Of a stretch of DNA of 64,000 nucleotides, positions 1-64,000 are shown one piece after another. A program made the position numbers and the translations under genes. Positions within the stretch are counted from its first letter, which is position 1. Each line of letters begins with the position of its first letter. Below the pieces are notes generated by a model. That model worked only from the letters and a program-made list of their open reading frames with translations, did no database searches and was not told the DNA's origin. Origin of the DNA: Armatimonadota bacterium (GTDB lineage Bacteria > Armatimonadota > Zipacnadia > UBA1398 > JAKPQA01); NCBI GenBank assembly GCA_029547025.1, contig JAKPQA010000144.1:62001-126000 (forward strand). The letters run 5' to 3'.

Positions 1-2
1 AC

Positions 3-2861
3 CTGGTGCGGAACGGGACGTTCTCGGACATCGCGCTGGGGAACCTTCCGCATCAGTGGACCGTGCCGACTGGCACGGAGCGTTACGCGGCGGCGGTCGA
101 CGATGATGGCCACAGCGGCAAGCGCAGCCTGCGTGTCCGGCTGGCCGCCGGCGCCGTGGTGGCGCCTGTGGCGCAAGTCGTGATGTGTGAAGCACAGACT
201 GATTATGTACTGAGTGCATGGTTCAAAGCCGACGCGCTCAGGCCGGCTGTGACCGTGTCCGGCGTGCTGGAGTCGGGCGAGGCAGTTGAGCTCGCCCGAG
301 CGCTCTCGGCGGGCCCCGGTGGTTGGCAGGGGGCGAGTGTGCGGTTCAACTCCGGCCCGCTGAGCGAGCTGACCGTGTCGCTACTGCCCCACGCCGGAGA
401 CGGAGGACCGGCCGAAGGCACGTCGTGGTTTGACGATGTTCAGATCGTCCCCGCCGCCGAGTACCGGCCGGAGGGCGGCCGAGTCGCTGGGGGCTTCGCG
501 GGACCAGCGCCGGGCCCGAACGTTGCGCGGGGGGCGCCCTACACGCTGAATCCCGCGCCGAACTACGGCCACTGCACCGACGCGGGCGACGGTGTGCAGC
601 TCACCGACGGCGAGCACAGTGTTGGCTACTTCTGGGTCCAGACGGGCACCGTCGGTTGGTCCGGTGCCGCACAGGTCGACATCACCATCGACCTGGGCCG
701 AGCGCAGCCCATCGTTGGGTGTTCGTACAGCACGGCTGCCGGGGTTGCGGGAGTTGGCTGGCCGGAACTGATGCTGATCCTGGTCAGCGACGACGGCACA
801 CGCTGGCGCCAGGTGGGCGACCTGGCACTGCTGTCGGCGAAGCACGGACTGCCGCCGGATGCGGGCTATGCCAACTGGCGGTTCGGGACAGGCGACCTGA
901 GAGCCTACGGCCGGTACTTCAGGCTGCTGATCGGCACCCCGAGCCCATACACCTTCTGCGATGAGATCGAGGTCTACGGGGGAGACTTCGGCGAGGATGA
1001 CGCCGATCCGGGGACACCGGTGGCCGACCCCGGGCAGCTTGTCCCCGATCTGCGCGTTCACGCCAGCGTCCGTAGGCGCCTGCTCAGCGACATCGCCCGC
1101 CTACGGGCCGAGGCCGAAAGCGCTCCAACAGCGACCGCCGCCTGGGCCGCGAGTGAAGCCGACCGTCTTGAGGCCCTGGCGACGGGTGACCTGGGGCGGT
1201 TCGGCTCGGATTGGCGCGCCATCCATCCGCTGACGCCGCTCCACGCCCAGGTCTACTCGGCTCGGGCCCGGGTCTGGCGCGAGCGAGGCGAGGAGCCTGT
1301 GCGGATCTGGACCAGCAGCCCCTGGGATCCGCTGGAGCCGCTCTCGATCCCGGGACCGGGACCGCAGATGCCGTCAATCGACATCGGCATGGTGAAGGGC
1401 GAGCACCGCGCAGGTGTGTTCAACATTACCAACCTAAGTGGCGAGCCGCTCACGGTTGACATGGCCCTCACGGGCCTACCCGGTGGGCCACATCCCCCCT
1501 GGCTGACGGTCTATCAAGTCGAGTGGATCGAGACGCAGTCGCGCGCGGCCATCGCCGGTCCGCTGATACCCGCCGAGCAGACCCCGGGGGGCTGGCGCGT
1601 GACCGTGCCCTCGGGGATGGTCCGCCAGATGTGGCTCGACGTCAACTCGGCGGCACTGGCCTTCGGGCAACGCCGCGGCGCGATGCGGCTGCGGCTGCCG
1701 GGTGACGACGAGCGCGAGGTCAACCTTTCGGTCCGGGTGTACCCGCTGCAGATGCCCGACCGACTGAGCTGCAGCCTCGGGCTGTGGGACTACACCGGGC
1801 TCGCACCAGCCTACGGGTTGACGCTCGAGAACCAGGACGAGGCCGTCGTCAACATGCGCCAGCACTTCGTCGACACCCCCTGGGCGAGTCCCGGGACTGT
1901 GCCGTGGCCGAAGGGCTTCGACGAGGCGTACGGCCTTGCGGAGCCGCTGGACTTCGCCCGCTTCGACGACTGGGTATCGCGCTGGCCGGGGGCGACCCAC
2001 TACGCCTTGTTCCTGGCCGTGGGACAATCGTTGGCCGGCATCCCGATGACCTCGGAAGGGTTCCCGGCGTGTGTGGCCAGCTGGATGCATGTTTGGATGG
2101 CCCACGTCCGTGACCTTGGGATCCACCCATCGCAACTCATGCTGCTTCTCGTCGACGAGCCATCAATGGAAGAGCAGGAACAGCGGATCATCCTCTGGGC
2201 CAAGGCGATCAAGGCGGCGGAGCCCGAGGTGCTCATCTGGGAGGACCCCGTCCATTCGCGCCCGGAACTGGCGGCCCTTCCGGAGATGTTCGCGGTCTCC
2301 GACGTGCTGTGCCCGAACTTGGGCATCTTCGCCAGCGGCCCCGAGAGCTCTCGGTCCTACTACGAGCGCCTAAGGACCGAGGGGAAGCGGCTGTGGTTCT
2401 ACCAGTGCAGCGGCCCGGTGAGGAGCTTCGACCCCTACTACTATTACCGGCTGCAGCACTGGTACTGCTTCAAGTACGGCGCGACGGGCAGCGGCTTCTG
2501 GGCCTACGGCGACACGGGCGGTACAGCGAACTCGTGGAACGACCTGACGGCGTCGGGCGCGAGCTTCACGCCGGTGTACCTCGACGCCAAGAGCGTGACC
2601 AACGGCAAGCACTTCGAGGCGGTCCGCGAGGGACTCGAAGACTACGAGTACCTCCGGATGCTGCGCGACCGGGTGCGGGAGGAAGCCGCGAAGGGCAACG
2701 TGCGCGCTTCGGAGACCTTCCGCACGCTGCTCGCGCGCGCCATCGACGAAGTGTGCGGGGCCGGCTACGAGCCGGGGCTGGTCGCCTGGACCGTGGACAA
2801 GGACCGCTCGACGGCCGACCGGGTCCGGATCCAGATACTCGAGGCGCTGACGGCACCGTAG
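3..2861 (+). CDS. DUF4091 glycoside-hydrolase-like protein with discoidin-like module (5' partial)
   Basis: The reading frame is open through the left edge, so the true start and any signal peptide lie outside the window. The first ~150 residues begin VRNGTF, like a carbohydrate-binding jelly-roll module. Around residues 170-325 an F5/8-type-C (discoidin)-like segment includes VDITIDLG and ends in FCDEIEVYGG. The C-terminal ~450 residues look like DUF4091: a TIM-barrel core with LLLVDEPS, then the aromatic-rich WFYQCSGP, the GSGFWAYGDTGG stretch and the end motif EGLEDYEYLRMLRDR. DUF4091 proteins are usually secreted and sit in polysaccharide loci; no substrate can be assigned. The next gene on the same strand also encodes a secreted barrel protein, 686 bp downstream. 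Confidence 0.8.
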   Translation: MVRNGTFSDIALGNLPHQWTVPTGTERYAAAVDDDGHSGKRSLRVRLAAGAVVAPVAQVVMCEAQTDYVLSAWFKADALRPAVTVSGVLESGEAVELARALSAGPGGWQGASVRFNSGPLSELTVSLLPHAGDGGPAEGTSWFDDVQIVPAAEYRPEGGRVAGGFAGPAPGPNVARGAPYTLNPAPNYGHCTDAGDGVQLTDGEHSVGYFWVQTGTVGWSGAAQVDITIDLGRAQPIVGCSYSTAAGVAGVGWPELMLILVSDDGTRWRQVGDLALLSAKHGLPPDAGYANWRFGTGDLRAYGRYFRLLIGTPSPYTFCDEIEVYGGDFGEDDADPGTPVADPGQLVPDLRVHASVRRRLLSDIARLRAEAESAPTATAAWAASEADRLEALATGDLGRFGSDWRAIHPLTPLHAQVYSARARVWRERGEEPVRIWTSSPWDPLEPLSIPGPGPQMPSIDIGMVKGEHRAGVFNITNLSGEPLTVDMALTGLPGGPHPPWLTVYQVEWIETQSRAAIAGPLIPAEQTPGGWRVTVPSGMVRQMWLDVNSAALAFGQRRGAMRLRLPGDDEREVNLSVRVYPLQMPDRLSCSLGLWDYTGLAPAYGLTLENQDEAVVNMRQHFVDTPWASPGTVPWPKGFDEAYGLAEPLDFARFDDWVSRWPGATHYALFLAVGQSLAGIPMTSEGFPACVASWMHVWMAHVRDLGIHPSQLMLLLVDEPSMEEQEQRIILWAKAIKAAEPEVLIWEDPVHSRPELAALPEMFAVSDVLCPNLGIFASGPESSRSYYERLRTEGKRLWFYQCSGPVRSFDPYYYYRLQHWYCFKYGATGSGFWAYGDTGGTANSWNDLTASGASFTPVYLDAKSVTNGKHFEAVREGLEDYEYLRMLRDRVREEAAKGNVRASETFRTLLARAIDEVCGAGYEPGLVAWTVDKDRSTADRVRIQILEALTAP

Positions 2862-3547
2862 GGGGCAAGTGGGGGAAAGAGGCGGCGGCGACCGGTGGCA
2901 ACGTGGGCTGCGGCGCCTGAGTGCTGGCCGGCCGCGTTCGGCCTCGGGCCGGCTCGGGCCACACCAGAGGTCGTTCGACCGACGGTCTCCCCTATGCGAC
3001 GCTCCGAAGACCGCACGGACCGCTCGCCGCCTCCCCCGGTGGCTCGGGATCGGACTGACCAGTGTCCGGGAAGCCGACTCCGGCCCCGGCAATGGGGTCG
3101 CCGCGTCTGTCGGTGAGCGGCGGGTACACCCCCGCTTCGCGGGGCCCAACCCAAACACGCGTTGCCCCCAATCCGCCCAAACCCCCATCTACTCACCGAA
3201 CTGCAGTTCACTTTCGGCTTCGCGGTCCCTGTCCATGCGGCCCCTCCTCGGGCTCCGCGAGGTTGTGTGGAGGGGCCGAACGAGGGTGCGCCCGGAGCGC
3301 GCGTAGGTCGAGGGTCCCGCTCGACACCTCACGGCCGACCGGGACGATCGGCCTACGCGGTCGGCCCGCGGCTGACCAAGGCGTGTCGGGGGGCCACCAC
3401 GCAGCGGTTTGCCCCCATGGCGCCCCTCCGCAACCAGGCCCACGGGCCGCTGGAGCCCCAAGCTGCCGCATGGCGCGGGCCCAAGAGCGCAGGCGACCCT
3501 CTGTGGCGCGCCGAAGCAGAGCGGCGTCGCGGGGAGGGGGCTTCGCC
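2862..3547. other. 686-bp non-coding gap with several GC-rich hairpins
   Basis: No convincing gene. Overlapping frames here lack recognisable domains, and the frame of the downstream gene only becomes protein-like at 3548. The gap holds a stem CCCCGC-TTC-GCGGGG at 3130-3144, a possible terminator without a T tract, and a longer inverted repeat at 3238-3278 that resembles sequence at 43750-43787. The downstream gene's ribosome binding site lies at 3531-3540. Confidence 0.6.
3238..3278. repeat. Dispersed intergenic hairpin, copy A
   Basis: A perfect 10-bp inverted repeat, CGGCCCCTCC with GGAGGGGCCG, encloses an inner CTCG/CGAG stem. The right arm continues as GGGGCCGAACGAGG, close to GGGGCCGAATAGGG at 43783-43796, so copies A and C share both the hairpin and its flank. 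A third partial copy is at 29265-29314. All three lie outside genes, which suggests a REP-like or transcript-end element. Confidence 0.6.
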
Positions 3548-5044
3548 ATGGTCCGCCTGTGCGGAGTTGCGGCGTGGGCCTTGATCGTGGGTGTCAGCCC
3601 GGCCGGTGCTGAGCAGGTGCCGAGGGATGTGCTGACGTGGGGCTTCTGCCAGGTCGGCGGGACGCATCGGGGGGCGGAGTTCCCGCTGTCGCGCGAGGAG
3701 CTCATGACACTGCGCGACGAGCTGCACATCAACACGCTCAGGTTCTTCGTGCATCCCGGCTTCATCGGGCTACCGCAGACAACGTGGAACGGGCCCGAGT
3801 CGATCGACTACACGCGTTTCGCAGAAGCCGACTACGTGTGGCACGATCCAACGCCGGCTGTCGATTCGCTCGATGAGGTGCTCGATCTCCTGCGCGAGCT
3901 GTCCATCCACCCCGTGCTGCTGGTGTTCCCGGTGGATGAGTACGTGGCGTATATCGGGCGGGACGAGATGACCTTCCTCAACGATGCCACCAAGGGGCTC
4001 GACTACACCGGCATCCGGCCGGTGGACCAGGTGAGGACTCTCACGGCGACGCTCGCCCGGCACGTCCACCAGACCTACGGAGACGACTTCACGCTGATCT
4101 ACACCGAAGTGGCCGGTCAGGGCGATGGCGCGCCGGGGCGGACCAAGGACAGGGATCACTGGGCCGAGGTCGTGGCGGCCGCCAAGTCCGAGGCGCCGGG
4201 CGCTGTGGTGTGCTCGCCCGAGCTGTGCACCAGCATGTGGTGGTGGGCAGCTGCGCTGGAGGGGCGCCGACTGGGGATCCAGGGGCCGCCATGGCTTTCC
4301 GACGAGATCCCCTATGCCGGGGACTGGCCACGGGGCGACCGGCTCGAGAACTACCGCGATGTGTTCGACCTGATGGCCGTCTCGTACTACGGGTTCGATG
4401 CCAACAGCATGGAGTGGAAGGACGTGGCCGCAAACCGGCCGGCTCTGAGCGCCGCCGCGGAGGCGGGACTGTGGCTGGCGCGCACGCATGCTCGGCCGAG
4501 ACGCTGGCTGTGGGCCGAGGCGGGGTGGGGGGCCCCGGTGAAGGACCGTCCGCCGTTCCACCTCGAGCGCGATCTGGCCACGCTGCTGTTCGGTATGGAC
4601 CACTGCGCGGGCGCGCTGCTGTGGCAGGCCAAGGACAACGAGGGCTCGACGGCCGGCGTGTTCACATCAGGAGGTGAGCGTGCGGCAACTTTCGACCTGC
4701 TGAGGGCCGCCTCTGATGTGGTCCTGGCGGACGCGGCGTTCTTCGCCGCGGACCACGCGAAGGCTAACGCCGATGGGTTCCCCGTAGCCGGCGACGGGTT
4801 TGCGGAGGCCGACCCGGCCGTGCTGACGCGGTTCACCGGCCACCACGTACTGCTGTTCAGCGAGGCACCGGTCGAGACGAGCGTCACCCTGAGCCAGACG
4901 GGCGGTGCCACACTCGCGGAGATCCCGGTGGGCCACGGCTACAGCAGTCCATGGCCGCTGGAGGTCACGGGCGAGGCGGACGGACGCATCACCTTGCGGC
5001 GCATCCGGCCCGGGCTGCTGTATGTGTTGCGAGCCGATCGGTGA
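3548..5044 (+). CDS. Secreted TIM-barrel glycosidase-like protein of unknown family
   Basis: The open frame begins at 3062, but the ATG at 3548 is preferred. It follows a strong GGGGAGGGGG ribosome binding site and gives a clear signal peptide (hydrophobic core CGVAAWALIVGVSPAGA, cleavage near AEQ). The mature protein (~475 residues) reads as a barrel: LRFFVHPGF, a candidate acid/base Glu in LIYTEVAGQ, a candidate nucleophile Glu in WLWAEAGWG, then GALLWQAKD. A beta-rich tail closes it. The two Glu residues after predicted strands resemble clan GH-A, but no family is recognised. It converges on hydE, with a strong hairpin in the 58-bp gap. Confidence 0.65.
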   Translation: MVRLCGVAAWALIVGVSPAGAEQVPRDVLTWGFCQVGGTHRGAEFPLSREELMTLRDELHINTLRFFVHPGFIGLPQTTWNGPESIDYTRFAEADYVWHDPTPAVDSLDEVLDLLRELSIHPVLLVFPVDEYVAYIGRDEMTFLNDATKGLDYTGIRPVDQVRTLTATLARHVHQTYGDDFTLIYTEVAGQGDGAPGRTKDRDHWAEVVAAAKSEAPGAVVCSPELCTSMWWWAAALEGRRLGIQGPPWLSDEIPYAGDWPRGDRLENYRDVFDLMAVSYYGFDANSMEWKDVAANRPALSAAAEAGLWLARTHARPRRWLWAEAGWGAPVKDRPPFHLERDLATLLFGMDHCAGALLWQAKDNEGSTAGVFTSGGERAATFDLLRAASDVVLADAAFFAADHAKANADGFPVAGDGFAEADPAVLTRFTGHHVLLFSEAPVETSVTLSQTGGATLAEIPVGHGYSSPWPLEVTGEADGRITLRRIRPGLLYVLRADR

Positions 5045-5056
5045 GCCAAGGGGAGC

Positions 5057-5097
5057 CGGGGGCGGGTCCACGGCGCGGCACCGGGGACCCACCCCCG
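5057..5097. terminator. Bidirectional hairpin between convergent genes
   Basis: CGGGGGCGGGTCC at 5057-5069 pairs with GGACCCACCCCCG at 5085-5097 (12 of 13 bases) around a 15-nt loop. It fills most of the 58-bp gap between the convergent barrel gene and hydE. There is no T tract, so it may act as a hairpin-only terminator or 3'-end stabiliser for both transcripts. Confidence 0.65.
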
Positions 5098-5102
5098 TGC
5101 GG

Positions 5103-6179
5103 CTAGTCCGTGGGGGCCGTGCTGGCGGCCGACTGATGTCCCCGACGATCCGGTGCCCGACGGCCGACAACGCGGCCCATCTGGCGGATCTGTTTGCTGA
5201 GGCGCAGCCGACACTCGTTGGGCGTCTCGGGGGTGCATGGCCGGCCCGGGTAGGGCGCGTACAGGGGACGCAGGTCCGGTGGCGTCAGGTTGGGCAGCAT
5301 GAGGTTGGCCCCGCGGGTGAGGGCGAGGAACCGCCCCCGTCGCGGGTTAACTGCGGCGAGCGCGGTGCTCGCCGGGATCAGGGCCTCCGGGCGCACGAGA
5401 CGCGCCAGTGCCAGCGCCTTGTGGGTCGTGAGCTCATCGGCGGGGACTTGGGCGCCGTTGGGCGCCTCGTCAGCGCCGGCGGCCAGCGGGGTGCCCGGGG
5501 CGGGGATGAAGGGGCTCACGCCGATGAAGTCCAGTTGGAGATCGCGGAAGAGCGCGATGTCCCGGGCCAGCGACGCAAACGTCTGTCCTGGAATGCCGAC
5601 CATCACGCCGCTTCCGACGCGGAAACCGATCTCGCGGAGAAGCGAGAGCATCGCCATGCGTTCGGTGTTGGCGCCGGCGAGCTTCGGGTGGATACGGTCG
5701 TAGAGCTCGCGGTCCGATGTCTCGAACTTGAGGACATACGTGTCCGCCCCGGCTCGGCGCCAGGCGACGAGGTCCCTCTCGGGACGCTCGCCCAAGGATA
5801 GAGTCACGCCCACTCGCACGCGCTGCCGGATCAGCCGGACCACGTGGGCGAGCCAGTCCCGTTCGATGCCGTAGTCCTCGCCGGCCTGGAGAACCACGGA
5901 GGCATAGCGGAGCCGGCGGGCAGTCCGGGCAGCGGCCAGGATTTGCTCGCCATCCATCCGGTAGCGCGGAAGGTTCAGGTTGGGTGCGCGCAGGCCACAG
6001 TAGTGGCACTGCCGGACGCAGTAGTTGCTGATCTCGACTAATCCGTGGAGGTAGACGGCGTGACCTGCGGCCGCACGCCGGGTGGCATCCGCGGCCTCGA
6101 AGAGCTCCCAGAGCATGGCATCACTGGTGGTGCGCAGCCAGAACTCGATCTCTGGGAGGGTAATGGCTCGATCAAGCAT
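5103..6179 (-). CDS. hydE: [FeFe]-hydrogenase H-cluster radical SAM maturase HydE
   Basis: HydE is a radical SAM enzyme that works with HydG and HydF to build the diiron subcluster of the H-cluster. The protein (358 aa from this start) carries the radical SAM motif C-x3-C-x2-C in ISNYCVRQCHYCGLR near residues 60-70, the VVLQAGED strand that follows it, and the IGVSPFIPAPGTPL stretch typical of HydE. The frame extends upstream to 6284, but the first ~35 residues are not HydE-like. MLDRAITLPEIEF begins at 6179 and overlaps the hydF stop by 8 bp, which implies translational coupling. It is the last gene of hydG-aspA-hydF-hydE. Confidence 0.95.
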   Translation of the reverse strand: MLDRAITLPEIEFWLRTTSDAMLWELFEAADATRRAAAGHAVYLHGLVEISNYCVRQCHYCGLRAPNLNLPRYRMDGEQILAAARTARRLRYASVVLQAGEDYGIERDWLAHVVRLIRQRVRVGVTLSLGERPERDLVAWRRAGADTYVLKFETSDRELYDRIHPKLAGANTERMAMLSLLREIGFRVGSGVMVGIPGQTFASLARDIALFRDLQLDFIGVSPFIPAPGTPLAAGADEAPNGAQVPADELTTHKALALARLVRPEALIPASTALAAVNPRRGRFLALTRGANLMLPNLTPPDLRPLYAPYPGRPCTPETPNECRLRLSKQIRQMGRVVGRRAPDRRGHQSAASTAPTD

Positions 6180-7416
6180 GAATGGAATGTCCCCTCTGTC
6201 TCGCTCGGTACGTCTCCAGAGCAGCCGGGAATGGCTCGAGAGCTCGCTCGAATATGCCGAGGCTGAAAGCGATGACCAGGCCATAGTTGGTAATCGGCAC
6301 GCCGGCCTCGCGGCAATGAAGGATCCGGTTGAGCATCTCGCGGCGGTTCCACATGCATGCTCCGCAATGAATCACGAGCTGGTACGATGATAGGTCCTCA
6401 GGGAAGTCGTGGCCCTGAACGGTCTCGAACTCAAGTGGTCCGCCCACATACTGAGTCAGCCAGCGCGGGATCTTGACCCGCCCGATGTCTTCCCCGATCG
6501 GGTGATGCGCGCAAGCCTCGGCTACGAGGACGCGATCGCCGGGTCTGAGGTCATCGACGGCCATGGCGCCCTCTGTCTGCAAGGGCAGATCCCCTTTCAA
6601 CCGCGCGTAGAGGATCGAGAAGCTGGTCATCATGACATCTGCCGGCGTGTCAGCAGCCACCTTGAGGAATGCTTGGGAATCGGTAACAACCAGCTTCGGT
6701 GGGGTGACGAGCCGCGCAAGCGCTGCCCGCAGCTCCCGTTCTTTCGTCACCAGACACATGGAGTCATGGTCGAGTAGGTCACGGATGGCCTGCACCTGGG
6801 GCTGGATCAGCCGGCCTTTCGGGGCCTCTTTGTCGATGGGGACCACCAGCACGGCCAGCTCACCCGGGCCGACCAGGTCGCTCACCAACGCGGGACTCTC
6901 GAGGAACTCGGCAGGTGCCATGTTCACAATGGCACGCCGCAGGTCGGCCACGCCTTGGCCCTCATGAGCGACCGTGCGGACGACCGGTATCCCGGCGGCT
7001 TCGAGTTGGCGCAGGTCGTCGGGCGGCGGCTCGGCCAGATCCACCTTGTTGAACACCGCCACGAGCGGAACGCCGCGCGCGCGCAGCTCGGCCGCAATGG
7101 AACGTTCGAACTCCCCCCAGGGGCCGTCGGTCACCACCAGGCCCAGGTCCGTGCGGTCAAGCGCGGCGCGAGTCCGGCTGACTCGCAGCTCGCCCAGCGC
7201 GCCGACGTCATCGATGCCAGCCGTGTCGATGAAGAGCACTGGGCCGACCGGGAGGAGCTCCATGGGCTTCTCGACAGGGTCCGTCGTCGTGCCGGCGTGC
7301 TCCGACACGATCGACACCTGCTGGCGGGTGACGGCATTCAAGAGGCTGGACTTGCCCACATTCCGCCTCCCGAACAAGCCAATATGCAGGCGAAGCCCTT
7401 TGGGTGCTGTGCGCAT
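6172..7416 (-). CDS. hydF: [FeFe]-hydrogenase maturation GTPase/scaffold HydF
   Basis: HydF is the GTPase scaffold that receives the diiron precursor and delivers it to apo-HydA. The N-terminal G domain shows the P-loop GRRNVGKSSLLN near residue 17, switch II DTAGIDD and NKVD. The C-terminal [4Fe-4S] domain has ACAHHPIGEDIGRVKIPRWL followed by HCGACMWNRREM, the conserved Cys/His cluster ligands. At 414 aa it matches the usual family size. The ATG at 7416 leads straight into the G domain, although its Shine-Dalgarno is weak. The 3' end overlaps hydE by 8 bp. Confidence 0.96.
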   Translation of the reverse strand: MRTAPKGLRLHIGLFGRRNVGKSSLLNAVTRQQVSIVSEHAGTTTDPVEKPMELLPVGPVLFIDTAGIDDVGALGELRVSRTRAALDRTDLGLVVTDGPWGEFERSIAAELRARGVPLVAVFNKVDLAEPPPDDLRQLEAAGIPVVRTVAHEGQGVADLRRAIVNMAPAEFLESPALVSDLVGPGELAVLVVPIDKEAPKGRLIQPQVQAIRDLLDHDSMCLVTKERELRAALARLVTPPKLVVTDSQAFLKVAADTPADVMMTSFSILYARLKGDLPLQTEGAMAVDDLRPGDRVLVAEACAHHPIGEDIGRVKIPRWLTQYVGGPLEFETVQGHDFPEDLSSYQLVIHCGACMWNRREMLNRILHCREAGVPITNYGLVIAFSLGIFERALEPFPAALETYRARQRGHSIHA

Positions 7417-7434
7417 GGAAGCAGGCCGGTCCTA

Positions 7435-8841
7435 TCAGGAGCCCCCGAGCCGGCAGACCGCCTCGGGGGAAATCAGGGCATCGAACTCCGCCGGCGCCAA
7501 GAGGCCGCGGTCCACCACAACCTGCCGGACCGTCCTCCCCGTTCGCCTTGCGTCGGCGGCCACATCGCTCGCGACGGAGTACCCGACCACCGGAACCAGT
7601 GCGGTCGCCACCGCAGTGGAGCCCTCAACGTGGCGATGGCAGCGCTCCTCGTTCGCTTCGAGACCGTCGATGCAGTGTGTGCGCAACGTGTCAGCGGCGG
7701 CAGTCAGAAGCTGGATGGATTCTAGCAGACAGAATGCAACCAGGGGCAGAAAGGGGTTAAGTTCGAGGCTACCGGATGCGCAAGCCATGGCAGTGACCCC
7801 ATCGTAGCCCATCACCAGCAGTGCTACCTGACTCACGGCTTCGGGTATAACCGGGTTCACCTTCCCCGGCATGATGGAGGAACCTGCCTGCCTCGGAGGC
7901 AGCCGGAGTTCGCCCAGCCCCGCCTCAGGACCCGACGACATGAGCCGCAGGTCGGTGCAGATCTTGAGCATCGAGGCGGCACAGGCCTTCAGGATGCCGG
8001 AGACCTCAACGAACACGTCCGCATTCTGGGTGGCCTCGACCAGGTTCTCGGCCCGGGCGACGCCGATACCCGTCACCTGGCGTAGCGCATCGGTGGCGCG
8101 AAAGATGAACTCACGCGAGGCGCCCAGACCGGTGCCGATGGCCGTTCCGCCAAGGTTCACGACGCGAAGGCGCTCCTCGCACTTGTAGACACGCCATCGA
8201 TCGCGGTTGATGGCCTCGGCGTAAGCCCCCATCTCGCGGCCCAGAGTGGTCAGTACGGCGTCCTGGTACTGGGTTCGGCCCACCTTCACAATGTGGGCGA
8301 AACGCCTCTCGGCAGCCTGGAACGACTCCTGGAGGGCCACCAGCCTGGCCTCGAGATCCCTCAGCTCCCAGATGGCCGCCACGCGAAGAGCCGTGGGGTA
8401 GGTGTCGTTGGTCGACTGCTGGCGGTTGATGTCGTCCAGGGGCGAGACTCGGGCATAGTGGCCCCGGGGCTCGCCCAGGATATCGAGCGCCCGATTCGCC
8501 AGGACCTCGTTCACGTTCATGTTCATGCTGGTGCCGGCGCCGCCCTGGAGCAGGTCGACCACGACATGTTCGGAGAGCAAACCCTCGAGCATCTCCGAGC
8601 ACGCGCGGACGATGGCGTCGGCTTTACCAGGATCGCCGGACCACTGGCCGAGTGCCCGGTTCGTCTGCGCGCAGGCGAGCTTGACCGCGCCGAATGCTCG
8701 GACGAGCACGGCCGGAACGGGGCGCCGGGCGAGGGGGAAGTTGGCGAGAGCCCGGACCGTGTGGGCCCCATAGAGAGCATCGCCCGGCACAGGAACATCG
8801 CCGAGCTGGTCATTCTCAAGCCGGTATTCGGCCCCGTCCAT
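7435..8841 (-). CDS. aspA: Aspartate ammonia-lyase
   Basis: Reversibly deaminates L-aspartate to fumarate and ammonium in the cytosol. The fumarase/aspartase signature GSSIMPGKVNPVIPE lies near residue 317, with GGAGTSMNMNVNEV and NDTYPTALR earlier; the 468-aa length is typical. It lies between hydG and hydF with gaps of only 14 and 18 bp, so it is part of the maturation operon. An aspartase gene next to hydE/F/G has, to my recollection, been seen in other anaerobes. It could supply ammonium for the bridging amine of the H-cluster or link to fumarate metabolism; both ideas are inference. Confidence 0.93.
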   Translation of the reverse strand: MDGAEYRLENDQLGDVPVPGDALYGAHTVRALANFPLARRPVPAVLVRAFGAVKLACAQTNRALGQWSGDPGKADAIVRACSEMLEGLLSEHVVVDLLQGGAGTSMNMNVNEVLANRALDILGEPRGHYARVSPLDDINRQQSTNDTYPTALRVAAIWELRDLEARLVALQESFQAAERRFAHIVKVGRTQYQDAVLTTLGREMGAYAEAINRDRWRVYKCEERLRVVNLGGTAIGTGLGASREFIFRATDALRQVTGIGVARAENLVEATQNADVFVEVSGILKACAASMLKICTDLRLMSSGPEAGLGELRLPPRQAGSSIMPGKVNPVIPEAVSQVALLVMGYDGVTAMACASGSLELNPFLPLVAFCLLESIQLLTAAADTLRTHCIDGLEANEERCHRHVEGSTAVATALVPVVGYSVASDVAADARRTGRTVRQVVVDRGLLAPAEFDALISPEAVCRLGGS

Positions 8842-8855
8842 ATCGCCCCGTCCGC

Positions 8856-10262
8856 CTAACAGAACACGTCACGCTGGCCTTCTCGGACTTTGGACATGAG
8901 GCGCTCCGAGTGGTTTCGCATCGGTTCGGGCATCGTGGCCAGGATGTCGCCGATGGCCTTCTCACCCACGGCGCAGGTCTCGGGCGATGCGTAGTCGAGC
9001 AGGTACTCGAGGAATGTCGAGAGGGCGTTGGGGTCACAGTGGGCCTTGATCTCTCCAGGCTTGGCCAGGTCCATGAAGTCACGGCCCGTCCTGCCGAGCC
9101 GGTAGCACGCCGTGCAGAACGACGGGATGTAGCCCAGCGACGCCACATCGCGGATGACTTCGTCCAGCGGGCGATGGTCGCCCAGGGAGAACTGGGCCGC
9201 ATCAGCCTCTGTATCGTCCTCGGAGTAGCCCCCGGGGTTCGTGCGGCTGCCGGCCGAGATCTGCGAGACGCCCAAGGCGAAAGTCTCCCGGCGCAGATGG
9301 GGAGTCTCCCTCGTCGACATGATGATGCCCGTGTAAGGAACCGCCAGCCTGAGGATGGCAACGATGCGACGAAAGTCGTCATCGGAGACCGCGTGAGGGG
9401 GCGACAAGGAGACATGCGATCCCGTGGCCGGTTCGAGTCGGGGCACGCTAATGGTGTGGGGTCCGACTCCGAAGCGCGCCTCGAGATGACGGCTGTGCTC
9501 CATCAGGGCCAAGATCTCGAAACGCCAGTCGGCGAGGCCGAAGAGAACGCCGATGCCCACATCGTCGATACCGGCCTCCATGGCTCGGTCCATGGCCGAC
9601 ACTCGCCAGTCATAGTCGGCCTTGACGCCAGCGACATGCATCTTCTTGTAGGTCTCACGATGGTACGTCTCCTGGAAGAGCTGGTAGGTGCCGATCCTGG
9701 CCGCCTTGAGCTGCCGGAACTCGTCGACGGTCAGGGGCGCGATGTTCGCGTTGAGCCTGCGGATCTCGCCTCGGCCCCGAGCCACGCTGTACACCGTGGC
9801 AATGGAATCCAAGACGTACTGGAAACCCTGGCGCGGGTACGACTCACCGGCGACGACCAACAGGCGCTTGTGCCCTTGGTCGACCAGGATGCCGACCTCG
9901 CGTGCGATCTCCTCCTGCGTCAGCGCCCGGCGCTTCACCTCGCGGTTGCGAGCGCGGAAAGCGCAGTAGAGGCATTCGTTGGCGCACATGTTGGAGATAT
10001 ACAGGGGCGCGAACAACACGAGTCGGCGGCCGTAGATGGTCTCCTTCACCTGACGGGCCGCATCGAAGAGCTCGGCCATGAGATCGGGGTCATCGGCGGC
10101 GGCCAAGACCGCCACCTCTGCCGGTTCCAGCCCGTGGGCTTGCCGGGCCTTCTGGAGTACATCGCGCACGTGAGCGGGTTCGGGTCTACTGTGGGTTTCG
10201 AGCGTGCACACGATGCGTTTCTCGTCGATGGCGGATGAGGCATCTCGGGTGTGGCTGACCAT
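8856..10262 (-). CDS. hydG: [FeFe]-hydrogenase H-cluster radical SAM maturase HydG
   Basis: HydG is a tyrosine lyase that makes the CO and CN ligands as an Fe(CO)2(CN) synthon. The 468-aa protein has the radical SAM motif C-x3-C-x2-C in SNMCANECLYCAFR near residue 100. The C-terminal auxiliary-cluster motif C-x2-C-x22-C, starting CTACYRLGRTG, is intact. First gene of the minus-strand maturation operon. It reads away from rex across a spacer with a predicted promoter (-10 TATACT) buried in inverted repeats. GAAGGA lies ~10 nt before the ATG. Confidence 0.96.
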   Translation of the reverse strand: MVSHTRDASSAIDEKRIVCTLETHSRPEPAHVRDVLQKARQAHGLEPAEVAVLAAADDPDLMAELFDAARQVKETIYGRRLVLFAPLYISNMCANECLYCAFRARNREVKRRALTQEEIAREVGILVDQGHKRLLVVAGESYPRQGFQYVLDSIATVYSVARGRGEIRRLNANIAPLTVDEFRQLKAARIGTYQLFQETYHRETYKKMHVAGVKADYDWRVSAMDRAMEAGIDDVGIGVLFGLADWRFEILALMEHSRHLEARFGVGPHTISVPRLEPATGSHVSLSPPHAVSDDDFRRIVAILRLAVPYTGIIMSTRETPHLRRETFALGVSQISAGSRTNPGGYSEDDTEADAAQFSLGDHRPLDEVIRDVASLGYIPSFCTACYRLGRTGRDFMDLAKPGEIKAHCDPNALSTFLEYLLDYASPETCAVGEKAIGDILATMPEPMRNHSERLMSKVREGQRDVFC

Positions 10263-10364
10263 GCTCGTGCATCCTTCTCTCGGGCTGCAGGCGACTGCGC
10301 ACAGGGCGGCCTGACCTCAGTGTAGAGCGTTTCGGGCTGGGGAATCGTTCCGACATTCAGGAAA

Positions 10365-10393
10365 AGTATATCGGTATCACGATATCGAGAAAA
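10365..10393 (-). promoter_or_regulatory. Predicted promoter of the hydG-aspA-hydF-hydE operon
   Basis: On the minus strand, TATACT (10365-10370) lies 17 bp from TTTTCT (10388-10393). The -10 is good and the -35 is weak. It is overlapped by the first two 18-bp inverted repeats, so a protein bound there would block it. Position relative to hydG fits a ~100-nt leader. Confidence 0.5.
10368..10385. promoter_or_regulatory. Putative Rex operator 1 (18-bp inverted repeat)
   Basis: ATATCG-GTATCA-CGATAT: perfect 6-bp arms around 6 bp. It overlaps the predicted hydG -10. Known Rex sites are also ~18-bp palindromes, usually TTGTGA-N6-TCACAA-like, so the architecture fits while the half-site differs. 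Confidence 0.6.
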
Positions 10394-10399
10394 CGGTAT
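10382..10399. promoter_or_regulatory. Putative Rex operator 2 (18-bp inverted repeat)
   Basis: ATATCG-AGAAAA-CGGTAT: arms match at 5 of 6 positions with the same 6-bp spacer as operator 1, which it overlaps by 4 bp. It covers the predicted -35 of hydG and abuts the -35 of rex. Confidence 0.5.
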
Positions 10400-10427
10400 T
10401 GATATTGGGTGGTCGATATGGTATCCT
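10399..10427 (+). promoter_or_regulatory. Predicted promoter of the rex-hyd operon
   Basis: TTGATA (10399-10404), 17-bp spacer, TATCCT (10422-10427), followed by the rex ribosome binding site GGAGGA at 10452-10457. Operator 3 occupies the spacer. It is the only good promoter seen ahead of the 18.7-kb plus-strand run of genes. Confidence 0.6.
10402..10419. promoter_or_regulatory. Putative Rex operator 3 (18-bp inverted repeat)
   Basis: ATATTG-GGTGGT-CGATAT: 5 of 6 arm matches, 6-bp spacer. It lies almost entirely between the predicted -35 and -10 of rex, where a bound repressor would exclude RNA polymerase. Confidence 0.55.
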
Positions 10428-10463
10428 CGCCAGTGAGTTCGCAAGAGAGCTGGAGGAATCGAG

Positions 10464-11156
10464 ATGATGGCTAGCCCAAAGGTCAAGCCCGTCCCCGAGG
10501 CGAGCCTACGCCGGTTGCCCTCTTACCTACACCTCCTGCGGCGCTTGCACGCCGGCGGGCGCGAACTGGTCTCCTGCACGCATATCGCCGAGTCCCTTGA
10601 CCTGAACCCGACACAGGTGCGCAAGGACCTGGCCTATACGGGCATCGTCGGCCGACCGCGGATCGGCTACCCCATCCGTGCGCTCATCGCGTCCGTGGAG
10701 CACTTCCTGGGCTGGGACAATACGACTGATGCGTTCCTGGTGGGCGCGGGAAGCCTGGGGCGCGCGCTCTTGGGGTATGCGGGCTTCCAGCGGTACAACC
10801 TGAACATTGTGGCGGCCTTCGACGTGGACCCCGAGCGCATCGGTACCCACTGGAGGGGCAAGCCCATTCTGGATGTGGACGAGCTCCCGGACCTGGCGGG
10901 ACGGATGCACGTGCATCTAGGGGTCCTGACGGTTCCGGCGGATGCGGCACAGGACGCCGCCCACCTGCTGGTGCTCAGTGGGCTCAAAGCGATCTGGAAT
11001 TTCACGGGAGTTGCGCTGGAAGTGCCCCGCGAGGTGCTGGTGGAGGATGTGGACCTGGGCGCGAGCCTGGCGGTGCTCTCGAACCGCCTGGCCCAGCGGC
11101 TGCGGTCCGCGGAGGAGGAGGAGAGCGAGCGCCATGTCGGCGGTCACGGCGCCTAG
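10464..11156 (+). CDS. rex: Redox-sensing transcriptional repressor Rex
   Basis: Rex represses fermentation and hydrogenase genes when NADH/NAD+ is low and releases DNA when NADH binds. Residues 1-80 form the winged-helix domain (SLRRLPSYLHLLRRL, the VRKDLAYTG recognition region). Residues 85-210 form the Rossmann domain with FLVGAGSLGRALLGY, and the C-terminal region supplies the domain-swap helix. 230 aa is slightly longer than usual. It is the first gene of the long hydrogenase operon and diverges from the maturation operon. The three inverted repeats upstream make autoregulation and control of both operons likely. Confidence 0.95.
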   Translation: MMASPKVKPVPEASLRRLPSYLHLLRRLHAGGRELVSCTHIAESLDLNPTQVRKDLAYTGIVGRPRIGYPIRALIASVEHFLGWDNTTDAFLVGAGSLGRALLGYAGFQRYNLNIVAAFDVDPERIGTHWRGKPILDVDELPDLAGRMHVHLGVLTVPADAAQDAAHLLVLSGLKAIWNFTGVALEVPREVLVEDVDLGASLAVLSNRLAQRLRSAEEEESERHVGGHGA

Positions 11157-11649
11157 CAGCGCGCCTACCATGGTGAGGAAGTTCGAGAAGGTCTGCGCGA
11201 TCCTCGATCAGCATGGGCGGGATCCCGCCAAGCTGATCCCGATCCTGCAGGAAGTTCAGGAGGAGTACCGGTACCTGCCCGAGCAGGTCCTGACGTTTGT
11301 AGCCACCTCGCTGGGACTCCCTCCGGCACGGGTGTACGGGGTCGCCACCTTCTACGCCCACTTTGCCCTGAAGCCCAAGGGGAAGCACGTCATCCGCTTG
11401 TGTGACGGCACGGCATGTCATGTGAAGCAGTCGATCCCGATCCTCGAGGCCATTCGGGCGCGCCTGGGTCTGACGGAGACGATGGACACGACGCCGGACA
11501 TGCTGTTCACCGTGGAGACGGTCTCGTGCCTCGGAGCGTGTGGTCTGGCGCCGGTCGTGGTGGTGGATGAGGACGTGCACGGCCAGATGACGCCGGAGTC
11601 GGCGGTGGCCTTGGTGGACGCGATTGTGGAGGCAGAGGGGTCGCGATGA
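11134..11649 (+). CDS. hydC: NuoE-like [2Fe-2S] subunit of hydrogenase 1 (HydC)
   Basis: Thioredoxin-fold subunit that carries electrons with the NuoF-like subunit in NAD-linked [FeFe]-hydrogenases. The [2Fe-2S] ligands are C-x4-C (CDGTACHVKQS) and C-x3-C (SCLGACGLAP). The N-terminal helical part contains LIPILQEVQEEYRYLPEQV, typical of NuoE. The start at 11134 overlaps the rex 3' end by 23 bp and follows a GGAGGAGGAGGAG run; an internal ATG at 11170 lacks a ribosome binding site. 171 aa is normal. The stop overlaps the hydB start as ATGA. Confidence 0.93.
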   Translation: MSAVTAPSSAPTMVRKFEKVCAILDQHGRDPAKLIPILQEVQEEYRYLPEQVLTFVATSLGLPPARVYGVATFYAHFALKPKGKHVIRLCDGTACHVKQSIPILEAIRARLGLTETMDTTPDMLFTVETVSCLGACGLAPVVVVDEDVHGQMTPESAVALVDAIVEAEGSR

Positions 11650-13553
11650 GCTGTCCGAGCATCGAGCTGAACGTGGTCGCCGAGGAGTACCGCCAGGCCG
11701 CGGCAGGGCAGCACCGGCGCATCATCGTGTGCGCGGGCACTGGCTGTGTCGCCAACGGATCACTGAGGGTCCGGGACGCCTTCGTGGCCCAGCTCCCGGA
11801 GGCCGGGTGGTCGGCGATCACGGTACCGTCTCCGGCCTCCGAGGATGAGGCGGACCGGAGGGTACTGGTTTCCGGAAGCGGGTGCCAGGGCTTCTGCCAG
11901 ATGGGGCCCCTGGTCACCATACTGCCCGAGGGCATCTTGTACACGAAGGTCAGGCCCGAAGATGTTCCGGAGATCATCGAGGCCACGCTGGGCCGCGGCG
12001 AAGTAATCGAGCGCCTGCTGTATGCAGAGCCCTTCTCGGGCACCCGGTGCCGCGATACGGCGACCATTCCGTTCTACGCCCGCCAGCAGCGCACCGTGCT
12101 CAAGCAATGTGGTGCGATCGATCCGGAGGACGTGCGCGAGTACATCGCCCAGGGCGGCTACTCGGCCGCGGAGCGCGCGTACACAAGACTGACCCCGGAG
12201 CAGGTGTGCGACGAGGTCACGCGGTCGGGCTTGCGGGGCCGTGGCGGCGGTGGGTTCCCAACTGGCCGCAAGTGGGAACTGGCGCGGATCCAAGAGAGCG
12301 ATGCGAAGTACATCATCTGCAACGGCGACGAGGGCGACCCCGGCGCGTTCATGGATCGCAGCATCATGGAGGGCAATCCCCACGCGGTCATCGAGGGCTT
12401 GATGATCGCGGCCAGGGCCGTGGGCGCTCAGGAGGCGTACATCTACGTCCGCGCCGAGTATCCACTGGCTGTGCGGCGGCTCCGGCGTGCCGTGGCCGAC
12501 GCGACTGCCATGGGGCTACTGGGCGATAACGTGTTCGGTTCGCGCCAGGGCTTGCGGTGCCACGTGATGGAGGGCGCGGGGGCGTTCGTCTGCGGTGAAG
12601 AGACGGCCCTGATCGCGTCCATTGAGGGGAAGCGCGGGATGCCGGCGCCGAAGCCGCCTTTCCCGGCGCAGCGCGGGCTGTGGGGCAAGCCGACGGTCAT
12701 CAACAATGTCGAGACCCTGGCCACCGTGCCGCTGACGCTCAACGGCGGCGCCACGGAGTTCCACAGCGTGGGCACCACGGGCTCGCCGGGGACGAAGACG
12801 TTCGCGCTGACCGGCCACGTGGCGAACACCGGTCTGATCGAGGTGCCCTTCGGCGCCACCCTGCGTGAGATCGTCTACAACATCGGCGGCGGCGTGACCG
12901 ACGACTCGGGAAAGGTCACAGGCCGGCCATTCAAGGCCGTGCAGATCGGTGGGCCGTCCGGTGGATGTCTGACCGAGGAACACCTGGACTTGCCGCTGGA
13001 CTACGACTCGCTTCGGAGTGTCGGGGCCATGGTGGGCTCGGGCGGTCTGGTGGTCATGAACGACCAGACGTGCATGGTGTCCATCGCGCGCTTCTTCATG
13101 CAGTTCACGCAGAACGAGTCGTGCGGCAAGTGCGTGTTGTGCCGCGAGGGCACCAAGCAGATGCTGGCCCTGCTCGATGACATCATCGAGGGCCGAGCAG
13201 ACGATCGGACTCTGGACTTGCTCGAGTCGCTGGCCACGGCCGTGGCCAAGGGCTCGTTGTGCGGGCTGGGCAAGACGGCGCCGAACCCCGTGCTGTCCAC
13301 GCTGCGCTACTTCCGCGCCGAGTACGAGGCTCACGTGTATCAGCGGCGATGCCCGGCCCGGCGCTGCAAAGCTCTGCTGACCCCCGAGATCGACCCTGAG
13401 AAGTGCCGCGGCTGCACGGTGTGCGCCCGTCAGTGCCCTGTAGGCGCCATCTCGGGGGAGCGCAAGCAGCCCCATGTCATCGACGTGGAGAAGTGCATCA
13501 AGTGCGGCGCCTGTCGTGAGGTCTGCAAGTTCGACGCCGTGGGTGGGGTGTGA
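11646..13553 (+). CDS. hydB: NuoF-like NADH/FMN subunit of hydrogenase 1 (HydB)
   Basis: Flavoprotein subunit that exchanges electrons with NAD(H) and, in trimeric enzymes, is the proposed site of flavin-based bifurcation. Order: N-terminal thioredoxin-like [2Fe-2S] domain (CAGTGCVANGS, then CQGFCQMGP); NADH/FMN domain with GRGGGGFPTGRKWE and CNGDEGDPGAFMDRS; an N3-type [4Fe-4S] motif ESCGKCVLCREGT with its fourth Cys in SLCGLG; and a C-terminal ferredoxin domain with two C-x2-C-x2-C-x3-C motifs (CRGCTVCARQCP, CIKCGACREVC). 635 aa is like Thermotoga-type HydB. Overlaps hydC by 4 bp, and hydA follows closely. Confidence 0.95.
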   Translation: MSCPSIELNVVAEEYRQAAAGQHRRIIVCAGTGCVANGSLRVRDAFVAQLPEAGWSAITVPSPASEDEADRRVLVSGSGCQGFCQMGPLVTILPEGILYTKVRPEDVPEIIEATLGRGEVIERLLYAEPFSGTRCRDTATIPFYARQQRTVLKQCGAIDPEDVREYIAQGGYSAAERAYTRLTPEQVCDEVTRSGLRGRGGGGFPTGRKWELARIQESDAKYIICNGDEGDPGAFMDRSIMEGNPHAVIEGLMIAARAVGAQEAYIYVRAEYPLAVRRLRRAVADATAMGLLGDNVFGSRQGLRCHVMEGAGAFVCGEETALIASIEGKRGMPAPKPPFPAQRGLWGKPTVINNVETLATVPLTLNGGATEFHSVGTTGSPGTKTFALTGHVANTGLIEVPFGATLREIVYNIGGGVTDDSGKVTGRPFKAVQIGGPSGGCLTEEHLDLPLDYDSLRSVGAMVGSGGLVVMNDQTCMVSIARFFMQFTQNESCGKCVLCREGTKQMLALLDDIIEGRADDRTLDLLESLATAVAKGSLCGLGKTAPNPVLSTLRYFRAEYEAHVYQRRCPARRCKALLTPEIDPEKCRGCTVCARQCPVGAISGERKQPHVIDVEKCIKCGACREVCKFDAVGGV

Positions 13554-13568
13554 CAGGTGGCGAGCGCA

Positions 13569-15557
13569 ATGACGGTTGTGATCGATGGCCGCGAGGTGCC
13601 CGTGAACGGGGAACGCAACCTCCTCGAGGTCATCCGCAAGGCCAACATCGATCTGCCGACTTTCTGCTATCACTCTGAGCTGAGCGTGTACGGCGCCTGC
13701 CGGCTGTGCCTGGTGGAGGTCGAGGGACGGGGATTGGTGGCATCGTGCTCGACCCAGCCCGAGGCCGGGATGCGCGTGCGGACGAGCACCGAGGAGATCC
13801 GCCAGATCCGCCGGCTGACGGTCGAGCTCTTGCTGGCCAACCACGACGAGAGCTGCCCCACGTGCCCCAAGAGTGGCACCTGCAAGCTTCAGGACCTGGC
13901 CCGCCGGCTGGGGCTCGAGGAGATCCGGTTCAAGCCCACGCTCCGCAGAGCCGCTCAGGACCGTTCGTCGCCGTCGCTGGTTCGCGACCCGAACCGGTGC
14001 GTGCTGTGCGGTGACTGCGTGCGGGTGTGCGACGAGGTCCAGGGCATCGGGGCCATCGACTTCATCCACCGTGGGAGTCACGCTGCCGTGGGCCCGGCCT
14101 TCGGCAAGGATCTGAACGGCGTCGAGTGCGTGCTCTGCGGCCAGTGTGCTCGGGTCTGCCCCACCGGTGCCATCACGCCAGCGCAGGAGATCCCCGCCGT
14201 GTGGCGTGACCTGGAGGATCCATCCAAGACGGTGGTGGCCCAGATCGCGCCAGCGGTGCGGGTGGCCCTGGGCGAGGCGTTTGGGCTCGAACCGGGCACG
14301 GGACTGTCGGGTCAGATCGCCGCGGCGCTTCGCGTGCTGGGCTTCTCGAAGGTCTACGACACGTCGTTCGCGGCCGACCTGACGGTACTTGAGGAGGGCG
14401 CGGAGTTCGTGCGGCGGGCGACTGCCGACGGCCCACTGCCGCAATTCACGTCATGCTGTCCAGCCTGGGTGAAGTTCGCCGAACAGTACTACCCCGATTT
14501 GCTCCCCAACCTGTCGTCGTGCCGGTCGCCGCAGCAGATGTTCGGCTCGCTCGCCAAGGCCATGCTCCCCGATCTGCTCGGCGTACGGCCCGAGGACCTG
14601 GTTGTGGTGTCGATCATGCCGTGTACGGCGAAGAAGTTCGAGGCCAGGCGGGAGGAGTTCGCCACGGGCGGCGTACCGCACGTCGACCACGTGCTGACCA
14701 CCCAGGAGCTGGCGCGGATGATGGAGCAGATGGGTATCCGGCTCACGGAGATGGCCCCGGAATCCTTCGACATGCCCCTGGGCTTCAAGACGGGTGCAGG
14801 CGTGATCTTCGGCGCGTCGGGCGGAGTAACCGAGGCCGTGCTGCGCTATGCGGCGGAGAAGTTGGGGGGCGCCGCAGTCGAGGAGGTCGCTTTCCCGGAG
14901 GTCCGCGGTGATGCGGGCCTGCGCGAGGCGACCGTCAACGTCGGCGGGCGCCGGCTGAAGTTAGCCGTCGCGCACGGGCTGAAACAGGCGCGCCAGATCG
15001 CCGAGTTGGTGCGCGCGGGCCGGTGTGAGTATGACCTGGTGGAGGTCATGGCCTGCCCGGGCGGGTGCGTTGGCGGCGCGGGACAGCCCATCCCCGGGGA
15101 CTTCGATGCGGTTCGGCAGCGAGCCCACGGGCTTTACGAGACGGACCGAGGACTGCAATTCCGGAAGTCCCAGGACAACCCGCAGCTCGCCGCGTGCTAC
15201 GAGACGACACTGGGAGAGGTAGGCGGCGAGAAAGCCCACTGCCTCCTGCACACCCACTACCAGAGTCGGAAGCGAATCGCGGACGAGGACATCACGCTGA
15301 TGGCGGGCCCCGGGGCCGAGAAGGTGAAGGTCCGCGTGTGTGTGGGAACCGGGTGCTACCTTCGGGGGTCACAGGACCTGCTGCACGGGCTGATCCGCAG
15401 GATCGGCGAGCTGGGTTTGAGCGACCGGGTGGACGTGCAGGCCACCTTCTGCTTCGAGCAGTGTGATCGCGGGCCATCCGTGGCCGTGGGGGACCAGGTA
15501 TTGGAGAGGTGTTCGCTCGATACGGTGCAGGAAGCGCTTGTGAGTCTCGTCACGTGA
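13569..15557 (+). CDS. hydA: [FeFe]-hydrogenase 1 catalytic subunit HydA
   Basis: Catalyses 2H+ + 2e- = H2 at the H-cluster. N-terminal plant-type [2Fe-2S] (FCYHSELSVYGACRLC), His-ligated [4Fe-4S] (NHDESCPTCPKSGTC), two [4Fe-4S] (CVLCGDCVRVC, CVLCGQCARVC), then the H-domain with TSCCPAW, MPCTAKKFE and MACPGGCVGGAGQP. The small-subunit-like RSPQQMFG region is present. A C-terminal thioredoxin-like [2Fe-2S] domain (CVGTGCYLRGS, CFEQCDRGP) follows, as in Thermotoga HydA. The ATG at 13569 with AGGTGG upstream is preferred over a GTG at 13557. The TSCC pair keeps both the proton-transfer and ligand Cys. Confidence 0.95.
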   Translation: MTVVIDGREVPVNGERNLLEVIRKANIDLPTFCYHSELSVYGACRLCLVEVEGRGLVASCSTQPEAGMRVRTSTEEIRQIRRLTVELLLANHDESCPTCPKSGTCKLQDLARRLGLEEIRFKPTLRRAAQDRSSPSLVRDPNRCVLCGDCVRVCDEVQGIGAIDFIHRGSHAAVGPAFGKDLNGVECVLCGQCARVCPTGAITPAQEIPAVWRDLEDPSKTVVAQIAPAVRVALGEAFGLEPGTGLSGQIAAALRVLGFSKVYDTSFAADLTVLEEGAEFVRRATADGPLPQFTSCCPAWVKFAEQYYPDLLPNLSSCRSPQQMFGSLAKAMLPDLLGVRPEDLVVVSIMPCTAKKFEARREEFATGGVPHVDHVLTTQELARMMEQMGIRLTEMAPESFDMPLGFKTGAGVIFGASGGVTEAVLRYAAEKLGGAAVEEVAFPEVRGDAGLREATVNVGGRRLKLAVAHGLKQARQIAELVRAGRCEYDLVEVMACPGGCVGGAGQPIPGDFDAVRQRAHGLYETDRGLQFRKSQDNPQLAACYETTLGEVGGEKAHCLLHTHYQSRKRIADEDITLMAGPGAEKVKVRVCVGTGCYLRGSQDLLHGLIRRIGELGLSDRVDVQATFCFEQCDRGPSVAVGDQVLERCSLDTVQEALVSLVT

Positions 15558-15567
15558 GATCTCTCAC
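15554..15567. repeat. Perfect inverted repeat across the hydA stop codon
   Basis: GTGAGATCTCTCAC: 6-bp arms with a 2-bp centre. It contains the hydA stop and sits in the 29-bp gap before the H-cluster sensor gene. It could be a weak mRNA hairpin or processing site, or chance. Confidence 0.35.
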
Positions 15568-15586
15568 AATGTGAGGTGCTCGCGCA

Positions 15587-17338
15587 GTGGGAGACGGTAC
15601 CGAACGGCTCCCCGTGGTCTACACCGACAAGGCGCAGTGCCGGGATTGCTACCGATGTGTGCGGGTCTGCCCCGTCAAGGCGATACGGATGCAGGGCGGG
15701 CAGGCATCGGTCGATCCCGGCCGCTGCATTGTGTGCGGCACGTGCATCCGTGAGTGCCCCCAGGGCGCGAAGCGGTATCGGAGTGACCTGGCCCGAGCTC
15801 AGGCACTGGTGGCGGGGGACCGCCCGGTGGCCGTGAGCGTGGCGCCGTCGTTTGCCTCGGTCTACACGCCTTGGGAGCAGCGCCGTCTGGCGACGGCGCT
15901 CCGGCTGCTGGGCTTCGCGCACGTGGCGGAGACGGCCGTGGGAGCTTTCTACGTCGCCCAGGCGACGGCCGAGTACTGCCGGGCGCGGCCCGGGCAGTCC
16001 CACATCGGGACCGCCTGTCCTGCCGTGGTCTCCTATGTGGAGCGGCATGAGTCCGAGCTTGCGGACCGCCTGGTGCCAGTGGTGTCGCCTATGGTCGCCC
16101 ATGGGCGGCTGATCCGCGAGAAGCTCGGCGCCGACACACCGGTGGTGTTTGTGGGTCCGTGTGTCGCGAAGAAGGCTGAGGCGGACCGACCGGAGAACAA
16201 CGCTGTAGTTGACTGTGTGCTGACTTTCACAGAGCTCGCCGAATGGCTCCAGGCCGCGGGCGTTTCCCTGGCGGCCTGCGAGGAAAGCGGATTCGATGAC
16301 GAGCCATTGGGCCATGCGCGGTTGTTCCCGCTCGAGGGCGGTTGCCTGCGGACTGCGTGTATCAAGGCGGACGGCCTCTCGGCGGAAGTGGTGGCCGTCA
16401 GCGGGGTGGACGAGGTCCGGGATCTGCTCTCCGCTCTGCGCGAGGGTGACCGGCCTCTGATCGTGGAGCCGCTGTTCTGCGCGATGGGGTGTGTCAACGG
16501 CCCGGCCGTCTCGTCCGCCCTCCCGGTATTCCGGCGCCGAGCGGCGGTGCTGGGCTACGGTGCCCTGCCCGGCGCACCGGCCGCGCCAGCGGCCAGGGAG
16601 CTCCCAGGACTGACCACCACGTTCTCTCCCTCGGCTCCGGCCTGCGAGCCCGTATCCGAGGACCAGATCCGTGCCGCCCTGGAGGCCACGGGCAAGTTCT
16701 CGGACGAGGATGAGCTCAACTGCGGCGCGTGTGGGTACGCCTCATGCCGCGACAAGGCCATCGCGGTGGTGCAGGGCATGGCCGAGCCGGAGATGTGCAT
16801 CCCCTACATGCGCCGGCTGGCCGAGCAGCGGACCGACCGCATCATCGAGACGAGCCCGAACGGCATCGTCATCCTCGATGAGGACCTGGCCATCGTGACC
16901 ATGAACCCGGCATTCCGTCGCCTGTTCATGTGCACCGATGCCGTCTGCGGCCGCCCCATCTCCTACCTCATGGATCCCGCCGGCTTCGAGCGAGTGGCCT
17001 CCGGCCAGGAGTCGGTGGTGAACACCGTGGTCTCCCACGAGCGGTACGGCCTGGTCTGCCGCCACATCCTGTACGCGTTGCCTGAGGACAGGCAGTACGT
17101 GGGGATCTTCGTGAACATCACCAGTGGCGAGACGGCGAGAAGGAAGCTCGGCGAGCTTCGGGCTCGCACGCTCATGCAGGCCCAGGAACTGCTGGAGCAC
17201 CAGATCGGCATGGCCCAGGAGATCGCCCGCTACCTGGGCGAGAGTGCGGCGCGGGGCGAGCAGTTGGTCGAGAACCTGATGAGCCTGGCGGGCGACCAGG
17301 CGGACCAGCTCGAGGGCCCGGCAGGTGAGCAGGAGTGA
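15587..17338 (+). CDS. PAS-linked sensory [FeFe]-hydrogenase-like protein (HsfB/HydS type)
   Basis: Likely an H2 or redox sensor rather than a catalyst. Order: two ferredoxin-type [4Fe-4S] motifs (CRDCYRCVRVCP, CIVCGTCIRECP) in the first 70 residues; H-cluster domain with altered motifs TACPAV, GPCVAKKAE and FCAMGCVNGP; a further Fe-S domain with NCGACGYASCRDKA; a PAS domain beginning near RIIETSPNGIVILDED; and a Gln/Glu-rich, probably coiled-coil tail. The residue equivalent to the proton-transfer Cys is Ala. It overlaps the SpoIIE-type phosphatase by 4 bp (GTGA), which suggests that enzyme is its output. The GTG start follows GAGGTG by 8 nt. Confidence 0.88.
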   Translation: MGDGTERLPVVYTDKAQCRDCYRCVRVCPVKAIRMQGGQASVDPGRCIVCGTCIRECPQGAKRYRSDLARAQALVAGDRPVAVSVAPSFASVYTPWEQRRLATALRLLGFAHVAETAVGAFYVAQATAEYCRARPGQSHIGTACPAVVSYVERHESELADRLVPVVSPMVAHGRLIREKLGADTPVVFVGPCVAKKAEADRPENNAVVDCVLTFTELAEWLQAAGVSLAACEESGFDDEPLGHARLFPLEGGCLRTACIKADGLSAEVVAVSGVDEVRDLLSALREGDRPLIVEPLFCAMGCVNGPAVSSALPVFRRRAAVLGYGALPGAPAAPAARELPGLTTTFSPSAPACEPVSEDQIRAALEATGKFSDEDELNCGACGYASCRDKAIAVVQGMAEPEMCIPYMRRLAEQRTDRIIETSPNGIVILDEDLAIVTMNPAFRRLFMCTDAVCGRPISYLMDPAGFERVASGQESVVNTVVSHERYGLVCRHILYALPEDRQYVGIFVNITSGETARRKLGELRARTLMQAQELLEHQIGMAQEIARYLGESAARGEQLVENLMSLAGDQADQLEGPAGEQE

Positions 17339-18483
17339 GCTACCTGCACGTGGACGTGACGAGTGCGCAGAGTTCGCGCCGAACGGGCGCGCCGTGTGGT
17401 GACGTGGTCGTTCAGGGACGCACCGCAGGGTGGACGAGCTTGGTGTGTTGTGACGGCATTGGCCACGGGGTGAAGGCTCACGTGGCGGCAACCATGACCT
17501 CGGCACGTTTGATGGAGATGCTGCGGGGCGGCATGTCGGTCCAGCGGGCTGTGTCGGCGGTGGTGAAGACCATGGGCGCGGCGCGCGGCACCCCCCTGCC
17601 GTGGGCGGCGTTCAGTGCCGCACAGATTGCCAGCTCAGGCCAGGCGACGGTGATCACCTACGAGATGCCGGCCCCTATCCTTGCAACTCGGCGCCATGCT
17701 TCGGCCCTGAGGCAGCGGGCCACCAGTGTGGGCACCGAGATCGTGAGCGAGGCACACTGCCATTTGGAGCCCGGTGAGGGCCTGTTGGTGGTCACGGATG
17801 GGATCACTCAGGCCGGGCTTGGCACATCCATGCCTGGCGGCTGGGGAATCGATGGTGCCGTGAGGTGCGTGAATGAGGCACTGGAACGAGGCCGGCCCCC
17901 CGTGGAGCTGCCGAAGCTCGTTCACCGGCGCGCGATGGCCTTGTGTGGGGAGCATGTGGGCGACGACGCGACGGCCGTATTGGCCTACTGCCGGCAGGGC
18001 CGCGTGGTCACCGTGCTGACGGGTCCCCCCTCGGATCGGGCCCGTGACAAGGAGCTGGTGCGCCGTTTCGTGCTCGAGGAGGGTGCAAAGGCCATCTGCG
18101 GTGCATCGACGGCTGAGATGGTGGCGCGCTTGCTCGGCGTCGAGGTCACCGTCGAGCAGCGCCCGGTCCCGTCGATGGTGCCCCCACGGTATGGGATTGA
18201 GGGGATCGACCTGGTCACCGAGGGCGCGGTGACGCTCAACCAGTTGTGCAATGTGCTGGACTCCGACGCCGATGAGCTGGATCCGGACACAGGCGTCACC
18301 GCGCTGCGCGCGCTCCTGGACGAGGCGGACCGGGTGAACTTCCTCGTGGGGTCAGCTCGGAATCCGGGGCACGCGCCCATGCGGTTCCGGCAGATGGGGA
18401 TGATGACGAGGGGGAGGATCATTCCTCGGATCGCTCAGAAGCTCGAGGAACAGGGCAAGCTGGTGGTGATCGAGCACTGGTGA
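17335..18483 (+). CDS. SpoIIE-family protein serine phosphatase
   Basis: PP2C-like phosphatase of the SpoIIE/RsbU type, the usual output of partner-switching systems. Residues ~1-210 show CCDGIGHGVKAHVAATMTS (metal-binding Asp), LLVVTDGITQAGLG and GDDATAVLAY. The C-terminal ~160 residues (VTVLTGPPSDRARDKELV onward) form a second conserved region known from phosphatases in clostridial hydrogenase operons; its function is unknown. There is no PAS or receiver domain in the protein, so input probably comes from the translationally coupled H-cluster/PAS protein. Candidate partners are the two HATPase proteins and the DRTGG proteins downstream. Confidence 0.87.
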   Translation: MSYLHVDVTSAQSSRRTGAPCGDVVVQGRTAGWTSLVCCDGIGHGVKAHVAATMTSARLMEMLRGGMSVQRAVSAVVKTMGAARGTPLPWAAFSAAQIASSGQATVITYEMPAPILATRRHASALRQRATSVGTEIVSEAHCHLEPGEGLLVVTDGITQAGLGTSMPGGWGIDGAVRCVNEALERGRPPVELPKLVHRRAMALCGEHVGDDATAVLAYCRQGRVVTVLTGPPSDRARDKELVRRFVLEEGAKAICGASTAEMVARLLGVEVTVEQRPVPSMVPPRYGIEGIDLVTEGAVTLNQLCNVLDSDADELDPDTGVTALRALLDEADRVNFLVGSARNPGHAPMRFRQMGMMTRGRIIPRIAQKLEEQGKLVVIEHW

Positions 18484-18546
18484 CGCGGCCGGGGTGGTCC
18501 CGGCGACGCCGCAAGCATGACATGACTAAAGGTAGGGCCGACAGAC

Positions 18547-19416
18547 ATGAGCACTGAGCACTTGCGTCAGAACCAGATCGTCGCGAAGCGCGAGATCGCG
18601 CCCAAGACGTACTGGTACGACCTGTACCATCCGAAGATTGCGCGAAAGCGTCAGGCCGGGCAGTTCGTGGTCATTCGTGTCCACGAGGGGGGCGAACGGG
18701 TCCCGCTAACGCTGGTCGGTTCGGACCCGGACCGTGGCACCGTGACACTGATCTTCCAGGCCGTCGGCCACTCGACCATGGAGCTGGCCCGGCTGGAGGT
18801 CGGTGACGCCCTTCTGGACATGGCGGGTCCCCTCGGCCGCCCCACGCACATCGAGAACCATGGGACCGCGTGTGTCATTGGGGGCGGCTATGGCACGGCC
18901 CCGGTGCTCCCCATCGCCGAGGCCCTGCGTGGCGCCGGCAACCGGCTCATCGGCATCATCGGCGCGCGGACCCGCGGGCTGGTGATCCTCGAGAAGGAGC
19001 TCGGATCGCTGTGCGACCGTCTCGAGGTCGCCACCGATGACGGGAGCTACGGTCGCAAGGGGTTCGTCACCGATGCTCTGGCAGCGCTGATCGCCGAGGG
19101 TACCGATATCCGGTTCGTCTTGGCGGTCGGCCCAACACCCATGATGCGGGCCGTGTCCGAGCTGACGCGGCAGTACGGCATTCCCACCATGGTAAGCCTG
19201 AACCCGATCATGGTGGATGGTACCGGGATGTGCGGGGGGTGCCGGGTGGAGGTGGACGGGCAGACGAAGTTCGCGTGCGTGGATGGTCCGGAGTTCGACG
19301 GCCACCTGGTCAACTTCGATCTGCTGATGAAGCGCCAAGGCGCGTATCGGGCCGAGGAGCGCCAGATCGCGGAGAACTACGAGCACTGCCGCATCGCGGG
19401 CGTCCTCGACGCCTGA
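18547..19416 (+). CDS. nfnA: NfnA: FAD/NAD-binding [2Fe-2S] subunit of the NADH-dependent ferredoxin:NADP+ oxidoreductase
   Basis: Small subunit of Nfn, which couples NADH and ferredoxin oxidation to NADP+ reduction by electron bifurcation. Ferredoxin-reductase-like FAD domain (FVVIRVHEGGERVPLTL), NAD-binding domain (GGGYGTAPVLPIA), and a C-terminal [2Fe-2S] motif GMCGGCRVEV...CVDGPEFDGH. 289 aa is normal. The ATG follows an AAAGGTAG ribosome binding site. nfnB follows 35 bp downstream. The same fold occurs in sulfide dehydrogenase SudB and dihydroorotate dehydrogenase PyrK; the NfnB partner and hydrogenase context favour Nfn. Confidence 0.92.
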   Translation: MSTEHLRQNQIVAKREIAPKTYWYDLYHPKIARKRQAGQFVVIRVHEGGERVPLTLVGSDPDRGTVTLIFQAVGHSTMELARLEVGDALLDMAGPLGRPTHIENHGTACVIGGGYGTAPVLPIAEALRGAGNRLIGIIGARTRGLVILEKELGSLCDRLEVATDDGSYGRKGFVTDALAALIAEGTDIRFVLAVGPTPMMRAVSELTRQYGIPTMVSLNPIMVDGTGMCGGCRVEVDGQTKFACVDGPEFDGHLVNFDLLMKRQGAYRAEERQIAENYEHCRIAGVLDA

Positions 19417-19451
19417 GGGATCTGGGGCTTTGGCCCCGTGGAGGCACACTG

Positions 19452-20882
19452 ATGTCTGAAGTCCATCCGTCCAAGCAACCGCGGCAACCGATGCCGGAGC
19501 AGCCACCGGCTGAGCGGGTGACCAACTTCAACGAGGTGCCGCTCGGCTACACACCGGAGCAGGCCATGGCCGAGGCCGCGCGTTGCCTTCAGTGCAAGAA
19601 CCCCCGATGCGTTACCGGCTGCCCGGTGGCCGTGGACATACCGGGGTTCATTGGACTCACCAAGGAGGGGCAGTTCGTCGAGGCCGCCCGCAAGATCATG
19701 GAGACGAATGTTCTTCCGGCGGTGTGTGGGCGTGTGTGCCCGCAGGAGACCCAGTGCGAGATCCTGTGCGTGCTGGCACGGCGCGGCGAGCCCGTGGCCA
19801 TCGGCCGGCTGGAGAGATTTGTGGCTGACTACGAGCGCGAGCACGGACCGCGCGAGACGGTGCCACCCGTGCCAGCCACGGGAAAACGGGTTGCCATCGT
19901 AGGCTCCGGGCCCGCTGGCCTCACGTGCGCGGCCGATCTAGCCCGCCGGGGGCACTCGGTGACCGTGTTTGAGGCTCTGCACGAGCTCGGTGGTGTGCTC
20001 GTGTACGGCATCCCGGAGTTCCGGTTGCCGAAGCGGATCCTGAAGGCCGAGGTCGAGCGCCTCAGGGATCTGGGAGTCGATCTGCAGACCAGCGCGGTCA
20101 TCGGCAAGCTCGACACCATCGAGGAGCTGTTGGGCCCCGAGGGCTTCGACGCCGTGTTCGTGGCCACGGGGGCGGGGCTGCCCAAGTTCATGGACATCCC
20201 TGGAGAGAACCTGCTGGGAGTCTACTCAGCCAACGAGTTCCTCACACGGTCGAACCTGATGAGGGCCTACGAGTTCGGTAAGGCCGACACGCCCATCGCG
20301 CGCGGCAAGCGTGTGATGGTCATCGGTGGCGGGAACGTGGCTATGGATGCGGCGCGAACGGCCAAGCGCCTGGGGGCCGAGCGCGTGATCCTCGCCTATC
20401 GCCGCTCGCGCGAAGAGATGCCGGCCCGGGCCGAGGAGATCCACCATGCGGAAGAGGAGGGCATCGAGTTCCACCTCCTTACCCTACCCGTCAAGCTGGT
20501 GGGCGATGAGCAGGGGCGCTTGGTTGGAGCGGTCTTGAGGAAGATGGAACTTGGCGAGCCAGACGAGAGCGGCCGGCGCCGCCCGTTGGAGATCCCTGGA
20601 TCGGATTACGAATCACCGGTGGACGTGGTGGTGGTGGCCATCGGGGCGGGAGCCAATCCACTCATCAAGGACACCACACCAGGCCTTGAGGTGAACAAGT
20701 GGGGCTACATCGTGGCCGACAAGGCCACCGGAGCGACGAGCATCCCCGGAGTATATGCCGGGGGCGACATCGTCACCGGGTCCGCCACCGTGATCGAGGC
20801 CATGGGCGCCGGACGCACGGCGGCCGCCGCCATCCATTTATACCTGACCGGCGAGGCTCCCGAGCGGGACGGGGCCTCGTAG
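19452..20882 (+). CDS. nfnB: NfnB: GltD-like large subunit of Nfn
   Basis: Large Nfn subunit with two [4Fe-4S] clusters and FAD, homologous to the glutamate synthase small chain. N-terminal cluster region AARCLQCKNPRCVTGCPV and CGRVCPQETQCE, FAD-binding GSGPAGLTCAADLARRGH, GVLVYGIPEFRLPK, NADPH-binding GGGNVAMDAARTAKRLGA, C-terminal VYAGGDIVTGSATVIEAMGAG. The frame opens at 19230, but the ATG at 19452 with GTGGAGG is the true start (476 aa). No glutamate synthase large subunit is nearby, so a GltD role is unlikely. Confidence 0.92.
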   Translation: MSEVHPSKQPRQPMPEQPPAERVTNFNEVPLGYTPEQAMAEAARCLQCKNPRCVTGCPVAVDIPGFIGLTKEGQFVEAARKIMETNVLPAVCGRVCPQETQCEILCVLARRGEPVAIGRLERFVADYEREHGPRETVPPVPATGKRVAIVGSGPAGLTCAADLARRGHSVTVFEALHELGGVLVYGIPEFRLPKRILKAEVERLRDLGVDLQTSAVIGKLDTIEELLGPEGFDAVFVATGAGLPKFMDIPGENLLGVYSANEFLTRSNLMRAYEFGKADTPIARGKRVMVIGGGNVAMDAARTAKRLGAERVILAYRRSREEMPARAEEIHHAEEEGIEFHLLTLPVKLVGDEQGRLVGAVLRKMELGEPDESGRRRPLEIPGSDYESPVDVVVVAIGAGANPLIKDTTPGLEVNKWGYIVADKATGATSIPGVYAGGDIVTGSATVIEAMGAGRTAAAAIHLYLTGEAPERDGAS

Positions 20883-20905
20883 CACCGACCGGAGGTCGAG
20901 GCGTT

Positions 20906-21271
20906 GTGACTCTGGCGAGGGCCATCGAGATCGTCAAAGCCGACACGATTGTCGCGCCGCCGAACGGACAGGTGGAGCTGAGTGGATGCTTCGCGGCCGA
21001 CCTGATGAGCGACGTACTCGCCTTCGCTCGGTCCGGAGCTCTCCTGATCACCGGCCTGACTTCCGACCAGACGGTGCGAACGGCGATGATCAAGCACCTT
21101 CCCGCGGTGCTCATCATCGAGGGCAAGGACGTGGGTGTGGAGATGGTCGAGGCTGCTCGCGAGCAGGAGATTGCCGTGTTCCGCACGCCGTTATCCAAGT
21201 TCGAGGCCTGCGGGTTGCTCATGCAGGCCGGGCTGCGAGCCGCCCGGCGTTCCGGGGCGTACCCGGCTTAA
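20906..21271 (+). CDS. DRTGG-domain protein 1
   Basis: 122-aa single-domain protein of the DRTGG type (VELSGCFAADLMSDVLAFARSGALLITGLTSDQTVRTA). DRTGG domains occur in phosphotransacetylases and CBS proteins; ligand unknown. In clostridial and Thermotoga hydrogenase operons such small proteins accompany SpoIIE phosphatases and HATPases. Possible substrates are Ser/Thr residues acting as phospho-switch sites (anti-anti-sigma-like role), which is inference. GTG start with GGAGG at 20891. Confidence 0.78.
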   Translation: MTLARAIEIVKADTIVAPPNGQVELSGCFAADLMSDVLAFARSGALLITGLTSDQTVRTAMIKHLPAVLIIEGKDVGVEMVEAAREQEIAVFRTPLSKFEACGLLMQAGLRAARRSGAYPA

Positions 21272-21290
21272 GGCAGAAAGTGGCGGAGCC

Positions 21291-21743
21291 GTGGACGAGA
21301 GATCCATCGGCCATTTCGAGTTCCCGATCCTGGGCCGGGCTTACTTCCTGGGGGGCCGGGCCTCGACATCGGTGAAGAAGGCATTGCGCGAGGCCGGCGT
21401 CGACGATGACACGGTCCAGCGTGTGGCCGTGGCCTGCTATGAGGCGGAGATGAACGTGGTGCTCCATGCACGGTCGGGCTACGTCTCGGTGGATGTCTAC
21501 CCCTCTCGCGTCGACGTGGCCATCTCAGACCGCGGGCCAGGGATCGCCGATGTGACGAAGGCCATGACGCCGGGGTGGTCCTCGGCCTCCGATGAAGCCC
21601 GCGCTCTCGGGTTCGGAGCGGGCATGGGACTACCGAACATCAAGCAGCAATCGGATCTGATGTCGCTGGAGAGCGAGCCAGGGCAAGGCGTCGTGCTCCG
21701 GCTGACCTTCTACCGAGGAGGCGGCAATGGCGCCGGATCGTGA
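21291..21743 (+). CDS. Anti-sigma-factor-type serine kinase (RsbW/SpoIIAB-like HATPase)
   Basis: 150-aa GHKL ATPase with the N-box YEAEMNVVLHA, the G1 box ISDRGPGIAD and the G2 box GFGAGMGLPNIKQQSD. This small HATPase_c form is typical of serine kinases of partner-switching systems, not of histidine kinases: there is no dimerisation/His domain. It lies between two DRTGG genes and overlaps the second by 17 bp, so the three products probably act together. No sigma factor gene is in the window. Confidence 0.85.
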   Translation: MDERSIGHFEFPILGRAYFLGGRASTSVKKALREAGVDDDTVQRVAVACYEAEMNVVLHARSGYVSVDVYPSRVDVAISDRGPGIADVTKAMTPGWSSASDEARALGFGAGMGLPNIKQQSDLMSLESEPGQGVVLRLTFYRGGGNGAGS

Positions 21744-22083
21744 CGAGACAACGGTGCGCCACATGGCCGAGGCACTGGGGCTAACGGTGCTCGCCGGCTC
21801 TGCCTGCCTGGACCGCCCGATTCACGGGGCTCTGGTGAGCGATCTGCTCAGCTACGTCATGGCCAGTGGCCGGGCAGGTGATGTATGGATCACGATCCAG
21901 ACCCATGCGAACACGGTGGCCGTCGCGGCGCTTGCCAGTCTGGCGGCCATTGTGGTGGCTGCGGGTTTCGAACCGGGTGACGACACGCTGTCTCGAGCCG
22001 AGGAGGAAGAGATCCCTCTCCTGATGTCGAGCCAACCCGCGTACGTCCTGGCGGGACGGCTCTTTGAGTTGGGTGTGCGGTGA
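21727..22083 (+). CDS. DRTGG-domain protein 2
   Basis: 118-aa relative of the DRTGG protein at 20906 (LAGSACLDRPIHGALVSDLL, VWITIQTHANTVAVAALA, then PLLMSSQPAYVLAGRL). The start overlaps the HATPase gene by 17 bp and the stop is 4 bp from the PHP gene. The duplication around a serine-kinase-like gene suggests two alternative partners for one kinase. Ligand and phosphorylation site unknown. Confidence 0.72.
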   Translation: MAPDRDETTVRHMAEALGLTVLAGSACLDRPIHGALVSDLLSYVMASGRAGDVWITIQTHANTVAVAALASLAAIVVAAGFEPGDDTLSRAEEEEIPLLMSSQPAYVLAGRLFELGVR

Positions 22084-22087
22084 GCGC

Positions 22088-22855
22088 ATGGGCGCCGATA
22101 CCCTCGTCGCCATCGACTTGCACGTGCACAGCGCGCTGTCGCCATGTGGGGCCGACGAGATGCGCCCGCCAGCCGTGCTGCTGACGGCGGAGCAACGGGG
22201 GATCCGAGTGCTGGGAGTCGTGGACCACAGTACGGCCGGCAATGCCCGGGCCTTCATCGAGGCGGCCCCCGCCTTTGATGTTCGCGTCTTGGTCGGGCTC
22301 GAGGTTGAGAGCGCCGAGGGGGTCCACACGCTGGCGCTGTTCGATGACTGGCCGCCGGCCATGGAGATGGACCGGGATGTGGCCGAACGCTTGCCCGCGC
22401 TGAGGAACCGGCCGGGCCTGCTCGGATCGCAGCACTACGTCGACGCACTGGGCGACACTTTGGGAGAGGAGCCCCGTCTGCTGATCGCGGCCACGGACCT
22501 GACGATCGAGGAGTTGGCCGATATGGCTCACGAACGCGGAGGGCTGAGCATTCCAGCACATGTGGAGCGCCAAGCCAACGGACTCCTGCCCACGCTCGGC
22601 TTCGTGCCGCAGGGCCTCAGCGTCGATGCGTTCGAGCTGTCGCGGCATACGGGGCGCTCGGATGCCCTGCGGCGATGGCCCGACCTGAGTGGCCGGCCGG
22701 TGCTGTGGTCATCGGACGCGCACTGCCTCGACGACATCGGGGCGGGCGCGAGTTGGGTGCCACGCGGTGTGGCCGAGGCGTCGGGCCCGTTGCGCGATTG
22801 GGGCCCCGACCTGGTGCGGTCAGTCGTGCGAGGGCCGGCGGGCACGGATGCGTGA
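22088..22855 (+). CDS. PHP-domain metal-dependent phosphoesterase
   Basis: 255-aa protein with the PHP signature DLHVHSALSPCG near the N-terminus, GVVDHSTAGN, LVGLEVES and, near the end, WSSDAHCLDDIG, the His/Asp metal ligands of this superfamily. PHP proteins hydrolyse phosphoesters or nucleotides; the substrate here is unknown. Its place in a phospho-signalling block suggests a role on a nucleotide or phosphoprotein signal. The frame opens at 22064, but the ATG at 22088 fits the domain edge. It overlaps the next HATPase gene by 8 bp. Confidence 0.83.
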   Translation: MGADTLVAIDLHVHSALSPCGADEMRPPAVLLTAEQRGIRVLGVVDHSTAGNARAFIEAAPAFDVRVLVGLEVESAEGVHTLALFDDWPPAMEMDRDVAERLPALRNRPGLLGSQHYVDALGDTLGEEPRLLIAATDLTIEELADMAHERGGLSIPAHVERQANGLLPTLGFVPQGLSVDAFELSRHTGRSDALRRWPDLSGRPVLWSSDAHCLDDIGAGASWVPRGVAEASGPLRDWGPDLVRSVVRGPAGTDA

Positions 22856-23396
22856 GGTCTCACTGCACGTTCTGGATCTTGCGAGAAACTCCATCGAGGC
22901 GGGCGCTTCGAACGTGCGCGTGACCGTCGAGGAGTCGGGACCGGAGGACCGCCTCATGGTGCGGGTCGAGGACGATGGCCGGGGAATGGACGCAGGCACG
23001 CTGGAGCGGGCCAGCGACCCGTTCTTCACCACGCGAACGACTCGGCGCCAGGGCATGGGGTTGTCGCTGTTCCGATCGGTCTGCGAACGCTGCGAAGGGG
23101 GTATGACGCTGACTTCGGAGCCAGGTGGGGGGACCAGTGTGTCGGGCTGGATGCGCCTGTCACACCTCGACCGCCCGCCTCTAGGCGATGTGGGAGCGGT
23201 GGTGCAGGCCCTGGCCTGCGAGTGGCCGATGGTGCGGGCGCGCTACGAGCACCGCGTGGACGACCGCCGCTTCGTTCTCGACCTGGGGGAGCTGCAGGCC
23301 GAGTTGGGCGATGTGCCCGTCAGCTCGCCTGTGGTGCTGTCTTGGATCGCGGAACACGTCCGCGAGCAGGTTGCGTGTCTGGGCAGCACGGCCTGA
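22848..23396 (+). CDS. HATPase_c ATP-binding protein 2
   Basis: 182-aa GHKL ATPase: N-box HVLDLARNSIEAGA, G1 VEDDGRGMDA, F-box DPFFTTRTTRRQGMGLSLF, which also carries the G2 glycines. The last ~70 residues are a small extra domain. It is closer to histidine-kinase catalytic domains than the RsbW-like protein at 21291, yet it has no phospho-acceptor domain. An unusual free-standing catalytic domain that may phosphorylate one of the operon's small proteins. Confidence 0.82.
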   Translation: MREVSLHVLDLARNSIEAGASNVRVTVEESGPEDRLMVRVEDDGRGMDAGTLERASDPFFTTRTTRRQGMGLSLFRSVCERCEGGMTLTSEPGGGTSVSGWMRLSHLDRPPLGDVGAVVQALACEWPMVRARYEHRVDDRRFVLDLGELQAELGDVPVSSPVVLSWIAEHVREQVACLGSTA

Positions 23397-23441
23397 CGCT
23401 TTGGCGCCGGGCCGGACAACTTCAGAGGGGGCAGGAGAGCA

Positions 23442-23816
23442 GTGAAGAGCCGAGAGGAGCTACGGGCCATCCGTGAGCGCGCCAAAGCAACGCTGGCCGT
23501 GCGCGACAACCAGGGCGGTCCCCGCGTCGTGATCGCCATGGGAACCTGCGGCATCGCCGCCGGCGCGCGGGACGTGATGAGCGCCCTGCTCGAGGAGATG
23601 GCCCAACGCGGCATCAGCGACGTAACCGTATCGCAGACCGGCTGCAAGGGCTTGTGTGACCGCGAGCCGGTCGTCGAAGTGATCACACCTGGTGCGCCGT
23701 CCGTCACCTATGGGCGTGTGACGCCGGCTGTCATGCGCCGCATCGTGGCCGAGCAGCTCGTCAACGGCCAGATCGTCTCAGAGTATGTCATCGCCACCGG
23801 ATCGGAGATGCGCTGA
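23442..23816 (+). CDS. Thioredoxin-like [2Fe-2S] ferredoxin
   Basis: 124-aa protein with VIAMGTCGIAAGARDV and TGCKGLCDREP, as in (2Fe-2S) ferredoxins encoded next to NuoE/NuoF/HydA sets in clostridia and Thermotoga. Only three Cys are obvious (Cys in GTCG, then GCKGLC), so the fourth ligand is unclear. A helical N-terminus precedes the fold. GTG start after GCAGGAGAG. It probably shuttles electrons to, or senses the redox state of, hydrogenase 2. Confidence 0.82.
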   Translation: MKSREELRAIRERAKATLAVRDNQGGPRVVIAMGTCGIAAGARDVMSALLEEMAQRGISDVTVSQTGCKGLCDREPVVEVITPGAPSVTYGRVTPAVMRRIVAEQLVNGQIVSEYVIATGSEMR

Positions 23817-23819
23817 AGC

Positions 23820-24296
23820 ATGGCTGTACAGACCTTGTGCTGTGAGACGTCGAACCAGATTGACGCCATCATTGAGCGACGCGGGGCCGACCCCGACTCG
23901 CTGATCGAGATCCTGCACGCCGTGCAAGAGGAGATCGGTTACCTGCCCTGCGAGGTGCAGGAGTACGTGGCAGACCGACTGGGGATTGCGCCGGGTGCGG
24001 TCGAGGGCGTCGTCAGCTTCTATAGCTTCTTCACCACAGTCCCTCGTGGTCGGCATACGGTGAAAGTGTGCCAGGGAACCGCGTGCTACGTCCGAGGAGG
24101 CAAGCGCCTGCTCGAGGCCGTCTCCAAACACTGCGGCTGCGGAGTCGGCGAGACCAGTGCGGACATGCGCTTCAGCCTCGACGTCGTCCGCTGCGTGGGC
24201 GCCTGTGGCCTTTCCCCCGTAATGACCGTGGGCGATGACGTGTACGAGCGCGTGAAGCCCACGCGAGTCGCCGAGATCTTGGCCAAGTACGAGTAG
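23820..24296 (+). CDS. NuoE-like [2Fe-2S] subunit of hydrogenase 2
   Basis: 158 aa, second NuoE-type subunit of the operon. LIEILHAVQEEIGYLPCEVQ at the N-terminus, cluster ligands in CQGTACYVRGG and VGACGLSPVMTVG. It starts 3 bp after the ferredoxin gene and 33 bp before the NuoF-GltD fusion. By position it pairs with the fusion and HydA2 rather than with HydB1/HydA1. Confidence 0.92.
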   Translation: MAVQTLCCETSNQIDAIIERRGADPDSLIEILHAVQEEIGYLPCEVQEYVADRLGIAPGAVEGVVSFYSFFTTVPRGRHTVKVCQGTACYVRGGKRLLEAVSKHCGCGVGETSADMRFSLDVVRCVGACGLSPVMTVGDDVYERVKPTRVAEILAKYE

Positions 24297-24329
24297 CTGA
24301 CAGCCATCTAGGAAGGTAGAGAGGGTCTG

Positions 24330-27300
24330 ATGCGCACTTATCGTTCGCACGTATTGGTCTGCGCCGGCGCCAGCTGCATCTCCTCGGGCTCCCAGTCGGT
24401 GGCGGACCGGATGGAACAGACCATCACCGAATGCGGCCTGGCGGACGAAGTCAGGGTGATCCGAACGGGCTGCATGGGCTCCTGTGACCTGGGTCCGGTG
24501 GCTGTGGTGTACCCCGAAGGCGTCTTCTACATGAAACTGACGCCCGACGACGCCGCACTGGTCGTCCAGGAACACTTGCTCAAGGGGCGTCCCGTGGAAC
24601 GGCTCATGTACCACCCCGATGAGGGCGAGGCGCCCATCCTCACCATGGAACAGATCCCCTTCTTCGCCCTGCAGCGGAAGACCGTGCTCCGCAACTGCGG
24701 CGAGATCGACCCGGGGAGCATCGACGAGTACATCGCGCGCGACGGGTATGAGGCGCTGGCCGTGGCCGTCACCGAGAAGACGCCCGAACAGGTGATCCAG
24801 ATCGTCAAGGACTCGGGGCTGAGGGGCCGGGGCGGCGGCGGCTTCCCCACGGGCCTGAAGTGGGAGCTCACAGCCAAAGCGACCGACTCACCCAAGTACG
24901 TCGTCTGCAACGCCGACGAAGGGGATCCGGGTGCTTTCATGGACCGGAGCGTCCTGGAGGGCGATCCCCACAGCGTCATCGAAGCCATGGCCATCGCCGG
25001 CTACGCCATCGGGGCCCAGAAGGGCTACATCTACGTGCGCGCCGAGTACCCACTGGCCATCGAGCGGCTCAACGTCGCGCTGGCCCAAGCGCGACACTAC
25101 GGGTTGCTGGGTGACAGCATCTTCGGATCGTCCCACTGCTTCGATATCGAGCTCCGCATGGGTGCGGGAGCCTTCGTGTGCGGTGAAGAGACCGCACTCA
25201 TGGCCTCCATCGAGGGGAAGCGTGGCGAACCCCGTCCGCGCCCGCCCTTCCCCGCCCAGCAGGGCTTGTGGAACAAGCCCACACTCCTGAACAACGTCGA
25301 GACCTACGCCAACATCCCGCAGATCATCCTCAGGGGGCCCGAGTGGTTCGCCGCCATGGGCACACCGACCAGCAAGGGCACCAAGGTCTTCGCTCTGGCC
25401 GGCCATGTGAACAACACGGGCTTGGTGGAGGTGCCCATGGGGACGCCGCTGGGCACCATCATCTACGAGATCGGCGGGGGCGTTCGGAATGGCCGCAAGT
25501 TCAAGGCCGCGCAGTCCGGCGGCCCATCGGGCGGGTGCATCCCCAAGGAGTTCCTGAACACGCCCGTGGACTACGAGAGCCTCAAGGAGCTCGGCTCCAT
25601 CATGGGGTCCGGCGGCCTGATCGTCATGGACGACACGACCTGCATGGTCGACCTGGCCCGGTTCTTCCTGGAATTCGTTCAGGACGAGTCCTGTGGAAAG
25701 TGCCCACCTTGCCGGATCGGCACGAAGCGCATGCTTGAGATCCTCGAACGCATCTGCGCGGGCGAGGGCCGCGAGGGTGACATCGAGCTTCTCGAGGACC
25801 TGGGCCAGCAGATCAAAGAGACAGCGCTCTGCGGCCTGGGGCAGACCGCGCCGAACCCGGTGCTCAGCACGATCCGGTACTTCCGTGAGGAGTACGAGGA
25901 GCACATCCGCGACAAACACTGCCGGGCAGGAACGTGCGCCGATATCATGAAAGCGCCCTGCGAGCACGCGTGTCCCGCTGGGGTTGATGTGCCCGCCTAC
26001 GTGACCGCCATCGCCGAGGGACGGATGGATGACGCCTATGCCATCATCCGCGACGCCAATCCATTCCCCTCGGTCTGCGGACGGGTCTGCACCGCCTACT
26101 GTGAGGCCCACTGCCGGCGGGGTCAGCTCGATTCACCACTGGCCATCCGCCTGCTCAAACGTGCGGCGTCCGATCACCGGACTCGGCCATGGCAGCCGGC
26201 GCTGGAACCGCGGCGCCCACACAAGGTGGCCGTCATTGGCGCTGGACCCGCCGGGCTGACCGCGGCGTACGACCTCGTGCGCAAGGGCTACGGCGTGACC
26301 GTGTTTGAGAGGCAACCCATCGCCGGTGGGATGATGGCCCTGGGCATCCCGGACTACCGCTTGCCCAAGGACGTGCTTCAGCAGGAGATCCAGGACATCC
26401 TGGACTTGGGCGTCGAGCTCAGGACCGGCGTGGCGTTCGGCAAGGATGTTACCCTCGATGAGTTGGGCCGGCAGGGCTACGATGCCGTGTTCATCAGCGT
26501 CGGTTGCCACACCGGCATGCCTCTGGACTGCCCGGGCTCCGGTGCCAACGGAGTCCTCGATGCCGTGCAGTTCCTCCGCGACTTGGCACTCAACCGCAAC
26601 CCCCATGTGGGCAAGAGGGTCGCCGTGGTCGGCGGCGGCGACACCGCCATCGACTCGGCGCGCTCGGCACTGCGCCTCGGAGCCGATGAGGTGCACATCG
26701 TGTACCGGCGCACAGTCGAGGAGATGCCCGCGCATCCGGCCGAGATCGAAGAGGCCATAGCCGAGGGTGTCAAGATCCACGTGCTCGTGGCGCCCAAGGA
26801 GGTCATCGTGCGCGACGGCAAGGTGGCCGGGCTCGTGTGCCAACAGATGCGCCTGGGCGAGTTCGATAAGGGCGGCCGGCGCCGGCCGGTTCCCGTCGAA
26901 GGCGCCGAGACAACCTTCGAGGTCGATACGGTGATCGCCGCCATCGGCCAGAAGATCGACGAGATGGACCTGGGCGTGCCCGTGTCTCGCGGCAAGATCC
27001 AGGTCGATCCCGCGACGCTGTCTGCCGGGACAGGACTGGTGTTCGCCGGAGGGGACGCCACCGAGGGGCCAATGACCGTGGTGGACGCCATTGCCGACGG
27101 GCACCGCGCGGCACTGGCCATCCATAGCCGGCTGTCGGGCGAGCCCATGCCGCGCGCCAGGAAACGCCCGAAGACGCGGGTGGACGCCGCAGTCATGGCC
27201 CAGTTCGAGGCGGCCGCAGAGGAAGAGATCGCCGCGGCCCAAGCTCCGAAGATCCCGGATTCATACCGGCGAAGCGGCTTCGCGGAAGTGGAGCAGGGGC

Positions 27301-27371
27301 TGTCGCTCCCCGTGGCCTGCCGCGAGGCGACCCGATGCCTGCATTGCGACTGCGTGCTGATCGAGTCCTAG
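24330..27371 (+). CDS. NuoF-GltD fusion flavoprotein subunit of hydrogenase 2
   Basis: 1013-aa chimera. Residues ~1-120 form a thioredoxin-like [2Fe-2S] domain (CAGASCISSGS, CMGSCDLGP). Residues ~130-540 are NuoF/HydB-like with GRGGGGFPTGLKWE, CNADEGDPGAFMDRS and ESCGKCPPCRIGT. In place of the usual C-terminal two-[4Fe-4S] domain, the chain continues into a GltD/NfnB-like module: ACPAGVDVPAYV, CGRVCTAYCEAHCRRG, FAD-binding GAGPAGLTAAYDLVRKGYG, NADPH-type GGGDTAIDSARSALRLGA and VFAGGDATEG. It ends EATRCLHCDC. One chain could therefore touch NAD(H) and a second pyridine nucleotide. HydA2 follows after 36 bp. Confidence 0.93.
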   Translation: MRTYRSHVLVCAGASCISSGSQSVADRMEQTITECGLADEVRVIRTGCMGSCDLGPVAVVYPEGVFYMKLTPDDAALVVQEHLLKGRPVERLMYHPDEGEAPILTMEQIPFFALQRKTVLRNCGEIDPGSIDEYIARDGYEALAVAVTEKTPEQVIQIVKDSGLRGRGGGGFPTGLKWELTAKATDSPKYVVCNADEGDPGAFMDRSVLEGDPHSVIEAMAIAGYAIGAQKGYIYVRAEYPLAIERLNVALAQARHYGLLGDSIFGSSHCFDIELRMGAGAFVCGEETALMASIEGKRGEPRPRPPFPAQQGLWNKPTLLNNVETYANIPQIILRGPEWFAAMGTPTSKGTKVFALAGHVNNTGLVEVPMGTPLGTIIYEIGGGVRNGRKFKAAQSGGPSGGCIPKEFLNTPVDYESLKELGSIMGSGGLIVMDDTTCMVDLARFFLEFVQDESCGKCPPCRIGTKRMLEILERICAGEGREGDIELLEDLGQQIKETALCGLGQTAPNPVLSTIRYFREEYEEHIRDKHCRAGTCADIMKAPCEHACPAGVDVPAYVTAIAEGRMDDAYAIIRDANPFPSVCGRVCTAYCEAHCRRGQLDSPLAIRLLKRAASDHRTRPWQPALEPRRPHKVAVIGAGPAGLTAAYDLVRKGYGVTVFERQPIAGGMMALGIPDYRLPKDVLQQEIQDILDLGVELRTGVAFGKDVTLDELGRQGYDAVFISVGCHTGMPLDCPGSGANGVLDAVQFLRDLALNRNPHVGKRVAVVGGGDTAIDSARSALRLGADEVHIVYRRTVEEMPAHPAEIEEAIAEGVKIHVLVAPKEVIVRDGKVAGLVCQQMRLGEFDKGGRRRPVPVEGAETTFEVDTVIAAIGQKIDEMDLGVPVSRGKIQVDPATLSAGTGLVFAGGDATEGPMTVVDAIADGHRAALAIHSRLSGEPMPRARKRPKTRVDAAVMAQFEAAAEEEIAAAQAPKIPDSYRRSGFAEVEQGLSLPVACREATRCLHCDCVLIES

Positions 27372-27407
27372 GCCCGCCCAGCGGCCTCTCTCAGGAGGAA
27401 GAGCTTG

Positions 27408-29156
27408 ATGTCTCAGGTCAACATCACCATCAACGGTCAGACCGTTGCCGCCGAGGCCGGGATGACCGTGCTGCAGGCGGCCCAGGCGGCGGGTATCCGC
27501 ATCCCGACCCTGTGCTATCACCCGGATCTGCCCGCACAGGGCGCGTGCCGCGTGTGCTTGGTCGAGATCGAAGGCGAACGCGTGCTCCAGCCATCCTGTA
27601 CCTTCAAGGTCCGCGAGGGAATGTGCGTCCACACTCGGTCGCCCCGGGTGCGCAAGGCGCGCCGTACAGTGGTCGAATTGCTGCTCTCCGACCACCCATC
27701 GGACTGCACCGCCTGCGCCCGGAATGGCACTTGCGAGCTGCAGAGCTTGGCCGAGGAACTCGGCATACGCGAGGTGCGTGTCAAGGCCGAACCGCCCGGC
27801 CACGAGGTGGACGACTCGAGCTTCTCGGTCATTCGCGACCCCGACAAGTGCGTGCTCTGCCGCCGATGCATCGAGACATGCACGGTGATTCAGTCCGTCT
27901 CCGGCCTCCGTATCAAGGGCCGAGGGTACGACAGCGTCGTCGGAGCTGCCTTCGACTTGCCGCTTGGTAGCGCCCTCTGCGTCAACTGCGGTCAATGCAT
28001 CAACCGGTGTCCTACCGGTGCGCTGACCGAGAAGAGCCACATCGGCGCCGTCTGGGCCGCCCTGGAGGACCCGGACACCTTCACCGTCGTCCAAACCGCA
28101 CCGGCCGTGCGCGTGGCACTCGGCGAGGCGCTTGGGATGGATCCCGGGAAGATCGTCACAGGCAAGATGGTCGCGGCCCTGCGCGCGCTGGGTTTCGACC
28201 GGGTGTTCGACACGGACTTCACGGCCGACCTGACGATCATGGAAGAGGGCTACGAGCTCATCCATCGGGTCACGACCGGCGGGGTGCTCCCTCAGCTCAC
28301 GTCGTGCAGTCCGGGATGGATCAAGTTCATCGAGCACTTCTACCCGGACCTGCTGCCCAATGTGTCGTCATGCAAATCTCCTCAGCAGATGTTCGGGGCC
28401 TTGGCCAAGACGTACTTCGCCCAGGAAGCTGGTGTGGATCCGGCCAAGATGCGCGTGGTGTCCATCATGCCGTGCACGGCGAAGAAGTTTGAGGCGGCGC
28501 GGCCCGAGATGAACGACTCGGGCTATCAAGACGTGGACTACGTCCTGACGACCCGTGAGCTGGCGCAGATGATCCGAGAGATCGGGATCGACTTCGAAAC
28601 CCTTGAGGAGAGCGGCTTCGACGACCCTCTCGGCCAGTCCACGGGCGCCGCCGTCATCTTCGGTGCTACCGGTGGGGTAATGGAAGCGGCCTTGCGTACA
28701 GCCTATGAGGTCATCACCAACGAGAAGCTTGAGGACATCGATATCCACGCCGTCCGTGGTATGCAGGGCGTCAAGGAGGCCACCGTCCAGGTGGGCAACC
28801 TTGAGCTGAAGGCCGCGGTGGCGCACGGACTGGCCAATGCCAGACAGCTCCTGGACCGGGTGGCCCGGGGCGAGGGAGGCTACCATTTCATCGAGATCAT
28901 GGCCTGTCCGGGCGGGTGTCTCGGTGGCGGCGGGCAGCCCATACCGACATCGATGGAGATCCGCAAGTCCCGGGCGGCGGCCATTTACCAGGCCGATCGC
29001 GATCTACCCATCCGGCGGTCGCATGAGAACCCATCGATCCAGGCGATTTACGAGAAGTTCCTGGGTAAGCCTCTAAGCGAGAAGTCGCACCACCTGTTGC
29101 ACACCAAGTACACACCGCGAACGCGGCGTGCAAACCAGGTGGCGACCCGCGAGTGA
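27408..29156 (+). CDS. [FeFe]-hydrogenase 2 catalytic subunit HydA2
   Basis: 582-aa H2-forming/oxidising subunit. Same N-terminal Fe-S chain as HydA1: [2Fe-2S] (FCYH-type; here LCYHPDLPAQGACRVC), His-ligated [4Fe-4S] (DHPSDCTACARNGTC) and two [4Fe-4S] (CVLCRRCIETC, CVNCGQCINRC). H-cluster motifs TSCSPGW, MPCTAKKFE and MACPGGCLGGGGQP. It lacks the C-terminal [2Fe-2S] domain of HydA1. The first motif has Ser where HydA1 has the second Cys. The ATG at 27408 after AGGAGG is chosen over a TTG one codon earlier. Last gene of the rex operon. Confidence 0.94.
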   Translation: MSQVNITINGQTVAAEAGMTVLQAAQAAGIRIPTLCYHPDLPAQGACRVCLVEIEGERVLQPSCTFKVREGMCVHTRSPRVRKARRTVVELLLSDHPSDCTACARNGTCELQSLAEELGIREVRVKAEPPGHEVDDSSFSVIRDPDKCVLCRRCIETCTVIQSVSGLRIKGRGYDSVVGAAFDLPLGSALCVNCGQCINRCPTGALTEKSHIGAVWAALEDPDTFTVVQTAPAVRVALGEALGMDPGKIVTGKMVAALRALGFDRVFDTDFTADLTIMEEGYELIHRVTTGGVLPQLTSCSPGWIKFIEHFYPDLLPNVSSCKSPQQMFGALAKTYFAQEAGVDPAKMRVVSIMPCTAKKFEAARPEMNDSGYQDVDYVLTTRELAQMIREIGIDFETLEESGFDDPLGQSTGAAVIFGATGGVMEAALRTAYEVITNEKLEDIDIHAVRGMQGVKEATVQVGNLELKAAVAHGLANARQLLDRVARGEGGYHFIEIMACPGGCLGGGGQPIPTSMEIRKSRAAAIYQADRDLPIRRSHENPSIQAIYEKFLGKPLSEKSHHLLHTKYTPRTRRANQVATRE

Positions 29157-29170
29157 CGAAGTGGAGGGGC

Positions 29171-29183
29171 GGGGCTCTGCCCC
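29171..29183 (+). terminator. Hairpin after hydA2
   Basis: GGGGC-TCT-GCCCC 15 bp past the hydA2 stop; no T tract. A plausible end of the 18.7-kb operon, but weak evidence. Confidence 0.4.
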
Positions 29184-29264
29184 ATCGGCGCTAACATTGG
29201 GCTCTTAGTTGGGCGACTGGGTCTCGCGAAGGTCGCGCCGAGCGCCCTGCCTGGACTTGCGGAG

Positions 29265-29314
29265 GGGCCTGATAGGAAGGACCATTCGCAGGCTGGTGGG
29301 ACCCTGATCGGCCC
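29265..29314. repeat. Dispersed intergenic hairpin, copy B
   Basis: 50-nt element aligned with 43784-43833. Nested pairs: GGGCC/GGCCC outside, GATAGG with CCTGATC (one bulge) in the middle, and ACCA/TGGT inside. The sequence differs from copy C at many positions while the pairing is kept, which is what an RNA- or hairpin-level function would produce. Confidence 0.6.
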
Positions 29315-29573
29315 GGCGCTCGACGGCCCTGGACGGGCGGGAGAGCGCAGCCGGAGAGTACTGACGGCCTTGGTGGGTCGGCCTGGCGGCGGACCCGGGC
29401 CCATGGGGGCCCACCATCCGGCTTCGCCGGACGGTCCTCCCCATGTGGCCCCTCCGCCAGACCCGGACGTGCCGTCTCGGTGCTCCTGCGGCGTCGTCTC
29501 GGGCCTAACTTAGCGCCAATGGGGCGCCGCCTCGCCCCTCAGTCTGGTGTGTCACCGTCAGGAGGCGACGCAC

Positions 29574-31001
29574 ATGGTTCGCCCCGGTGGCCCGGCGAGC
29601 GAGTGGTCGCGGGAGCGAGTGGACCAGGTTGCCCGGTCGATCCATGATCCGGCCCGCGTAACTGCGGCATTGGCCGAGGCCCGAGAGCCCTCGGTTGAGC
29701 GGGTGCGCGAGCTCGTGGGGCGCGCACGGCAGGGCGAGGGCCTCTGTCCCGAAGAGGTCGCGGCGCTGCTGCATGTGGAGGATCCCACGTGGCGCAACCA
29801 GGTCCTGGCGGCGGCCCGGGAGATCCGCGAGCGCTACTACGCGCGCCGGATCAGCGTCTCCGCCCCCGTGTGCCCCACAAACCGCTGCGTGAACGAGTGT
29901 CTGTACTGCCCAATGCGTCGCTCCAACTCGCGACTCCGACGTCGCGCCGCGACGACCGGCGACCTGCAGAGGGAGATCGTGGCGCTTCTGGATGAGGGCT
30001 ACCGCAGCTTCACGCTGGTGTTCGGCGACGATCGCAGCGGCACGGCCTACGTGCGTGACGCGGTCTGGGCCACCTTCGGCACCACCTCGGGGCTCCGGCA
30101 GGCGCAACGGGTGGATCTGGACATCAACCCCATGCGTCCCGACCAACAGGCGGCCCTCGGCGAGGCCGGGCGGCTGGGCACCAACCATGTGGTCCAGGAG
30201 ACCTACGACCCCGAGGCCTACGGCCGCCTGCACCCGGAGGGACCGAAGTCCGACTACGCCTGGCGGCTCACGTGCCACGATCGGGCACTCGAGTCCGGCT
30301 GGGAACAGGTGGGACTTGGCATCCTGCTTGGGCTTCACGACCACCGCTACGACGTCGTGGCGCTGGTGGCCCATGCACAGTATCTCGAGAAGCAGTACTC
30401 GATGGAACCTGCAGTGGTATCGCTGCCGCGTCTGGTTCACTCGACGGGGGCACCGGCATCGCTCTCGACCGAGTTTGAGGTCGACGACGAGCGCTTCTGC
30501 TATGTGGTGGCGGTGCTGAGATTGGCACTGCCGTTCTATAGTATTCAGCTCAGCACCCCGGTGCAGGGCCCCGTGCGGCGAGAGCTGTACAGTCTCGGCG
30601 TCACGCAGTGTAGTGTCGGCTCGCTAAGCTATCCGGGTGCCTACAGTGGAGACGGAGAACCCGAGACGAACTCCACACTGCGGATCGGTAGCCCGCGAGC
30701 CCTTGAGCAGCTCGTGTACCGGATGGCCGAGTTTGGGTTCGTCCCGAACCTGTGCGCCAACTGTGCGGTGGCGGGGCGCCGACCGGCCGGGGCGCGGAGC
30801 CGGTGTGTGAATGAACGCTGCGGGCCCAATTCGCTGGCTGCACTCAAGGAATACCTGCTTGACCATGCCTCGCCCGAAACCCAGGTCCTGGGCGACCGCC
30901 TGATCCAGCGGGAGCTTTCCCGCCTCCCCGAGCGTCTACGTTCCGATACACTGGACCTGCTGCAGGAGGTCGAAGCAGGGCTCCGGAGACAGGTGTTGTA
31001 G
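29574..31001 (+). CDS. HydG-like radical SAM protein (divergent paralogue)
   Basis: 475-aa relative of HydG. The radical SAM motif is C-x3-C-x2-C in NRCVNECLYCPMRRSN near residue 100, followed by the HydG-like VVQETYDPEAYGRLHPEGPKSDY and GLGILLGLHDHRYD stretches. The auxiliary-cluster region is changed: C-x2-C (LCANCAVAGRR) is followed by Cys at +14 and +19, so the spacing is C-x2-C-x18-C with an extra Cys, against C-x2-C-x22-C in the true HydG at 8856. The ATG at 29574 follows AGGAGG by 8 nt. It is first in the sensory locus, so it may modify the cofactor of the adjacent sensor. It could also be an unrelated member of the HydG/ThiH group. Confidence 0.85.
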   Translation: MVRPGGPASEWSRERVDQVARSIHDPARVTAALAEAREPSVERVRELVGRARQGEGLCPEEVAALLHVEDPTWRNQVLAAAREIRERYYARRISVSAPVCPTNRCVNECLYCPMRRSNSRLRRRAATTGDLQREIVALLDEGYRSFTLVFGDDRSGTAYVRDAVWATFGTTSGLRQAQRVDLDINPMRPDQQAALGEAGRLGTNHVVQETYDPEAYGRLHPEGPKSDYAWRLTCHDRALESGWEQVGLGILLGLHDHRYDVVALVAHAQYLEKQYSMEPAVVSLPRLVHSTGAPASLSTEFEVDDERFCYVVAVLRLALPFYSIQLSTPVQGPVRRELYSLGVTQCSVGSLSYPGAYSGDGEPETNSTLRIGSPRALEQLVYRMAEFGFVPNLCANCAVAGRRPAGARSRCVNERCGPNSLAALKEYLLDHASPETQVLGDRLIQRELSRLPERLRSDTLDLLQEVEAGLRRQVL

Positions 31002-31008
31002 CGACGCT

Positions 31009-31026
31009 GGGCCGCGGGCGCGGCCC
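31009..31026 (+). other. Intercistronic hairpin
   Basis: GGGCCGC-GGGC-GCGGCCC fills most of the 45-bp gap between the HydG-like gene and the H-cluster kinase. It may set relative expression of the two; no T tract. Confidence 0.5.
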
Positions 31027-31046
31027 GAGTCAGCAGGTGAAGACGC

Positions 31047-33512
31047 GTGAACCGCGAGGTCCCACCCAGCACGGGCGTCGTGACGACCATCCTCGATCGG
31101 TGCCGCCGATGCTACAGCTGTGTCCGTGGCTGCCCCGCCAAGGCCATCCGCGTCCAGGGCGGCCAGGCCCACGTCATCGAGGAGCGCTGCATCGGCTGTG
31201 GCACATGCGTCAGGGTCTGCCGGCAGAAGGCCAAGCAGGTGCTCTCCGCTCTGCCTGCGGCACGCCAACTGCTCTCAGGCACGGAGCCGATCGTGGCCAT
31301 TGTCGCTCCCTCATACCCCGCCGCGTTCGAGGGCGTCTCGGCTGGCCAGGTCGTGGCGGGACTGCGCCAACTCGGTTTCGCCAGGGTCTACGAAGTCGGG
31401 TTTGGCGCGGACATGGTGGCCCGCGAATACGCGCACCTCGTCAAGCGGCGCCCGGCGGCGGCCCTGATCAGCACTCCGTGTCCGGCACTGGTCGCCTATG
31501 TCTGCAAGTACGCGCCGAGCCTCGTACCCTTTCTCGCGCCGGTCGTGTCGCCGATGGCAGCCATGGCTCGGGCAGTGAGACGGTCGCTGATGCCGGGAGC
31601 ACCGGTGGTCTTCGTGGGGCCCTGCATCGCCAAGAAGGCGGAACTGCGGAACGCCGGCGACGCGTCCAGCGCGGATCTGGCCATGACGTTCACCGAGCTC
31701 GACGAGCTTCTGCGGGAGCGGGACGTGGACGTGAACCGCCTGGCGCCATCGGTCGCCGACGAACCCCTGCCCGGCCTGGGGGCCCTGTTCCCCATCACCG
31801 GTGGGCTACTCAAGGCGGCGATGGTGCGTGCTGACCTGACGGATGACGGCGTGATCGCTGTCGACGGGCCCAGGCGCTGCATCGAAACTCTGCGCGCCAT
31901 GGAACAGGGAGCGCTCGGGCCATGTTTGGTCGATGCGCTGTGGTGCGAGGGATGTGTCGCGGGGCCCGGCTATCCCCATGAGATGAGCGTTCTCAGCCGC
32001 CGGCGCCGCGTCACCGAGCACGTGCGCACTCTGGCGGCACACGCGCGGGCTGCCCAGCGGAGCCTGCGCCGCCTCGGGCGTACCAACCTCGCCCGCGAGT
32101 TCCACGCCGAACCGCTCGTGGCCCCGGTGCCCACAGAGAAGGAGATCCGGGACATCCTGGCCCGTACCGGCAAGCTCTCCGCCGACCAGGAGCTGGATTG
32201 CGGGGCCTGTGGGTACGCCACCTGCCGCGAGAAAGCCATCGCCGTCTACCAGGGCTTGGCCGAGAATGAGATGTGCCTCCCCTACCTGATCGAGCAACTC
32301 GAAGTGAACGTCGAGAAGCTCAGCCGCAGTCGCGACGAGATCGGCAAGGCGCGCGAAGCAGCGGTCCGGGCACAACGGCTGGCGTCGATGGGCGACCTGG
32401 CGGCCGATGTGGCCCAGGAGATCAGCGAGCCCCTGGGTCGGCTGCTGGTGTTCGCCCAGGTCTTCTGGGACAGCTTGGGTGAGAACGATCCGCGCCGACC
32501 CGACCTGGCGGACATCATTGTCGAGGCCGCCCGATGCCGGGACGTGCTGGCCGCCCTCGAGCAGTTCGCGCGTCAGAAGAGGCCCGAGTGGGAAGAGGTC
32601 AACCTCTCCGAGCTTCTGGACCGTTCGCTGATCGAGATACGCCCCCATCTGACCGGTACGCGGATCGACCTCGCCTGTTACGTCGAACCGGGCTTGCCCA
32701 CGGTGCTCGCCGACGCTGGCCAACTCAGGCAGGTGCTCTCGAATCTGCTCTCCAACAGCGTCGAGGCCATCGGGCAGGCGGGCCGCATCTGGGTGCAAGT
32801 GCGCGGCGTAGACGACGGTCAGTCGGTCGAGATCTCCGTTCGCGACACCGGTCGCGGAATCCCGCCCGAGGTCCTGCCCCGCATCTTCCAGCCCTTCGTG
32901 ACCACCAAGCCACGGGCCCGCGGCTCGGGGCTCGGCCTGGCCGTGGCCCACGGAATCGTGCAGAGCCACGATGGAGAGATCACCGTCGACAGCCGGATGG
33001 GCGGCGGTACCGAGGTGAAGGTTCGCCTGCCGATCTCGCACTCGCGGCCCGCCCGGAGTGACGCCCTCAAAGTGCTCGTGGTCGACGACGACGCGGATTT
33101 CCTCGAACAGCACCGCCTGACGCTGGCCGACGCCGGCTTCGAGGTGGTCACGGCCGAGCGAAGCGACGAGGCGCTGGACGTGGCCAACCGGGAGATCCCC
33201 GATGCATTTGTCCTCGACCTCATCATGGAACGGACCGACTCGGGCGCGCGACTCGCCCGAGCGCTGCGGCGCGACCCCCGGTTCCGCGATGCCCCCATCG
33301 TCATCCTCACATCGGTCGTGCACGATGTGGGCTTCGAGTTTCACCGCAATCCCGGCGAAGTGCTGGCCTGGATGAAGGCCGATGCATGGTTCGACAAGCC
33401 CGTCCCGGTCCAGACACTGGTCAGCACCATTCGCCGAATCCATGCCGAGCGTCTGGCCGCGCGCGAGCCGCGAGTCGCCGAGAACGCTGAGCAGGTGGCG
33501 GCCCATGACTGA
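31047..33512 (+). CDS. H-cluster sensor fused to a histidine-kinase module and a receiver
   Basis: 821-aa soluble hybrid. Two ferredoxin [4Fe-4S] motifs (CRRCYSCVRGCP, CIGCGTCVRVC); H-cluster-like domain with TPCPAL, GPCIAKKAE and WCEGCVAGPG; Fe-S domain DCGACGYATCREKA; kinase module near residues 440-660; receiver near 675-800 with VVDDDADF, Asp724 and the Lys in WFDKPV. In the kinase H-box the usual His is Gln457 (DVAQEISEPL), while N, G1 (VRDTGRGIPPE), F and G2 (GSGLGLAV) boxes are intact. It may thus bind ATP but not autophosphorylate normally. The third H-cluster motif has C-x2-C, not C-x3-C. Overlaps the next gene by 8 bp. Confidence 0.9.
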   Translation: MNREVPPSTGVVTTILDRCRRCYSCVRGCPAKAIRVQGGQAHVIEERCIGCGTCVRVCRQKAKQVLSALPAARQLLSGTEPIVAIVAPSYPAAFEGVSAGQVVAGLRQLGFARVYEVGFGADMVAREYAHLVKRRPAAALISTPCPALVAYVCKYAPSLVPFLAPVVSPMAAMARAVRRSLMPGAPVVFVGPCIAKKAELRNAGDASSADLAMTFTELDELLRERDVDVNRLAPSVADEPLPGLGALFPITGGLLKAAMVRADLTDDGVIAVDGPRRCIETLRAMEQGALGPCLVDALWCEGCVAGPGYPHEMSVLSRRRRVTEHVRTLAAHARAAQRSLRRLGRTNLAREFHAEPLVAPVPTEKEIRDILARTGKLSADQELDCGACGYATCREKAIAVYQGLAENEMCLPYLIEQLEVNVEKLSRSRDEIGKAREAAVRAQRLASMGDLAADVAQEISEPLGRLLVFAQVFWDSLGENDPRRPDLADIIVEAARCRDVLAALEQFARQKRPEWEEVNLSELLDRSLIEIRPHLTGTRIDLACYVEPGLPTVLADAGQLRQVLSNLLSNSVEAIGQAGRIWVQVRGVDDGQSVEISVRDTGRGIPPEVLPRIFQPFVTTKPRARGSGLGLAVAHGIVQSHDGEITVDSRMGGGTEVKVRLPISHSRPARSDALKVLVVDDDADFLEQHRLTLADAGFEVVTAERSDEALDVANREIPDAFVLDLIMERTDSGARLARALRRDPRFRDAPIVILTSVVHDVGFEFHRNPGEVLAWMKADAWFDKPVPVQTLVSTIRRIHAERLAAREPRVAENAEQVAAHD

Positions 33513-34986
33513 TCTCCCGCGGCTCGAAGGTTCCGTGCTGATCGCCGACGATGAAGAGGCGATCTGCCGCGGCATCAAGCGCGTCCTGACCAGCCGCGGG
33601 GCCGAGGTCGATATGGCCCACTCGGGCGCCGATGCGCTGAAGCGGCTGACCTCCACCGCGTTCGACGTGGCCCTGGTCGACCTGGTGATGCCCAGCTTCG
33701 GCGGGTTCGAGCTCCTCGAGCGGATCGAGCAGGCTGAGCTCAAAGTCGTCGCCATCGTCATCACCGCACATGCCAGCATCGACACGGCCGTCGAGGCCAT
33801 ACGCAAGGGCGCCTTCGACTACCTCCCCAAACCCTTCGCTCCGGAGGACTTGGTCCTGAGAGTCCACCGTGCGCTGGCCTGGCGTCACTTGCGCAGAGAG
33901 GCGGAGACGCGGCTACTGGAGCTCAACTCCGACAAGACCCAGCTCCGAACCATTCTCAACAGCCTGGCCGATGGCGTCATCGTGGTGAACGTGGACGGCC
34001 GCGTCGTGCTGACGAATCCCGCTGTCCGCGCGGCCCTCGGGCTGGGGCCGAGCCCGCACGACCCACAGCCCCTGGAGTCCGTGGTCGCCGATCCCGCGTT
34101 GGCAGAACTGATCCGCCGGGCGCCCGAAGTAGGGCCGGGCGGGCGCGCAAGCCTCAGTACCCATGTCGAGGTGGGCCAGCACGTCTACATGGCGCGGGTC
34201 GTGCCCATCGAGGACTCCCGCAAAGCCTACCTCGGGAGTGCCACGGTGCTCCGCGACGTCACTGAGCTGATGAGCCTCGAACGGGCCAAGTCGCGGTTCA
34301 TGTCGATGGTCGCTCACGAGCTCAAGTCGCCCCTGGCCGCGGTACAAGGTTACCTGAACGTCGTTCTGGGCGAGGCGCCGCCGGACGACGGCAGGCGCGA
34401 AGAGGTCCTCACGCGCTGCCGCGAGCGAGTGGAGGGCATGGCCGAACTGGTGCGCGACCTTCTGGAGCTCTCGCGTTCGGAAGCTCCTGCGGTGCGCCGG
34501 ACCGAGGAACTCGCTGTGGCCGACATCGTGACGCAGGCCACCAACGTGAGCCACGATTTGGCCGAACGACACGAGGTCTCCCTCGAAGTCCAGGTGGCGC
34601 CCGATTGCCCCCCACTCCATGCCGACCGCGCCGAAGTCGTGCGCATCCTTACCAATCTGGTGAGTAACGCGATCAAGTACAATCGCCCGGGTGGCCGGGT
34701 CAGCATTCGGGCCGTGCCCGACAGCCAGGGATGCCGCCTCGATGTCGAAGACGACGGTCTCGGAATCCCCGAGGACGCTCTGCCGCGCCTGGGTGAGGAG
34801 TTCTTCCGTGTGAACACCGACGACCGCCGGGGTATTGTCGGCACGGGCCTGGGGCTGGCATTGGTCCGGCGGGCCGTGGCGGCCAACCATGGCCGACTTG
34901 CCATCCGGTCGGTGCTCGGCCAGGGCTCGGTGTTCTCCGTCTGGCTGCCGTCAGTCCCCGGAGTCAACGGCGGGCCAGGATCGTGA
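33505..34986 (+). CDS. Receiver-PAS-histidine kinase
   Basis: 493-aa soluble protein. Residues 1-120 are a receiver domain (LIADDEEAI, acceptor Asp in VALVDLVMPSFGG, Lys in YLPKPFAPED); residues ~140-260 a PAS domain (ILNSLADGVIVVNVDGRVVLTNPA); then a kinase core with a normal H-box SMVAHELKSPLAAVQG, N-box ILTNLVSNAIKYNRPGG, VEDDGLGIPED and GTGLGLALVRR. No DNA-binding domain. It overlaps the H-cluster kinase by 8 bp and has the phospho-acceptor His that the upstream protein lacks, so the two could form one relay. The frame opens at 33382, but the ATG at 33505 starts the receiver. Confidence 0.92.
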   Translation: MTDLPRLEGSVLIADDEEAICRGIKRVLTSRGAEVDMAHSGADALKRLTSTAFDVALVDLVMPSFGGFELLERIEQAELKVVAIVITAHASIDTAVEAIRKGAFDYLPKPFAPEDLVLRVHRALAWRHLRREAETRLLELNSDKTQLRTILNSLADGVIVVNVDGRVVLTNPAVRAALGLGPSPHDPQPLESVVADPALAELIRRAPEVGPGGRASLSTHVEVGQHVYMARVVPIEDSRKAYLGSATVLRDVTELMSLERAKSRFMSMVAHELKSPLAAVQGYLNVVLGEAPPDDGRREEVLTRCRERVEGMAELVRDLLELSRSEAPAVRRTEELAVADIVTQATNVSHDLAERHEVSLEVQVAPDCPPLHADRAEVVRILTNLVSNAIKYNRPGGRVSIRAVPDSQGCRLDVEDDGLGIPEDALPRLGEEFFRVNTDDRRGIVGTGLGLALVRRAVAANHGRLAIRSVLGQGSVFSVWLPSVPGVNGGPGS

Positions 34987-36155
34987 GCCACGTCAGCCTC
35001 TCCGTCTGCTCTACCTATGAAGCGAACCGCGTCCGAGATGCCGTGGGCGAGTGCCTTGGGTGCCTGCCAGCCGCCCGGACGCTGCTGCGGCCAGGGGCCC
35101 GCGTCATTGTCAAGCCCAACCTTATCAACGCGCGTCCGCCCGATACGGCCATCTGCACTCACCCCGCCGTCGTTCGGGCCGTGGCCGAATGGGCATGCGC
35201 CGCCGGGTGCCAGGTGACCATCGCCGACGAGCCCGGGTACGCGCTGCTCGCCCGAGCCGAGCCTCTGTTCGCCCGGGCCGGCATCAGTCAGGCGTGTGAG
35301 GATCTGCCGGTCCGCTATGAGCTGCTCCGGATGGGGGGCTACGTGGTGGCCTCCGTGCCGAACCCGCTCCGGCTGGCTGAGGTGCGCGTCTCCGCCGCGC
35401 TGCGCGACGCCGATGTAGTGATCAATCTCCCCAAGTGCAAGACCCACGGCCAGACACTCCTTACGGGAGCAATCAAGAATCTGTTCGGTGGAGTGGCACC
35501 CCGGGAGCGCATCCAGATCCACGGCCTCGGCGGATTCGAGGGCCTCAGCGAAGCCATCGTCGACGCCTTCGCGTGCCAGAGGCCGCAGCTGACCGTGATG
35601 GATGCCATCGTGGCGATGGAAGGGAACGGCCCCACGCGTGGGAGGCCCCGCCCGCTCGGGCTGGTGGCAGCGTCCGGCGACGCCGTTGCCCTCGACGCGG
35701 TCATGGAGCACCTCGCCGGTTTCGAGCCCGGGGAAGTCCGAGTGACGGCCGCCGCAGGCCGCCAGGGCCTGGGTGAATGCAACCTCACTCGCGTCCAGGT
35801 TGATGGATACGACATCCGGCGCGCGCACGTGCCCTTGGAACGGCCGCCGGGCCTGATCCGGCATGGTATGCCGCGTTGGGTAGGGCGAGTCGTGTCGCGG
35901 CACCTCTGGGTCCGGCCCGCCTTTGATGCCGCGCGTTGCGTTGGGTGCGGCGCCTGCGCCGCCATCTGCCCGGGCGGCGCCATCGATATGAACGGCACGG
36001 CCCGGGTCAACTACGATCGCTGCATCGAGTGCTTCTGCTGCCAGGAGGTCTGCCCGGCCGACGCCATCGACTCGCGCGAGAGCCTACTGGCACGCGTGGT
36101 GGTCGGTAGCAGCCGGCGTGTGACGGGGCGAGGATCGGCAGACCCGAGGCGCTAG
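34983..36155 (+). CDS. DUF362 protein with C-terminal 2x[4Fe-4S] ferredoxin domain
   Basis: 390-aa protein. The N-terminal ~300 residues are DUF362 (VIVKPNLINARPP, INLPKCKTHGQTLLTGAIKNLFGGV, then AMEGNGPTRGRPRPLGLVAA). The C-terminal ~70 residues hold two [4Fe-4S] motifs (CVGCGACAAICPGGAI, CIECFCCQEVCPADAI). DUF362 proteins are widespread in anaerobes, without a settled function. The GTGA overlap with the kinase gene ties it to the sensory operon; it may donate electrons to the sensor's Fe-S chain (inference). Confidence 0.88.
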   Translation: MSHVSLSVCSTYEANRVRDAVGECLGCLPAARTLLRPGARVIVKPNLINARPPDTAICTHPAVVRAVAEWACAAGCQVTIADEPGYALLARAEPLFARAGISQACEDLPVRYELLRMGGYVVASVPNPLRLAEVRVSAALRDADVVINLPKCKTHGQTLLTGAIKNLFGGVAPRERIQIHGLGGFEGLSEAIVDAFACQRPQLTVMDAIVAMEGNGPTRGRPRPLGLVAASGDAVALDAVMEHLAGFEPGEVRVTAAAGRQGLGECNLTRVQVDGYDIRRAHVPLERPPGLIRHGMPRWVGRVVSRHLWVRPAFDAARCVGCGACAAICPGGAIDMNGTARVNYDRCIECFCCQEVCPADAIDSRESLLARVVVGSSRRVTGRGSADPRR

Positions 36156-36187
36156 ACCGCAGTCTGCCAGCCAATGGCCCACCAGGA

Positions 36188-36210
36188 GCGGGAGCCGCCG
36201 CCACTCCCGC
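36188..36210. terminator. Hairpin between convergent operons
   Basis: GCGGGAG-CCGCCGCCA-CTCCCGC, 7-bp perfect stem in the 99-bp gap between the DUF362 gene and the PEP-CTERM gene, which converge. Likely a two-way transcript end; no T tract. Confidence 0.5.
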
Positions 36211-36254
36211 ACTGGAAGCGGCAGGCGGCCCCCCGCACTCCTGCGGAAGCCAGG

Positions 36255-37130
36255 CTAGGTGTTCGCTCTCCGATGGCGCCGCCGCCATACCATTCCCGCG
36301 CCGGCCGAAAGAAGCAGGCAGGCGGTGGCCGGTTCGGGCGTGGCCCTCACATCAGAGAACCCATCGATCTCGCCACCGGCGAAACCCGATAGCCCATCGA
36401 CTCGGATGTACTGGATCTGGCTGAAGCCCGACTCGGCCAGATCGAAGCCAGTCCCTCCGGCCGAGCCCTCGTACAGATCGATCGCGTCGGCCGCCGAGAT
36501 ACCCCCGCTGTTGAGGATGCTGGCGTACGCCGGGTTGACCGGCTTGGTGAAGTCGAGCTCCTGGTCCGTCCATGACGCGCTCGCCCGGTCCCATGCGTAG
36601 GCATTGGTCGGGAACATGGTGTCACCATACGGGCCGCTCTCGTACGTGTACCAGTCGATGCCATCCGGGCTCACCGATATGGTCAGGGGTTCATACCAGC
36701 CCCCACCCGTCAGCATGTAGGTGTTCATGTTGGTGCTATCGCCCTGCACCCAGCCGCTGCCTGTGAAGAAGGCGTTGCCGAACACCAGAAAGTCGAGTCC
36801 ATACCAGTTGAGTGGGTCGTCGACGATCCAGTGGTCGAACTTGACCGTGATCGAGGCGCCCTGGTTCACGGTCGTGATCAGCTTGTTGCCGCTGCGGTCC
36901 GTGTTGTATGCCGGTTCCACCAGCTTGACGCGACTCTCCTTCTTCGACCAGCTATCCCAGAACTTGGTCGAAGGCTTGCCCAAGAGAGCATACGGGTCAT
37001 CGTAGGGTGACGGGCCGAAGGGACCCGTGTAGCTGACGATCTCGGTGGCATACGGAGAAGCAAACACCCCCGTGACGCTGAGCAACGCACACGGCAGCAC
37101 CCACAGCAGTCGCGCACGGCGCGCGGTCAT
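36255..37130 (-). CDS. PEP-CTERM-anchored exported protein, riboswitch-controlled
   Basis: 291 aa. Signal peptide (LLWVLPCALLSVTGVFASP), a beta-rich body with DDPYALLGKPSTKFWDSW, ITVKFDHWIVDDP and FLVFGNAFFTG, and a C-terminal PEP-CTERM sorting signal: PEPATACLLLSAGAGM then RRRHRR. Such proteins are processed by exosortase and held at or released from the envelope. The body resembles a family of surface proteins that I associate with B12-linked loci; I cannot check this. It lies 16 bp after the prepilin gene and downstream of a cobalamin riboswitch. The ATG at 37130 follows GGAGGG; the longer frame upstream is not protein-like. Confidence 0.85.
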   Translation of the reverse strand: MTARRARLLWVLPCALLSVTGVFASPYATEIVSYTGPFGPSPYDDPYALLGKPSTKFWDSWSKKESRVKLVEPAYNTDRSGNKLITTVNQGASITVKFDHWIVDDPLNWYGLDFLVFGNAFFTGSGWVQGDSTNMNTYMLTGGGWYEPLTISVSPDGIDWYTYESGPYGDTMFPTNAYAWDRASASWTDQELDFTKPVNPAYASILNSGGISAADAIDLYEGSAGGTGFDLAESGFSQIQYIRVDGLSGFAGGEIDGFSDVRATPEPATACLLLSAGAGMVWRRRHRRANT

Positions 37131-37146
37131 TGTGCATTCCCTCCAT

Positions 37147-37887
37147 CTAGTCCAGGTCGTATGCGGAGTCGTCCTCCGAGAGTGCGCCACACTCTGGCTC
37201 GGTGGCGCTGTAGCGGCACTTCTTGGTGGTGCCCTTGGCGTGGCCATCGGCATAGCAGACATTGGCCACGCCGTTGTGCCGGAAGTGAACCTTACCCGCC
37301 ACGTACAAAGGGTCCCTGATCGGTGCCCTCAGGTAGTTGTGGGCGGACACGGGGTTCCCGAACCCTCCCTCAGCCAGGACCGCCGTCTCCGACGGCGAGT
37401 GGATCTGACCGACAGAGCAGGTCGGGTACCCGTAGAAGAGATCCCCTCCGATGTACGACGCGTTGTAGGCATAGCCCGTGTAGGGCCGCGCCCAGGCATT
37501 GCCGTGGAACGATGGGCATGCCTGGATCTGGCTGTTCCTGGTGTAGGGCCCCAAGAGGCCAAACGTGTAGTAGTTGTCCGGATAGGAGCCCCAGTCCAGG
37601 ATGAAGTCCCACGCATACTCGAACCGGAACCCGTCCACGTAGTAGTAGGAGGGGCAAGCCATGCCGTCATAGTCCTCGGCATACATCGACCAGGCCAGCC
37701 CCAGCTGCCTGATGTTGGACAGGCACGAAGCCTGACGCGCCTTCTCACGAGCCTTCGCGAACACGGGAAACAGGATCGCGGCGAGGATCGCGATGATGGC
37801 AATGGCTACCAGTAGCTCGATCAGCGTGAAGCCAAGCGGCGCACCACGACACGGCGGCCGCCCTCGGCTCCGATGAAGCCCAGTCAT
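37147..37887 (-). CDS. Prepilin-type DUF1559-like protein with H-x9-DG motif
   Basis: 246 aa. A short basic leader ends [20 protein letters not shown], the type IV prepilin N-methylation site and helix, then [16 protein letters not shown]. The C-terminal part has [12 protein letters not shown], the H-x9-DG motif of this pseudopilin family, and several Cys. These proteins are numerous in Planctomycetota, Armatimonadota and relatives; function unknown. The ATG at 37887 places the cleavage site at a normal distance. First gene behind the cobalamin riboswitch, so its expression is probably B12-responsive. Confidence 0.88.
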
Positions 37888-38179
37888 GAGCACCCTCTCA
37901 GTCCAGGGGCCCGGCCGGTCAACATGACCGCATCCCGCTCGGGTGGCGGCCGCCAGTGCCGGTCCGGGCCAGGGAAGTCCGCCCACAAGGGAGCCGCGCC
38001 CGAGCCCGACGTGCGCGGAGGTATGCGGCGCACAAGCAATACGCGGCGCCGCCTGGCACGACACAGGCAACCGGGGCGGATCGGTAGAGGCCTGGATGCA
38101 GAGAGGCGAAATACTACGGTGGAGTAGAAGAGAGGTGCATAGCCACCGCCCCCTGTCTCACGCAGGAAGTCGAGTCTGG
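37888..38179 (-). other. Leader between riboswitch aptamer and prepilin start
   Basis: ~290 nt with no convincing gene on either strand. It must carry the riboswitch expression platform. A G-rich block next to a CCACC segment about 35-70 nt past the aptamer could form a switching hairpin; no clear terminator with a U tract is seen. Confidence 0.45.
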
Positions 38180-38345
38180 CGGCCGATGGTCGTCTCCTGG
38201 CTTCCGGATCAACCTACTCCCCACGCCTTCCCAGGCTCGAGGGCCCAGTGGCACACTGTGGGTTTCGTCCCCGGTCACAGTTGCGGGACAGCCACGGATT
38301 TGCACCGTGTTCCGGCAGAGCACAGCTCTGTCGTCCCATCGGCCG
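38180..38345 (-). ncRNA. Cobalamin riboswitch
   Basis: Read on the minus strand, the segment has the cobalamin aptamer hallmarks in order: GGTGCAAATCCGTGGCTGTC, CCGCAACTGTGA, GCCACTGGG, CCTGGGAAGGCG and GGAAGCCAGGAGAC. A perfect 10-bp P1 closes it: CGGCCGATGG (plus strand 38180-38189) pairs with 38336-38345. It points toward the prepilin and PEP-CTERM genes, the only minus-strand genes within 2 kb. No B12 transport or synthesis gene is in the window. Confidence 0.93.
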
Positions 38346-38439
38346 ACACGTGCGCCCGGGCATCACACGCACCAGGCAGAGCAGCGCGATGCGCTCGCTC
38401 CCAACACGGTCTGTTACGCTATTGTCACTAGCATGTTAG

Positions 38440-38467
38440 CGTATACGCCTGTCCCCTGCGATGTCAA
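38440..38467 (-). promoter_or_regulatory. Predicted promoter of the riboswitch transcript
   Basis: Minus strand TTGACA (38462-38467), 16-bp spacer, TATACG (38440-38445), about 95 nt upstream of the aptamer. The -35 matches consensus fully. Confidence 0.6.
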
Positions 38468-38563
38468 CGGGCTGTTTGCCTGGAGGCATGGCGGCAGGCG
38501 CATGCGAAGACACACCCGCGCCTGGGCGGGGACCGCCCGTCGGGGCCCTGGGAGGGCTTTCTC

Positions 38564-41500
38564 ATGCTGCGAGTCGCCATATGCTCACTGCTGTGCGCGG
38601 GGATGCTGAGCACCGCCGCGCCAGCTCAAGACCGCGCGGTCACCATCGGTAGCGGCGTGACGCCCCTGGCCGACATTGGCATCTACCGAGTTGCCTACCA
38701 GTCGTATGGTCACGAACTGGTCGAGATGCCGGGTTCGTGGGTCGGGCACTTCGATGGCGCCACGGGCATCTCATACGTGCCACACAGCCTCATCGCGGGA
38801 CGGGACGCGCTACTCTTGCACTCCCCATGGCGCACGGACCCGGGCCTCACACGGGTCGAGTACCGCCTGGCTCTGCCCGACGTACGGCCGCTGAGCCTTG
38901 CCTTTGGCATTGCCATGGCTCCCGGCATGGTGGGTCCCAACCGATCTGATGGTGTGACCTTCAGCGCGGCGGTCATCGATGAAGGCGCTGAGCACGAGTT
39001 CCTCCGCCAGCACTACGACTCGAGTGAGTGGCACGATATCGCCTTCGACCTGGCCCCCTGGGCGGGGAAGACCGTCACCGTGCGCCTCCAGGTCGAGCCG
39101 GGCCCCGCGAACAACCCGTCGTTCGACTACTCATACTTTGGCGACGCCAAGATCACGGCCGGGGAGGGGGGCGAAGACAAGCGCCAGCTGCTTCGGCGCC
39201 TGACCGAGACCCGGGCCTATCGTGCCACGCGCGACCTGCCACTGGCTGCGCTGGCCAATGACACCACCCATGGCATCGTGCCGGGCAACCTACTGGATTG
39301 CCGGACGCGCGCCGAACAAGTGGGCAACGCCCTGGTCTTGAGCTATGAGGCCGAGGACTGCACCGTGGAGTACCGCTACACGCCGCGCACCGGCCGGCTC
39401 GATGACTGGAGCGTCAGCGTCGATGGAGGAGAACCATTCTCGCCGGCCTCCGGGGGAGGCATCGCCCTGATCGGCGCCGGTGATCAGCGCGTGGCCGACG
39501 TGACGGCCACGCTTGGAGGCGTGGAGGTCAACGATGGCGCGCGGACCGTGCGAGCCGAGTGGACCTACGAGGGAGGCGGTCAGCGCGCTCGCGTCCGATG
39601 GACCTTCGGGATCGTGGGCAAAGCCCTGACAGTGGAGGCCTCATCCGACGACGCTGTCATCGGCGAGCTCAACCTCGGCAACGTGGGCGCGGTCGCCATG
39701 AGGCGGACCATCGCGGTGCCCTATCTTGCCGGCAGCCTCGACTACCTCCCGCAAGAGCACTTGTTCACGTGCCGCTACCTGGACTGGACCTACTCGCACG
39801 CATCGATGTGCCCTCAAGGGCAGGCGACGTACGATACCAAGACGGATGGCACCCGCAATCCGCTGCGCGAGCGCGGCTACGTCACCGTGTCGCCCTGCGT
39901 GGACGAAGTGCTGCCCAACCTGCCCAGTCCGCCGTCCCCGTACCGCGAACTGCTCGGGCCCAGGATCATGCTCGATATCTGGGGCCACCATGGGGGCACC
40001 TACGAGGGCGACGCGGAGAACCTGCGCGACCTCAAGGACAACGGAGTCGACTACCTGGCCATCATCTCGCACGTGTGGCAACGCTATGGCTACGACGTGA
40101 AGCTGCCCGACCACCTGCCCGCCAATCCTGAGTTCGGCGGCGACGAGGGCATGAAGGCCTTCGGCAAGGCCGCCAACGACTGCGGCTATGTCTGGTCGTT
40201 GCACGAGAACTACATCGACCTGTACCCCGACGCACCATCATATGATCCCAGCGCGCGTGTGCTGCGGGCCGACGGAAGCCCCTCGCCCGCGTGGTTCAAC
40301 GTGGGCACCGGCGTACAGAGCTATGGCCTCAAGTGCACCCGGGCTCTGGGTTACGCGAAGCAAAATGCGCCCGAGATCCACCGGCGCTTTGGCACGAATG
40401 CGGCATACCTCGACGTCCACACGTGTGTCCCGCCATGGCACCAGCTCGACCACGAGGCCACCGAGCCCATGGCGGCCATGGCGCTGTGCAAAGTCGAGCG
40501 CGACACCGAGCTGTTTCAGTACATGCGCGATACGCACGGCGGCCCACTCTTCGGCGAGGGGGCCCAGCACTTCTACTGGGCCGGGCGGTGCGACGGGGTC
40601 GAGGCCCAGGTGGATGGCGGGGAGAACCACGCGCCCTTCCTCAACTTCGACCTGCTCAAGATCCACCCGCAGATGGTGAACCACGGCATGGGCTACTACG
40701 AGCGCTGGTTCACACGGGGCTACCAGCATCAACTGGGCCGCGACGCCGGCAGCCCCGAGCAGTTCGACAAGTACCGTGCCCAGGAGCTGGCCTACGGGCA
40801 TGCTGGCTTCATCGGCGCGTCCCAGACCGACAACGTGCAGTGGGTGGCCAAGGAGCACCACCTGATGCATCCGGTGCAGGCCCTCTACGGAGCCGCCCGG
40901 GTCTCGAAGATCGAGTACGAGGTCGAGGGCGAGATGGTCACGGCCTCGATCGCTTTGGCCCTGGGCGACCGCCTGCGCCAGGCAATCACCTACGATAGCG
41001 GGCTGAGGCTATGGATCAACTGGAGCCCCGAGCCGTGGGAAGTCCAAGGCCGCACGCTCCCCCAGTGGGGCTTCCTGGCCCTCGGCCCGGACACCGAGGT
41101 GAGAACCACAGTCGAGGGCGGCGTGTACTCCGACTATGCCGACTGTCCCGAGTACTTGTTCGTCGATGCCCGCAATCGGCTGAACATGCCCTATGCGGGA
41201 GGCGGCAAGGACATCGAGCCGAGACTGGGACGGTTTGAGTACTTAGGCGCGAACCGCGTCCGGCTCAGCTATGAATGGGCCATCAACGACACGCTCGACC
41301 GCGACTACCATGTGTTCGTCCACTTCACGAACGCGCAGCAGACCAACAATGCTGAGGGGATCGCCTTCCAGCAGGATCACGATACGGCGCTGCCCACCAG
41401 CCAGTGGCAAGAGGGTCAGACCCTGGTGGACGGGCCGTATGAGATCACCATCCCGGAGGATCAACCGTTCGACAGCTACGATGTCACCATCGGCCTTCAC

Positions 41501-41974
41501 TCGGGCGAACGCGTGCCTCTCAGAGGTCTCTCACCCAGCGGCGGCAAGATCCTCATCGGCCGAATGCTGGTCACCCGTGAGAACGGCCGAGTGACCGGCG
41601 TCCGCCTCGGCAGCATCGACGCCGACCGAGAGCGCACCGCGGCCGGCCTGGTTGACTTCTCCGCTCACTTGAACCCCGTGGGCACGATGGTCGACTTCGG
41701 AGCCGTGCGCACCGACGGCTCGCTCAAGATCGAAAAGGGCGAGGGCAAGCTCCTGGTGCTCCCCTATCCGCGCGGTGTAGAGGCGGCCGTTGCCCTCGAC
41801 GTCGGCGCGATGCTCGGGCGGCCGGGTTCGGTCAGGCCTGGTGATGTGCGCATTCAGGCGCTGGCGGCGGGAACGCGCGCGCCCATGGGCGACGTGCCCT
41901 GCAGGGCCGAGGGCGACCGCTGTGTCTTCACCGTCGGCGCACCTGGTGTGGGCGCCTACTCGGTGACGTGGTAG
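38564..41974 (+). CDS. Large secreted putative glycoside hydrolase (DUF5696/GH101-like barrel)
   Basis: 1136 aa with signal peptide (MLRVAICSLLCAGMLSTAAPAQ). Residues ~30-220 look like a beta-sandwich; ~230-420 a galactose-mutarotase-like sandwich; ~465-800 a barrel with MLDIWGHHGGTYEGD, YVWSLHENYIDLYP, AYLDVHTCVPPWHQ (Asp a candidate nucleophile) and GEGAQHFYWAG (Glu a candidate acid/base); then more sandwich domains. The order recalls endo-alpha-N-acetylgalactosaminidase and DUF5696 enzymes, but I cannot assign family or substrate. GGGAGGG precedes the ATG. A YhcH-type gene and a radical SAM gene follow closely. Confidence 0.72.
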   Translation: MLRVAICSLLCAGMLSTAAPAQDRAVTIGSGVTPLADIGIYRVAYQSYGHELVEMPGSWVGHFDGATGISYVPHSLIAGRDALLLHSPWRTDPGLTRVEYRLALPDVRPLSLAFGIAMAPGMVGPNRSDGVTFSAAVIDEGAEHEFLRQHYDSSEWHDIAFDLAPWAGKTVTVRLQVEPGPANNPSFDYSYFGDAKITAGEGGEDKRQLLRRLTETRAYRATRDLPLAALANDTTHGIVPGNLLDCRTRAEQVGNALVLSYEAEDCTVEYRYTPRTGRLDDWSVSVDGGEPFSPASGGGIALIGAGDQRVADVTATLGGVEVNDGARTVRAEWTYEGGGQRARVRWTFGIVGKALTVEASSDDAVIGELNLGNVGAVAMRRTIAVPYLAGSLDYLPQEHLFTCRYLDWTYSHASMCPQGQATYDTKTDGTRNPLRERGYVTVSPCVDEVLPNLPSPPSPYRELLGPRIMLDIWGHHGGTYEGDAENLRDLKDNGVDYLAIISHVWQRYGYDVKLPDHLPANPEFGGDEGMKAFGKAANDCGYVWSLHENYIDLYPDAPSYDPSARVLRADGSPSPAWFNVGTGVQSYGLKCTRALGYAKQNAPEIHRRFGTNAAYLDVHTCVPPWHQLDHEATEPMAAMALCKVERDTELFQYMRDTHGGPLFGEGAQHFYWAGRCDGVEAQVDGGENHAPFLNFDLLKIHPQMVNHGMGYYERWFTRGYQHQLGRDAGSPEQFDKYRAQELAYGHAGFIGASQTDNVQWVAKEHHLMHPVQALYGAARVSKIEYEVEGEMVTASIALALGDRLRQAITYDSGLRLWINWSPEPWEVQGRTLPQWGFLALGPDTEVRTTVEGGVYSDYADCPEYLFVDARNRLNMPYAGGGKDIEPRLGRFEYLGANRVRLSYEWAINDTLDRDYHVFVHFTNAQQTNNAEGIAFQQDHDTALPTSQWQEGQTLVDGPYEITIPEDQPFDSYDVTIGLHSGERVPLRGLSPSGGKILIGRMLVTRENGRVTGVRLGSIDADRERTAAGLVDFSAHLNPVGTMVDFGAVRTDGSLKIEKGEGKLLVLPYPRGVEAAVALDVGAMLGRPGSVRPGDVRIQALAAGTRAPMGDVPCRAEGDRCVFTVGAPGVGAYSVTW

Positions 41975-41993
41975 AGGGAGGCGTTTCGGCTTG

Positions 41994-42446
41994 GTGACCG
42001 ACCACCTCAGCCGGGCATGTGTCTACTACGGCCTGGGACGCGGGATTCGCGATGCGCTTCGGTTCCTGGCTCAGGCCGATCTCGCCGCGGTGTCGCCGGG
42101 CCGGCACGAGCTCTCGGGCGGCTCGTACGCCATGGTCAGTGAGTATGAGACCAAGGCCGCCGAGGGAGCTCTATACGAGGCACACCGCCGGTTCGTCGAT
42201 GTCCAGTTCGTCGTCAGCGGCTCCGAGCGGATCGGCTACGCGCCACTCGAGGCACTTCGTGAGGCCCAGCCCTATGACGACGAGCGCGACGTGGTGAAGC
42301 TCGAGGGCGAAGGCGATCCGGTCCTGCTGACGGCCGGCCAGTTCGCTGTGCTCTGGCCGGGGGATGGCCACATGCCAGGCATCCATGCGGGCGATCGGCC
42401 GGCTCACGTCCGGAAGGTCGTCATCAAGGTGCCGGTGGCCGGGTAG
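41994..42446 (+). CDS. YhcH/YjgK/YiaL (DUF386) family protein
   Basis: ~150-aa cupin-like protein. VDVQFVVSGSERIGY and DGHMPGIHAG match the DUF386 family, whose members occur in sialic acid and other sugar catabolic operons (anomerase or sugar-binding roles). His residues in DVQF/GDGHMPGIH are probable metal ligands. The start is uncertain: GTG at 41994, or TTG at 41991 with better spacing from AGGGAGG (41975). Placed 20 bp after the large glycosidase, it likely acts on a released sugar. Confidence 0.85.
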   Translation: MTDHLSRACVYYGLGRGIRDALRFLAQADLAAVSPGRHELSGGSYAMVSEYETKAAEGALYEAHRRFVDVQFVVSGSERIGYAPLEALREAQPYDDERDVVKLEGEGDPVLLTAGQFAVLWPGDGHMPGIHAGDRPAHVRKVVIKVPVAG

Positions 42447-42457
42447 GGGATCTGCGC

Positions 42458-43681
42458 ATGTACCCGTTTGGTTTCCGTTCGGTCTACGTGACTGACTGGG
42501 CTGCGCCCGATGACGCCAGTCAGGCGCGTCTGGGGCGCATCTGCGAGGGCTTTGGTATCGACGACGCCCGGGTCGTCGGCGCCGCGGAGCTTGCCGAACT
42601 CGTCGAGGCCCAAGGGTGGAACGCGCCCGTGCGAACCGGGGCGCTACCCGACCCGCGCGAACGAGACCTGGTGCTGAACGCCTACCGCTTCGATGGCAGC
42701 GCCGAGCGGGACATCGAGCGGTACCCGGCTCTCCGGTCGTGGACCATGGGGAGCGAGAAGCCGTGGAGCTGGCGCGATGCCGCGCTCGAGGGCGCCGGGT
42801 CGGGCTCGGTCTGCCAGTCGGCCTGGGAGCTCCACTCGATCTATGGCTGCCTGCACGCCTGCCGCTACTGCCACGTCGGCCGCCTCGTGAACATGATGCT
42901 GAACCTCGAGCAGATCCGTGACCGGCTGCATGAGCTCTTCGCTCTGCTACCCAGTCAACGGCTGTTCAAGTACGACAACCAGACTGACACGTTGTGCTTC
43001 GAGCCCGAGTACGGAGCCTCAGAGACCTTCGTGCCATTCTTCGGCGAGCAGAACTCGCGCTACCTCATGCTCTACACGAAGAGCGACAACGTCGACCATC
43101 TGCTGTCTCTGCCCCACAACGGCCAGACACTCATAAGCTGGACCCTGTCGCCGCAGCCGACGTGCGAGACCGTCGAGATCGGCGCGCCCAGCATGTCGGC
43201 CCGCATCGCCGCCGCGGCCAAGTGCCAGCAGGCGGGTTACCGGGTGCGTTTCCGATTCTCGCCGATCGTGCCCCTTCGCACGTGGCGCGAGGACCTGGGC
43301 CACATGGTTGGCGCGCTGTTCGGTCACGTCGATCCCGACCTGATCACGGTGGACGTGCTCGGATGGATGCGGCCATGGCAGATGCGTGACGCCATGGACA
43401 TCGACGCCTTTGCGGATGGGTTCCGCGATGAGGCGTGGCGGGCGATTGCCTCGGGCGATGAACGGCCGGGGAAGCACTTCTTCTCCCATGACCTACGCCT
43501 GTCGGTGCTCCGCGAAGTCGTGGGTCTGGTGCGCAGCGCCAGCCCGACCACACCCATCTCGCTGTGCAACGAGACGCGGCAGATGTGGGCGGACCTGGCC
43601 GACCTACTCCCCTATGGGCCCGACGACTATGCATGCTGCTGCGGCCCCGATAGCGTGCCGGGGTGCCGGGGGCTGCGGTAG
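42458..43681 (+). CDS. Radical SAM protein of the spore photoproduct lyase-like family
   Basis: 407 aa. C-x3-C-x2-C in YGCLHACRYCHVG near residue 133 binds the SAM cluster. FKYDNQTDTLCFEPEYG, LMLYTKSDNVDHLL and SWTLSPQPTCETVEIGAPS follow the SPL-type barrel. It ends with a Cys cluster CCCGPDSVPGC, possibly a further Fe-S or metal site. No SplB-type DNA-repair context and no sporulation genes are seen; position after a glycosidase and YhcH suggests another substrate. It starts 11 bp after the YhcH gene. Confidence 0.8.
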   Translation: MYPFGFRSVYVTDWAAPDDASQARLGRICEGFGIDDARVVGAAELAELVEAQGWNAPVRTGALPDPRERDLVLNAYRFDGSAERDIERYPALRSWTMGSEKPWSWRDAALEGAGSGSVCQSAWELHSIYGCLHACRYCHVGRLVNMMLNLEQIRDRLHELFALLPSQRLFKYDNQTDTLCFEPEYGASETFVPFFGEQNSRYLMLYTKSDNVDHLLSLPHNGQTLISWTLSPQPTCETVEIGAPSMSARIAAAAKCQQAGYRVRFRFSPIVPLRTWREDLGHMVGALFGHVDPDLITVDVLGWMRPWQMRDAMDIDAFADGFRDEAWRAIASGDERPGKHFFSHDLRLSVLREVVGLVRSASPTTPISLCNETRQMWADLADLLPYGPDDYACCCGPDSVPGCRGLR

Positions 43682-43902
43682 TGTCCTGGCCTTGCGGCCA
43701 AGAGCGGGCCAGACGGCGGCCTTCCCGATACGCGGGCCCCTCCCGTTCTGCCCCTCCTGGGACTGGCCGGAGGGTGTTCGGAGGGGCCGAATAGGGAGAG
43801 CCATCCGTAGGATGGTGGGACCCTATCCGGCCCGGGACCTCCCATGTCACGCAAGCCTGGGGACCGAGGCTGAAGCCTCGGCTACGGGGAGTGTCGGGCC
43901 GC
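43682..43902. other. 221-bp gap between convergent genes, filled by hairpin repeats
   Basis: No gene. It holds copy C of the dispersed repeat (43750-43833) and a small stem near 43862-43877 (CCGAGGC-TGAA-GCCTCGG). Both neighbours end here, so these hairpins are probably transcript ends. Confidence 0.6.
43750..43833. repeat. Dispersed intergenic hairpin, copy C
   Basis: Two stems in series. GCCCCTCC/GGAGGGGC (43750-43787) matches the stem of copy A. The second (43784-43833) is nested: GGGCCG/CGGCCC, ATAGGG/CCCTAT and CCATCC-GTA-GGATGG, and aligns with copy B over 50 nt. This is the most regular copy. Confidence 0.7.
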
Positions 43903-44721
43903 CTACCCGCCCACCAGCGCCGCCTTGCTCCGCGTGACCTGGAGTGTGACCTGCGCCTCGCGCCGCTCGATGCACGCCCGCGCGATCTCGATGTCCTCCT
44001 CGGCCTCCTGGACCGACATCATGCCAATGACCACCGTGTCGTTGGGCTTGCAGTTCTCGTAGGCGAACGCCAGGCCCGTCGCTGGCATAACACGTCCCGC
44101 GCCCAGCGGTTTGATGCACACGCACGGATGCTGGGCGCCGCGGATCACGTTGGCGCACCAGTCCGTCTCCACTTGGCACAGGAAGCCGATGGAGTTGAGG
44201 ATCTGCACGTAGCCGGCCACGTCATACCCCGCATGGTCGGAGACCACAATCGTCTCCGGCCGGTGCGTGCTCCAGCCGGGGATCATCCCGCACTCGCGGA
44301 TGTAGGCGATGGCCTCCGGCGCCTCGACGATGCGGCCCTCGCTGGGCAGCACACGCACATCGGTCCATGACGTGTGCGGCCAGCAGAACTCGCAACCGAG
44401 ATCGGCCGCCTCGCGGATGCCCTTCTTCAGCTCCTCGAGCGTCCCGCCGCCCGGCGTCGCGATGTAGTGGATCCTGGTGCCCGTGTTCCGGTGGATCTCG
44501 TCCAGCAGGTCGGCGTAGTCCTTGCGCTGCATGCCGATCGTGGCATTCAGCCCCTGGCCAACGCAGTACTCGAGCACCTCATAGATCCGCTCCGGCGTGA
44601 AGTACTGGCGGAGCCAACGATCGCGCGAGCCAGAGAAGTGCGAAAAGCCATGGAAGGTGTTCGTCCCGATCATCAAGCGCGAGATCGGCACACCGCCGAT
44701 CTCAGTCATCGCGAAGGACAT
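43903..44721 (-). CDS. TIM-barrel protein, aldo/keto-reductase-like
   Basis: 272 aa. The N-terminus MTEIGGVPISRLMIGTNTF and the C-terminus TVVIGMMSVQEAEEDIEIAR follow the first and last barrel strands of aldo/keto reductases. The inner AKR catalytic Asp/Tyr/Lys/His set is not clear, so it may be a divergent or non-reductase member. GGAGGAAGG lies ahead of the ATG. It diverges from the GH16 gene across 228 bp in which no promoter was clear. Confidence 0.6.
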   Translation of the reverse strand: MSFAMTEIGGVPISRLMIGTNTFHGFSHFSGSRDRWLRQYFTPERIYEVLEYCVGQGLNATIGMQRKDYADLLDEIHRNTGTRIHYIATPGGGTLEELKKGIREAADLGCEFCWPHTSWTDVRVLPSEGRIVEAPEAIAYIRECGMIPGWSTHRPETIVVSDHAGYDVAGYVQILNSIGFLCQVETDWCANVIRGAQHPCVCIKPLGAGRVMPATGLAFAYENCKPNDTVVIGMMSVQEAEEDIEIARACIERREAQVTLQVTRSKAALVGG

Positions 44722-44949
44722 GCGGCCTTCCTCCTAGGGTCACGCGCAGCGACACAACAGCTCTATGGATTCGTCCGATCGTGCGCGGGTCCTACCGGAC
44801 GGCTCTCGATCGCCCCGGCCGCGCGAGGCGGGTGACGGGGCCGGGCCAACGGCAGGTGCCGCTGAGCATTGGAGGCCCTCATCGGGCACCGCCCGAAACG
44901 CAGCTCGCCGCAGGCGTTCTCGGAGCGTCGTCGCGACCCGGGGGAGGGG

Positions 44950-46182
44950 ATGCTCGTGTTCACCCAATGGGTTTCCCTGATGGCGGCCGTTTTCGGCGCC
45001 GGTATCGAACCGCCGCCAACTCTGGCCGGCGCGGGCTTCCTCACCGTGCCCGGAGAGCGGTGGCCTCTCACCTGGCACGACGAGTTCGAGGGCGATGCAC
45101 TCGACACTTCCAAGTGGACCATCGGCCTTCCCTGGCCGGGCGACGATGGCGAGGGGCGCCACCACAACACCCAGTACGCCAGCTACATCATGGATGACGA
45201 CGTAGCCGTCCGCGACGGAGCCCTCCACCTGACCACGCAGCGGCGCGACGTGACTGCGGCCAACGGCCAGGCCTATCACTTCACCGAAGGCCTCATCACT
45301 ACCCACTCGACTTTCCGGAGCCTCTTTGGATACTTCGAAATCCGCGCCGCACTCCCGACAGACGCCGGCCCGGGCACTTGGCCCGCATTCTGGATGTTGG
45401 CGGACGGTTGGCCTCCCGAGATGGATGTCATCGAATACTGGGGCAGCACGAACCGGATCCATCAGGGCACCGCGACAGCCAAGCCCGATGGCGGCCAGCG
45501 GTGGGACAGCTACCACACCAGTGATGTCTCGCTGACCGGCTGGCACACCTTCGGCCTCGAGTGGGGGCCGGGCTATCAGATCTATCACATCGATGGCCAC
45601 ATCACGAATGCCATCTATGGCGAGCACGTTCCAGCGGTACCCCACTATCTACTGCTGAACTCGGGCATCGAGACCGCGCGGCCCCCGCTTCCGGGCACGG
45701 CGTTCCCGAACGACTTCGCCGTCGACTACGTGCGCGTCTACGAAAGACCGGATGTGCCGGCGTTGCTGAACGGCGGATTCGAGAGCCCGGCCCTGGCGCC
45801 TTGGGGCCGATGGAACTCGGCGGCCGCCGTCGACTACAACCAGCGCTCCGGCCGCCGCGCGCTCCGCGTGGATGGGCGGGAAGGTGACGACCCGGCGTCA
45901 TCGGCGCAACAGACCGTGTACGGCCTGCAGCCAACGACGACATACCGCCTCGCCGCCTGGGCGCGAGTGAGCGGCGCCGCGGTCGCGCGGCTGGGCGTCA
46001 AAGACCATGGTGGCGACGAAACACGCTCGGACGGGCTCGCGTTGACCGACTACGGCGAACTCTCACTGAAGTTCACGACGGGCACCAACACCACCAGGGC
46101 CACCGTCTACTGCTGGGCCGAAGGGCCCGGATCCGCTTTCTTCGATGACGTGGCGCTAGAGGTATGCGCCCAGGCTCACTGA
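44950..46182 (+). CDS. GH16-family glycoside hydrolase with C-terminal carbohydrate-binding module
   Basis: Endo-acting beta-glucanase/galactanase type. Residues ~40-270 are GH16: LTWHDEFEGDALDTSKW, the catalytic E-x-D-x-x-E motif PEMDVIEYWG and WHTFGLEWGPGYQIYHIDG. Residues ~275-410 are a jelly-roll binding module starting NGGFESPALAPWGRW. The hydrophobic N-terminus (VSLMAAVFGAG) may be a weak signal peptide. Start uncertain: ATG 44950 directly abuts GGGGAGGGG, whereas GTG 44956 has better spacing. It converges with and overlaps the next gene by 7 bp. Confidence 0.9.
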   Translation: MLVFTQWVSLMAAVFGAGIEPPPTLAGAGFLTVPGERWPLTWHDEFEGDALDTSKWTIGLPWPGDDGEGRHHNTQYASYIMDDDVAVRDGALHLTTQRRDVTAANGQAYHFTEGLITTHSTFRSLFGYFEIRAALPTDAGPGTWPAFWMLADGWPPEMDVIEYWGSTNRIHQGTATAKPDGGQRWDSYHTSDVSLTGWHTFGLEWGPGYQIYHIDGHITNAIYGEHVPAVPHYLLLNSGIETARPPLPGTAFPNDFAVDYVRVYERPDVPALLNGGFESPALAPWGRWNSAAAVDYNQRSGRRALRVDGREGDDPASSAQQTVYGLQPTTTYRLAAWARVSGAAVARLGVKDHGGDETRSDGLALTDYGELSLKFTTGTNTTRATVYCWAEGPGSAFFDDVALEVCAQAH

Positions 46183-46952
46183 TCGCGTCGGCCCGATGCA
46201 ACGGTGACCCCGTCGGCTAGCCCCTCGACCAGGCCTCCCGCCGGCCACCAGGGCAGGCTCTTGATACGCAGCGTGTAGACCTGGTTGAGCTCCATCGGCC
46301 CCTCCCGGTCGTCGCAGACGATCTGAAGCTCGTAGGCCATGTGGAGTCGGCGGAGTGCGTCAAGGCCGCCGGCCCATGCGGGCGTCGGGGACTCCAGTGA
46401 GTAGGAGCCACCGACCACGGCAACCGGCTTCTGGTCGACGCGGATACTCGTGTAGGAATCGGTGGGCCCACCCGCGTCCGGTATGGTGAGCTGGAGCAGG
46501 TCCAGCTCGGCCGAGACCTCCGTCGGACCTCCCTGCATGAAGAGCGGCGCAGAGAAACTGAACCGAACGATGCCCTGGCTGAGGTCCGCGCTCGCCACGG
46601 CGGACCGGAGCCGGTGCCACTGTCCCATGCATCCCGGCCCCTCGAGCTGCACCCACGCCGGGGTGATCAGCGACTTGCGAGCGCTGCCGCTCACGGCCGA
46701 CACCACCTCAGCCGAGTCGGCCAGAGCCCTCTGGAGTTCCTCGATGGTCTTGGCCGCCGTCAGCCGGCCCAAAACCTCGGCGCCGCCCGTCCGCAGAACG
46801 GCCTCGACGAGCTGGTTCAGCAGCCGGCCCGCCTTGTTCCCTTCCGGCTGGGCCTCCGCCGCCGGAGCCTCTTCCTCGCTGAGCGCCCGCCCGGGCCCCA
46901 ACAGCATGGCCCCCAGGGCCAACACGCCCACCGCGATCCGCAACCGTGTCAT
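46176..46952 (-). CDS. Exported protein of unknown function
   Basis: 258 aa. The signal peptide (IAVGVLALGAMLLGPGRALS) is followed by an Ala/Glu-rich linker, a helical region (LLNQLVEAVLRTGG...TIEELQRALADSAEV) and a beta-rich C-terminus with paired Cys (GPGCMGQW, LQIVCDDREG). No family recognised. The ATG at 46952 follows GAGAGGAG. It overlaps the GH16 3' end and is followed upstream by a 186-bp gap holding two small stems. Confidence 0.65.
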   Translation of the reverse strand: MTRLRIAVGVLALGAMLLGPGRALSEEEAPAAEAQPEGNKAGRLLNQLVEAVLRTGGAEVLGRLTAAKTIEELQRALADSAEVVSAVSGSARKSLITPAWVQLEGPGCMGQWHRLRSAVASADLSQGIVRFSFSAPLFMQGGPTEVSAELDLLQLTIPDAGGPTDSYTSIRVDQKPVAVVGGSYSLESPTPAWAGGLDALRRLHMAYELQIVCDDREGPMELNQVYTLRIKSLPWWPAGGLVEGLADGVTVASGRRDQ

Positions 46953-47138
46953 GTCAGGCTCCTCTCGAAGCGCGCAGGCACACGAGGTGCCAGTGGATGG
47001 GGCAGACCCGCCCCATGTACATGACGACACACTCGGCCACGCCCGACCCCGAATCCTCAACTGCTGCTTCGCCAGCAGAGTGAGGCAAACCTTCTATCGC
47101 AAGACGCGGGGCTCGGGAGCGGCGACACTGCGGTGGGA
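46953..47138. other. 186-bp gap with two small hairpins
   Basis: ATGGGG/CCCCAT stem at 46997-47016 and CTGCT/AGCAG stem near 47071-47085. Either could end the minus-strand FG-GAP transcript. No gene seen. Confidence 0.4.
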
Positions 47139-48491
47139 CTACGGCGAGTAGTAGTTCCAATTCTGCTTCTGCCGGCGGTAGTGCTGCTGGCTCCGCGGGT
47201 GCGGCCGCTCCGGGTGAGGGTTGGGGCGCGCGTTCGAGTGGATGCGGATCGTCCCGCCCTCGTCGAGGGTCACGACCTCCTCGCGCGAGTCGCCGGCGAG
47301 GTCGACGGCGTAGATGAGCATGGCCTTGCCGGGGAACACCTCGACGAATCGGCCAGTGAGTGGAGCGACGATGGCGCCGGCACCGTTCCTGTGACGCTCT
47401 TTGGCCACCAGCTCGTCGGCCGCGTCACCATCCCAGTCGATGCGCGACACGCCCTCGATTCCGTGGCCGGTCCACCACTCCGGCTTATGGTCATTGATGT
47501 AGTACTTGGCGATCGTCTCACCGCTGGCGTCGAGGACCCAGGGGGCCTCCTCGTTCACGAACGGCTCCTCGTCCCCCCGGGGCGCCGTGCCGTCGCCGCC
47601 CGAGGAGCGGTTGAAGACCTCGAGGCCGGGCCGATCGGGGTCAAAGTCCCCCGCCGTGACCTTGTCCGGGTCCTCCCAGTTCCACGGGTTGAGGCTGCGG
47701 TAGACAATCTCGTTCGCGTTGACAACATCGGTGTGCGAGTTCGCCCCGCGCTGCTCGGCAAGTACGATCTCCAGCGGGTAGCCCGGGATCACATCGGCGA
47801 TGACGAAGCTGTCCATGTTGAGGTAGGCTCCACCCAGGTCCCAGGCGTTCATCCGGTGGCCGTCATCGTCGATGAGACTCGCCCCCGCCACCTCGTCCCT
47901 GCCATCGCCGTCGAGGTCGGCCGCCCGAAACGGACTGTGCTCGATGCCGCGGTACTCGTCCGTCTCCCAGAGCAACTCGCCGGTGTCCGCCCGGATCGCC
48001 GCGATGTGCGTCTGGTCGTACTGCAGCAAGATGTCACGGTCCCCCAGCCCCCGCAGGTCGGCGATGGCCATGGCCTGAATCGGCTTGGGAAGTTGCACCT
48101 CGCCGTCGCCTTCGCCCGTCTCGGCATCGAGGATCGCTACCCGCTGCGGACCCGAGAGGTACGCGACCTCCTGCTCGCCATCACCATCCAGATCACCGGC
48201 AATGGCGCACGGGTGCGCCGAGAAGGGCCAGAAGAACACCTCTCCGCGATACACCCACTTCGGCGTTCCCGACTGGTCGTAGGCCCCGATATGGCCCGGG
48301 CTCGTGACCACGAAGTCGAGTTGGCCATCGCCGTCGAGGTCGTGCACGAACAGGCCACCCTTCTCGGGGATGGGCTGGGCCAAAGGGAACTCGCGCAGAT
48401 CGACGCCCTCGGATAGGGGCTCCTGCGCGGGGGCGATGGGGAGCGCGAATGCGCTCTCGAAGACACAGAGAAGCAGCCACCGGCCGAGCAT
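47139..48491 (-). CDS. Secreted FG-GAP/VCBS beta-propeller protein
   Basis: 450 aa with signal peptide (LLLCVFESAFALPIAPAQ). At least four Ca-binding-like repeats, DLDGDGQLD, DLDGDGEQE, DLDGDGRDE and DWDGDAADE, spread over the chain in the manner of a propeller. The C-terminus QQHYRRQKQNWNYYSP recalls secreted propellers of the rhamnogalacturonan lyase type, though the catalytic identity is not established. The ATG at 48491 is preferred over a GTG at 48500 on the basis of the signal peptide and GAGGTG spacing. Confidence 0.75.
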   Translation of the reverse strand: MLGRWLLLCVFESAFALPIAPAQEPLSEGVDLREFPLAQPIPEKGGLFVHDLDGDGQLDFVVTSPGHIGAYDQSGTPKWVYRGEVFFWPFSAHPCAIAGDLDGDGEQEVAYLSGPQRVAILDAETGEGDGEVQLPKPIQAMAIADLRGLGDRDILLQYDQTHIAAIRADTGELLWETDEYRGIEHSPFRAADLDGDGRDEVAGASLIDDDGHRMNAWDLGGAYLNMDSFVIADVIPGYPLEIVLAEQRGANSHTDVVNANEIVYRSLNPWNWEDPDKVTAGDFDPDRPGLEVFNRSSGGDGTAPRGDEEPFVNEEAPWVLDASGETIAKYYINDHKPEWWTGHGIEGVSRIDWDGDAADELVAKERHRNGAGAIVAPLTGRFVEVFPGKAMLIYAVDLAGDSREEVVTLDEGGTIRIHSNARPNPHPERPHPRSQQHYRRQKQNWNYYSP

Positions 48492-48609
48492 CGGCGACAC
48501 CTCGCGGGTTCAGCGGTTCACACCACAATCTCGCGGCATTGGACACGTGATGAGTAGCCGGGTCACGCGGTGCCCGACCGTCGCAGGGCTTTCCTCCCGC
48601 GGGCGCCGC

Positions 48610-51123
48610 TCACTCCCCGGCCAGCCGGTACCTCAGCACCGCAGCTTGGGGCCGCTCGGGCATCGCGACGAGGAGACCATTGCCGAGCAGGTCCTCGCCG
48701 CTTACCCGCGTCGTCTCATCCGTTGCGAGGTCGGTGACCTCGTATGTCTTCCCAGCGTCGAGCCCCCGCAGCGGGAAGCGGGCCGCCTCGTAGGGGCTCC
48801 GGCCCCGGCGGAACACCTGCACCATGCCCTCGCCTCGCTCGGGAACATCGAACTGCCAGCCGACCCACTGGGCCTCGTCCCGCGTGTACGGCGTCAGCGG
48901 GTAGAAGTCGCCGTAGTAGCACCCGTTCACTGCCCGCCAGTCGGCGAGGAGCTCGCGAACGGCCTCCCAGTCGATCTCACGCACGCGGATGTCGATCCCT
49001 GAGCCCAGGCTGGGCGCCGCGTTGCTCCAGAAGGCATAGGGCTCTACCGGTGTAGCACCTCCGCCGTAGTAGCCCGCGTTGGAGCAGGCGACCGTGCCCG
49101 TGCCGTGATAGGGCACCCACATCGAGAGGCCGTAGGTCATGCACTGATGGCCGATGGGCTCGAACGCGTAGTCGCTTCGCCACAGCGGGACTGCCCGACG
49201 CAGCGTCTCCAGGTCAATGCGCCGCCCGCCGCTGGCGCAAGTATCGATGAGCATGTCCGGGTGTCGGCGGTGGAGTTCGTCCCAGTAGGCCAGCAGGCCC
49301 TCAACATGCCGGATCTCGGTGATGCCCTGGCGGTCCGGTGCGTCGTTGCTCCGCCAGAACCCCAGTGGGTCCATGTTGAAGTCCTGCCGATACACGTCGA
49401 TGCCCTGGTCGTTGATCAGCCTGTCGACGTGCTCGACGAGCCAACTCCACGCATCCGGGTTGCCAAGGTTCAGCAATCCGCCGCCTGCGCCGCCCAGGAT
49501 CCACTCCGGGTGGTTGTCGGCGAGCCAGGTACCGGCGGCCACGCGCTCCGGTTCGAACCAGACCAGGATCTCGATACCCCGAGCGTGGGCATGGTCGCTG
49601 ATGGGCTTCAGGCCGCGCGGGAACCGAGCGGGATCCACCTCCCAGGTGCCGACCTGGGGCCAGCCATGCTCCTGCACGTACCAGCCCGCATCCATCCACC
49701 AGGTGTCGAGGCCGAGTCTCTCCTCCTCATATCGGTCGATGTGCATGATCTGGTTCTCTTCGTTGGCGCCGATCATCTCCTCGTAGGCCCGGGAGCTCGA
49801 CGCGCGGAAAGCGGGCTCGGGCAGATTACCGCCAGGACGGTACATGCTGTGAGCCATCATCCAGCGCCGCCAGATGTTCTGTGCACGGATCCAATCACCG
49901 CCCTGCCAGGTCTGAACGACCATCAGTGGCGTGCGAATCTCCTCACCTGGCAAGAGCTTCAGGTGCGTCAGCTCCTGACCGGCCTTCAGGCGGACACCCA
50001 CGCCGCCATCGCGCAACCAGTCCGAAGCCCACTGACCGGGCCAACCCACGGCGATGATACGGCCCTCGCCGGCCCACTCCAGGTTGAAGTAGGACATGTC
50101 GGAGTTCGTCGGGCGCCCACCCGCTGCCGCGACGTGAAGCGTCGCGTTTGGCCTCAGCGGCGTCTGCAGCGGACCGAAGTCCGACGCGCTGCACACGGAG
50201 CCTACGTTGTGATGGAGAACGAATTCCCCGGATAGACTCCTCCGCCATCCGGTGTCCATGGGGAGGACGCTCTCGAGAATAGGCGTGTCCGCATCGCCCG
50301 AGTTGCTCAAGTGCAGCGTCCATTCCACCGTCGGGAAGTCGAGGTACTCGATGGCCTCCAGCCGGACGACCAGCCCGGTGGCGGGGTCGGTCCAGGTGAC
50401 CGTGTGGCGAGTCCTGTTGTCGTCGATCCCCTCGCTCTGAGCATCGCGCGACCAGGTGGGGAGCAGCTCGGCCGACGGCTTTCCGTCATAGGTGAACGAG
50501 AACAGCGGGCCAGGAAGCGAGGTCCCGAGCTGGCCTGCGTCGAGCATCGGCAGGTCGCCGAGCCACACGGTCGTGCCATCGGCCATCTCGACCCGCGCCT
50601 CGGCCCAGTCAGACTGGTCGCAAGCGATGCCGTCGCCCGCATCGCCGACCTCGAGCACCAGCTCACGGGAGCCCGCCAGATCAACCGAGACTGGCACGGC
50701 CGCCATGCCCTCGCGCATCACGTCGGAGCGAAAAGCCTGCGCGCCGCCAACGCTCACCGAGAAGACCACGCTCCCGCGGCCGGGCCGCGTCTGCTCGTTG
50801 CTGTCGACGCCGATCTGGGCGGTGAACGTCTTCCCCGGGCCGGGCAGCCGCACAACGACGTGGCTCACCGCATGGCAGAACAGGCCACGGTCGAAGACCT
50901 GGTCGACGATGCGCAGCTTCCCGCCGTTGCGCTCGTTCGGCTGAACGGGGTCGTTGTTGGCCAGCACGATGAGCCCGGCCGGGCCCTCGGCAACCCCCTC
51001 GCCGAGGATCTTCTCAGCCACCCAAGCGTGGGAGGCGGCGAGCTCCTGAGGGGTGGCTGCGACAGCTCCGGCCACCTGTGTTGCGGCGGCCATCGCGGCC
51101 AGTGTGGTCAGTGCAATCTGCAT
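48610..51123 (-). CDS. Secreted GH36-type alpha-galactosidase with NPCBM domain
   Basis: 837 aa. Signal peptide, then an NPCBM-like sandwich (residues ~30-185: RGLFCHAVSHVVVRLPGPGKTF), an N-terminal super-sandwich, a GH36/GH27-type barrel and a C-terminal beta domain. Catalytic landmarks: DTWWMDAGWY, the nucleophile Asp in VYRQDFNMDP, and the acid/base region CASGGRRIDLETLRRAVPLWRSDY. WNGW-type variation is not visible; GNPDAWSWLVEHVDRLI matches the family. Acts outside the cytoplasm on alpha-galactosides, substrate not defined. Confidence 0.9.
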   Translation of the reverse strand: MQIALTTLAAMAAATQVAGAVAATPQELAASHAWVAEKILGEGVAEGPAGLIVLANNDPVQPNERNGGKLRIVDQVFDRGLFCHAVSHVVVRLPGPGKTFTAQIGVDSNEQTRPGRGSVVFSVSVGGAQAFRSDVMREGMAAVPVSVDLAGSRELVLEVGDAGDGIACDQSDWAEARVEMADGTTVWLGDLPMLDAGQLGTSLPGPLFSFTYDGKPSAELLPTWSRDAQSEGIDDNRTRHTVTWTDPATGLVVRLEAIEYLDFPTVEWTLHLSNSGDADTPILESVLPMDTGWRRSLSGEFVLHHNVGSVCSASDFGPLQTPLRPNATLHVAAAGGRPTNSDMSYFNLEWAGEGRIIAVGWPGQWASDWLRDGGVGVRLKAGQELTHLKLLPGEEIRTPLMVVQTWQGGDWIRAQNIWRRWMMAHSMYRPGGNLPEPAFRASSSRAYEEMIGANEENQIMHIDRYEEERLGLDTWWMDAGWYVQEHGWPQVGTWEVDPARFPRGLKPISDHAHARGIEILVWFEPERVAAGTWLADNHPEWILGGAGGGLLNLGNPDAWSWLVEHVDRLINDQGIDVYRQDFNMDPLGFWRSNDAPDRQGITEIRHVEGLLAYWDELHRRHPDMLIDTCASGGRRIDLETLRRAVPLWRSDYAFEPIGHQCMTYGLSMWVPYHGTGTVACSNAGYYGGGATPVEPYAFWSNAAPSLGSGIDIRVREIDWEAVRELLADWRAVNGCYYGDFYPLTPYTRDEAQWVGWQFDVPERGEGMVQVFRRGRSPYEAARFPLRGLDAGKTYEVTDLATDETTRVSGEDLLGNGLLVAMPERPQAAVLRYRLAGE

Positions 51124-51207
51124 GGTTCACCTCGCGCGGTGTGTGTGTCGGGTTCACTAGCGAGGTTCGCCCGCGCGCGCGTCGCCGCCTCCAGCGCAAC
51201 CCTCGAG

Positions 51208-51230
51208 CGGCACCGGACTCCGTGCCGGTG
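51208..51230. terminator. Hairpin between UroD-like and alpha-galactosidase genes
   Basis: CACCGG/CCGGTG (or CGGCAC/GTGCCG) stem in the 179-bp gap; no T tract. Possible end of the AAC(3)-UroD transcript, which reads leftward into this gap. Confidence 0.4.
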
Positions 51231-51302
51231 GCCCAGGCGGCCCGCCCGGGGAGCCTGGCTACCCCCGCTGGCTCCGCCGACTCGGCCGGCTCCGCTCAAC
51301 GC

Positions 51303-52556
51303 CTACCCACCCCGCCCGATGAGCCGCCGCACGATCCGGCACGCCTCGGCCACGCGGTCCTTCATCGTGCCGTCGAGCGTGCACGTGTCGCGGAAGATGA
51401 GCTCGACGAACCGGCCCTCGGCCGCCCCGAGCGTCTCCCGGATGTGCGCTTCGAACTCCGCCGCGTCGAACCGCGCCCCGCACAGCTTCATCGGGTGCGG
51501 CTTGCGCGAGAGCACCACCGTGTCGCCGACCGCTGCGGCCAGTGAGTGCTGGTCGCACCAGGGCGACATCGTCACCTTGCGGATGTTTGTCATTCCGCGC
51601 AGCGTCGGCCAGAAAGCGTGTACCGCCTCGCAGCAGCCGTAGTAGACGAGGCCGAACCGATCCGCGAGGCGCTTCTGATAGGGATAGATGAAGTCCGCGT
51701 ACATCGCGGGCGAGAGCCCCACGGCCTCCTGCGCCTCGATCCACACCCAGCAGTCCATCGCGCCGAGCGGTTCCCCCTGTGCGCGGTCCGACCTCGGCAG
51801 TTCGTCGGTGAGCCCGCAACTCCCCGAGCCCACGTCCATCTCGTGGCTGTTCGGCGTGATCAGCCGCTCAGCCTCGAGCCAGTCGATGAACCGCTCCGCG
51901 TCCTGGGTGATGAACTCCAGCAGCCGGTGCACGGTCTCGGGCTGGTCCACCATGGCGATGTAGAGGTCGTCCATGCCAACCAGATGCACGGCGCGCCCCA
52001 CCAGGCCGGTTCCCGCGAAGGTCACATCGTGTCCAACGATCCGCACGGGCAGAATGTCGCCGAAGGCGTCCTGCGCCATCTCAGCCCGACGCTGGGTCTC
52101 CGCCCGGTCGACGGAGCACTCCGTCGGCCGCAGCTTGTGGAAGCTGTTCGCCAGGTCGGCGAGGGGCGTGTTCGTCTCATACCCAAGATCCCGCCCCGTG
52201 GCGTCGGGCGCCCGCCGAACGCCCAGCTCCGGGCAGATCGATGTGCGGTCGATGACCCAGTTGATGCCGCAGAAGGGGGGAAAGACGCGGTCATCGTCGA
52301 TGAGCTCGTGGTTCGTCAGTGCTCGGAGCAGCCCATACTCGAGCCCCCGCTCGAACTCGCCCTCGCACTCAGGCGGGGGCGTCAGGTCGGCGAAGAACGT
52401 GCCGTTGTCCTCGATCTGGAACGGGACGGTGCGCTCCTCGAGCTGGTTCGTCCTGCGCCAGACATGACGCCGCGCGTCCATGGCGGCACTCATGGTCATC
52501 TCCGCATATCGCTGCGCCACGACACGCAAGCGGTTCCGGTCGCTCCGCGATATCAT
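51303..52556 (-). CDS. Uroporphyrinogen decarboxylase (URO-D) family protein
   Basis: 417 aa with URO-D/MtaA-like features: VGHDVTFAGTGLVGRAVHLVGMDDLYIAMVDQPE, EAVGLSPAMYADFIYPYQKRLADRFGLVYYGCCE and VLSRKPHPMKL. The superfamily includes heme-pathway decarboxylases and cobamide-dependent methyltransferase activators. No heme genes are nearby, so a methyltransferase-like or orphan role is more likely. The ATG overlaps the stop of the AAC(3)-like gene by 1 bp (TGATG), giving coupled translation. Confidence 0.82.
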   Translation of the reverse strand: MISRSDRNRLRVVAQRYAEMTMSAAMDARRHVWRRTNQLEERTVPFQIEDNGTFFADLTPPPECEGEFERGLEYGLLRALTNHELIDDDRVFPPFCGINWVIDRTSICPELGVRRAPDATGRDLGYETNTPLADLANSFHKLRPTECSVDRAETQRRAEMAQDAFGDILPVRIVGHDVTFAGTGLVGRAVHLVGMDDLYIAMVDQPETVHRLLEFITQDAERFIDWLEAERLITPNSHEMDVGSGSCGLTDELPRSDRAQGEPLGAMDCWVWIEAQEAVGLSPAMYADFIYPYQKRLADRFGLVYYGCCEAVHAFWPTLRGMTNIRKVTMSPWCDQHSLAAAVGDTVVLSRKPHPMKLCGARFDAAEFEAHIRETLGAAEGRFVELIFRDTCTLDGTMKDRVAEACRIVRRLIGRGG

Positions 52557-53320
52557 CAACTTCGCTCCTCGCGCTCGACGAAATAGTACGGTTCCCGCCC
52601 GATGGTCTCCACAGCCATCGGCCACATGACTGCCGCCTCGATCACATGGGCCGTCGCTTCGAGCACCGGCCCCGCGCGCAGTGCTTCGGGGGGCAGAATC
52701 CACGCCAGCCTCTCGTACCGCTGCCGCCAGCCCGCAAACGCATGGCGACGAACGCGCAGGCGTGTTTCGCGGCCGTCAAACAGGACCACGCGGTACTCAA
52801 CTGTTGCCCCGAACAGATACGGAGCCTCGGCCACCTCCTCGACGGCGTGCATCGACGTGTTCGGTGCCAGGCCGCAGCCCAGCATGACGATCTGCCCCCC
52901 GATGTCCGGAAGCGCCCGGAATGCCGAATGTGGCCCACACGGCGTGTCGTCGAGCTGCTGCTTCGCGAGCAGCTCCTCGGCCCGTGGCCCCACGCCGCAC
53001 ACCGAGTGCGTTGGGCTCACGCTGCGGAGCGTCCCGGGCCGCGTGCGGAAGTACTCGGGGATCGCCCCAACGCACGAGGGCGTCCTCCGCACGTCGAACA
53101 CCGGGTTGGCCGCGTGGACCGTCGCGTAACTGAGGGCCGGCAGGAGCAGCGTGCCTTCCGGTCCTATCGCCTCGAGGAGCCCGAGGATCACCGTCTCGGG
53201 CCCACCGGGCACCCGCCCCAACGACTTGAGCGACGAGTGGACCAGTACCGTCCCGCCACTCCGGACTCCCGCGCCGATAAGCCCCTCGGCAATGCGTGCT
53301 GCCGCGTCTCGCTGATCCAT
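52556..53320 (-). CDS. AAC(3)-family N-acetyltransferase
   Basis: 254 aa. [32 protein letters not shown] and [13 protein letters not shown] match the aminoglycoside 3-N-acetyltransferase/YokD fold, including the catalytic-site His in PTHS. Chromosomal members of this family mostly have unknown amine substrates; coupling to a URO-D gene in a sugar region gives no hint of drug resistance. The ATG at 53320 with GGGGAGG is chosen; the longer frame to 53431 crosses the promoter region of glpK. Confidence 0.85.
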
Positions 53321-53417
53321 CCAGCACGACCTCCCCGTCCGATGCCCGAAGGCCTCGGCGACCCATGTCCGGAATCCCGTATCACGCACCGCAGACCGCG
53401 GGGAAGGGGCTTCGCCG

Positions 53418-54908
53418 TTGTCCCGGTACATCCTGTCACTCGATCAGGGCACCACCAGCTCCCGCGCCATCATCCTCGATCATCAGGGCGCCATCGTCGC
53501 CCAGGCCCAGCGCGAGATCACCCAAATCTACCCTCAGCCTGGATGGGTGGAACACGACCCGCGCGAGATCCTCGGCACCCAGCGCGTGGCTGCGCGCGAG
53601 GCCCTGGCTCGGGCTGGCCTGGCCGCTGCCGAGATCATCGCCATCGGGATCACCAACCAGCGTGAGACCACGATCGTATGGGATCGCCACACCGGCGAGC
53701 CCGTGTGCAACGCCATCGTCTGGCAGTGCCGGCGAACTGCGCCGCTGTGCGAGGAACTCGCCCGGCAGGGCGCCGCCGACCTCATCCGCGCTCGCACCGG
53801 CCTCGTCATCGATCCCTACTTCTCGGCAACCAAAGTGCGGTGGATCCTCGAACACGTTCCCGATGCTGAGCGGAGGGCCCAAGCGGGCGACCTGCTGTTT
53901 GGCACCGTGGACTCATGGCTCATCTGGAACTTCACAGGCGGCCGCGCTCACGTCACCGACCCCTCCAACGCCTCCCGCACCATGCTCTACAACATCCACC
54001 AGCGGAGGTGGGATGAGGAGCTCCTCCGCCTGCTCGGCATCCCTCCGGCCATGCTGCCCGCGGTGCGGCCCACCAGCGGCGTGTTCGAGATGACCACGGC
54101 CGACTTCCTGGGCACGCCCGTGCCCGTCGCCGGCGCCGTGGGCGATCAGCAATCGGCGCTCTTTGGTCAGTGCTGCTTCGACGCCGGCTCGGCCAAAAAC
54201 ACCTACGGCACGGGCTGCTTCGCGCTGATGAACACCGGCGACCGGCCTGTCGCCTCGGCCCACGGCCTGCTGACCACGGTCGGCTGGGAGATCAATGGCG
54301 AGACAACCTACGCCCTCGAGGGTAGCGTGTTCGTGGCCGGAGCGGCCGTCCAGTGGCTGCGGGATGAGCTCGGGCTCATCGAGAGCGCAGCCGAGAGCGA
54401 AAGCCTCGCGCGATCCGTCCCCGATGCCAATGGCGCGTACCTCGTCCCCGCCTTCGTGGGCTTGGGTGCGCCCCACTGGGATATGAACGCCCGAGGCGTC
54501 CTCGTTGGCCTCACGCGGGGCACGACCAAGGCCCATGTCGTCCGCGCATGCCTCGAGTCCATCGCCTACCAGTCGGCCGACATGCTGGCCGTGATGGCCG
54601 AAGACCGAGGGGCTCCGCTGGCCGAACTCCGCGTCGATGGCGGCGCCAGCGCCAACGACCTGCTGCTGCAGTTCCAGGCCGACATCCTCGGCGTGCCCGT
54701 GCTGCGACCCGTCGATGTCGAGACCACGGCGCGCGGCGCTGCCTTCCTGGCCGGACTGGCCGTGAACTACTGGAGCGGCCCGGATGAGCTCGCCGCCTGC
54801 AACGACACGGGCCGGCGCTTCGAGCCTAGCATGGACGCAGGCCAGCGCGCCCGCCTGCTGGCTGGATGGCACCGCGCGGTGGACCGCGCCAGGGACTGGG
54901 AACGGTGA
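53418..54908 (+). CDS. glpK: Glycerol kinase
   Basis: Phosphorylates glycerol to glycerol 3-phosphate with ATP. 496 aa, normal size, FGGY family: [44 protein letters not shown]-like ([11 protein letters not shown]), [18 protein letters not shown] and [18 protein letters not shown]. The TTG start is supported by a GGGGAAGGGG ribosome binding site and alignment of [10 protein letters not shown] with the family start. No glpF or glpD nearby. The stop overlaps the beta-helix gene as GTGA. Confidence 0.95.
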
Positions 54909-56164
54909 GAGAGCCGCCGAAGAGCAAGGTGGGCGACCAAGCTCCAGCGAAGCCTTCTGCCATGGTCACGATTCGAGGCGGCGACGGGTGCCGCGACGAC
55001 ACCTTACGGATACAGCGTGCCCTCGACTCCCGCTGCGCCCGCGTCTACTTGGCCCCACCCGAGCGGCACTACCTGATCAGCCGCCCGCTCCGAATCTACT
55101 CGAACCAGACACTTGAGGCAGACCGGTCCACAGTCGTGCGCCTCGCACCCGGCAGCGATTGCCTCATGCTCCGCAACGCCGACTCTGACCGAGGAAACGA
55201 GCACATCGCCATCGTCGGCGGCATCTGGGACATGGACAACGCCAACCAGTCGCTCGCCGAGTACCAGCGCACGCGCGACTGGCACGGCGACTACGACCCC
55301 GAGCGTTACCTCGGCGTCCTCCTCAGGATGGACCGCGTCAAGGGCCTGTGCCTGCGCGACCTCACCCTCAAGGATCCGGTGACATTCGGCACCCAGCTCG
55401 GGAACCTCGACCAGTTCACCATCGAGGGCATCACCTTTGACTACAACCTGGCGCGCACCAACATGGACGGCATCCACATCCACGGCAACTCGCGGTGCGG
55501 CCGCATCGCGAACATCCAGGGCACCACCAACGACGACTTGGTCGCGCTGAACGCCGACGATGGCGGCATCTACGAGATGAGCCGAGGGCCCATCGAGGAC
55601 ATCCTGGTCGACGGGCTCTTCTCGCAGAACGGCTACACGGCCGTACGGCTGCTCTCGGCCGGTTCGCCGCTGAGGCGCGTCCGCATCGCCAACGTGTTCG
55701 GCACCTACCGCTACAATGCGGTCTCGCTCACGAACCACCAGGTGCACCCGGGCAGCGAGAGCACCTTCGACGACATCTCGGTCGCAGGCTTGACATGCTC
55801 CAAGTCGACACGCAGGATGGACGTCGACACCAGCGTGCCCGGCTGGCCGGGCCACTCCCTCGTGTGGGTCGACGCCCCAGCGAAGGTCTCGTGCCTCGCC
55901 GTCTCGGACTTCCACCGAACCGAGGACGCCTGGCCGGCGGAGACTATCTCCATCATGCCGGGCGCCGAGGTCGCGTCGCTCCAGCTCGCCAACGTCTCGG
56001 TGACCAACCGCACCCGCTGCCCCATCGATGTGCTGACGAACCGCGGCGCCATCGGCCAACTGTCGATGTCCAATGTGGTCGCGATGGCCGACCCCGGCTG
56101 CCCGCGAGGCGTGGCCGTCCGCAACGAGGGCAGTATCGACGAGGTCGGCGGGCAACGGCCCTGA
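54905..56164 (+). CDS. Parallel beta-helix protein (pectate-lyase/GH28-like)
   Basis: 419 aa of right-handed beta-helix repeats: [77 protein letters not shown]28-like Asp residues appear in NMDGIHI and NDDLVALN. No signal peptide, so it may be cytosolic, or the start may be wrong: GTG 54905 (overlapping glpK) is chosen, and ATG 54962 is the alternative. Substrate unknown. Confidence 0.75.
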
Positions 56165-56572
56165 TGTTGTCCCTCCGTGCGGTGGATGCGGCGGCCGCCC
56201 TACGGCCCTCTCCACGCCTTCAGCCGCACACACGAATGGATGTGCAGCGGCCGCACGGTGAAGGATAGCCGTCCGTCACGCCAGTCCGCGTGCAGGGGCT
56301 CATGCCCGGGAGCCGGGGTCATCGACTCGGCAGAGCGCCACACCGGATGGAGATGCCAGACGGCGCTAGCGTCGGGATGCCGTAGACACTCCGTCCCGAC
56401 CTGGCTTCTGAATGTGGTGACGCCACTGTGTCCTTTGGCGTAGCGGAGGATGAACTTCGGCCGAACCGGACGGGAGCGCGTCCACCGCCGTTGGCAGGTG
56501 TCTGCCCGCGCGGCGGCGCATTCCCGCAGCACCACAACGTCGGCACCTCCGACGCCTGGAGGGGGCTACGCC
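56165..56572. other. 408-bp gap with a possible gene remnant on the minus strand
   Basis: No intact gene recognised. On the minus strand, 56200-56460 encodes a protein-like stretch (GVTTFRSQVGTECLRHPDAS, then GRLSFTVRPLHIHSC) that looks like the C-terminus of a secreted beta-rich protein, without a plausible start. The ribosome binding site of the SUMF1 gene (GGAGGGGG) is at 56558. Confidence 0.35.
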
Positions 56573-57535
56573 ATGTGTGACCGGTGTGAGCAGGACCACG
56601 GCGGCGACGTGGGTTGCGACCCCAACTGCACAGCACGATGCGCACCGCCGGGCCAGGTGGACCGACGCCGGTTCATCTTGGCGACCTCCCGTGTCGCCCT
56701 GGCCACGGCGGTCGGCCTCAGCGGCGTGCGCGATCTGGCGTGGGGCCAACAGGCACTGCAGACCACCAAGAACGCCCTCGGCATGGAGCTGACGCTCATC
56801 GCGCCCGGCACGTTCCGCATGGGCAGCGAGGACAACGACGACGAGAAGCCCCCGCATGATGTGACCATCAGCAAGCCCTTCTGGCTCGCAGTGTGCGAGA
56901 CCAGCAACGCGGACTATCGCCGCTTCGTCGAGGCCGCCGGCCACGGCGAGCCCGGCGTCGCCGTCCCCTCGAAGAAGGGCATCGTGCCCTGGAAGAACCC
57001 CATGTACCGGGCCGACGAGCAGCCCGTGGTCTGTGTGACCCACGATGACGCCGTCGCCTTCTGTGCATGGCTGAGCGAGACCGAGGGTGCCACCTACCGA
57101 CTGCCTACCGAGGCCGAGTGGGAGTACGCCTACCGTGGTGGCACAACCAGCCGCTTCTATTGGGGCGACGAGCCGGCCGGGAGAGAGGCCGCATACTTCT
57201 CGAAGCCTTGGCCCGAAGAGACCCAGCAGGCGCCGGGCTACCAGGAGATCCCTTGGGGCCTGCTCAGTGTCCTCCCCGTGTCGTGCGAGGAACGGAACGC
57301 CCACGGGCTCTGCCACATGGCGGGGAACGTCTGGGAGTGGGTCGCCGACTGGTATGGCCCCTACGCCGCAGACGCCCAGACCGACCCGATAGGCCCCGCC
57401 GAGGGCACCCAGCGGGTAACGCGCGGGGGCTCGCGGTTCCACGCGAGCCGCGTCGCGACTGCCTCCGTGCGCCGGCCGATGGACCCGGACACCTGCTGCC
57501 ACAACCGCGGCTTCCGCGTCGTGCGCGAGGCGTAG
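56573..57535 (+). CDS. Tat-exported SUMF1/FGE-fold protein
   Basis: 320 aa. N-terminal Cys/His segment, then a twin-arginine signal (DRRRFILATSRVALATAVGL) and a formylglycine-generating-enzyme fold: GTFRMGSEDNDDEKPPH, YRLPTEAEWEYAYRGG, CHMAGNVWEWVADWYG and TRGGSRFHASRVATASVRR. The two catalytic Cys of true FGE, expected just after RGGS, are not present, so it is unlikely to activate sulfatases. No sulfatase gene in the window. Start at 56573 with GGAGGGGG; the frame upstream is not protein-like. Confidence 0.87.
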   Translation: MCDRCEQDHGGDVGCDPNCTARCAPPGQVDRRRFILATSRVALATAVGLSGVRDLAWGQQALQTTKNALGMELTLIAPGTFRMGSEDNDDEKPPHDVTISKPFWLAVCETSNADYRRFVEAAGHGEPGVAVPSKKGIVPWKNPMYRADEQPVVCVTHDDAVAFCAWLSETEGATYRLPTEAEWEYAYRGGTTSRFYWGDEPAGREAAYFSKPWPEETQQAPGYQEIPWGLLSVLPVSCEERNAHGLCHMAGNVWEWVADWYGPYAADAQTDPIGPAEGTQRVTRGGSRFHASRVATASVRRPMDPDTCCHNRGFRVVREA

Positions 57536-57583
57536 CTTCTCCAGGACCATCCCCCGTGGAGCCCTGCGGGGCCCGACAGCGAC

Positions 57584-57615
57584 TTGAGCCCCATTCGCTT
57601 TATCGTATAATAGCG
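57584..57615 (+). promoter_or_regulatory. acr3 promoter with ArsR-type operator
   Basis: TTGAGC (57584-57589), 16-bp spacer, TATAAT (57606-57611). The imperfect palindrome CGCTTTA-TCGTAT-AATAGCG (57596-57615) covers the -10. It matches the operator before arsR in its right arm and 6-bp spacer. Confidence 0.7.
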
Positions 57616-57655
57616 ATGATGCGGTTGTGCGATGATGTCTCGTGGAGGTCGCGCC

Positions 57656-58708
57656 ATGCCTTCAGTTGCCAAGCAGCTGTCTGTGCTCGACCGGTACCTC
57701 ACCGCGTGGATCTTCGCCGCCATGGTCCTCGGCGTGGCGCTCGGGTGGGCTGCCCAGTCGACCGTCGAGGCCTTCAACCAGGCGACGCAGGTTGGCACTA
57801 CCTCGCTGCCCATCGCCGTCGGCCTCATCCTGATGATGTACCCGCCCCTGGCGAAGGTCCGCTACGAGGCCATGGGCCCGGTGTTCCGCGACGTCAAGGT
57901 GCTGGCCCTGTCCCTCATCCAGAACTGGGTCATCGGCCCGGTGCTGATGGTCGCACTGGCGGTCCTGCTGCTCCGCGACAAGCCCGACTACATGGTCGGC
58001 CTCATCATGATCGGCCTGGCGCGGTGCATCGCCATGGTCATCGTCTGGAACGACCTGGCGCAGGGCGACCGCGAGTACTGCGCCGCGCTCGTCGCCTTCA
58101 ACTCCGTGTTCCAGGTTGTCTTCTACTCAATCTACGCCTACGTCTTCGTCACAGTCCTGCCCCCGTTGGTCGGACTGGCCGGGGCGCGGGTTGAGGTCAC
58201 CATCGGGCAGATCGCCAAGAGCGTGTTCATCTACCTCGGCATACCGTTCCTGGCGGGCATCATCACGCGCTTCTCGCTGCTGAGGCTCAAGGGACTCGAC
58301 TGGTACGAGCACCGATTCGTCCCCCGCATCAGCCCCATCACCCTGGTTGCCCTGCTGTTCACGATCGTGGTCATGTTCTCGCTCAAAGGCGAGAAGATCG
58401 TCGAGGTGCCATTCGACGTGATCCGCATCGCCATCCCACTGCTCATCTACTTCGTGGTGATGTTCCTGGCGTCGTTCGGGATGGCCGCGCGGCTCAAGTC
58501 CGACTACGGCAAGTCCACCACCATTGCCTTCACCGCGGCCAGCAACAACTTCGAGCTCGCCATCGCCGTCGCGGTCGCGGTATTCGGCATCGATTCGGGG
58601 GCCGCGTTCGCCGCCGTCATCGGGCCGCTGGTCGAGGTGCCCGTGCTGATCGGGCTGGTCAACGTCGCCTTCTACTTCCGGCGCCGCTACTTCGCGGAAG
58701 CCGTCTAG
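57656..58708 (+). CDS. acr3: ACR3-family arsenite efflux transporter
   Basis: 350-aa membrane protein with ~10 hydrophobic segments that exports As(III) (and perhaps Sb(III)). [18 protein letters not shown] and [21 protein letters not shown] contain the conserved Cys of the family; [19 protein letters not shown] is the second signature. ATG at 57656 after GGAGG; eight earlier codons in frame are ignored. First gene of acr3-redoxin-arsC. An operator over its -10 suggests derepression by arsenite. Confidence 0.95.
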
Positions 58709-58724
58709 CTCAGGGGGGTATCCC

Positions 58725-59249
58725 GTGAACGTCTCACGCGCCACGCGGATCCAAGCCGCGCTCATCGGTCTGCTGGCCCTCGGGCTCGCCTCAGCCGCGT
58801 TTGCGGCCATCCAGCCGGGTTCTGCGCCCCCCGACTTCACGCTCAATGTTGCGACGAAGGGCAACATCAACAGGCCAAACGACTTCCGAGCCAGGAAGGT
58901 CATACTCCTCGATGTCGACCACCGAGCATGCGCTCCATGCCGCAAGGTCCTCGGCGTGATGCAGAAGCTCGAGAAGCGGCATGCGGGCAAGGGCATCCAG
59001 ATCTCCCCCGCAAACAGCGGGGGACCCTTGGCCGAGCGGGTCGTGCCCAAGGACACCAAGGACCCGAGGATCTCCTTCCCAGTCCTGCTGGATCGCGACT
59101 ACGCGGTGGCCGGATCCTGTGGCGTCGAGACGATCCCATCGATCGTCCTGGGCGATACGAAAGGCGTGGCGCGCCTGGTTCACATTGGCTACCAGGACGA
59201 CCTCGAAGTGAGGCTGACGAAGCTCATCGACCAGTACCGGCCGAAGTAG
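58725..59249 (+). CDS. Exported TlpA/redoxin-family thiol-disulfide protein 1
   Basis: 174 aa with signal peptide (LIGLLALGLASAAFA) and a thioredoxin-fold TlpA/AhpC-type domain; active site HRACAPCRK. It is about 60-70% identical by eye to the protein at 60265, with the same length, so the pair arose by duplication. It differs in having HRACAPC where the other has RLTCQPC, plus an extra Cys (AGSCGVET). Probably periplasmic, 16 bp after acr3; may reduce thiols during arsenic stress. GTG start after CAGGGGGG. Confidence 0.85.
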   Translation: MNVSRATRIQAALIGLLALGLASAAFAAIQPGSAPPDFTLNVATKGNINRPNDFRARKVILLDVDHRACAPCRKVLGVMQKLEKRHAGKGIQISPANSGGPLAERVVPKDTKDPRISFPVLLDRDYAVAGSCGVETIPSIVLGDTKGVARLVHIGYQDDLEVRLTKLIDQYRPK

Positions 59250-59257
59250 GGGGTAGC

Positions 59258-59689
59258 ATGGGCGACCGCATGCGCATCCTGTTCCTCTGCACCGGCAACT
59301 CGTGCCGAAGCCAGATGGCCGAAGGCTGGGCGCGCCATCTCAAGGTGGACACGATCGAGCCATACTCGGCCGGCCTCGAGGCCCATGGTCTCAACCCGCT
59401 GGCCGTCAGGGCCATGGCCGAGGTGGGCGTCGACATCTCCGGCCAGCACTCCAAGACGATCGCCGATCTACCGACCAGGGAGTTCGACGTGGTCGTCACC
59501 GTCTGCGGTCACGCCAACGAAAACTGCCCCTTCTTCCCCGGGGCGCCGCGCGTCGTCCATGCGGGCTTCGACGACCCACCCAAGCTTGCCGCCGGCGCGG
59601 CGAGTGAGGACGAGGCCATGGTCCACTACCGGCGCGTGCGCGATGAGATCCGGGCCTTCGTCGAAGCAATGCCCCGCTCGCTCGCGTGA
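59258..59689 (+). CDS. arsC: Arsenate reductase, thioredoxin-coupled LMW-phosphatase type
   Basis: Reduces arsenate to arsenite for export by Acr3. 143 aa. The phosphatase loop C-x5-R is CTGNSCRSQ near residue 13, and the redox pair is VCGHANENC near residue 85, so all three catalytic Cys are present. Starts 8 bp after the redoxin gene; the frame upstream belongs to the redoxin region and is not used. Confidence 0.95.
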   Translation: MGDRMRILFLCTGNSCRSQMAEGWARHLKVDTIEPYSAGLEAHGLNPLAVRAMAEVGVDISGQHSKTIADLPTREFDVVVTVCGHANENCPFFPGAPRVVHAGFDDPPKLAAGAASEDEAMVHYRRVRDEIRAFVEAMPRSLA

Positions 59690-59723
59690 TGGCGCGGCTA
59701 GGCGATGGTCGGGCGGAAAGCGC

Positions 59724-59755
59724 TTGACACTATTTGGCTATTGGGTAGAATAGCC
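59724..59755 (+). promoter_or_regulatory. arsR promoter with ArsR operator
   Basis: TTGACA (59724-59729), 16-bp spacer, TAGAAT (59746-59751). The perfect palindrome GGCTATT-GGGTAG-AATAGCC (59736-59755) covers spacer end and -10. Same design as the acr3 operator. Confidence 0.8.
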
Positions 59756-59771
59756 ATGAAGTGAGGTGGCC

Positions 59772-60182
59772 ATGTCAGACGAGCACTACATACTCAGGGC
59801 CCAGATCATCAAAGCGCTCGGCCACCCTACCCGGCTCCGCATCGTGGAGCGCCTGGCCGAACGCGAGACCTGCGTGTGTGACCTCCAGGAGCTGGTTGGC
59901 GGCGATATTTCCACCGTCTCCAAGCACCTCGCTGTGCTGCGCAACGCGGGCATCGTCAGTGACCGCAAAGAGGGGTTGAGCGTGTTCTACCGCTTGCGCG
60001 CCCCCTGCGTCCTTCGATTCCTCGAGTGTATCGATGAAGTACTGACGTCGCGCTTCGTGTGCGCCAGCCCAGGGCGAGGGGAACTTCCCCCGCCGGTGGC
60101 CGCGGACGGGCGGCGGGCGCCGGAGCTGCCCGCAACGTGCAGCCGGCGCGCCGCGCGGGCCCAGCTTGGTCCTGCGCGCTGA
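59772..60182 (+). CDS. arsR: ArsR-family arsenic-responsive repressor
   Basis: 136 aa. Winged-helix core KALGHPTRLRIVERLAERETCVCDLQELVG; the CVCDL motif in the recognition-helix region is the classic As(III) site, with the recognition helix STVSKHLAVLRNAGIVSDRKEGLSVFYRL. The last ~40 residues (PGRGELPPPVAADGRRAPELPA, further Cys and Arg) are a low-complexity tail unlike most ArsR, possibly a frameshift product. Binds the palindromes at 59736 and 57596 by inference. Confidence 0.92.
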   Translation: MSDEHYILRAQIIKALGHPTRLRIVERLAERETCVCDLQELVGGDISTVSKHLAVLRNAGIVSDRKEGLSVFYRLRAPCVLRFLECIDEVLTSRFVCASPGRGELPPPVAADGRRAPELPATCSRRAARAQLGPAR

Positions 60183-60264
60183 TCTGTGCCATGAACGGCG
60201 AGATCGTCAGCGACTGCCAGCGTGTCTGCCGGGAAGTCGCATGACCACGATGGAGGAGTGTGCC

Positions 60265-60789
60265 GTGCAGTTGCCGATGCGGACTCGGTTGTGCGCAGTA
60301 GCCGTTGGGGTGCTGGTTCTGGCAGCAGCCTCTGCGGCGTTCGCGGCCATCAAAGTGGGGAGCTCTGCTCCCGACTTCGCGCTCAAGGATGCGGTCAAGG
60401 CGAACACCTACAAGCTCAGTGACTACCGGGGCAAGAAGGTCGTGCTCCTCGACTTCGGCCGCCTCACCTGCCAGCCGTGCCGACAGGTCTTGACGGTGCT
60501 CCAGAAGCTCGAGAAGCACTACGCCGGCAAGGGCGTCCAGATCTTCTCCGTGAACCTCGATGGCCCCCTGACGGACCGCGTCGTGCCCAAGGGGATCCAG
60601 GACCTCAAGATCACCTTCCCGGTCCTCCTCGACCGCGACTACGCCGTCGCCAAGGCATACGGCGTCGAGACCATCCCCTTCCTGGTCCTGGTGGACACCA
60701 AGGGCGTGGCACGCTTGGTTCATGTCGGCTACCAGGACGACCTGGAAGCCAAACTCACCAATCTCATCGATCAGTACCGGCCCAAGTAG
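60265..60789 (+). CDS. Exported TlpA/redoxin-family thiol-disulfide protein 2
   Basis: 174 aa; signal peptide (AVGVLVLAAASAAFA), active site LTCQPCRQ, then FPVLLDRDYAVAKAYGVETIPFLVLVDTKG. The GTG at 60265 is chosen over ATGs at 60241/60250 because GGAGGAG is 6 nt upstream and the length then equals its paralogue at 58725. Both copies keep the same C-terminus LIDQYRPK. Likely an extracytoplasmic thiol reductase fed by CcdA encoded downstream. Confidence 0.87.
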   Translation: MQLPMRTRLCAVAVGVLVLAAASAAFAAIKVGSSAPDFALKDAVKANTYKLSDYRGKKVVLLDFGRLTCQPCRQVLTVLQKLEKHYAGKGVQIFSVNLDGPLTDRVVPKGIQDLKITFPVLLDRDYAVAKAYGVETIPFLVLVDTKGVARLVHVGYQDDLEAKLTNLIDQYRPK

Positions 60790-60829
60790 CGCGTGAGCGT
60801 GTGGTGTCTGGGGAAGAGGTGGCTCGTAC

Positions 60830-61921
60830 GTGGCAATAGAGGCGCCTGAGCGAACTGAACTCGCAGGGCGAGAGGCCGAGGCGACCCCCGCCCACCGGAG
60901 CCGAGTCCGGCTGCCAGCATGGCTCGTGGCGCTCGTTGGCGTCGCCTTGTGGTGGTTCGTCTACAGCAACCTCGAGACCGCCGCCGACTGGCTCACCTAC
61001 TCGGCGCTCGGGCTGGCGAAACAGGATCCATTCGCCTCGGCCCTCGCGTTCTTCGTTTTTGAGGTGCCCAAGGTCCTGATGCTGCTCGTGCTCATCGTGT
61101 TCGCGGTGGGCATCGTCCGAACGTTCTTCACCCCCGAGAGGACCCGCCAGATCCTCGCCGGCAAGCGGGAGTCCGTCGGCAACGTCCTGGCCGCCTTCCT
61201 CGGCATCGTCACTCCCTTCTGCTCCTGCTCGGCCGTCCCGCTATTCATCGGCTTCGTCGAGAGCGGCGTGCCGCTCGGGGTGACCCTCTCGTTCCTCATC
61301 GCGGCGCCAATGATCAACGAAGTCGCGGTAGTACTGCTGTTCGGCATGGTCGGCCCGCAGGTCGCCGGGGTCTACGTGGGCACGGGGCTGCTCATCGCCA
61401 TTCTCTGCGGCTGGATCATGGGTCGCCTCAAGCTCGAGAGGCACGTCGAGCCATGGGTATACGAGATGGAGGCGGGGGAGGCCTTGTCCGAGGGCGAACG
61501 CCTGCGCTGGGCCGACCGGGTCCACGCTGGCCGGCAGGCGGTTCGCGAGATCGTGGGCCGCGTGTGGATCTACGTGGTGGTGGGCATCGCCGTGGGGGCC
61601 GGCATTCATGGCTACGTCCCGACCGGGACCATGGCCGCCATCATGGGCAGATCCGCCTGGTGGTCCGTGCCAGTCGCCGTCGTGCTCGGCGTCCCGATGT
61701 ACTCGAACGCCGCGGGAATCGTGCCGATCATCCAGGCCCTCATCGAGAAGGGCGCGTCCCTGGGCACGGCCCTCGCGTTCATGATGGCCGTCATCGCGCT
61801 CTCGCTGCCCGAGGCGGTCATTCTCCGGAAGGTATTGCGACCCAGACTGCTACTGACCTACTTCGGCGTGGTAGCGCTCGGGATTGTCTTCGTGGGCTAT
61901 CTGTTCAACCTGCTGTGGTAG
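60830..61921 (+). CDS. ArsP/UPF0718-family permease
   Basis: 363 aa, ~9 membrane segments in two halves. TPFCSCSAVPLFIGFVESGVPLG carries the Cys pair of this permease family, and GVPMYSNAAGIVPIIQALIEKG is the second-half repeat. ArsP members export trivalent organoarsenicals; others are linked to metal export. Position in an arsR unit with thiol proteins supports an arsenic or metalloid substrate. GTG start after GGGAAGAGGTGG. Confidence 0.88.
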   Translation: MAIEAPERTELAGREAEATPAHRSRVRLPAWLVALVGVALWWFVYSNLETAADWLTYSALGLAKQDPFASALAFFVFEVPKVLMLLVLIVFAVGIVRTFFTPERTRQILAGKRESVGNVLAAFLGIVTPFCSCSAVPLFIGFVESGVPLGVTLSFLIAAPMINEVAVVLLFGMVGPQVAGVYVGTGLLIAILCGWIMGRLKLERHVEPWVYEMEAGEALSEGERLRWADRVHAGRQAVREIVGRVWIYVVVGIAVGAGIHGYVPTGTMAAIMGRSAWWSVPVAVVLGVPMYSNAAGIVPIIQALIEKGASLGTALAFMMAVIALSLPEAVILRKVLRPRLLLTYFGVVALGIVFVGYLFNLLW

Positions 61922-61939
61922 CAAAAGGAGGACTCAAGA

Positions 61940-62173
61940 ATGCGGATCCAGGTGTTCGGACCCGGTTGTGCCAAGTGCAAGCAGCTCGAGCAGAACACGC
62001 GCGCGGCGGTCCAGGATCTCGGCCTCGACGTCGAAGTCGAGAAGGTCGAGGACGTGCGCGAGATGGTGAAGCTCCGCATCCTCAGCACGCCCGCCCTGGC
62101 GGTGGACGGCCAAGTCAAGAGCACCGGCAAGGTGCTCTCGGTCCAAGAGATCAAGCAGTACCTCAGCGCTTAG
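61940..62173 (+). CDS. Small thioredoxin-like protein (redox-active disulfide protein 2)
   Basis: 77 aa. GPGCAKCKQLEQNTR holds the C-x2-C site; ILSTPALAVDG contains the cis-Pro loop. Members are often encoded beside UPF0718/ArsP permeases, as here (18 bp away). Cytosolic thiol carrier, possibly delivering or reducing the permease substrate. AAAAGGAGG precedes the ATG. Confidence 0.92.
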   Translation: MRIQVFGPGCAKCKQLEQNTRAAVQDLGLDVEVEKVEDVREMVKLRILSTPALAVDGQVKSTGKVLSVQEIKQYLSA

Positions 62174-62185
62174 GGGATGAGACTC

Positions 62186-62584
62186 ATGGCAGACTCGTGC
62201 TGTGCCCGGACTGGCGTGCGGATCTACGCCTGCTCCGGAGGATCGAACGTGGGCCAGCTCACCAATGAAGCCGCAAAGGCTCTGGACGGCCTCAGGCAGG
62301 GCAGCATGTCCTGTGCCATCGGCGTCGGCGCCGGCATCGCCTCGTTCGTGAACGACGCCAACCGGCCCACCACGGTGGCCCTCGATGGCTGCGATGTGGC
62401 CTGTGTCCGTCACGCCTTTGAGCGCGCAGGCAGGGCACCGGACGTGCACATCGTCGTGACCCGGCTGGGTGTTGAGAAGTCCCACACATTCGACCTGAGC
62501 GATGACCAGATCGCTGTCGTCGCCGGCGCCGCCGCTGAGGCCATCGAAGCCGCTGCGGCCACGTCGGCGGAACAGGTAGGTTGA
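62186..62584 (+). CDS. DGC-domain (PF08859-type) putative zinc-binding protein
   Basis: 132 aa. Motif DGCDVACVR gives the family its name; further Cys in DSCCART and YACSGGSNVGQ. These small Cys proteins recur next to arsenic/mercury-type thiol clusters; metal binding is proposed but the role is unknown. ATG at 62186 (AGGGGA 8 nt upstream) preferred to the ATG at 62177. 1 bp from the next gene. Confidence 0.85.
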   Translation: MADSCCARTGVRIYACSGGSNVGQLTNEAAKALDGLRQGSMSCAIGVGAGIASFVNDANRPTTVALDGCDVACVRHAFERAGRAPDVHIVVTRLGVEKSHTFDLSDDQIAVVAGAAAEAIEAAAATSAEQVG

Positions 62585-62585
62585 T

Positions 62586-63095
62586 ATGTCCGGCATTCAG
62601 ACGCGAAACCTCGTCATCATCGGCGTGGTCCTCGCGGCCGTCATGGCCGTGGGACTGCTCAAGGCCATGGGACCGGGTGCCAGCACGGCATCGCAAGACG
62701 AGCAGACCGTAAGCCCCACAACGACTCCGCCCGGCACGTCGGGGCCCATGGGGCCGCCCATTGCCACCAAAGCCGAGGCGAAGCCCGGGGCGCCCGAGGA
62801 AGCCCGGCTACCGAAACTCCTCGACCTGGGCTCCACCACCTGCATCCCGTGCAAGCAAATGGCTCCCATCCTTGAGGAGCTGAAGACCGAGTACGAGGGC
62901 CGGCTCATCGTCGAGTTCATCGACATCTACGCGGACCCGGCCTCCGCCGAGAAGCATGGCATCATGGTGATTCCCACGCAGATCTTCCTCGACGCCGACG
63001 GCAAGGAGCTGTTCCGGCACGAGGGGTTCTTCGCGAAAGACGAGATTCTCGCCAAGTGGAAAGAGCTCGGCGTGGACCTGGGCAACGCTCCGTAG
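62586..63095 (+). CDS. Membrane-anchored thioredoxin-family protein
   Basis: 169 aa. N-terminal anchor (LVIIGVVLAAVMAVGLL), a Pro/Thr/Gly-rich linker (~residues 35-70), then a thioredoxin domain with STTCIPCKQMAP and the cis-Pro loop IMVIPTQIFLDADG. Faces the outside of the membrane. With CcdA encoded next, it forms a likely route for reducing power out of the cytosol to the redoxins at 58725 and 60265. Confidence 0.9.
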   Translation: MSGIQTRNLVIIGVVLAAVMAVGLLKAMGPGASTASQDEQTVSPTTTPPGTSGPMGPPIATKAEAKPGAPEEARLPKLLDLGSTTCIPCKQMAPILEELKTEYEGRLIVEFIDIYADPASAEKHGIMVIPTQIFLDADGKELFRHEGFFAKDEILAKWKELGVDLGNAP

Positions 63096-63177
63096 GGGCG
63101 ACCGGAAGGTCGCCCAGCTCTCTCTCCCCGCTTTCGGAGTTCTGACCCCTGACCCCTGATTTCCGGGAGGAGCCCCG

Positions 63178-63876
63178 ATGTCCGACCTGCTCGCCGCGCT
63201 CAGCCGTGCCGTTGAGGGCGCACCGGCGCTGGCGCTGGGCGCGTCACTCGTCTGGGGCGTCCTGAGCATCGTGCTCAGCCCCTGCCACCTGGCGAGCATC
63301 CCGCTCATCGTGGGGTTCATCGATGAACAGGGCCGCAGCACCACCCGGCACGCCTTCGTGCTGTCGCTCCTATTCGGAACGGGCATCCTCATCACCATCG
63401 CCCTGATCGGCGCCATCACGGCCGCCCTCGGCAGACTCATGGGTGATGTGGGCCCCTGGGGTACCCACCTCACCGTGACCATCATGCTCATCGTCGGCCT
63501 CCACCTCCTGGGCGCCATCCCGCTGAATCTGCGCGGAGCCGACGCCAGCGGGTTCAGCCGCCGGGGCCTCTTGGCCGCCTTCATCCTGGGTCTCGTGTTT
63601 GGCATCGCCCTGGGGCCGTGTACCTTCGCCTACATGGCGCCCATGCTCGCCGTCACCTTCCGCACCTCGGCGGAGACGCCGCTCTACGGGGTGGCTCTGC
63701 TTCTGGCCTACGGCATCGGCCACTGCGGTATCATCGTCGCCGCCGGCACGTCGACCGAACTGGTGCATAAGTGGCTCCACTGGACCGAGGCCTCCCGAGG
63801 CGCCGTCGTCCTCAAGAGCGTCTGCGGCGTGCTCGTCATCCTCGGCGCGCTGTACCTGCTGTGGGGTGCGCTATGA
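63178..63876 (+). CDS. ccdA: CcdA/DsbD-type membrane thiol transporter
   Basis: 232 aa, six predicted membrane helices. Conserved Cys in IVLSPCHLASIPL and IALGPCTFAYMAP, the pair that relays electrons from cytosolic thioredoxin. Another Cys in IGHCGIIV. CcdA-type proteins serve cytochrome c maturation or other extracytoplasmic reductions; here the neighbours point to the thioredoxin/redoxin set. GGGAGGAG precedes the ATG. Confidence 0.92.
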   Translation: MSDLLAALSRAVEGAPALALGASLVWGVLSIVLSPCHLASIPLIVGFIDEQGRSTTRHAFVLSLLFGTGILITIALIGAITAALGRLMGDVGPWGTHLTVTIMLIVGLHLLGAIPLNLRGADASGFSRRGLLAAFILGLVFGIALGPCTFAYMAPMLAVTFRTSAETPLYGVALLLAYGIGHCGIIVAAGTSTELVHKWLHWTEASRGAVVLKSVCGVLVILGALYLLWGAL

Positions 63877-63973
63877 ACCGTGGCGGTAGCAATGGCTGGG
63901 CCTGGGGGCGATCTGTGGGCCGCATAGCGGCCACGATACGCGCGCCGGACGCGCGGGAGAGAGAGGCATTTTC

Positions 63974-64000
63974 ATGTTGGATCAGGATCTGCTGGACCTC
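63974..64000 (+). CDS. Start of a gene cut by the right edge
   Basis: ATG followed by eight open codons (MLDQDLLDL), with GAGAGAGAGG about 10 nt upstream. Too short to identify; it would be the next gene after ccdA if real. Confidence 0.35.

Follow-up and report, generated by a model that had tools for sequence, protein, structure and literature searches.

In a 64,000-nucleotide stretch of an Armatimonadota genome (contig JAKPQA010000144.1, positions 62,001 to 126,000; hereafter, the window), a second HydG-like gene is encoded between a bifurcating [FeFe] hydrogenase and a kinase-fused [FeFe] sensor. We interpret its product, HydG2, as a duplicate of HydG that was converted into a different radical SAM enzyme and now serves the circuit for H2 sensing associated with the hydrogenase, a reading to which we assign a probability of roughly 0.55.

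The genomic segment concerned (29574-36155) had been described in the initial annotation as four adjacent genes with two overlaps, and this description is borne out by the DNA. All four genes are real and lie on the + strand in the order described: HydG2 (a HydG-derived radical SAM protein of 475 aa with TIGR03955 and ThiH matches; 29574..31001), SHK (a group-C-like [FeFe] sensor extended by a histidine kinase and a receiver in the same protein; 31047..33512), a relay kinase with a receiver-PAS-HisKA-HATPase architecture (33505..34986), and a DUF362 protein with two 4Fe-4S motifs (34983..36155). The best start of the relay kinase gene, at 33505, precedes the end of the SHK stop codon at 33512, and the relay kinase and DUF362 genes overlap in a GTGA at 34983. 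Across a 417-bp gap upstream of HydG2 is the gene for HydA6 (27405..29156, + strand), the catalytic subunit of an NADH-dependent group A6 [FeFe] hydrogenase, preceded on the same strand by the rest of the hydrogenase operon (23442..27371), which encodes a 2Fe-2S protein (23442-23816), HydC (23820-24296), and HydB (24330-27371), and by a conserved set of genes for HATPase, PHP-domain, and HATPase proteins (21135..23396, + strand). This is an ordinary HydABC operon of the bifurcating type, comparable to those of A. woodii and T. kivui (PDB codes 7q4v and 8a6t) and unusual only in the HydG2 and SHK genes downstream. The L1 motif of HydA6, TSCSPGW, has a Ser in place of the C300 ligand; as a candidate feature linked to HydG2 it was rejected, being present in 14 of 15 orthologs, with or without HydG2. 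The same motif is found in A. woodii HydA1 (7q4v), and the loci concerned are the window (27405-29156), L033-L040, L081, and L118-L122.

The window further encodes every protein of the canonical maturation set (HydE, HydF, AspA, and HydG1; 5103..10262, - strand), of which HydG1 (8856-10262, - strand) has a complete auxiliary cluster motif and both the His and the Arg discussed below. AspA encoded next to hyd genes supplies the bridgehead nitrogen (PMC11736057). Away from the hyd cluster, a second HydE-like gene with 52% identity to the window HydE was observed at L113:1407-2465 (genome G000, contig C47), and such genes are also present in G250, G256, and G258. A second, ordinary group C sensor (SensB; 15587-17338, + strand), with a PAS domain and a CX3C spacing in L3, offers an internal comparison; it forms a unit (15587..18483) with a SpoIIE-type phosphatase (17335-18483, + strand) and, unlike SHK, has no HydG copy beside it.

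HydG2 matches the HydG model TIGR03955 at 289.0 bits (E = 5e-86), under the equivalog cutoff of 312.15, and the ThiH family at 194 bits; the HydG1 protein of the window is full-scoring against TIGR03955 (553.6 bits). The HydG2 copies are 50 to 57% identical to that of the window, and the identity of HydG2 to canonical HydG copies is 33 to 40%; the second HydG with which HydG2 coexists in these genomes was recovered at about 32 to 38%. A phylogeny of the HydG copies, as suggested in the initial annotation, recovered HydG2 as a separate, single clade with 100/100 support inside HydG and not with ThiH; its stem (1.31) is the longest branch of the tree, and its exact attachment point is weakly supported. 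A literature search for a HydG paralog yielded nothing relevant. The long stem and the loss of several catalytic residues (see below) are what a decaying, functionless duplicate might display, but all nine reading frames are full-length and stop-free, the radical SAM motif is invariant, and the operon position is repeated. Moreover, dN/dS between the HydG2 genes of L038 and L040, both of which are without any auxiliary Cys, is 0.09, and thus even the members devoid of the cluster ligands are under selection. HydG2 is hence a HydG-descended protein under purifying selection, and decay is scarcely credible as an explanation.

To delineate the distribution of HydG2 and its neighbors, we used a set of 291 genomes of Armatimonadota. 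HydG2 was found in nine of these, all of one class and many of them fragmented metagenome-assembled genomes, and all nine also encode SHK, so that the pairing of a HydG relative with an H-cluster sensor kinase noted in the initial annotation is real and repeated, and the co-occurrence that it proposed to examine holds within the phylum. The two genes are adjacent in seven of the nine genomes; in the remaining two (G257 and G258) they lie apart, and both are retained. SHK orthologs, 58 to 61% identical across the sensor part, occur in 11 genomes, namely, the nine with HydG2 together with G274 and G290. HydA6 orthologs occur in 15, i.e., the eleven SHK genomes and four (G252, G275, G288, and G289) in which neither SHK nor HydG2 was found, the contigs of G252 and G288 stopping just past and near HydA6, respectively. 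Fisher tests of the association between HydG2 and SHK gave p values of 1.5e-15 (all 291 genomes), 5e-9 (the 58 with any HydG-type match), and 0.011 (the 15 with HydA6), which serve as guides rather than proofs because the genomes are related, independent pairs are too few, and the G252 contig ends where it does. The grouping of HydG2 with SHK exceeds chance, and a link of HydG2 to the sensor is thereby supported.

The same data bear on the possibility that HydG2 is a partner of HydABC that modifies or protects HydA6, with the sensor linked merely through a shared operon. HydA6 lies directly upstream of HydG2 in eight of the nine genomes, including G257, where the sensor is elsewhere, and the partner could for this reason be the hydrogenase instead of the sensor. 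Nevertheless, G258 has kept both HydG2 and SHK apart from HydA6, and the four HydA6 genomes that lack SHK also lack HydG2, a weak argument given the contig ends in G252 and G288. We regard this alternative as quite improbable.

The remaining two genes of the segment do not belong to the core. The relay kinase is an optional partner, present downstream of SHK in four (the window, L034, L035, and L037) of the six loci with sufficient flanking sequence, and DUF362 adjoins the pair in only one of the nine loci, that of the window, its grouping with them not exceeding chance. The four-gene system put forward earlier therefore reduces to a pair; DUF362 is probably not a core component, and its proposed role as a ferredoxin feeding electrons to the sensor was discarded on the same count. 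A contig scan with window-specific peptides recovered canonical HydGs and a single HydG2, in a JAKORR record that corresponds to the G251 locus; no HydG2 was found in viral contigs, and among the plasmid matches listed there were only canonical HydG and ThiH.

SHK combines two N-terminal [4Fe-4S] motifs, an Fe_hyd_lg_C domain (E = 1e-41), PF04060, a weak HisKA match, HATPase_c, and a receiver. It is group-C-like in its motif layout, judged by the published definition (PMC8163306; see also PMC10055695): the two N-terminal [4Fe-4S] motifs are followed by the H-domain and a Cx2Cx4Cx16C domain, there is no equivalent of C299, and Gly occupies the M353 position. In these features, and in its location beside a bifurcating-type hydrogenase, it resembles group C (M2f) sensors such as TmHydS and the bfuT type reported from Hydrogenedentota, in which a group C protein encoded next to a bifurcating hydrogenase is likewise fused to a kinase (PMC11406978). 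It differs from them in having its own receiver, in being paired with HydG2, in the absence of a detectable PAS domain (SensB of the window has one), and in the L3 loop. The four H-cluster Cys are all present (one in L1, one in L2, and two in L3), but the two in L3 are spaced CX2C, one residue shorter than CX3C. This spacing characterizes a whole clade of kinase-fused sensors (window 31047-33512; L034-L040 and L079-L087). It was entertained as a reason for the presence of HydG2 and rejected: since related sensors in genomes without HydG2 (G192, G209, G274, G275, and G290) have CX2C too, HydG2 does not explain the spacing.

Two further observations concern sensors of this kind. Downstream of HydA6 in G275 and G289 is a stand-alone receiver protein (L120:1657-2118, - strand, and L122:6654-7115, + strand) that is 68% identical to the C-terminal receiver of SHK, as though the sensor-kinase part were missing. 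Elsewhere, an H-cluster sensor kinase and a relay kinase are found in a [NiFe] hydrogenase-like operon (L039:124-8560 and L085:7608-17580), which suggests that an [FeFe]-type sensor has been placed with a [NiFe] enzyme.

We then examined which parts of the HydG catalytic apparatus are preserved in HydG2. The three Cys of the radical SAM motif CX3CX2C are present in every copy (Cys 105/109/112 in the window). In TcThiH with L-tyrosine, R300 binds the amine and carboxylate of the substrate, and T299, S318, S321, and R306, pocket residues that are conserved in HydG, bind the phenolate (PMC9046217). The phenolate part is largely kept, with the equivalents of T299, R306, and S321 (T328, R335, and S350) in all nine HydG2 proteins and that of S318 (S347) in eight. 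The R300 equivalent is Arg in 26 of 26 canonical HydG proteins and Pro in 9 of 9 HydG2 proteins (Pro329 in the window). Four changes are fixed in all nine, Y100C, Q205H, R329P, and F369L, the first of which introduces an extra, invariant Cys; N181 is consistently replaced by D or E; and the channel-gate Phe (F81 in T. italicus HydG, where the channel carries dehydroglycine to the second site) is gone throughout. The fixed new residues are predicted, from strand parity, to face inward.

From tyrosine, HydG generates p-cresol along with CO, CN, and the Fe synthon. An auxiliary cluster is where this Fe-CO-CN synthon is put together (PMC6212873 and PMC11736057). The three Cys at this site (CX2CX22C) are present in 26/26 canonical HydG proteins; among the nine HydG2 proteins, only those of the window, L034, and L037 have all three, and the window copy (Cys394/397/416) has them in a loop that is 4 residues shorter. 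The other six have lost at least one, in each case including the third, which on the tree was lost at least two times (in L035 and in the clade of L033, L039, L036, L038, and L040); L038 and L040 retain none of the three. A putative dangler-iron His ligand, which we take to be His265 of T. italicus HydG (role reported by Dinis 2015), is present in all 26 canonical proteins and lost in seven of the nine HydG2 proteins, including that of the window (Ala280). The corresponding alignment column was placed via the E133 numbering in PMC9046217, and its residue count ruled out a loss in all HydG2 members, the His being kept in L035 and L037. With three Cys and the His in L037 and three Cys at altered spacing in the window, a second-cluster site might persist in some members. 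AlphaFold models of HydG2 adopt the HydG fold (TM scores of 0.87 to 0.92 to PDB code 4wcx), with an auxiliary loop that is modeled as unstructured (pLDDT of 47) and devoid of the two short helices seen in the same loop of the HydG1 control from the same sequence set (pLDDT of 74 to 93). A separate departure at this site was noticed in the HydG1 proteins of L091, L092, and L093 (G253, G254, and G256) and of L100, in which CTAGYRC replaces CTACYR, such that the second auxiliary Cys is Gly and a Cys occurs three residues on; this pattern may reflect a different ligation of the auxiliary cluster in proteins that otherwise resemble HydG.

Thus, HydG2 shares with HydG (TIGR03955; PDB codes 4wcx and 4rtb) its fold (TM scores of 0.79 to 0.92), the C-terminal domain, the radical SAM motif, and the greater part of the phenolate pocket and differs from it in scoring below the family cutoff, in the Arg-to-Pro change and missing gate Phe, in the extra Cys100, and in an auxiliary motif that is incomplete in 6 of 9 members. 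With ThiH (2-iminoacetate synthase; TIGR02351; PDB code 7pd1) it has in common the radical SAM tyrosine-lyase fold, the lack of a working auxiliary cluster, and the phenolate residues listed above; however, ThiH keeps R300, where HydG2 has Pro, and HydG2, which clusters with HydG on the tree, carries the C-terminal domain typical of HydG.

These residue patterns weigh on two further explanations. The initial annotation saw in HydG2 a private maturase for a sensor cofactor that differs from the catalytic H-cluster; on this view, a modified Fe-CO/CN precursor supplied by HydG2 would give SHK a variant H-cluster. The adjacency to and constant co-occurrence with the sensor are in keeping with this proposal, as are the full set of auxiliary ligands in L037, the three Cys of the window copy, the odd L3 spacing of SHK, and a second HydE in four of the nine HydG2 genomes, which adjoins HydG2 only in G258. 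Yet the substrate Arg and the gate Phe are lost in 9/9, the His in 7/9, and auxiliary Cys in 6/9 members, losses that make such a maturase unlikely for most of them, and L038 and L040 are under purifying selection with no auxiliary Cys at all. Furthermore, CX2C sensors, including the SHK orthologs of G274 and G290, exist without HydG2; HydF has no duplicate (a split pair of matches in G258 represents one gene); and TmHydS, a characterized group C sensor, accepts the ordinary synthetic [2Fe] cofactor (PMC10055695). Overall, we consider the proposal improbable. Alternatively, HydG2 could be a noncatalytic regulator or scaffold, a binding partner of HydE, HydF, HydG1, or the apo-sensor that controls the delivery of the cofactor or monitors SAM or redox state. 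Such a role would suit the retained fold, the C-terminal domain and tail, which are well conserved despite the loss of the auxiliary cluster, and the placement of HydG2 among maturation-dependent proteins, but a pure scaffold needs neither an invariant CX3CX2C motif nor the part of the phenol pocket that is kept, nor would it readily account for fixed new residues that appear to face inward; we view it as unlikely.

The recruitment of a duplicated HydG as a new radical SAM enzyme accommodates these observations as follows. Maturation of the hydrogenase as well as of the sensor would fall to the canonical HydE, HydF, and HydG1. Having preserved its [4Fe-4S] site for SAM cleavage and the larger part of the phenol(ate) pocket, HydG2 probably generates the 5'-deoxyadenosyl radical and directs it at a substrate that is phenolic. 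This is probably not free L-tyrosine, since all nine members have Pro in place of the Arg that holds the amine and carboxylate of tyrosine, although another residue could replace it; derivatives of tyrosine or tyrosyl side chains would fit. With the amino-acid clamp lost in all and parts of the synthon site lost in most, HydG2 is probably a new enzyme and not a second cofactor factory. The rebuilding of the radical site, common to all members, would have come first, and the CO/CN route and Fe-synthon assembly site would have decayed afterward in several lineages. The product or modification made by HydG2 may act on SHK, or SHK may govern it, and the histidine kinase and receiver of SHK would relay the H2 or redox state. 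More tentatively, and with a lower probability, HydG2 might catalyze an undescribed radical SAM reaction on a phenolic substrate or tyrosyl side chain, the product or modification serving the kinase-fused [FeFe] sensor as a signal or switch when H2 is sensed; the maturase would then have been recruited to signaling.

A conserved radical SAM partner derived from a cofactor maturase provides a concrete new gene for the H2 signal relay of group C sensors. In HydG2, evolution has separated the two activities of HydG: the radical site was rebuilt, and the synthon site proved dispensable and was lost at least two times, so that its members constitute natural material on which parts of HydG serve which function. 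Calling every HydG-like gene a maturase would, accordingly, over-count H-cluster maturation systems.
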